Of a DNA stretch of 23,505 nucleotides, positions 1 to 23,505 are shown one piece after another. Source of the DNA: a virus. The translations under genes and the position numbers were made by a program. The DNA lies in the IMG/VR virus record IMGVR_UViG_3300013094_002669, positions 1 through 23,505 of that record. One strand, written 5' to 3'. The stretch's first letter is position 1; every line of letters starts with the position of its first letter. The notes under the pieces are model-generated. The model had not been told where the DNA came from, made no database searches, and saw only the letters and a program-made list of their open reading frames with translations.

Positions 1-120
1 ATCTTTTGTTTGTTTGTATAAACCTATTGCAAACGCGATTAGCGGACCAATGCCAAATATAATGTAAAACAAAATTGGCAAATAATCACCATATCCTGTT
101 GTTCTAAGCCATTCTTCCAT
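1..120 (-). CDS. Small membrane protein, cut by the window edge
   Basis: The reading frame starts with ATG at 120 and runs off the left edge after 40 residues, so its C-terminus is unknown. Residues 14-33 form one strongly hydrophobic segment (PILFYIIFGIGPLIAFAIGL), followed by a lysine-containing stretch, which suggests a single-pass inner-membrane protein. A good ribosome binding site, GGAGGT, lies 9 bases upstream. The start overlaps the TGA of the preceding gene by one base (TGATG), the tight coupling seen along this whole operon. No family is recognised. A holin-like or other small phage membrane protein is possible, but nothing here decides that. Confidence 0.6.
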   Translation of the reverse strand, partial: MEEWLRTTGYGDYLPILFYIIFGIGPLIAFAIGLYKQTKD

Positions 121-239
121 CACCACTGCACCTCCCCGTTAATAACGACCTGCACATACCACCTGTCGCCGTTGTCGCTCTCCCACAGCGCAGATATGTT
201 GTCGCCGTCCCGCTCATGGCGGACTATCCATTGTCTCAT
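120..239 (-). CDS. 39-residue hypothetical protein
   Basis: This very short gene begins MRQWIVRHERDG and ends GEVQW. It is polar, rich in W, D and E, and has no membrane segment. It is supported by context more than by similarity. Its ATG overlaps the stop of the upstream gene as ATGA, its stop overlaps the downstream start as TGATG, and GGAG stands 8 bases before the ATG inside the end of the upstream gene. It therefore fills the gap between two neighbours exactly, without spare bases. The product is not recognised; the tryptophans and the alternating pattern near the C-terminus would suit a small beta-rich protein. Confidence 0.55.
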   Translation of the reverse strand: MRQWIVRHERDGDNISALWESDNGDRWYVQVVINGEVQW

Positions 240-490
240 TTTGGCGGCTCCATAAACATATGCTGATATTCTTCTGGCATTGGAAAATAATCCATTTGTA
301 TTTTTTTTAACCCCGGCAACAAAAGTTCTTGAATTTGGGAAAGATTAATTTTGCTTCCTGTTGGAATAATAACTTTTGTTGGCTCCGCCTCAATAAACGA
401 ACAAACGGGCATAATGTCCGCTATACGGATAACAGTTGGAGCAGCCACAAATGAAACCAATCCCTGAAGGATTCCACGACGTGTTATCAT
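236..490 (-). CDS. 84-residue protein with a twin-arginine-like N-terminus
   Basis: The protein starts MITRRGILQG and continues with a hydrophobic stretch containing VSFVAAPTVIRIADIMPV. The T-R-R-x-I-L pattern followed by a hydrophobic core resembles a Tat export signal, and small phage proteins with this kind of N-terminus occur in proteobacterial phages. After the APTVIR segment there is no obvious AxA cleavage site, so it may be a membrane anchor rather than a cleaved signal. The rest is soluble and lacks a recognised domain. Start and stop both overlap their neighbours by four bases (ATGA). The last codons (E-P-P-K) carry the GGAG that serves the next gene. The function is unknown; the Tat reading is inference. 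Confidence 0.65.
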   Translation of the reverse strand: MITRRGILQGLVSFVAAPTVIRIADIMPVCSFIEAEPTKVIIPTGSKINLSQIQELLLPGLKKIQMDYFPMPEEYQHMFMEPPK

Positions 491-645
491 TTCGTTATCC
501 TCTTAATAACCCAATGCGCCACCTGAGATACACCATCAGGCAAATCATTTACCCATTCCCAATCAGGCATACTGGCGGTCTTGTAACGTGACCACACCAA
601 ATAAGTTGTTGTGATAGACTGCATACCGCCAAGGAAGTGGATCAT
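487..645 (-). CDS. 52-residue DUF551-like C-terminal fragment protein
   Basis: An in-frame ATG exists at 690, but the start at 645 is preferred. It overlaps the upstream stop as ATGA and has GGAG 8 bases upstream, the same geometry as the other junctions in this operon. The protein reads YLVWSRYK, then W-x-W, then VAHWVI. This parallels the second half of the 109-residue neighbour at 989-1318 (YLVKWGKW, then VTHWMPIP), so it looks like a shortened member of the same DUF551-like group. It lacks the N-terminal W-x-P-I-x-x-A-P motif. DUF551 proteins are small phage and prophage proteins of unknown role. Confidence 0.6.
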   Translation of the reverse strand: MIHFLGGMQSITTTYLVWSRYKTASMPDWEWVNDLPDGVSQVAHWVIKRITK

Positions 646-992
646 TTTGGCGGCTCCGGCAATTCCATCCAATGAGACGGGCAGATACAACGTTCCGGCC
701 CATCACCCTCAACACGGTGAGGTGCATAAACAAACATCGGCCTGTCGCCATATGTGTAGTGCATTTCACTATGATACACCGCCACCGCAATCCGTTGACC
801 AAACTCCGCCTGATCACCTTTTTCCTTATTGCCGTACACCAAAATCGGGCGGTCCTTCGGCGCTGTGTCTATTGGTTGCCAACGATATTTTTCATTTACT
901 TTGCGAAGCCTCACCAACTCCTGCAAAGTCGTTTGATCCGCATGGCGGTCAGTTGGGGCATATGGCCCCAACCATCCTTTCTTGTTTGTCAT
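642..992 (-). CDS. DUF551-like phage protein (116 residues)
   Basis: Residues 38-51 read WQPIDTAPKDRPIL and the C-terminus reads HWMELPEPPK. This pairing of W-x-P-I-x-x-A-P-K-D near the start and H-W-M-x-L-P-E-P-P at the end is the hallmark of the DUF551 family, whose function is unknown. An N-terminal extension of about 35 charged residues precedes the domain and may be helical. The start overlaps the upstream gene as ATGA with GGAG 8 bases before it. The last four codons, E-P-P-K, contain the GGAG used by the next gene. It sits in a run of three related genes, so it probably arose with them by duplication. Confidence 0.8.
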   Translation of the reverse strand: MTNKKGWLGPYAPTDRHADQTTLQELVRLRKVNEKYRWQPIDTAPKDRPILVYGNKEKGDQAEFGQRIAVAVYHSEMHYTYGDRPMFVYAPHRVEGDGPERCICPSHWMELPEPPK

Positions 993-1318
993 AGCTTAAA
1001 CTCCGGTATTGGCATCCAATGCGTCACCTTTATTTTTGACCCTTTGGAATTACAAATCCACGCATCTTTCTTGTCCCATTTACCCCATTTGACGAGATAG
1101 AAATGTTTTCGTTTTTCATTATACCCCAATACCACCGTGCCATTTTTTGGCGCGACTTCAATAGGATGCCATTCAAACCTTTCCATCAGCCGCTGAAGTT
1201 CAACATGATGTTTACCTTTGGCGTAATCTTCCAACGCAACCATCATTTCTTCGGCGGTTTTACACTCGTCGCTATTTAATTTGATTACTAACCCATTGCT
1301 TAAAATGATTTCCTTCAT
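989..1318 (-). CDS. DUF551-like phage protein (109 residues)
   Basis: This is the second full-length DUF551-like protein. It has an N-terminal helical part (residues 1-50), then FEWHPIEVAPKNGTVVL, and ends VTHWMPIPEFKL. The W-x-P-I-x-x-A-P-K and T-H-W-M-P-I-P motifs are clear. It shares this plan with the adjacent gene at 642-992 but little sequence outside the motifs, so the two diverged long ago or were acquired separately. Start and stop both overlap neighbours by four bases (ATGA). No enzyme motif or membrane segment is seen. Its role in phage growth is unknown. Confidence 0.8.
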   Translation of the reverse strand: MKEIILSNGLVIKLNSDECKTAEEMMVALEDYAKGKHHVELQRLMERFEWHPIEVAPKNGTVVLGYNEKRKHFYLVKWGKWDKKDAWICNSKGSKIKVTHWMPIPEFKL

Positions 1319-1608
1319 GCAGGTAACCCAAGTGCTGTGCTTAAATCAGCCGTTACCTGAGGCATGCTTGGTGATGCATTAGAAGCCGCCAGATTGGCTG
1401 CTTCTGCAATGTCTACCCAATGATCCCTGAACCCCGCATCACCCGACAGGATACGCGCCAACTTAACAGCGATAGCATCCAAGGCCTCTTTCTGCATATC
1501 GTTGATCTTATTCCAGTTATTACCCGTCCGGAAATCATCTTTCAGGGTCTGTGCAAAGTTCGCTGTGGTCTTGAACTGGCCGTCTGTCTTTTCGTTATGT
1601 ACGCTCAT
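1315..1608 (-). CDS. 97-residue phage protein (possibly DUF6378-like)
   Basis: The centre reads KEALDAIAVKLARILSGDAG followed by DHWVDIAEAANLAA. This combination of a helix with A-x-K-x-x-R-I-x-S-G and then H-W-x-D-I-A is typical of small phage proteins annotated as hypothetical, and it recalls the end of DUF6378 proteins; that link is tentative. The ATG at 1608 has a strong AAGGAG 7 bases upstream and does not overlap the preceding gene. The gene is thus the first of an ATGA-coupled block running left to 120. No function can be assigned. Confidence 0.7.
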   Translation of the reverse strand: MSVHNEKTDGQFKTTANFAQTLKDDFRTGNNWNKINDMQKEALDAIAVKLARILSGDAGFRDHWVDIAEAANLAASNASPSMPQVTADLSTALGLPA

Positions 1609-1619
1609 TTTTTCTCTCC

Positions 1620-1952
1620 TTAAAAGTTGTCAAAAAAGTCATATGTGTTGTCTAAGTTACGAAAAACTCTCCAAAGCATTTTCGCTTCTTTCTTAGAAAG
1701 TTTTATACATTTCTTCGTAGAACCATGCGTTTGAATAATTTTGACTGGTTCCATATCATCTTCATCCGCTTCAATACGAACTACATGTTCTTCGCCGACA
1801 CCACCCCCCGGAGTGGTGTGTTCAAATACCATTTTAAAGTTACCATCCATTTTCTTTTTCCCCGTTGTTTCACTTAGCCTGTCCAACAAAGACGGGCCGC
1901 TATACAGACTATCCTCTAATATTTCTCGTACCGCCGATAAATTTATCGCCAT
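1620..1952 (-). CDS. 110-residue hypothetical protein
   Basis: The protein starts MAINLSAVREILEDS. It has a glycine-rich turn in the middle (TTPGGGVGEEH), an acidic patch EADEDDME, and a basic helix KLSKKEAKMLWRVFRNL near the C-terminus. The acidic-then-basic layout suggests a small soluble protein that binds a partner or nucleic acid, but no family is recognised. It lies 3 bases after the nested replication gene and 11 bases before the next gene. Its ribosome binding site is poor: the best candidate, GGGAG, is about 18 bases upstream, so translation may depend on coupling to the gene before it. Confidence 0.65.
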   Translation of the reverse strand: MAINLSAVREILEDSLYSGPSLLDRLSETTGKKKMDGNFKMVFEHTTPGGGVGEEHVVRIEADEDDMEPVKIIQTHGSTKKCIKLSKKEAKMLWRVFRNLDNTYDFFDNF

Positions 1953-1955
1953 GTT

Positions 1956-2240
1956 TCACACAAAGTTCTTGCTCCCACGCCGACTAAGTCTTGTTGCCTC
2001 ACCCACCAAGTCGGCTATCGTCGGTGGGAATTTCGCCTTTGCCAAGATGCCCGTCGATGGGTCTGACAACTTCCGCAATACGTCTGGAGGAAACTTTTCC
2101 AGTGCCTCCGCTGCGCTTCGTAAAAATAACTGGGGGTTCGCTATGTGCGTCAGGCTGTAACACTGCATGATTTTCGTTACCGCCGCCTCCGGTGTAATCT
2201 TCCCCAAGTTCTTCTGCCCACTGGGCCTTTCTCCGCTCAC
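1956..2240 (-). CDS. Small replication-module protein, nested out of frame (GTG start)
   Basis: The reading frame is open from an ATG at 2273, but the best start is GTG at 2240, which has GGAGG exactly 6 bases upstream; the ATG has no such site. The 94-residue product reads KITPEAAVTKIMQCYSL and later DPSTGILAKAKFPPTIADLV. The D-P-x-x-G-I and K-F-x-P-T-I-x-[DE]-L-V pattern is familiar from small proteins encoded beside phage replication initiators, the position held by a lambda P-type loader, though no homology to P is claimed. It overlaps the 3' end of the initiator gene by 242 bases in another frame. The family-like sequence is in this frame, so the initiator frame is probably the weaker one over the overlap. 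Confidence 0.65.
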   Translation of the reverse strand: MSGERPSGQKNLGKITPEAAVTKIMQCYSLTHIANPQLFLRSAAEALEKFPPDVLRKLSDPSTGILAKAKFPPTIADLVGEATRLSRRGSKNFV

Positions 2241-2913
2241 TTGCTGCCTCCAGTTCTGCAAACGCATCCGCAATCTGCTTGTTTTTGACTACCTTTTCCT
2301 TCTTCTTTTTGCCGCCAAGGGCAGCGGACAGATACGGGATTGGATCACGCACTCCGTTTGCCACGGCAGTTTCAAGAACCCTGAGTATTTCCGCCTGATC
2401 GCCATTGGCAAGCTTCAGGCATCTCCCCACAAAAGTGCGGGACGTAACATCTGCCACGCCCATCCCCATGAGCATTCCCACCGCCTCGTCCCAAAAAGTC
2501 TTATTGTTGCTTTCTGGCGGCTCTTCGTGATTCGCAAATATGGAAAGTACTGGATCGTCCAATTCCGTAGGAATTGTATGTTTATTTATTCCTAGTTCAT
2601 GTCCGGACAGATTGTCCCTAGGTGTAGGGACAGATTGTCCCTTGGTCATAAGTAGGCTGTAAGTATTGGATGTCTTACGTCCGGCGGTTCCTATGCGACT
2701 TTCGTATGAGATCAAACCTGCCAGAGCCAGTTCTTGTACGGAACGCGTAATAGTCCTTTCGTCGCAGCAGCACTTCTCAGCCAAGGAGGCGCGGGACGGA
2801 AAGCACAAATCTGTTTCGTGGTTGTGAAAGTCAGCAAGGAATATCAAGACCAATTTGGCGGTCGATGAAATACCTGTTTGCTGGAAAGCCCAACATGTAG
2901 CCAAATGAGACAT
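1999..2913 (-). CDS. Replication initiator with N-terminal helix-turn-helix
   Basis: Residues 16-88 form a winged-helix domain of the HTH_36 type (SSTAKLVLIFLADFHNH, then FPSRASLAEKC and DERTITRSVQELALAGLI), which should bind origin DNA. A linker (about 89-138) is followed by a domain FWDEAVGMLMGMGV, then TFVGRCLKLANGD, and ending near DPIPYLSAALGGKKKK (about 200-206). This is the usual plan of phage initiators resembling lambda O. ATG at 2913 is chosen over an ATG at 2934 because AGAGG lies about 10 bases upstream. Residues after about 245 are low-complexity and overlap a better-conserved gene in another frame. They may be a fast-evolving tail, or the sign of a frameshift. The linker DNA holds candidate iterons. 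Confidence 0.8.
   Translation of the reverse strand: MSHLATCWAFQQTGISSTAKLVLIFLADFHNHETDLCFPSRASLAEKCCCDERTITRSVQELALAGLISYESRIGTAGRKTSNTYSLLMTKGQSVPTPRDNLSGHELGINKHTIPTELDDPVLSIFANHEEPPESNNKTFWDEAVGMLMGMGVADVTSRTFVGRCLKLANGDQAEILRVLETAVANGVRDPIPYLSAALGGKKKKEKVVKNKQIADAFAELEAASERRKAQWAEELGEDYTGGGGNENHAVLQPDAHSEPPVIFTKRSGGTGKVSSRRIAEVVRPIDGHLGKGEIPTDDSRLGG
2560..2642. other. Candidate replication origin inside the initiator gene
   Basis: TGTCC/GGACA half-sites occur five times between 2600 and 2640. A 15-base element, GGACAGATTGTCCCT, is repeated exactly at 2605-2619 and 2628-2642, 23 bases apart; each copy is an inverted repeat around GAT. TGTCCGGACA at 2600-2609 is a perfect palindrome. Leftward lie an AT-rich stretch (about 2577-2599) and the perfect palindrome CAATTCCGTAGGAATTG at 2560-2576. 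Iterons, AT-rich segment and palindrome in this order along the initiator's direction match the layout of lambda ori in gene O. The segment encodes the linker of the initiator. Function as an origin is inferred from structure and position. Confidence 0.55.
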
Positions 2914-2928
2914 AACGCATACAACCTC

Positions 2929-2957
2929 TTGCAACGCAGAGGTCGATGACGTAAAAG
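2929..2957 (+). promoter_or_regulatory. Possible sigma70-type promoter for a small antisense RNA
   Basis: TTGCAA at 2929-2934 and TAAAAG at 2952-2957 are 17 bases apart, each matching the consensus at four of six positions. Transcription would start near 2964 and run rightward, against the surrounding genes. The call depends mainly on the terminator downstream. Confidence 0.3.
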
Positions 2958-2963
2958 AGCGTC

Positions 2964-3058
2964 AGTCGGGAACTCTGCAACCCAGTTCTCAGATTAGGGG
3001 CGGCAACCCCGAACCTTATTCAACGGCTCCGGAATCACTCCGGGGCCGTTTTCTTCTT
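2964..3058 (+). ncRNA. Candidate OOP-like small antisense RNA
   Basis: No gene fills 2914-3034. On the plus strand this stretch holds successive stem-loops: GGGAACT (2968-2974) with AGTTCTC (2984-2990), one wobble, and GGGG (2997-3000) with CCCC (3007-3010). A strong intrinsic terminator at 3022-3058 follows. A promoter-like sequence lies at 2929-2957. The resulting RNA of about 95 nt would be antisense to the last codons of the DUF1064 gene and would begin just upstream of the initiator gene. Lambda OOP RNA has the same placement: between cII and O, reading away from O, ending in the 3' part of cII. The transcript itself is inferred. Confidence 0.4.
3022..3058 (+). terminator. Intrinsic terminator on the plus strand
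   Basis: AACGGCTCCGG (3022-3032) pairs with CCGGGGCCGTT (3040-3050) over 11 base pairs including one U-G wobble, with a 7-base loop, and is followed by a T-rich run to 3058. The wobble becomes an A-C mismatch and the T-run is lost when read on the minus strand, so the element works in the plus direction. It overlaps the 3' end of the minus-strand DUF1064 gene. No protein gene on the plus strand precedes it, which argues for a small RNA. Confidence 0.65.
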
Positions 3059-3436
3059 AGGGCCGGGCCACTTCTTAGTCAAGCGTTTTGGCTTCCAACC
3101 CATTATAAAAACAGTAATCTCTATCCCGTGGTACAATTCGGCGGCCTTTTTACGCAACCGATACGCAGGGTCTTTCATCGTACCCGTAGATTTAACCTCT
3201 TCAATGATCACCTTGCCCGTTTCAGCCTCCGTGTAAATAAAATCCGGAGTGTACGTGCAATAGTGCTTCCCATTGATCTGAACCGGATATTCCGGCTGCA
3301 AAACCAAATCCTTAACGAACCCTGCCTTTTCCGCCAATTTCAACTGAGCGTACCGTGCAGCTTCCCGTTTGGAATCAAAGATGATCCCGTCAATGGTTCG
3401 TTCAATCTGCGGTACTACTTTGTATTTCACTGGCAT
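3035..3436 (-). CDS. DUF1064 family nuclease-like protein
   Basis: The 133-residue protein shows the DUF1064 pattern: DGIIFDSKREAARYAQL near residues 16-32, LQPEYPVQING, then YTPDFIY (62-68) and VIIEEVKST (76-84). D65 and E80-V-K82 form the D...ExK signature of PD-(D/E)XK nucleases, with E25 as a likely extra acidic residue. DUF1064 proteins are common in phage replication/recombination regions and are thought to be nucleases, possibly junction- or end-processing; activity is inferred. The ATG at 3436 is chosen over one at 3463 because AAGGAT lies 8 bases upstream. The gene overlaps the regulator before it by 35 bases, and its 3' end overlaps a plus-strand terminator. Confidence 0.8.
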   Translation of the reverse strand: MPVKYKVVPQIERTIDGIIFDSKREAARYAQLKLAEKAGFVKDLVLQPEYPVQINGKHYCTYTPDFIYTEAETGKVIIEEVKSTGTMKDPAYRLRKKAAELYHGIEITVFIMGWKPKRLTKKWPGPKKKTAPE

Positions 3437-3665
3437 TAGGTGCATCCTTCGGGAAAAAGTCATCCTTGGTCAAAATGATACCGCGCTGCTTGGCGGCAAC
3501 CATCAATTCTATCTGGCGGCGGGACGGTATCAGTCCACCCGTCCCGCCTTTGTCCATAGGCCACATCCACTTGTATACCGCTTGCGTGGACATAACGAGC
3601 ATCCCCGCCACTGCTCGTGGCCCTCCCAATTTCGTTATTACGCGCTTTGCAATTAAATGCGTCAT
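3402..3665 (-). CDS. Cro/CI-like helix-turn-helix regulator
   Basis: The 87-residue protein reads AKRVITKLGGPRAVAGMLVM then STQAVYKWMWP. The L-G-G-P-x-A-V-A...V...[AV]-x-x-W pattern at residues 13-36 is a compact helix-turn-helix of the type found in small phage Cro/YdaS-like repressors, and the I-P-S-R-R-x-x-x-x-x-x-A segment after it is also usual. The ATG at 3665 is preferred over one at 3722 because it has AGAGGT about 5 bases upstream and lies downstream of a clear promoter. It is the first gene of the leftward operon and diverges from the GcrA-like gene. Inverted TAGTTGACA boxes over its promoter are good candidates for its own operators. Confidence 0.75.
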   Translation of the reverse strand: MTHLIAKRVITKLGGPRAVAGMLVMSTQAVYKWMWPMDKGGTGGLIPSRRQIELMVAAKQRGIILTKDDFFPKDAPNASEIQSSTAD

Positions 3666-3685
3666 GCTTACCTCTGTTAAACCGA

Positions 3686-3725
3686 TAGTTGACAACATAG
3701 TTGCGAATATGCATGCTGTCAACTA
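3686..3725. promoter_or_regulatory. Divergent operator region
   Basis: TAGTTGACA at 3686-3694 and its exact reverse complement TGTCAACTA at 3717-3725 are 31 bases apart, about three helical turns, so bound dimers would face the same side. Further AGTTG/CAACT half-sites at 3699-3703 and 3727-3731 extend the symmetry. The right arm contains the -35 box of the leftward promoter. TAGTTGACA recurs at 4730-4738. Binding by the adjacent regulator is inferred. Confidence 0.6.
3694..3722 (-). promoter_or_regulatory. Leftward early promoter
   Basis: On the minus strand TTGACA (3722-3717) is a perfect -35 box, followed after 17 bases by TATGTT (3699-3694), four of six matches to the -10 consensus. It would drive the regulator, nuclease, replication and accessory genes to the left. 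A matching rightward promoter is less clear: TTGACA at 3689-3694 has only CATGCT at the right distance, so the GcrA-like gene may use a weaker or activated promoter. Confidence 0.7.
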
Positions 3726-3748
3726 CCAACTGAAGGGGGAATTTAAAA

Positions 3749-4267
3749 ATGGAATATTCTTTTGCTGTGCGTAAATGGACGTGGGAAGAAATTAAGATAG
3801 TAAAGAAATTGGCGGAGAAGGGATTAGCCGCAAGGCAAATTGCTCAACAATTTCCGGGACGTAGCAGAAATTCTGTGATTGGCCTATGCGCCCGACAAAA
3901 TATTGTTTTGATGGCAAAAAGAAAGGATGCCGGAAAAACACCGCCTAATTTTAAATCGCCAAATAAATCGCCGCACAAGACGCGTGTCGCCGCGATTAAA
4001 AAAATAATTGCGGAAAAGAAAATAGAGGTTGACCAACAAGTAAACTTTTTTGATACTGTTGAAGAAGGATTCGAACCCAAGAATAAAACGCTGCTGCAAT
4101 TAGGCAGTTACGAATGCAAAGCGATTATGGGTCCGGTCAAAGGATTAGAAACGAAGTATTGCGCCCACAAAACGGTTGAAGGGGAATCGTGGTGTGACCA
4201 TCACTTCAAATTATACACAGTACCAAGCCATCCAAGGAGACGGGATTATGAGTCAAAGCGAGCGTGA
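3749..4267 (+). CDS. GcrA-like cell-cycle regulator
   Basis: Residues 10-55 read WTWEEIKIVKKLAEKGLAARQ and RNSVIGLCARQNIVL, matching the N-terminal DNA-binding helix-turn-helix of GcrA (W-T-x-E...L...G.S...IA..L....RNAVIGK). A basic linker follows (56-95). The C-terminal part has ECKAIMG, then YCAHK and WCDHHFKLY, with cysteines 123, 138 and 149 as in the sigma-interacting end of GcrA. In Alphaproteobacteria GcrA activates sigma70 promoters at methylated GANTC sites. A phage copy divergent from the repressor could tune phage early promoters or redirect the host programme; that is inference. The putative ribosome site AGGGGG lies about 10 bases upstream. Its end overlaps the next gene by 20 bases. 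Confidence 0.8.
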   Translation: MEYSFAVRKWTWEEIKIVKKLAEKGLAARQIAQQFPGRSRNSVIGLCARQNIVLMAKRKDAGKTPPNFKSPNKSPHKTRVAAIKKIIAEKKIEVDQQVNFFDTVEEGFEPKNKTLLQLGSYECKAIMGPVKGLETKYCAHKTVEGESWCDHHFKLYTVPSHPRRRDYESKRA

Positions 4268-4724
4268 ATGGTCCGTATTTTCCAGACGGTTTGCAGGATC
4301 ACGCCCCGCTATCTTCAGGGTGGCGGAATACATTCACCGTGAAATAAAACTGACTGTGACGATCCCACGGATGGTATTAGCCAATAGTGTTGCCCAGTCT
4401 ATGGATTACAGGGATGAGGGCGATATTATCGCTCGTACCGAAAAAGGGACTGAGTTCATTATTGAAGTGAAGCACATGCAAAAGGATTTCACTTCGGCAG
4501 ATGACTTTGGTTGGCCTGACATTTTGGTGGCGGGTAAGACGCAAGCAGACCGCCTGAAACCGTTCGCTTATTTTTGTGTGAATAGAAACATGACCCATGC
4601 GTTCATGGTGAAATACAGCACAAGAGATCGATGGATTATTAAAGAAATCCCAGACAAAGAAAGGGGAGATAAGGAAGAAAAATACGCCGCGCCAATAGGA
4701 ATAGGAGAATTCGTCAAACTATAA
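4248..4724 (+). CDS. PD-(D/E)XK nuclease-like hypothetical protein
   Basis: The 158-residue product begins MSQSEREWSVFSRRF. ATG at 4248 is chosen over an in-frame start at 4176 because AAGGAG stands 8 bases upstream. Residues D59 and E73-V-K75 (in GDIIARTEKGTEFIIEVKH) fit the catalytic D...ExK signature of the PD-(D/E)XK fold, with an N-terminal helix before it. The later part contains WPDILVAGKTQADRL and a beta-rich region. No exact family is recognised; position between the GcrA-like gene and the exonuclease suits a role in DNA processing. It could also be an inactive relative, since only the core motif supports the nuclease call. Confidence 0.6.
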   Translation: MSQSEREWSVFSRRFAGSRPAIFRVAEYIHREIKLTVTIPRMVLANSVAQSMDYRDEGDIIARTEKGTEFIIEVKHMQKDFTSADDFGWPDILVAGKTQADRLKPFAYFCVNRNMTHAFMVKYSTRDRWIIKEIPDKERGDKEEKYAAPIGIGEFVKL

Positions 4725-4729
4725 TTCAG

Positions 4730-4761
4730 TAGTTGACAGATATGAGAAGTAGTGAAATAAC
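4730..4761 (+). promoter_or_regulatory. Promoter and operator box before the recombination genes
   Basis: TAGTTGACA at 4730-4738 repeats the box of the divergent control region. It contains TTGACA (4733-4738), followed after 17 bases by AATAAC (4756-4761), four of six matches to a -10 box. It lies in a 60-base gap before the exonuclease gene. A repressor that binds the box would cover this -35 element, linking these genes to the regulator at 3402-3665. Confidence 0.6.
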
Positions 4762-4784
4762 CAAATTCTACAACGGGGGTTGCA

Positions 4785-5567
4785 ATGACACTTACAGCAG
4801 AACAGAAAGCGTTCCGCGCCACACTTTTGGGCGGATCAGACGCAAACACGATCATGGGCGGCGATAACGAACGCCTCCTGAAACTATGGAAAGTAAAGTC
4901 CGGCCAAGAGGAAGACGTTGATCTTAACGACGTTCTCCCTGTCCAGATGGGCGTGTTTACTGAACCATTTAATATCCAATGGTTTGAAAAGCAGACAGGA
5001 CGAAAGGTTACCGACAATGGCACACAGCGGTCTTCTGCTGTTCATTCTTTTATGGGTTGTACTCTTGATGGATTGACCGATGGCGGCGAAACCGTATTTG
5101 AAGCCAAGCACGTCTCAGCCTTCTCCAAAGAGGATGAAATACTGGATAGGTACTACCCACAACTGACCCACAATATGTTGGTCTGTGGGGTCAAGAAGGC
5201 CGTCTTGTCGGTGTTCTTCGGCAACCATAAATATGAGAAGTTTGAAGTTTCTCTGGACGATCTTTACGCCGACATTTTGGTGGGCGCAGAGGCCAAGTTC
5301 TGGGATTGTGTCAAGAATGGTACGCCGCCCGTAACAGTCCATGTCAGATCGCCTATTGACGCCGTCCGTAAGGTCGATTTCACAGGCAACAACACATGGG
5401 CCAATTTGGCGGCACAGTTGAAGTTAAACTCCATTGGCAAGAAACTATACGACGAAGCCGCCAGTGGCTTGAAGGCTATGGTGGAGGAAGATGTAATTGA
5501 AGCCAGTGGTTATGGGATTAGTTTTAAACGTGACAAGCGCGGTGCGCTTCGTATGAAGGGGGAATAA
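4785..5567 (+). CDS. YqaJ-family viral recombinase / exonuclease
   Basis: This 260-residue protein has the motifs of YqaJ-type alkaline exonucleases, which resect double-stranded ends for single-strand annealing. They are LLGGSDANTIMG (14-25), the acidic residue E60 in GVFTEP, D95 in TLDG, the catalytic E106-A-K108 in VFEAKH, and YYPQLTHNM (123-131) with the conserved Q126. Its length is usual for phage members of this family. It is paired with an ERF annealing protein one base downstream of its stop, the expected two-component recombination system. A G-rich ribosome site (GGGGG) precedes the ATG, and a promoter with an operator-like box lies immediately upstream. Confidence 0.88.
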   Translation: MTLTAEQKAFRATLLGGSDANTIMGGDNERLLKLWKVKSGQEEDVDLNDVLPVQMGVFTEPFNIQWFEKQTGRKVTDNGTQRSSAVHSFMGCTLDGLTDGGETVFEAKHVSAFSKEDEILDRYYPQLTHNMLVCGVKKAVLSVFFGNHKYEKFEVSLDDLYADILVGAEAKFWDCVKNGTPPVTVHVRSPIDAVRKVDFTGNNTWANLAAQLKLNSIGKKLYDEAASGLKAMVEEDVIEASGYGISFKRDKRGALRMKGE

Positions 5568-5568
5568 A

Positions 5569-6198
5569 ATGAAGACCAGTGAACAAATTGATGCCTTGTC
5601 AACAGCGTTGGTAAAGGCACAGGGCGCTTTGAAAAACCCGCCTAAGAACAAGATCAACCCGCATTTCAAATCAGCTTATGTGGATTTGTCTGACGGTTTG
5701 GATACCATCCGTGAGTGCTATTCCAAGCATGATCTATCCTTCATTCAAGGTACATCCGTGGTTGACGGCATAATCATTCTTAACACCCGCATTGTTCATA
5801 AGTCGGGCCAGTGGATTGAATCTGAATACCCTGTAGGCGGCTTTGGTAAGCCACAGGAAATGGGTTCAGCTATGACCTACGCCCGCCGCTACGCCCTGTT
5901 TGGCATGGTTGGTGTGGCAGGTGAGGATGATGATGACGGCAACGCTGCACAGGCTGCGGAAACCAAGCCTGTAAAGTCTACAAAGGCTCCTGCCAAGCAG
6001 ATGGAACCCGGCATGAAGCCTGACGACAGTGAGAAGTTCTTGGGCATCTCCATCAGCGCAATGGAAATGTGTTTAAATGATATTGACTTGACCAAGTGGG
6101 CAATCGAAAACAAAGAGTCAATCGGCATGATGATTCCTGCCCATCGCTCTGCGTTGCAGGAGGCTTACAAGGCCAAGAAGGCAGAACTGAGCCAATGA
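5569..6198 (+). CDS. erf: ERF-family single-strand annealing protein
   Basis: The N-terminal 125 residues match ERF: EQIDALSTALVKAQGAL at the start, NPHFKSAYVDLSDGLDTIR in the first third, VGGFGKPQEMGSAMTYARRY, then ALFGMVGVAGEDDDDGN. The last segment, with S-A-x-T-Y-A-R-R-Y and the acidic DDDDG end, is diagnostic. ERF proteins anneal complementary strands and act with an exonuclease; here the exonuclease gene ends just before it. A lysine/proline-rich linker (about 130-155) leads to a helical C-terminal tail that probably contacts partners. Length (209) is normal. Phages of the P22 type use Erf to circularise their genomes after infection, a plausible role here. Confidence 0.88.
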   Translation: MKTSEQIDALSTALVKAQGALKNPPKNKINPHFKSAYVDLSDGLDTIRECYSKHDLSFIQGTSVVDGIIILNTRIVHKSGQWIESEYPVGGFGKPQEMGSAMTYARRYALFGMVGVAGEDDDDGNAAQAAETKPVKSTKAPAKQMEPGMKPDDSEKFLGISISAMEMCLNDIDLTKWAIENKESIGMMIPAHRSALQEAYKAKKAELSQ

Positions 6199-6199
6199 T

Positions 6200-6679
6200 A
6201 TGCCAGAGGTCATCTATGTCCGTAAGAGGGGCAACAAGCTTGAACCTTGCGCCTTAGTAGATGAGGAAGCGTTAGAACAGTTCCCAGAAGGGAAAGACTT
6301 ATCGGTAACTGTTTCACGTATCCGCAGCACCAAACAGCACAGATTTTTTTGGGCGTTCCTGAACAAGATTTGTGAAAACCACGATACCTATCAACGGGCG
6401 GAGCAACTGCTTCTATGGTTAAAAATCCGCCTTGGGTATGTGGAGCAGGTGCATTTCCATGACGAGCAAGTTTGGTGGACGCCTCAGTCCATCAGCTTTA
6501 ACGCAATGGGACAAGAAGAGTTCCGGAAATTCTTTAACGCCGCATTAGATGTTATCGTGGCAGAAGTGATTCCGGGATTGAATACAGAAGAATTAATCGT
6601 TGAAGTTGAAAAAATGTTGGGCTTCCGCCTGACTGATTTATGGAGTGAGAAATATGGCATGGGAAAGCAAGCACGGTGA
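6200..6679 (+). CDS. DUF1367/NinB-like recombination-region protein
   Basis: The sequence reads VTVSRIRSTKQHRFFWAFLN around residues 37-56, then LLLWLKIRLGYVEQVHF, SISFNAMGQEEFRKFF and a helical end. The R-S-x-x-Q-x-R-F-x-W-A motif, a central G-Y-V and the S-I-S-F-x-x-M...E-F pattern are what one sees in DUF1367 and NinB-type proteins found beside phage recombination genes. These are thought to aid recombination mediated by annealing proteins, but the biochemical role of this subgroup is not settled. It starts one base after the ERF stop and its 3' end overlaps the next gene by 26 bases, so it is part of the same transcript. Confidence 0.7.
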   Translation: MPEVIYVRKRGNKLEPCALVDEEALEQFPEGKDLSVTVSRIRSTKQHRFFWAFLNKICENHDTYQRAEQLLLWLKIRLGYVEQVHFHDEQVWWTPQSISFNAMGQEEFRKFFNAALDVIVAEVIPGLNTEELIVEVEKMLGFRLTDLWSEKYGMGKQAR

Positions 6680-6962
6680 TATTTCACTGTTTCCAAACGA
6701 CAAGAAGACCAAAGATAACCAGCCTGATTGGCGGGGTAAAATCACCCTTGACGGCAAAGATTACGACATAGCCCTATGGAATAAAACGTCCGCCAGAAGC
6801 GGCACATCGTTTCTGTCAGGCCGTATGGGTGAAGAGTCCAAGCCAAAGACAGCCCCTGCGTGGGTGCAGCGTAAGCCCAACAATGCTGTTGATGAGGCTT
6901 ATGGAACGCCTGAAAAGAAAACGTCTGTTAAAGAAGCGTTGGATTCAGATTTGCCGTGGTAA
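6654..6962 (+). CDS. Single-stranded DNA-binding-like protein with acidic tip
   Basis: ATG at 6654 is chosen over a GTG at 6645 because GGAG lies 8 bases upstream. The 102-residue product has a beta-rich core (DWRGKITLDGKDYDIALWNK, then SGTSFLSGRMGE), a proline/lysine-rich disordered part, and the C-terminus EALDSDLPW. An acidic tail ending in a hydrophobic residue after proline resembles the partner-binding tip of bacterial SSB (D-D-D-I-P-F). Together with its place after ERF and the NinB-like gene, this suggests a small phage single-strand binding protein. No standard SSB signature is certain, so the call is by architecture and context. Confidence 0.55.
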   Translation: MAWESKHGDISLFPNDKKTKDNQPDWRGKITLDGKDYDIALWNKTSARSGTSFLSGRMGEESKPKTAPAWVQRKPNNAVDEAYGTPEKKTSVKEALDSDLPW

Positions 6963-6976
6963 TGGGATGTTGAACC

Positions 6977-7009
6977 CCTCTAATTAATGTGTTACGCATT
7001 AGTTAGAGG
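6977..7009 (+). promoter_or_regulatory. RNA hairpin covering the HNH ribosome binding site
   Basis: CCTCTAATTAATG (6977-6989) pairs with CATTAGTTAGAGG (6997-7009) along all 13 positions, one of them a U-G wobble, with a 7-base loop. The right arm ends in AGAGG, the Shine-Dalgarno sequence 5 bases before the ATG of the HNH gene at 7015. Folding would hide that site. No T-run follows, so it is not an intrinsic terminator. Confidence 0.65.
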
Positions 7010-7014
7010 TAAAC

Positions 7015-7455
7015 ATGAAACATCATATTCAAAATCTTTTTGAACAAGGCAAATCCCAAGCAGAAATTTGCAAAATAACGGGAAAACCACGTTCAACTGT
7101 ATCGCGTTGGATAAAAGAAAATGCCGTTTTTTCTAATTTTCAAAGAATGAAAAGGAGGAATAAGGCGGTTATTGATAAAATTCAATCAAGATATATTCCG
7201 GAGCCTAATTCTGGATGTTGGTTATGGTTGGGTCATATTAAAAAAAATGGATATGGGTCTTTAACAATTGGGAAAAAAAATTTCCATGCACATCGTTTAA
7301 GTTATCAAACGTATGTAGGGGAAATACCAAAGGATAAAGTCTTGGACCATAAATGTCGCGTTCGGTGTTGTTGCAACCCAAACCATTTGGAAATTGTAAC
7401 GCAAAAAGAAAATTTTCAAAGAGGCGTCCGATGGAAAAAAGAAGGAAAACTATAA
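7015..7455 (+). CDS. HNH homing endonuclease with N-terminal helix-turn-helix
   Basis: Residues 5-36 form a recombinase-like helix-turn-helix (LFEQGKSQAEICKITGKPRS, then TVSRWIKEN). Residues 67-131 are an HNH_3 domain: GCWLWLGHIKKNGYG, HAHRLSYQTYVGEIP, then LDHKCRVRCCCNPNHLE, with the H-R, D-H, C-x-x-x-C and N-P-x-H-L hallmarks all present. Free-standing endonucleases of this type cut DNA lacking the gene and spread by repair. The gene is visibly richer in A+T than the recombination genes before it, as expected for a mobile insert. Its ribosome site is buried in a hairpin. Its end overlaps a second HNH gene by 25 bases. Confidence 0.85.
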   Translation: MKHHIQNLFEQGKSQAEICKITGKPRSTVSRWIKENAVFSNFQRMKRRNKAVIDKIQSRYIPEPNSGCWLWLGHIKKNGYGSLTIGKKNFHAHRLSYQTYVGEIPKDKVLDHKCRVRCCCNPNHLEIVTQKENFQRGVRWKKEGKL

Positions 7456-7781
7456 GTGCCAAACAACGACTTAAAATTTTTACAGATCATCAAGGAAAAT
7501 GCCACATATGCAGTGGTAAAATTGGAATTGGAGAAGCTTGGCAAATTGAACATGTTATTCCTTTTGCGATGGGCGGGGCGGATGACGAGAGCAATTGGCG
7601 TCCATCGCATATCAAATGCCATCGAACAAAAACGACTGATGACGTGGGTAAAATTGCAAAGGCTAAGAGGCGCGAAGCACGTCACCTTGGAGTTAACGTA
7701 TCTCGGACGCCGCTACCTTTTGGTAAAAAATCCAAATTCAAACGCAAATTAGATGGAACTGTAGTTTTAAGGGAGAAGTAA
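7431..7781 (+). CDS. HNH endonuclease (McrA-type)
   Basis: ATG at 7431 is preferred because AGAGG lies about 6 bases upstream; an earlier in-frame start at 7353 would extend further into the preceding gene. The 116-residue protein has a zinc-binding C24-x-x-C27, IEHVIPFAMGGADDESN (39-55) with the general-base H41 and N55, and HIKCHRTKTTDD (60-71) with H60, C63-H64. These are complete catalytic HNH residues of the classical HNH domain. The C-terminus is strongly basic. It differs from the upstream HNH_3 protein, so the pair is not a tandem duplication. It could be a resident phage nuclease aiding replication or packaging, or a second homing enzyme. Confidence 0.85.
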   Translation: MEKRRKTISAKQRLKIFTDHQGKCHICSGKIGIGEAWQIEHVIPFAMGGADDESNWRPSHIKCHRTKTTDDVGKIAKAKRREARHLGVNVSRTPLPFGKKSKFKRKLDGTVVLREK

Positions 7782-7782
7782 A

Positions 7783-8109
7783 ATGGCATTTATTCTTACA
7801 GACGGCCCACCACCAGAGCCAACCGATAGCCCATTGGGCAACATCTTTGACCACGCTTTCCCACTGGCGGATCAGTTGTCAATGAACATCAATGAATCTG
7901 CCGCCAAGATGGCTGCGGAAAATCCGGAATTTAAAAATATGTCCGATGTTATCATCGTGCATAGCATCGCTCTCATGCTGATCATCTGCATGATGAACCG
8001 TGAAGTTCTGGACACCAGCGATCTTGATACCACGTTCAGGAAGGTCAAGGGCATCACCCAAGACTATATTAAGCACCTCCTGACCACCGGAAAGGATCAA
8101 GTCAATTGA
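7783..8109 (+). CDS. 108-residue hypothetical protein
   Basis: The N-terminus is proline-rich (TDGPPPEPTDSP). It is followed by helices and a hydrophobic helix near residues 54-72 (MSDVIIVHSIALMLIICMM) flanked by charged residues. That segment could be a membrane span or the buried core of a helical bundle; the methionine and cysteine content and absence of flanking positive charge leave this open. The ATG follows the upstream stop by one base and has AAGGGAGAAG before it. Its own stop overlaps the next start. No family is recognised. Confidence 0.65.
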   Translation: MAFILTDGPPPEPTDSPLGNIFDHAFPLADQLSMNINESAAKMAAENPEFKNMSDVIIVHSIALMLIICMMNREVLDTSDLDTTFRKVKGITQDYIKHLLTTGKDQVN

Positions 8110-8378
8110 TCATCCAGTTGAACCCAACCTTGCCATTGCTGACTCCCAAGGGGCCAGCTTTGGCGCACTTCCTCATAGATTACGGGGAGGAGCATCACCT
8201 GATGTGGGTATGCATTCAGGACAACAGCGGGGAGATTTGGACATGGCCCAATACCCAAATCAGATCACAATCCAACCCAACAATGGGAAGGCCAAGGATT
8301 CCAAACGTATCTTATGGGACAGTCAATGACACAGGAATTAACACCGATCCAAAAGGTGATCTGGACCGTCAATGCTAA
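8106..8378 (+). CDS. 90-residue conserved phage protein (TTG start)
   Basis: The start is TTG at 8106, overlapping the upstream TGA (TTGA), with AAGGAT 8 bases before it; no ATG fits better. The body reads NPTLPLLTPKGPALAHFLID, then YGEEHHLMWVCIQDNSGEIW and TMGR. The pattern of P-L-x-T-P-K-G-x-A-x-A-H-F-x-I-D-Y-G followed by H-x-L-x-W-V and a T-W-x-N end is a recurring small protein in phages of Proteobacteria. Its function is unknown. About 30 residues after the usual M-G-R end look unstructured and overlap the next gene, so that tail may carry little constraint of its own. Confidence 0.7.
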   Translation: MIIQLNPTLPLLTPKGPALAHFLIDYGEEHHLMWVCIQDNSGEIWTWPNTQIRSQSNPTMGRPRIPNVSYGTVNDTGINTDPKGDLDRQC

Positions 8379-8637
8379 ACCGCGTGAGCAGGTATTTATG
8401 CTGCGGTTGATAGATGCATATGGCTTGTCCACCTTTACCGCCACGATTGATGAGATCGCCAAATTAACCGGAACGCCAAGGGGGACAACAGTGCGTTGTT
8501 TGACGGGTCTACGTGATTTGGGGTGGGTCAATAGCGAACGGATGTACAAGAAGACGGGAATTAACCTTCCGTCTGTGATGAGTTGCGAATACAGCATTGC
8601 AATAGAAAAAGAGCCAGTCACTGCCCCCACGGAGTGA
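8314..8637 (+). CDS. Winged-helix DNA-binding protein
   Basis: The centre reads REQVFMLRLIDAYGLSTFTA, then TIDEIAKLTGTPRGTTVRCL and TGLRDLGWVNSER. This is a helix-turn-helix followed by a wing, of the type in MarR- or replication-associated regulators, with the recognition helix at GTTVRCLTGLRDLG. No ligand-binding domain is present; at 107 residues it is just the DNA-binding module. Either ATG at 8314 or ATG at 8326 could be used; neither has a strong ribosome site, and the gene overlaps the end of its upstream neighbour by 65 bases, so translation may be coupled. As last gene of the rightward early operon it might act on late transcription; that is inference. Confidence 0.65.
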   Translation: MGQSMTQELTPIQKVIWTVNAKPREQVFMLRLIDAYGLSTFTATIDEIAKLTGTPRGTTVRCLTGLRDLGWVNSERMYKKTGINLPSVMSCEYSIAIEKEPVTAPTE

Positions 8638-8642
8638 CTGGC
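8601..8642 (-). terminator. Intrinsic terminator of the late operon
   Basis: GCCAGTCACT (8613-8622) and AGTGACTGGC (8633-8642) form a perfect 10-base stem with a 10-base loop. On the minus strand the stem is followed by TC and TTTTT (8610-8606), giving a standard intrinsic terminator just after the lysozyme gene. The hairpin lies at the 3' end of the convergent plus-strand gene, covering its last codons and its stop. Confidence 0.8.
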
Positions 8643-8654
8643 CCAAGTCAAGAA

Positions 8655-8682
8655 GGAACGGCCCTCCAAGTGGGCCGATTCC
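8655..8682. terminator. Second stem-loop between the convergent operons
   Basis: GGAACGGCCC (8655-8664) pairs with GGGCCG (8672-8677) and TTCC (8679-8682), with one bulged A and a 7-base loop. Read leftward it is followed by a moderately T-rich stretch (CTTCTTGACTT); read rightward it has none. It probably supports the stronger terminator beside it or protects the 3' end of late mRNA. Confidence 0.45.
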
Positions 8683-9200
8683 TAAGCTACCATACGAAAC
8701 GCAATAGTTTCAACCCTTGAAACCCGTGCGCCCCAACCTTTTCCAAAATTACTCCACGTAGGCAGTCCTTGAAGGAATGCTAACCTTGCTTCGCATACTT
8801 TTGTAGCAACTTCACGTATGTTTGCCTCTTCACAAGCAGATATCGTGGCGGGGCCGATTTGTCCGTCGACGGGAGTAACACCAAGTACCTGCTGCAAGGT
8901 TTTCGCTGCACGGGAAACACCGGAATTAACCGCCATATCGAATACAGCGTAGTCTACGCCATCCGGTAGGTCGTCTCCTCTGATTTTATCCCAATATTGG
9001 GAGTGGTAAAGGGGTGCAACGTCTTGAATCGTAAGATTCTGCATATCCTCTTCGGTAACTTCTTTACCGATAAACACTTCCCATACTGCCTGAGTAACGC
9101 CGTGGTTTGTACGACCGCCGGGATCGTGAGGGTTGTTAACGTACCCTCCTTCTTCTTTCAGAATCAAAGCAAGGCATTGTTCAAAGTTCTCAGCAGCCAT
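8682..9200 (-). CDS. GH108 endolysin (lysozyme) with peptidoglycan-binding end
   Basis: The N-terminus has LKEEGGYVNNPHDPGGRTNH and GVT, the active-site block of glycoside hydrolase family 108. The catalytic glutamate is E17 within EGGY, and D-P-G-G-x-T-N-x-G-V-T follows as expected. The middle (WDKIRGDDLPDGVDYAVFDM) is also typical. The C-terminal part, VLGVTPVDGQIGPATISA, matches the PG_binding_3 segment. No signal peptide is seen, so release should need the holin one base upstream in the operon. It cleaves the glycan strands of the host wall at lysis. It is the last gene of the late operon and is followed by a terminator. Confidence 0.9.
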   Translation of the reverse strand: MAAENFEQCLALILKEEGGYVNNPHDPGGRTNHGVTQAVWEVFIGKEVTEEDMQNLTIQDVAPLYHSQYWDKIRGDDLPDGVDYAVFDMAVNSGVSRAAKTLQQVLGVTPVDGQIGPATISACEEANIREVATKVCEARLAFLQGLPTWSNFGKGWGARVSRVETIAFRMVA

Positions 9201-9201
9201 T

Positions 9202-9726
9202 TTATTTCCCCAAAGAAGCAGTTAAAGCATCCGTCTTTTGCTTGGACCCGGCAGACGAACCAAAATAAAATCCCATGACACTGGTCCAAGCGGTTCCAAG
9301 AGTACCAATAAGCATCAAGAGAGCCTCACCACCCGTGGCGGGTAGACCGAAGTGAAGAATGTACGCAATGATGCCAAAGAAGCCCAGCGTGACGCCAACC
9401 GCCAATACACGGGGAATCCAATCCCGCGTTGCAATTTGCATTTGACGAGCCGAATCACGGTCTTCTTCCGATATCTTTTCCAGATCAATGTCCAAAGATT
9501 TCATTTGGATTTTAAAATCGGCGTCAATCTTTTTAAGCTGCGCCAACTGGTCGCCAGTAGGATTGGCAAGAGCCGACATGATATCGTCTTCAGTGCCATT
9601 CTCATGGCCGAAGAGGGCATTTGATACAGCTTTAACCGCCATGCCCGCAATAGGTCCGCCCAGAGCGGTAGCGATGGTAGGAGCAACAGACCCGATCAAC
9701 GGGCCAAAAGTTTTAAGGATGTCCAT
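9202..9726 (-). CDS. Holin of the three-TM (GTA-type) family
   Basis: The 174-residue protein has a glycine/alanine-rich N-terminal segment (PLIGSVAPTIATALGGPIAG) of modest hydrophobicity, and a charged helical middle (residues 50-98). Two clear membrane spans follow near the C-terminus, around RVLAVGVTLGFFGIIAYILH and ALLMLIGTLGTAWTSVMGFY. The tail FGSSAGSKQKTDAL is a recurring end for GTA_holin_3TM proteins. Holins assemble in the inner membrane and open it to the endolysin, whose gene follows one base later. The start overlaps the upstream stop by one base (TAATG). The arrangement holin then lysozyme makes the call strong even though the first span is weak. Confidence 0.8.
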   Translation of the reverse strand: MDILKTFGPLIGSVAPTIATALGGPIAGMAVKAVSNALFGHENGTEDDIMSALANPTGDQLAQLKKIDADFKIQMKSLDIDLEKISEEDRDSARQMQIATRDWIPRVLAVGVTLGFFGIIAYILHFGLPATGGEALLMLIGTLGTAWTSVMGFYFGSSAGSKQKTDALTASLGK

Positions 9727-10007
9727 TATTTACCTTCCGTGATTTTTTCCAGAATACGAACACGAACCGAAATATCGTTAATTTCTTTGGTTAATTCATC
9801 CCGCAATTTATACCGTGCATCAGCCGAAATAGGACTATCTGTAGGAACACCTTGCGCCGTTATCAGCATAGGCATCTTACTTTCAAGGTCTTGTACCTTA
9901 GTGTTAAGTGTTGTTATTTGTGACAACAACCATCCAATGGCCGCCACCAAAATTGGGAAAGCCATATTGATAATTTTCCCAAAATCAAAATGATTTTCGT
10001 CCATCAC
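9726..10007 (-). CDS. Small membrane-anchored coiled-coil protein of the lysis region
   Basis: One N-terminal membrane span (IINMAFPILVAAIGWLLSQI, about residues 12-31) is followed by a coiled-coil stretch (TTLNTKVQDLESK). After a short loop comes a second charged helix (KLRDELTKEINDISVRVRIL). This single-span plus coiled-coil plan is what i-spanins and XhlA-like lysis accessory proteins look like, and the gene lies directly before the holin. No lipoprotein partner (o-spanin) is visible nested in or next to it, so the spanin role is unproven. It overlaps both neighbours: ATGA at its start and TAATG at its end. Confidence 0.6.
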   Translation of the reverse strand: MMDENHFDFGKIINMAFPILVAAIGWLLSQITTLNTKVQDLESKMPMLITAQGVPTDSPISADARYKLRDELTKEINDISVRVRILEKITEGK

Positions 10008-10471
10008 TTCACCGTTAACATTAAATAGATGCCAATAGCGGCTATACAGAGAACAAGAAAGCCAACAATACTACTAACCATGATTGCGTCCTTACGTGCC
10101 TCTTCACGTTCCGCTAACTCCGCTGCCGCCTGACGCGCTGCTTCTTTACGCATTTCAATCACCTGCCGTTGTATGCCTTCCCATGCGGCTTTCCCATATT
10201 GGGAAATAAACAAGTTCTTGACCTGAAGCTGCATGTCCAAAGCCTTTGCCTTGGCGGCATAAATCTTAACCGCTTCGGCTTCAAACTCCGACTGGGATTG
10301 AAACAATTTTTTTTTACGAGGCGTTGACGCAATCGTGACAATCTGACCGACTTTGCTGAAAAGGTTACTTACCTTTTCCGCAGTCTCCATCATGTCCTGT
10401 CCGGCATCTACGGCGGACTTGATGGAGTTATATATAGCGGTAGCGCCAGCGATAAGCGTAAACGGGTCCAT
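10004..10471 (-). CDS. Coiled-coil protein with a C-terminal membrane anchor
   Basis: The N-terminus (MDPFTLIAGATAIYNSIKSA) is mildly hydrophobic. A long helical region follows, with FQSQSEFEAEAVKIYAAKAK, LQVKNLFISQYGKAAWEGIQ and an EARKDA-rich coiled coil. Residues 131-153 form a clear membrane span (VSSIVGFLVLCIAAIGIYLM). Such tail-anchored helical proteins occur just after the internal virion protein genes in several podoviruses, but no named family is recognised. It could be a minor virion or lysis-accessory component. It is tightly coupled: TAATG with the giant gene before it and ATGA with the gene after it. Confidence 0.6.
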   Translation of the reverse strand: MDPFTLIAGATAIYNSIKSAVDAGQDMMETAEKVSNLFSKVGQIVTIASTPRKKKLFQSQSEFEAEAVKIYAAKAKALDMQLQVKNLFISQYGKAAWEGIQRQVIEMRKEAARQAAAELAEREEARKDAIMVSSIVGFLVLCIAAIGIYLMLTVK

Positions 10472-13400
10472 TAGACACGCCCCTGTGCAATCCTAAGTGC
10501 ATGCACAATAGCATCGTCAGGCATCTCCAGCATAGGCTTGGTTTCACCATCTAACGTCTTTTTGGCAGCTTTAAATAGCTTATCAACCTCAGGAATACGA
10601 CCGCCTGTAGCCCGTTGTGGCCGTTCTACTTCACCACCTTGCTTAAACCGACGCAAGCCTTTGCCCTTAACGCTGGCAACAAATTTTGGCGTCATTTTAA
10701 AGCCCGGATGCGGGAATTTTAACCCGCTTCTGGTTTCAGGATGATAAAACAACTCATTGTCTATATCCATTGACGGGTCATGGTCATGGAACATGGACCG
10801 ATAGATACGGGATTTGGTTTTCCCGTAATATTCAATGGTCTTATCAGCCTTGCTGGCGTTGTTTTCCCGTTCTGCTGCATTGTCTCCGATTGCAACGAAC
10901 AAAGGATGGTAAACGGTTTTTGGGCCTTTACCGCCTTGTTTGACTGGTTCTTCTTCTTTCCAGTCAAGGTTAAACCCATCTGGATTAGCGGCCAGACGTT
11001 TGACCATCTCTTTGGCTGCATGCTTTCCAAAGTTTGCCGCCAGATTTTTTTCAAAATCCTCGTTATTGACATCAAAAATATCATTATGAAGTTTTGTTTG
11101 GTCTTCAGCGCCCGGCCAAGGTTTTTCATAAATCCTTATTAAATTCCTACCAAATTCATTTTTAATAGGAACTACGTTGAAACCGGAAACAGGCATGCCG
11201 CGTTGATTACGAACAATCTGGTTCTGCCAAGGCGTCCAAGACACGGCATCATGGCCGCCATTGATGGCCCGATTAACCGTCAAGTTATTCGCCAAGCGGG
11301 TATATTTGTCTTCATCATCGCCAAATGGCAATTCAGGGTATTTTTTTACATCGTAACGATAGCCTCTGTATTTTTGACGATCATTGTAGGCTTGATTGTT
11401 AAGCATCCTGCGTTTTTGTCTTAAATCTTCGGTAATAGGCATGCCGGATGCTTCGGCATCAGCCAATTCCTTGTCAATTTTCTTTAATTCTTCTTCAGAT
11501 TTAATGGCTGCATGATACAGATTCCGATGTTCATCCGGATCATAAACATGGCGATCTTTCGTTCCATGCCTTTTGTCGTAAGTTTGATCTTCCCGGTAAC
11601 GGGCATTGAAGTCCGACTGGGTTTCATCTTCGTTCAAGATAGAATTAATATCTTCAGGCACGTATTTTTTTTCAATCACCTGCCCACGGGTGTGCATAAC
11701 GCGGTTTTCCGGCACTTGTGGGTAATGTGACGTGTTTGAAAAATAATAAGGAGCATTTGCCTTTTCATCGACATTCTGCTGTTCCATTTTTAAACGGTCT
11801 TCAATTTTTTGATGTGGGACAGTTGAAGCATTTTCGTCCCATACATAGCCATGATTATAGCCAAACCGATCAAGCAATTCGACATCTTTGTCTGATTGTT
11901 TCAAATGAATTGGCGGGATAAAGCCTTTTTTCTTTTCCGGCTCACCAGCGCGACCGGGTGCTTTAACCGCAACCTCGTATTGATCCTTATTATCTTGCGG
12001 GAGCCAATAACTGGTCATGTGTGTATGAACGGCATTACTACCCGTATAAACATGCGGCTGCGGCTTTGGAGAGTGCTGTTCCAGCAAATCCGCCAACTGG
12101 CTCATGCTAAGGTTATTTACGCCCTGTAAATGCTTTCCCGGCGTACCATTGTCTTCCATTAAATTGGAATGGAACAACTCGTACCGATCTGCACCGCCCT
12201 TGATAGCCCGCTGCAATGCATCCTCAGGAGAATATTGTTTCTGTAACTGCGTAGGATCGCCCTGATGAGTATCCAGAATAGCCTTTACAGACGGGCTATA
12301 CATCCCGGTCTCATCAATCTTAGGAGTCCGCATGGCGGGCATTGCGGGAGCCTGTGGCTGTGGCCGTGCCTGTGCCATTGCTTGGCTATGCTGGCGTATC
12401 TTGTTGACCACGTCCGTATGCTCAGGCGTACCCGGCGTTAACGTATCGCGGTGTGATACCAATTGCTTGATAACAGCGCGTGGGTCTGCTGGCGGTATCT
12501 CTCCACCCGGACCATAGCCAACGCGACCACCTGTGTTGTGGCCCTTTTTCTTTTTGAAAGGCTTAACTTCAATCTGAGACGCCGGAGCGGTTGACGCAGC
12601 CCTACGATAGAATTGCTGCGTCGCTTTTTCTCCAAAATTCATAAGGTTTTTAACCTTTTGCCAGCTTGTTTTGGCAACAGGAGAAGATTCAATTTCTTTT
12701 GTCAGAGCAATGATTTGCTTTGGATCACGGGTAGCAAGCATATTAACGAACTTACGGGCGCGTTGGTCTGCCATTAACTGTTTAATGTAATTAACGCCGC
12801 CAGCCGCCATCGTAACATAGCCAAAAGGCGTACCAAACAACCAAGCGCGTTCTGCCGCACTGAGTGCTACACCCAAAATGCCTAAGCCAGCAGGTGAGCC
12901 AAGTTTGGACAAATAACTTTTTACGGAATTATTGTTCGCCAAAAGTTTTGAAACATCTTCTTGTTTCATTACCTTGCCAACATCCAAAGCACTTTGGAGC
13001 CGTTCAAAATTGCGGGCTGGCCCTTCCACTGCCAATTTCTCAGCGGGTTTCCAATTGAATACTTCCTGAGCCAATGCGCGGTTGTCCGCATTGCTCATTA
13101 GTTTATTCCATTGCTTAATACCCCAATCACCTTGGCGGATCATGGCATGGGCTTGCTGCATTGCTCCAGCTTGATACAGAGCCTTTTCTGTATCGCCCAT
13201 TTGGTCAAACTCATTCAACGCAAGAGCGCGTCTTGCTGGCCTTTTTTCAGGGCTAAGGTTCTGCACAAAGCTTGAACCACGATCCAAGGCTGTTGGGCCT
13301 TCACGGACATCGCCATAGGCTTCACGGGCTGCAATAAGAGGATTATCCATCTTTTTGCTTTTGAAGTACTTGTCCATCGCGTCTTGAATGTCTTTCGACA

Positions 13401-14925
13401 ATTCAACGCCATTTTCTTCCGGACGCTTGGCGGCATAACGCGCCAATTTATCCCAGAACTCTAACGGTGCGCTGTTAAGAACGCCGTCTTCTGTCTGTGA
13501 ACCCACCTTCCAAAGACCTGTTTCTTCATCCTTGGATAAGAAATTTACCGGGTCCAAACCTTCCCGGTTACGCCGCCTATTTACGGCATTCTGAGCCATT
13601 TGGGCAAAACTTTGGGACATTGGGTCTTCCAACGTCCGGGCCAATGCACTACTCATTACCGCAGGATTTTGGCGATATGCTTCACCAAACGTCTTATCGT
13701 ACAGTCCTTCACGAACATCCCGTGCAAATTGCGGGATATTTTGCGTAGGAGGAACTTCGGTTAATTCATCTTGAATACCGTTCTCAGACCGCCAACGGTT
13801 CAACGCCGTCAACGTAGAATCTTGATGCATCGTACCAAGCAAACTGCTGGCCGTTTGATCAACGGCATCCGCAATCTGATTGTGATCGCTCATCAATCTG
13901 CGGATTTCTTCATTGATATCTTCGCGATTCATCGACGTATTGTTGACGAACTTTTTAATTACATCAGACGGAGAATCCGACAGCGCCATATAAAGGCGAA
14001 TACGGGATTGGTCTTCAGGAATGCCAGCCGCTATTTCAGCCTCTCTGATTTCCTGCATTTTATTTGAAGATAGGCCAGCATATTCCCCGGTACGTTGTAA
14101 CCGTTGGAACTCTTGCACAATTTTGCTTGTTGTAACGTCAGATGGCGGAACAAGATACATGTCACGGATGTTTTCATCCGATAGGCCCGCCTTAGATAAA
14201 GCAGAACCTAACCCCGGAGCAGCGTATCTTTCTGCCGCCATAGGCGCGATAAGCGCCCCCGCCATACGTGCATATGGCTCATACTTGCTTCCTGCGGTAG
14301 CTTCACCTGCGGCTTCGGACCCGACGCCAGCGATACCCGCACGGCCAAGAGCGGCAACGAAAGGTTCTTCCAATCCGGGGACAAGAGCCGTTAACGCCGC
14401 AGGGGCAACCTCCGCAGCCGACTGGACGTACTTACCTGTTGTTGTTTTTGCTTGGTAACCAGCGCCGGGAAGGTTTTCCTCTGCCATTTTTGTAGTGGCG
14501 GCACTTGTCGGGACATAGCCCACATAGTCACGATCAGGAGAAGCGCGGTCAGCTTCTACCTTTTTCCAATACGTATCTGCTGCACCCGGATCAGTTAAGC
14601 CAAGGTTTTCTCCAGCTTTTCTGCCATAGTAACCTAATTCTTCCCCGCTCCAACGAGCCGCAGCGCCAATGTCGCCGGGAAGGCCAGCAAGGGCCGCTGT
14701 ACCACGTTCCAAGCCAGCACCAGCGGAACGGGCAACATCCTCCGCCGTACTGACCGGAGGTTCAGCGGCTGCCTTTGCTACGGGTTTTTTGGGTTGATTA
14801 CTTAATAAGTCGCCAAAGAGCGATTCATCAGATGGTTTTGCACCTGATGAAGGAGCCGCCTCTGGTTGCGCGGCAGCGGTCTTATCTGTTGGTGGCAACA
14901 AATCGCCAAACAGAGATTCTGCCAT
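10471..14925 (-). CDS. Giant virion (ejection/polyvalent-type) protein, 1484 residues
   Basis: The N-terminus is disordered and repeats ESLFGDLL at residues 3-10 and 34-41. Alanine/glycine-rich and helical regions follow (about 60-660). A hydrophobic segment around 672-715 (SPAGLGILGVALSAAERAWL, then FGYVTMAAGG) could insert in a membrane. After GGRVGYGPGGE (about 798) comes a domain (about 955-1240) with QYEVAVKAP, NEDETQSDFNARYRED and NGGHDAVSWTPWQ. This recalls the domain with I-Q-S-D-W-H and G-Y-D-x-x-x-W-T found in large phage polyvalent proteins. The C-terminus carries RATGGRIPEVDKLFKAAKK. Size, place before the lysis genes and neighbour with a transglycosylase domain suggest a protein ejected with the DNA. 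GGAG lies 8 bases before the ATG. Confidence 0.65.
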   Translation of the reverse strand: MAESLFGDLLPPTDKTAAAQPEAAPSSGAKPSDESLFGDLLSNQPKKPVAKAAAEPPVSTAEDVARSAGAGLERGTAALAGLPGDIGAAARWSGEELGYYGRKAGENLGLTDPGAADTYWKKVEADRASPDRDYVGYVPTSAATTKMAEENLPGAGYQAKTTTGKYVQSAAEVAPAALTALVPGLEEPFVAALGRAGIAGVGSEAAGEATAGSKYEPYARMAGALIAPMAAERYAAPGLGSALSKAGLSDENIRDMYLVPPSDVTTSKIVQEFQRLQRTGEYAGLSSNKMQEIREAEIAAGIPEDQSRIRLYMALSDSPSDVIKKFVNNTSMNREDINEEIRRLMSDHNQIADAVDQTASSLLGTMHQDSTLTALNRWRSENGIQDELTEVPPTQNIPQFARDVREGLYDKTFGEAYRQNPAVMSSALARTLEDPMSQSFAQMAQNAVNRRRNREGLDPVNFLSKDEETGLWKVGSQTEDGVLNSAPLEFWDKLARYAAKRPEENGVELSKDIQDAMDKYFKSKKMDNPLIAAREAYGDVREGPTALDRGSSFVQNLSPEKRPARRALALNEFDQMGDTEKALYQAGAMQQAHAMIRQGDWGIKQWNKLMSNADNRALAQEVFNWKPAEKLAVEGPARNFERLQSALDVGKVMKQEDVSKLLANNNSVKSYLSKLGSPAGLGILGVALSAAERAWLFGTPFGYVTMAAGGVNYIKQLMADQRARKFVNMLATRDPKQIIALTKEIESSPVAKTSWQKVKNLMNFGEKATQQFYRRAASTAPASQIEVKPFKKKKGHNTGGRVGYGPGGEIPPADPRAVIKQLVSHRDTLTPGTPEHTDVVNKIRQHSQAMAQARPQPQAPAMPAMRTPKIDETGMYSPSVKAILDTHQGDPTQLQKQYSPEDALQRAIKGGADRYELFHSNLMEDNGTPGKHLQGVNNLSMSQLADLLEQHSPKPQPHVYTGSNAVHTHMTSYWLPQDNKDQYEVAVKAPGRAGEPEKKKGFIPPIHLKQSDKDVELLDRFGYNHGYVWDENASTVPHQKIEDRLKMEQQNVDEKANAPYYFSNTSHYPQVPENRVMHTRGQVIEKKYVPEDINSILNEDETQSDFNARYREDQTYDKRHGTKDRHVYDPDEHRNLYHAAIKSEEELKKIDKELADAEASGMPITEDLRQKRRMLNNQAYNDRQKYRGYRYDVKKYPELPFGDDEDKYTRLANNLTVNRAINGGHDAVSWTPWQNQIVRNQRGMPVSGFNVVPIKNEFGRNLIRIYEKPWPGAEDQTKLHNDIFDVNNEDFEKNLAANFGKHAAKEMVKRLAANPDGFNLDWKEEEPVKQGGKGPKTVYHPLFVAIGDNAAERENNASKADKTIEYYGKTKSRIYRSMFHDHDPSMDIDNELFYHPETRSGLKFPHPGFKMTPKFVASVKGKGLRRFKQGGEVERPQRATGGRIPEVDKLFKAAKKTLDGETKPMLEMPDDAIVHALRIAQGRV
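14807..14919 (-). repeat. Short coding repeat ESLFGDLL
   Basis: Two copies of a segment encoding ESLFGDLL lie at the start of the 1484-residue virion protein (near 14807-14826 and 14900-14919). Their DNA is alike but not identical, so selection on the peptide is likely. Confidence 0.6.
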
Positions 14926-14930
14926 TTTGG

Positions 14931-17900
14931 TTACTCCACAAAATTACGCGCAAAATTCTTAACGTGATATTTTTTCCAAACATAATCATTGATTTGTTTG
15001 ACAGCCTCATCCTTTTTATCAGTATGAGACAAATCTATCAAACGAGTGATGGCATTTTCACGACGCTTAGGACCGTCTGGATTATCCGGATCAATTGGAT
15101 CCGTCTCTTGCGTATTACCCATCAAATCAACCATAGCTTGTTTTTCAGCATTATATTTTGCAGTCGGATGCAATTTATTGATTGTATCCTGCATATTCAT
15201 GCCATAGCCGCGTGAAGCTTGACCATACTCCGTCATTGTCTTCAAACGATCCAATTCACGTTGTCCACCCGCTGCCAAAGAGGCAAGGATAGTAGCACGG
15301 GCCGTTGGCGTCTGTTCAGATGCAGGGAAAGCATTAGCCGTTTCCAACAAAGATGAAGCCGCTTCATTCCCGTGGCTTTTTGCTACCGCAGCCAAACGAG
15401 CGACCTTTCTCATTAATTGGTCGCTTGTAATATCCCGATCAGTAATGGCAAGAGTTGGGTCTATCTTTAAATCATCTTTCAACTCAGCATAGCTTAGTGT
15501 GGACATCACGGCATTTGCCAGACGTTGACGTTCCTGAGCCAACGGACCGCCACCAGAGAAATCGCCTTCTTTCAAATCGCCCATGTCGGCTGCTGCTCTG
15601 AACAACGTGGAAAGGTCAGATTTTGCATCCTGAGCCGCTGCGGCCTTTTGGCGTTGCGCTTTAATCTGAGATTCAAATGCTTCTTTCGCATTAGCAGAAA
15701 GCGTTGGATAAGGACCATTTTTCATTAAATCTTCTCTGGCAACCTTTTGAATATAGTTGGATTCATCAGACATATCCGAAGATTCAAAGCCGGGTTTACC
15801 AGTAGGAATTGGAGCCGTTGTTGTTGGCACTCCTAATGGGCCAGTTGCATTACCAAGAACGGTAAATTTGCCGCCATTAGCCGTTGAATACGTTTGGCCC
15901 GGTTCTGTTAAAAACGGAAGCATTCTTTGCGTAATTTGTCCGTTTTCATCTATTGTCGAAACAATATTACCAAGGTCAGTTTGACGCGTTCCGGTAGCCA
16001 TACCAGTCTGACGTGCAGAGAATGCAGCCGCCCGTTGCTGTTCAGCTTCAGCCTGTGCCTTCATTGTAGCGCGTTCTTGTTCGTTTTGCGTGACCATGCC
16101 CTTAGCATATGCATCAGCAGCATTTGCCAAGTTGGAGGTAAATGCACCCGGAGCCATCAAACGAGCAAAGAAGTTAAGCGTATTCATTTGGTTAATATCG
16201 CGTGGCGGCGGGGCGATATATGGAGGCAACGAAGCTGACTGAGCAGGTGCAGCATTTACTGCTGGCATATCTGCTTCTTTTACAGGTGAGTTATCGGTTG
16301 CATTTTCGGTATCAGCGGGAAGCCCCAAAATATTTGAACTATCCGTAATTTTTGGTTGAATCGGTGCTGTTTTTGCCGATTGGGTTGTTTCTGGAATAAT
16401 AGGCTGCTGTTTCTGATCTTTTTCAGATTCATAAGCCTCATTTGGATTCGCAACTCTTGACAAGTTTGAAACTACAGGAGCCAACAATTTGCCTGTCAAT
16501 GGGCTACGACGTGAATAATATGCCTCATTTGGATTCATAATTGGGTTACCGCCCGGATTATCCATTTTGGCAATTTGTTCAGGCGTCATTGGTAATACTG
16601 CGCCACGACTGTCGGAACGAGGTGGGACCGTCCCGGAAAAATCATCAGCTTTGGAAGGATCAGATTTTGAAACATTTTGATCCTTAGTGCGTTCTTCGTA
16701 AGACGCAGGAAGACCTGATGGGCTAATCTGAGGAACAGAGAACCCACCTTTCCAAGGGCCAATACCAAGTTTTTTGGCTACCCAAGAAGCATAAGAATCA
16801 TCCGATGAATCATCTACACCAGCCAGATTGTAATTCTCATCTGCTCCGGGTGTAGTGCTTCCACCGCCAAATCCCGAAAGATTTGGGCTAATTGCTGCCC
16901 CATCAGCCGCATGGATACGGCCACCTTTGGCAGAACCAAGGACGCCTTTCGCCGCCAAAGCCTGAAGCTGCGGGCTAAGAGAACCAACGCCAGCACCTGC
17001 AAAGTCTTGCGCTCTTGTTTGAATATCTTTTTCAGAAGGCATGCCATATTGCATGGCAATAGGTGTAAACCCGCCAGTGGCATAATGGTGGGCGCGAATT
17101 AACCCGCCACGGGCATTGTTGCCACCGCCGCCTTCACCACCTTCGCCGCCTTCAGTGTCGCGGGATGCAGCATTTAACGTTTCGCCTTGTGATATAAGTC
17201 CGGGACCAATTGGTGCGCTATAAATATTTGCGCGGTCACCAGACGTGTCACGGCTTTGCGAATTGTCTCCGCGACCAGCTTCAACAGCCCCCGGAGCCTG
17301 AGAAGGAAGACTTTCTGGGCTTGATTGTTGAACATCCATGCTTGCTGGACGTTCAGGTGGTAAAGGTGCTGGACCCGGAGGCATAATGCCTCTGTTAACA
17401 TCAACCAAACCAGTACCTAATACACCTTGGGTATATGCCCCTTGGGTCGGGTCTTGACCAGCTTGTACAGCGGCCTTGTAAGCACCCGGCCCCATATTAT
17501 AAGCCGCGATAGCACCGGGAATTGTTCCGGTGTAGTTAAACATATCTGATAAATATTGTTGTGCTAATGCAGGAGCAACATTTGGATCAGCCCGCATACT
17601 TGAATCATAATTTAACCCAAGTTCCGTAGCAGCTTGACGTGCGGCTGGATTATGCATTTGGAATTGACCCAAAGCTGCCCCGCCATCCCCAACTGCCGTA
17701 TTAGGATTTTTGATCCCGCCAGACTCTTGAGCGGCAATAGCTGCCAATAAGCCGGATGATGCATCCGTATTATAATCTTTTCTGGCAGCAAGATCAGCGC
17801 CGCCAGCAAGCGGGTCAGTGATTTGATTAATTTGCCGTTGGTCTTGGGTGTTGGCCGTTAAGCCATCAACAAGCCCACTATAGGTTGGGGGTTCACCCAT

Positions 17901-19430
17901 CGAAGACACAACGCCCGTATAATTCGGGTCATAAGGCGTTTTGTTTACGTTTGTTGTCCCCTCCAACTTAGCGGCAATTCCACTTATTAATCCACCCAAT
18001 GGACCGCCGGGATTAAACGCAGTTCCGGAGCCACCGCCAGCATCATAAGGGCCATAGCCGCCGCCACCTACCGGGCCGTTGCTGCTTGTATAATCAGGAG
18101 AGTACTGAGCGTTACGGGCAGTTACTCCTCCTTGATCTTGACCACCATGCCCACCAGTTACCGCAGCAGCAACTCCCGGCGCGGGAGGTGTGGTTGCAGT
18201 TGGGGCAGTTACAGCAGTTGGCGTTGTTGGCTGCCAAGGAGGCGTTGCTCCTTGGAAAGATTTTTGATATTTCTGATATAGTTGTTGCAGAACGTCGTAT
18301 GGAGCGCCAGCGTTCACAGCATCATTATAATCATTATATGCTTGGGTGACAGGGCTGACGGGAACTGAACCCGCATCAGCATATTCGGCGCGTCCACCGT
18401 CTTTAAACGCTGGGAACAAACTGGAAGCAGCAGAACCTGCTCCGGAAACAAAGTTTCCAAGGCCCGATAATGCCGTAGCAAATGGGTTGTTTGATGTTGA
18501 ACCCGGATTAGCCAATGCGCCCAATGTGCCAAGACCGCCAGAAAGCAAGCCAGCATTTGAAATAGTTGGGCTATACATCGTAGACGTGCCACCAAGAGAC
18601 GGAGCCGTTCCAGAAGCCAACTGGGCATACCAACCAAGCTGTTGGTAAGGGTACATTTGCTGATTAAGATATTGTTGATAGGCGGTAGACAAGCCAGCTT
18701 GTTGCTGTTGTTGTTCTGCCGAACCATAGCCGTATTGGGCCTGAGCCTGTTGCAATGCAGCTTGCTGGCCTTGTGTCCCAAGGTTGGCAAGGTTAAGCGC
18801 ACCCTGAGACATAAGGTTGCGATTCTGCAATTGCGTAGCAAGGTCAACGCCCTGTTGTTGCGTGAACATTTGCTGGGCTTGGTTATAACCTTGCCCAAGA
18901 AGATTAGAAATAGTTGCGTTATTGGCTAGGTTTTGTTGACGAGCCAATTCAGCCTGAGCAATACCAGCCCGGTCACCGCCATACGCACCTTGACCAATCG
19001 CACTGCCCAACGCTTGTTGTTGTTGTTGGGCATTCGTCTGATTGATATTCGCAACCGCAGAACCTACCACATTATTTAAATATGGGTTCATGTATTGGTT
19101 GATTGAATTTTGTGAAAATTGCTGCATTTGCAAAGGGTTAGTAGCAGCAGCCGCAAGGCCCGTAGCCGCTTGGAAATTAGGTTGCGTATAACCTTGCAAG
19201 CCCGCAATAGACTGCCCCGCCTGAGCCTGATTAGGGGTAAAGGGCGCGACTAATCCGGGGTTATATTGTGAATATTGCGCCGCTGTATCCGGCGTATATT
19301 GCGGATATGGCTGTTGCGATTGCGTACCCGCACGGGTCAACAAATCCGTGATGGTATTTTGCAAAATTGCGGGTGGTTGATACGTCGACGATTGGGAAGA
19401 GCCAAACAGGCTGTTTAAGAAATTACCCAT
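14931..19430 (-). CDS. Giant internal virion protein with lytic transglycosylase domain, 1499 residues
   Basis: The N-terminal 300 residues are rich in Q, N, A and Y and include YMNPYLNNVVGSAV and GGDRAGIAQAELARQQ, typical of podoviral internal/tail proteins. A disordered linker follows. Residues about 555-665 form an SLT transglycosylase domain: AAIAAQESGGIKNPNTAVGD with the catalytic glutamate E569, GGAALGQFQMHNPAARQA and AIAAYNMGPGAYKAA. It should open the host wall for DNA entry, as T7 gp16 does. Further linkers hold GGR-type motifs (AKGGRIHAADG) and two NPNEAY copies. A helical C-terminal region (about 1250-1499) ends the protein. The start overlaps the acetyltransferase stop by 8 bases. 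A fusion of smaller ancestral genes is likely given the many low-complexity joins. Confidence 0.8.
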   Translation of the reverse strand: MGNFLNSLFGSSQSSTYQPPAILQNTITDLLTRAGTQSQQPYPQYTPDTAAQYSQYNPGLVAPFTPNQAQAGQSIAGLQGYTQPNFQAATGLAAAATNPLQMQQFSQNSINQYMNPYLNNVVGSAVANINQTNAQQQQQALGSAIGQGAYGGDRAGIAQAELARQQNLANNATISNLLGQGYNQAQQMFTQQQGVDLATQLQNRNLMSQGALNLANLGTQGQQAALQQAQAQYGYGSAEQQQQQAGLSTAYQQYLNQQMYPYQQLGWYAQLASGTAPSLGGTSTMYSPTISNAGLLSGGLGTLGALANPGSTSNNPFATALSGLGNFVSGAGSAASSLFPAFKDGGRAEYADAGSVPVSPVTQAYNDYNDAVNAGAPYDVLQQLYQKYQKSFQGATPPWQPTTPTAVTAPTATTPPAPGVAAAVTGGHGGQDQGGVTARNAQYSPDYTSSNGPVGGGGYGPYDAGGGSGTAFNPGGPLGGLISGIAAKLEGTTNVNKTPYDPNYTGVVSSMGEPPTYSGLVDGLTANTQDQRQINQITDPLAGGADLAARKDYNTDASSGLLAAIAAQESGGIKNPNTAVGDGGAALGQFQMHNPAARQAATELGLNYDSSMRADPNVAPALAQQYLSDMFNYTGTIPGAIAAYNMGPGAYKAAVQAGQDPTQGAYTQGVLGTGLVDVNRGIMPPGPAPLPPERPASMDVQQSSPESLPSQAPGAVEAGRGDNSQSRDTSGDRANIYSAPIGPGLISQGETLNAASRDTEGGEGGEGGGGNNARGGLIRAHHYATGGFTPIAMQYGMPSEKDIQTRAQDFAGAGVGSLSPQLQALAAKGVLGSAKGGRIHAADGAAISPNLSGFGGGSTTPGADENYNLAGVDDSSDDSYASWVAKKLGIGPWKGGFSVPQISPSGLPASYEERTKDQNVSKSDPSKADDFSGTVPPRSDSRGAVLPMTPEQIAKMDNPGGNPIMNPNEAYYSRRSPLTGKLLAPVVSNLSRVANPNEAYESEKDQKQQPIIPETTQSAKTAPIQPKITDSSNILGLPADTENATDNSPVKEADMPAVNAAPAQSASLPPYIAPPPRDINQMNTLNFFARLMAPGAFTSNLANAADAYAKGMVTQNEQERATMKAQAEAEQQRAAAFSARQTGMATGTRQTDLGNIVSTIDENGQITQRMLPFLTEPGQTYSTANGGKFTVLGNATGPLGVPTTTAPIPTGKPGFESSDMSDESNYIQKVAREDLMKNGPYPTLSANAKEAFESQIKAQRQKAAAAQDAKSDLSTLFRAAADMGDLKEGDFSGGGPLAQERQRLANAVMSTLSYAELKDDLKIDPTLAITDRDITSDQLMRKVARLAAVAKSHGNEAASSLLETANAFPASEQTPTARATILASLAAGGQRELDRLKTMTEYGQASRGYGMNMQDTINKLHPTAKYNAEKQAMVDLMGNTQETDPIDPDNPDGPKRRENAITRLIDLSHTDKKDEAVKQINDYVWKKYHVKNFARNFVE

Positions 19431-19893
19431 GATTTGGAACCCTCGTCATCGAATTGTTGTACATGAAGAACGCCCCCGCTTTCGGGAACTGCCGTTCATA
19501 AAGTTTTACCTTCGCTTCTGTCCGATAATTGGACACCACGCCCAAAATTAACGGAAGTTGCATTTCGTCAGAAATGTTTTTGGCAAAAGCAATTAGGTCT
19601 TTTGCCCGTGTCGACCGCCTGAAATCAGGGTGAACAAAGTTGAATACTTCATTCAGAAACCAGTCGGAAGAATACCATAATTGGTCGGGAACAAGACAAA
19701 TCATGCCCTCCAAACCAGTTTCACCTTCAATTACACCAATAACGCCATAGCGGCGGCTGGTGGCTCTTGCAATAAATTCCCGCGTTTTTTCATCGTCCCA
19801 TTCAAAAATGCCGTTTTCCTCATGCATCATTTTAAGAAATGCATGAACGTCGGCCTCATCTTCAGGGGCAGCAATGCGAACGCGGTAATCCAT
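19423..19893 (-). CDS. GNAT-family acetyltransferase
   Basis: The 156-residue protein follows the GNAT order: strand and helix (YRVRIAAPEDEADVHAFLKM), then strands GVIGVIEGETGLEGMICLVP. The acetyl-CoA site region follows, NFVHPDFRRSTRAKDLIAFA, where R-R-S-T-R-A replaces the usual Q/R-x-x-G-x-A/G loop. Next comes LPLILGVVSNYRTEAKVKLY and a terminal strand with FFMYN. The loop lacks the first glycine, which is tolerated in some phage GNATs. Small acetyltransferases between tail and internal virion genes are common in podoviruses; the substrate is unknown and could be a virion or host protein. It is coupled on both sides (TAATG upstream, 8-base overlap downstream). Confidence 0.8.
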   Translation of the reverse strand: MDYRVRIAAPEDEADVHAFLKMMHEENGIFEWDDEKTREFIARATSRRYGVIGVIEGETGLEGMICLVPDQLWYSSDWFLNEVFNFVHPDFRRSTRAKDLIAFAKNISDEMQLPLILGVVSNYRTEAKVKLYERQFPKAGAFFMYNNSMTRVPNHG

Positions 19894-20453
19894 TAATCTC
19901 TCCGTGGGCCGGGTAGCTTGCTAAGGGTTTTGATAAGATGTTGCCGGACATATTTGACAAAATGGTCAAGATAGTTGTGACCTTTTTCCATGTCTCCATT
20001 GCCCAATTTCCGGACAACATCCGGATGAATAACATATTCCCCGCCAGCCGCTACAATTGGAACCGGGCGGTATTTGCCAGACATAATTGCGCCGCCATCC
20101 GCAGCATGGGGAGTCGATTGGGGTGAACCAAGGGAATTTAATTTTAATGTTGAACTAAGGCTTTGCATGTCCGATGGCATTGCGGGTCTTGGCAACGATG
20201 CAAATTGTGGCGCTCTTTCACTGACGCCAAAAGGCCCGGTATTAAACATTTGGCTGATCATTTTTGACCCTGCCAGTGTGTTTCCTTCTCCCAAACCGGA
20301 AACAATGTCAGCGGGAAGTACGTAAGAGCCTTCCAGAACATTCATAGGAATGTGGTCAGTGCGACCGCCAACAGCCATTGTAATAGGTCCAACATGGCAA
20401 GGAGTGGCTTTTTCCCTTGCAATCTTGTCTGCATTTGAAATGTGGTCTTGCAT
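19893..20453 (-). CDS. Virion-associated protein with a duplicated motif, 186 residues
   Basis: Two related blocks are present: residues 41-70 (EGSYVLPADIVSGLGEGNTL, then AGSKMISQMF) and 137-166 (GGEYVIHPDVVRKLGNGDME, then KGHNYLDHFV). They share G-x-Y-V-x-x-x-D-[IV]-V-x-x-L-G-x-G-[ND] followed by a helix. Each is preceded by a glycine motif, MAVGGRTDHIP and HAADGGAIM. The end LSKLPGPRRD is basic. The same HAADG and GGR elements occur in the two giant proteins downstream, which suggests a shared assembly role. No enzyme motif is seen. Such proteins are found beside tail and acetyltransferase genes in podovirus-like genomes but have no known function. AGGG stands about 8 bases before the ATG. 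Confidence 0.7.
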   Translation of the reverse strand: MQDHISNADKIAREKATPCHVGPITMAVGGRTDHIPMNVLEGSYVLPADIVSGLGEGNTLAGSKMISQMFNTGPFGVSERAPQFASLPRPAMPSDMQSLSSTLKLNSLGSPQSTPHAADGGAIMSGKYRPVPIVAAGGEYVIHPDVVRKLGNGDMEKGHNYLDHFVKYVRQHLIKTLSKLPGPRRD

Positions 20454-20516
20454 TGGATCGCCCTATTCCCGTAATTTGATAGAATTACACTGAATTTCTG
20501 TTTTTTAATAGTCCCA
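20454..20516. other. Short gap in the late operon
   Basis: This 63-base AT-rich spacer is the longest gene-free stretch inside the late operon apart from the HNH insertion. It holds a short perfect hairpin, GTAATT (20471-20476) with AATTAC (20483-20488). No gene or clear promoter is visible. Confidence 0.4.
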
Positions 20517-20882
20517 TTACGTATATGTCAGTGAAACAATGGACCCTGTACCCGTCACAATTGTAAGCCCCGTCGCGAACGGTATTTGTATTTGGTAGAT
20601 ACCAATCCCCAAAGAAGACGGGATAGCGTAAATCCTGTTACCCGTCAGTGAACCGGAATTATTGGTATCATAAATGTATCCAGTCGTTGAACCAGCGGCT
20701 ATGACAGAGATTGTCGCCAACCAGCCGGATGAAGACTTTATCACCTGAGTAGTAGCGGCTGCTATTTCTTTGGTATTTTTGGAACCATAATATCCCGTGC
20801 GCAAACCGTCGTAGTTTGCTATGGAGTTAAGTGCGACAACGCCGTTTTTCTGGGCGGAAAGCAAATCATCAAGCGACGCCAT
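20517..20882 (-). CDS. Small structural protein (beta-rich, 121 residues)
   Basis: The protein starts MASLDDLLSAQKNGVVALNS, then has TQVIKSSSGWLATISVIAAG, GYIYDTNNSGSLTGNRIYAI and ends in threonine-rich beta strands (GLTIVTGTGSIVSLTYT). The order K-x-G-V-x-A-[IL]-N, S-x-x-G-x-L-x-x-[IV]-S-V and A-x-P-x-x-x-G-[IV] is seen in small virion proteins that lie near the tail genes of podoviruses. A decoration, fibre or head-joining role is possible; none is proven. CGGAG lies 7 bases before the ATG. A divergent HNH gene begins 37 bases to the right, so its former neighbour was probably the stabilisation protein gene. Confidence 0.7.
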   Translation of the reverse strand: MASLDDLLSAQKNGVVALNSIANYDGLRTGYYGSKNTKEIAAATTQVIKSSSGWLATISVIAAGSTTGYIYDTNNSGSLTGNRIYAIPSSLGIGIYQIQIPFATGLTIVTGTGSIVSLTYT

Positions 20883-20919
20883 ATTTGACTCCGTTCAAAA
20901 AATAAAGTATGCCGTTGCT

Positions 20920-21408
20920 ATGAGAGAAATTCCAATAGAAATTCTTCACGATAAATTGCTTTATAACCCGTTTACGGGAGATTTTGTTTGGAAAAATACA
21001 ACTCAGTGGACTAAGGAGGGACAAATTGCTGGAACTTTTTGTCTTGGGTACATTAAAATAAGTGTAAATAAAATTATAATGCCAGCCCATAGAATGGCAT
21101 GGGCAATGCATTATGGCGCTTGGCCTTTGTTGAATATTGATCATATAAACGGCATTAGATCGGATAACCGAATTGCAAATCTGCGCGAAGTTACGCATCA
21201 ACAAAATTGTATGAATCGCGGCGATAATAAATTCAACAAATCTGGACTTAAAGGCGTTTCTTGGCATGCGGAAGGGAAGAAATGGCAATCTCACATTTCT
21301 ATTGGCGGAAAAAGCATTTATTTGGGCCTTTTTGAATCCGCAGAAAAAGCGCATGAGGCTTACAAAGAAGCTGCGAACAAAGCATATGGAGTATTTATTC
21401 GTCATTAG
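20920..21408 (+). CDS. HNH-AP2 homing endonuclease, opposite strand insertion
   Basis: The start is ATG at 20920; an open frame extends upstream over the neighbour but has no support there, and the ribosome site of this ATG is weak. The 162-residue protein has an HNH_3 domain: YNPFTGDFVWKN (15-26), AHRMAWAMHYG (56-66), NIDHINGIRSDNRIANLREV (72-91) with the D-H and N-G-x-x-x-D-N-R-x-x-N-L hallmarks. An AP2 DNA-binding domain (about 106-152) follows: GLKGVSWHAEGKKWQSHISI and YLGLFESAEKAHEAY. It is A+T-rich and lies against the direction of the late operon, between two structural genes, overlapping the stop of the stabilisation protein gene by 4 bases. This is a typical free-standing homing gene. 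Confidence 0.9.
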   Translation: MREIPIEILHDKLLYNPFTGDFVWKNTTQWTKEGQIAGTFCLGYIKISVNKIIMPAHRMAWAMHYGAWPLLNIDHINGIRSDNRIANLREVTHQQNCMNRGDNKFNKSGLKGVSWHAEGKKWQSHISIGGKSIYLGLFESAEKAHEAYKEAANKAYGVFIRH

Positions 21409-23505
21409 TATTTCCCATCCGCACTTGCCCGGTAGCGTATGCCGCCAAGCCGCCAGAATGTGCCTACGTCCTGTGATGAAATATTAACCGCAATCAAACG
21501 CGCCCTGATGCGGCAGGAAATATATTCCGTTGCCTGTGTCATTGGGAACGTGGCGGAAAATACAGAATTGCTTGGGAACCCTGAGTATGATCCAGTCGTA
21601 ACCGTCGCATCGCCCGGATAGTTGGTCCAGTACAAAGTTACGTACACGGTGGCGTTTTGGTTGCCGGAATACGTACCCCATTTCATGTCGGGCCAAATTT
21701 GGTCCACAAACATGATTTGGTCACCTTCAGCAATGCTGAAGAAGCCCGTTTGCATGGAGGAAGCCATAGCGGTCGTAGTATTGCCGACAGCCGCATCGTT
21801 TCCTATTTCGTGCTGATAGAGGTAATTATCAGTGCCAGCACCAATGGGAGGGCCAAGCACAGATTGATCAATCCAAGCAGAACGACCCAAAGACCCAAAG
21901 TCCCATTGGTTGAGAACCGTATTGTATTTAACGTAGGAATCATTTTCTCCGTTTCCGTTTGCGGAGGGGTAGAACCACATGATTTCGTTAAACTGTGAAT
22001 TAGGGGCGCAACGGATATGCTGTGTATAAGGGATGCCATTGCCATCATTACCTGATTTTAAATTTTGGAAAATAACGTCCCAAACAGGGCATGGAAGAGG
22101 TTTTGGACCGTCGCCAGCATTAACAAAGAACTGTTTTTGGGACATCCAATAGATGACATTTCCCAATTGGCCGACGCATTTACGGCTAATCGCGCCACAG
22201 TTGGAGCCGATTTTGTTGAATCCGTATACCAATGGCGCACCGATATACTGCATGGACCAAAGGTCTAAGTCAGTCCAGATTAAGCCCTGTTGCGGACCCT
22301 GCAAGCACGTAACAATTTTGGAACCCTGCGGAATACGGTAAGAACCCGCCTGATTGGTGGCGGTTCCTATCCATGTGGAACTATCACCCACATCAGACCA
22401 GCGGATCAATAATGGATCAGGTTGCAAGGTAAACGACGAACCCCAAGCGACAACCTGACGCTGTGGCATGGCTACGAATATTCCGTCGTTGACCAAAGGG
22501 GCTTGGCCGCCAACGATTTGTGCATTTTGAAGCGCCCCAGATGGTGACCAAAAATAAATTGCTCCGCCAGTTGGGCAAGCGATAAGATTTTGACCAAAAT
22601 TATCCAATGTCCAGTCGGTAGCCGTAATAACCGTACCGGGTACGGATGGTTGTGTAGTTCCAAGACCAAAGCCGCCCGTACCATATCCGCCTACACCGAA
22701 ACCTGTTCCCGTGGGTTGCGGGCCGATTGCAATGTAAAAGTTGGAATTGATATTGCCGCTATTAATAGATGTTGGGCCAGCAGTGGATGTGGCACTATTG
22801 GCGGCGGAAAAGGTAAATGTGTTCGGGTCTACTACTGATGCAACAACATACAGACCAAAAAGTACCAGCCCGCCTACGGTGGTAGAAATACCAACATAAA
22901 ACTGCGAACCTACGGAATACCCGTGATTGGCTAATACGGCAGTTACAATGGATGAACCGCTTACCGTTGAAAACGTATAAGATGCGCCCCCACTGGTTAC
23001 CGTGGATGTGGCAGGAGATGCTGCGGTAATTGTGTATTGCGTACCAGACGCGGTTTGAAGCAGATAAGACCCCGTAAGGACAACGCCGCCTACCGCCACC
23101 GGAGTAACGTAGTTCACATAATCCAAAATTGATGCTGTAATGTTGGAATCAATAACCGTAACAGTTGTCGATCCCGAAACCGTCGAAAAATTGGGGGAAG
23201 TATTGGTAACGGATGTCTGCGGAGTAATATTAACGTTATTGTTGCCCGTCAAAACGTTAAGGGATGATTGCGCCCCCACAGCCAAATGATTGACCGCATT
23301 AAGGTCCGCCCATCCTTTTAATGCCCGAATTGTTGAAGTATAGGCGGTGTTAAAATACGTGACCCAACCGCCCAGTTTCTGAACAAGGCCAAGGTTGTTT
23401 CGATCCGGCATAAACCGGACAAGGTTGGTTGAAGAAAGAGCCGCCTCATTCAGGGTCGGCGTCTTAATTACATCAACACCCGGAATAAGTTTAAGTGTTG
23501 CGTGG
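21405..23505 (-). CDS. P22 gp10-like DNA stabilisation / tail hub protein, 5' end outside the window
   Basis: An internal ATG at 23411 is not the true start. The frame stays open for 31 more codons to the window edge and reads LKLIPGVDVIKTPTLNEAA and STNLVRF before it. That is the usual beginning of this family (L-P-G-V ... N-L-V-R-[FW] ... GGW). At least 699 residues are present. After LGGWVTYF comes a variable insert with two tandem beta repeats, then a propeller-like part with IYFWSPSG, VVAWGSSF, LIWTDLDLWSMQY, VIYWMSQKQFFV and NQWDFG. P22 gp10 closes the portal and joins the tail; the similarity is by pattern and moderate. Upstream virion genes lie beyond the edge. Confidence 0.7.
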   Translation of the reverse strand, partial: HATLKLIPGVDVIKTPTLNEAALSSTNLVRFMPDRNNLGLVQKLGGWVTYFNTAYTSTIRALKGWADLNAVNHLAVGAQSSLNVLTGNNNVNITPQTSVTNTSPNFSTVSGSTTVTVIDSNITASILDYVNYVTPVAVGGVVLTGSYLLQTASGTQYTITAASPATSTVTSGGASYTFSTVSGSSIVTAVLANHGYSVGSQFYVGISTTVGGLVLFGLYVVASVVDPNTFTFSAANSATSTAGPTSINSGNINSNFYIAIGPQPTGTGFGVGGYGTGGFGLGTTQPSVPGTVITATDWTLDNFGQNLIACPTGGAIYFWSPSGALQNAQIVGGQAPLVNDGIFVAMPQRQVVAWGSSFTLQPDPLLIRWSDVGDSSTWIGTATNQAGSYRIPQGSKIVTCLQGPQQGLIWTDLDLWSMQYIGAPLVYGFNKIGSNCGAISRKCVGQLGNVIYWMSQKQFFVNAGDGPKPLPCPVWDVIFQNLKSGNDGNGIPYTQHIRCAPNSQFNEIMWFYPSANGNGENDSYVKYNTVLNQWDFGSLGRSAWIDQSVLGPPIGAGTDNYLYQHEIGNDAAVGNTTTAMASSMQTGFFSIAEGDQIMFVDQIWPDMKWGTYSGNQNATVYVTLYWTNYPGDATVTTGSYSGFPSNSVFSATFPMTQATEYISCRIRARLIAVNISSQDVGTFWRLGGIRYRASADGKY
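22782..23189 (-). repeat. Two tandem beta-type protein repeats
   Basis: Two blocks of about 64 residues, encoded at 23001-23189 and 22782-22973, share the order FSTVSGS...VT, VGG[VL]VL-x-G-x-Y and [YF]T-x-x-AA-x-x-ATST. They form the insert near the N-terminus of the stabilisation protein and look like duplicated Ig-like or adhesin-type modules. Confidence 0.65.

Follow-up and report, generated by a model that had tools for sequence, protein, structure and literature searches.

A predicted, covarying antisense RNA and a putative Shine-Dalgarno switch ahead of the replication initiator in a family of metagenomic phages

Gene context of the intergenic region

What is encoded in the roughly 120 bases (2911-3037) that separate a replication initiator gene from the DUF1064 gene preceding it, both on the minus strand, in a linear virus record of 23.5 kb (the window)? 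The initiator gene (1999-2913, minus strand; start codon ATG at 2911-2913) is O-like, with matches to Pfam HTH_36 (1e-15) and to replication initiation proteins in PHROGs (4e-18), and is the proposed target of the regulation described below. The gene in front of it (3035-3463, minus strand; stop codon at 3035-3037) encodes a DUF1064 or Holliday junction resolvase-like protein (Pfam DUF1064, 1e-12; phrog_190, 6e-25), and a further gene of the same operon (3460-3729) has no family match in Pfam or PHROGs. The leftward operon holding the DUF1064 and initiator genes probably starts at the top-scoring sigma-70-like promoter on positions 1-12000, TTGACA and TATGTT separated by 17 bases at 3722-3694 on the minus strand, which agrees with the consensus at 10 of 12 positions.

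It had originally been stated that all genes lie on the minus strand. This holds locally, from 236 to 3729, and fails beyond, where a plus-strand early operon (3749-8637) encodes GcrA, RecE-like, Erf, NinB and HNH proteins. A GcrA-like cell-cycle regulator (Pfam 1e-20), encoded at 3749-4267 and transcribed away from the leftward early operon, suggests that the host is an alphaproteobacterium. Elsewhere in the window, two small DUF551-like genes adjoin each other (642-992 and 989-1318), two HNH endonuclease genes overlap in different frames (7015-7455 and 7353-7781), and two consecutive ORFs (10471-14925 and 14931-19430) encode 1484 and 1499 aa, one product weakly matching a DNA ejection protein and the other being without a PHROGs match.

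A predicted promoter and terminator on the plus strand

A candidate promoter for the antisense RNA is located at 2929-2957 on the plus strand, with the -35 element TTGCAA at 2929-2934, a spacer of 17 bases and the -10 element TAAAAG at 2952-2957. Taken alone, the site is weak, reaching 8 of 12 consensus positions and thus staying under the scan cut-off of 9, and promoter-like sites are not enriched in this region (18 compared to 18.4 in shuffled sequences). Despite this weak score the promoter is credible because it is conserved: TTGNNN and TANNNN spaced by 17 or 18 bases occur at the same position in nearly every relative, TTGTAA-17-TATATG being one example, and divergent relatives (TTGACG-18-TATAAA, TTGATC-17-TATAAT) come near the promoter consensus. 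For L050 and L053, out of 28 sequences, the automatic search chose another -35/-10 pair; both nevertheless have the conserved site, which was set by hand for the later analyses.

Transcription from this promoter would end at an intrinsic terminator with a U-run (3022-3058, plus strand), in which TTCTTCTT comes after a stem of 12 pairs (3022-3050). The stem ranked best among 28 terminator-like sites on positions 1-12000 (13.3 +/- 3.6 in shuffled sequences), and its T-run also encodes Lys-Lys-Lys at the 3' end of the DUF1064 gene. Across the family, G-U pairs in the terminator number 24 on the plus against 2 on the minus strand, which points to the plus strand. The strong plus-strand terminator and the promoter with a 17-base spacer, both part of the original prediction, are upheld, the latter with the qualification that relatives use a spacing of either 17 or 18.

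Distribution of the RNA among relatives

Relatives were collected from IMG/VR by DNA patterns and by tblastn searches, for which the initiator and the DUF1064 protein served as queries. A covariance model built on eight of them (R1) recovered 18 distinct sequences at E <1e-20, including some otherwise found only via other routes. More divergent loci followed with E values between 1e-13 and 2e-6. About 25 distinct relatives, falling into 14 groups of less than 80% identity, keep the promoter and a three-hairpin RNA. The second model, made of the plus RNA alone (R2), detected the window, L110, L130 and L122 and gave a borderline match at the right place in L126 (E 1.5), while L101, L111 and L129 look related by eye, were missed by the models and constitute weak evidence. 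R2 found no match in 14 DUF1064 loci with another following gene, in lambda, in the P9 plasmid stretch or in four cultured phages. Since the RNA is present where an initiator follows DUF1064 and was not found at these 14 loci, it appears to be tied to the initiator; concordantly, the gene after the RNA has an initiator-like N-terminus wherever this was tested.

DNA searches of annotated phages and plasmids returned no relative, and sequenced genomes yielded no cellular or prophage copy by protein or pattern; all members of the family seen here are thus virus contigs from metagenomes. A phage-plasmid lifestyle was considered and not retained, integrase and ParA not being found in 18 virus records, all of which are possibly fragments.

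Structure of the predicted antisense RNA

The predicted RNA (2964-3058, plus strand), captured by models R1 and R2, comprises 92-95 nt depending on whether it ends at 3055 or 3058, of which about 71 nt lie opposite the intergenic leader and 21-24 nt opposite the last DUF1064 codons. Its fold beats dinucleotide shuffles with a z-score of -3.9 (-4.3 in a separate run). Hairpin H1 (2964-2995, plus strand; stem 2964-2974/2984-2995 with a bulged A2991 and the loop at 2975-2983) starts exactly at the predicted first base of the RNA, and hairpin H2 (2997-3010, plus strand) is closed by GGGG/CCCC in the window and by GGCC/GGCC or GGGA/TCCC in relatives. The succession of H1, H2, a linker and the terminator is the fold of most of the 14 representatives from the predicted start, with the exception of L111, which folds otherwise, and L101, which lacks the terminator. 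In the window itself the minimum-energy fold is an alternative one; H1 is not the lowest structure there, yet it is able to form.

Compensatory change supports these hairpins. Within 24 sequences, 92.3% of the cells in H1, H2 and the terminator are paired, compared to 79.0% in shuffles, which ignore the relatedness of the sequences, and to at most 62% in slid controls, which retain it; the covariation score of 0.421 exceeds that of shuffles (0.194) and was reached in 0 of 500 of them, and 66 cells are changed on both sides versus 20 in the control. For H2 alone, 99% of the cells are paired and two pairs change on both sides. For H1, a swap test gave p about 1e-5 on the plus strand (13/13 representatives) and p 0.013 on the minus strand, so that the plus-strand hairpin pairs better and more specifically than the complementary one. 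Judged from these patterns, the plus-strand RNA is very probably real. It agrees with the antisense RNA of about 95 nt that had been predicted to run from upstream of the initiator into the 3' end of the preceding gene, and the stems, on whose conservation in relatives that prediction had made itself depend, prove to be conserved and covarying.

Mutually exclusive pairings in the initiator mRNA leader

The initiator mRNA leader itself can adopt alternative pairings on the minus strand. Hairpin P0 (2918-2948; stem 2918-2929/2938-2948), whose duplex amounts to -15.7 kcal/mol in the window, joins the segment right before the start codon to the spacer of the antisense promoter and holds the Shine-Dalgarno sequence AAGAGG (2925-2930). 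In P1 (2936-2978), the 5' arm of P0 is paired to the loop of the antisense-target hairpin, GCAGAG (2936-2941) with CTCTGC (2973-2978). As both use 2938-2941, P0 and P1 are mutually exclusive. An inner hairpin, I (2947-2964, TGACG/CGTCA), stacks with P1 to give one long imperfect hairpin, as seen in the lowest-energy structures of several leaders. The RNA starts downstream of all of P0 and of part of P1, so that these pairings are usable only in the initiator mRNA or in a longer plus transcript. An RNA starting upstream of 2936, whose first hairpin would comprise P1 and I, was considered and rejected because divergent relatives keep the promoter and H1 begins at the start that this promoter predicts.

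In swap tests with 14 representatives of less than 80% identity, the permutations of which leave some relatedness in place, the two arms of P0 fit each other when they come from one phage but not when they are combined across phages (p about 1e-5), and the same within-phage match was obtained for P1 with the inner hairpin excluded (p at most 6e-5). These 14 included L101, L111 and L126, which the models miss or score as borderline; members supported by the models show the same pattern, and within-phage matching of P0 and P1 was also seen over 26 sequences. The arms of P1 occur as GCGG/CCGC, GCAG/CTGC, GCGAA/TTCGC, GCAGAG/CTCTGC and GGAGA/TCTCC. For hairpin I the swap test gave p about 1e-5. 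Wobble pairs show no strand preference in P0 and P1 (10:15 and 13:15) and lean towards the plus strand in I (25:6), largely through one clade.

P0 and I might alternatively be DNA sites rather than RNA hairpins, inverted repeats around the -35 and -10 elements that serve as operators for a protein repressing the antisense promoter. The repeats do border the promoter elements, and the small gene at 3460-3729 in the same operon could encode a DNA-binding protein. However, the spacing of the arms varies widely, the arms differ among phages with their complementarity kept, and P1 links segments far apart, for which an operator would have no use; we consider this reading highly improbable. It is also very unlikely that the RNA is a small RNA of the phage that acts in trans or binds a protein, perhaps directed at host messages, and is located here by chance. 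Its sequence as well as its structure is conserved in parts (the H2 loop, AGTCC/GGATT) and weakly resembles the Bradyrhizobiaceae sRNA BjrC68, but its position before an initiator is constant, and the loop of H1 is linked to the mRNA of this locus, since it co-varies with the P0 arm of the leader through P1.

Predicted accessibility of the ribosome-binding site did not show the switch clearly, the effect being small. Under a folding model confined to nested structures at equilibrium, accessibility of the Shine-Dalgarno sequence was 0.34 in the free and 0.29 in the antisense-blocked state (p 0.10), the whole initiation region of the representatives reached p 0.01, and the Shine-Dalgarno sequence of the window was closed in both states. 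In the main subfamily it is situated in the loop of P0, not in the stem. Transcription termination at P0 is less likely, since in most relatives no U-run follows it. A leader peptide was likewise tried and dropped: no ORF is conserved in the leaders of the relatives, and that of the window contains none. In L007 an ORF of 30 codons spans the leader as far as the Shine-Dalgarno sequence of the initiator, where it ends; the other relatives do not conserve it.

A putative antisense-controlled switch

The best explanation of this arrangement, and one that we consider probable, is an antisense-controlled Shine-Dalgarno switch acting on translation of the initiator. A constitutive RNA of about 95 nt, transcribed against the early operon from a promoter within the initiator leader and ending in the 3' end of the DUF1064 gene, would base-pair with the initiator's mRNA leader. 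In one fold of this leader the antisense-target hairpin H1' would form and the Shine-Dalgarno sequence would be held in P0, whereas in the other the loop of H1' would pair to the 5' arm of P0, either within one long hairpin that includes I or by forming a pseudoknot, precluding P0 and leaving the Shine-Dalgarno sequence free. Binding of the antisense RNA would take up the target loop, and with it half of P1, so that P0 would close and less initiator would be translated. With the amount of RNA tracking template number, replication would be damped as phage copies build up. The default state could be off, P1 forming transiently or with help.

The sequence and its conservation show the promoter, the terminator, the three-hairpin RNA and the pairings P0, P1 and I, of which P0 and P1 exclude each other. 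From these we infer that the RNA is produced, that it lowers translation and that it has a role in copy number, while the direction of the switch is suggested by the anatomy of the leader.

Comparison with lambda OOP

OOP RNA is the textbook phage case of such an antisense RNA; its main action is on cII, and what it does in replication has been obscure for a long time. Like OOP (pO-tO), the RNA of the window lies between O and the gene before it, is directed against the early operon, is short and has its intrinsic terminator in the preceding gene. The order of a small upstream gene, a nuclease-like gene, the antisense RNA and an O-like initiator is that of lambda as well, so that gene order and orientation bear out the lambda-like position noted originally. 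Membership in the OOP family, if this was meant by the label OOP-like, is unsupported, as R1 found nothing at the oop locus (one weak match elsewhere in lambda, E 0.027), and the likely target differs; R2 had no match in L135. Lambda OOP overlaps mostly cII and regulates this gene (PMC3985674), whereas about three quarters of the RNA in the window are opposite a long initiator leader with a switch of its own. No cII homologue was found at this place, the preceding gene being DUF1064.

An action of the OOP type would consist in pairing of the RNA with the DUF1064 3' end and the intergenic region, followed by RNase III cutting the joint message, which would lower DUF1064 or uncouple the initiator. 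OOP works on cII via RNase III (PMC3985674), the genomic position and orientation are those of OOP, and in relatives too the RNA terminates inside the 3' end of the DUF1064 gene. However, just 21-24 of the approximately 95 nt face DUF1064, P0 and P1 are left unexplained, and the RNA tracks the downstream initiator and not DUF1064 as such. We therefore regard this as an unlikely account of the locus, although such an action could be additional. In another scenario the promoter would matter and not the RNA, convergent transcription restricting how much transcription of the leftward early operon runs on into the initiator and the origin. A conserved promoter does face the operon, the leftward promoter at 3722-3694 scores 10 of 12, and lambda pO lowers pR-driven transcription (PMC3985674), but the covarying hairpins H1, H2, P0, P1 and I would have no explanation, and we judge interference decidedly unlikely as the principal function. 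Beside the Shine-Dalgarno switch, cleavage of the joint message or colliding transcription, as at lambda pO, may contribute a second effect.

Comparison with plasmid antisense systems

Plasmids classically control their replication initiators by antisense RNA. In pSK41, pT181 and pIP501 such an RNA alters the fold of the rep leader, as is proposed for the window. The closest parallel to the proposed function would be plasmid copy control by the repABC ctRNA or the IncI-type RNAI rather than OOP. The repABC ctRNA (RepE, inc-alpha; Rfam RF00489, ctRNA_p42d) belongs to the Alphaproteobacteria, which is likely the same host group, given that the phage encodes GcrA, and its gene also lies in the intergenic region before the initiator. 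In repABC, a large stem-loop is reported to free the Shine-Dalgarno sequence of repC in the absence of ctRNA, and binding of the ctRNA to change this structure (PMC3155836); alternative folds at the initiator's Shine-Dalgarno sequence are shared, here as judged by sequence and covariation. In contrast, the RNA of the window is about twice as long as the 46 positions of the RF00489 model and has three hairpins; this model gave no match in one search and, in another, sub-threshold matches resembling a terminator alone (12.7 bits on the terminator, with a cut-off of 50). Moreover, repABC has RepC, while the window has a phage O-like initiator (RepC model E 0.0075, far below the cut-off), and neither upstream repA-repB (ParA/ParB) nor a RepC initiator was seen, ParA not being found in records that are fragments.

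The IncI-type pseudoknot provides a precedent for loop capture (PMC8383071; PMC10724649). RNAI and the repZ/repA pseudoknot of the IncI complex (ColIb-P9, IncB/O, IncK) share with the window an antisense hairpin with a loop matching a loop of the mRNA, which in turn pairs close to the ribosome-binding site of the initiator; in the window family, covariation of P1 indicates this second pairing. The systems differ in that IncI plasmids couple a translated leader peptide to the initiator, while the window family is without a conserved leader ORF, and in that RNAI has one hairpin compared to three here. The covariance model had no match in bases 1-4000 of the P9 plasmid record. By sequence, the RNA is not a member of the repABC ctRNA, IncI RNAI or OOP families.

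In Rfam, no family exceeded its threshold; BjrC68 reached 23.0 bits against a gathering threshold of 39 and sX14 23.7 against 80. The likeness to BjrC68 is weak and recurrent, covering H2 and the terminator (2982-3058 in the window, and in L013 and L011), with E 5.6e-4 in a 271-base search and E 0.008 and 0.06 in relatives, and may reflect a mere shared hairpin-terminator shape. Antisense control of initiators is already known from plasmids, and an RNA at this position from lambda; the literature searched, with subscription papers largely outside it, contained no phage with such a switch in the initiator leader. If the proposed mechanism is true, lambda-like phages would possess a direct brake on replication, linking phage and plasmid replication control, and a conserved antisense RNA on the initiator's own leader would be a new RNA family for Rfam.

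Possible exchange of initiators behind the cassette

The gene downstream of the RNA varies widely in length and sequence, while the cassette and DUF1064 remain; exchange of initiators apparently takes place at the start codon and spares the RNA cassette. It is possible, and we propose this more tentatively than the switch itself, that a whole phage family uses copy control in the manner of plasmids, an antisense RNA switching a leader that sequesters the Shine-Dalgarno sequence, in a cassette that is kept as the initiator is swapped. In Paracoccus phage Shpa, whose genes follow one another in the same order, a gap of 5 bases separates DUF1064 from the next gene, and there is no cassette. As noticed at L053, L058, L063, L101 and L012, some relatives have an initiator-like gene that is short (about 95-112 aa) immediately after the RNA, followed by a full-length initiator, and others have a single one.
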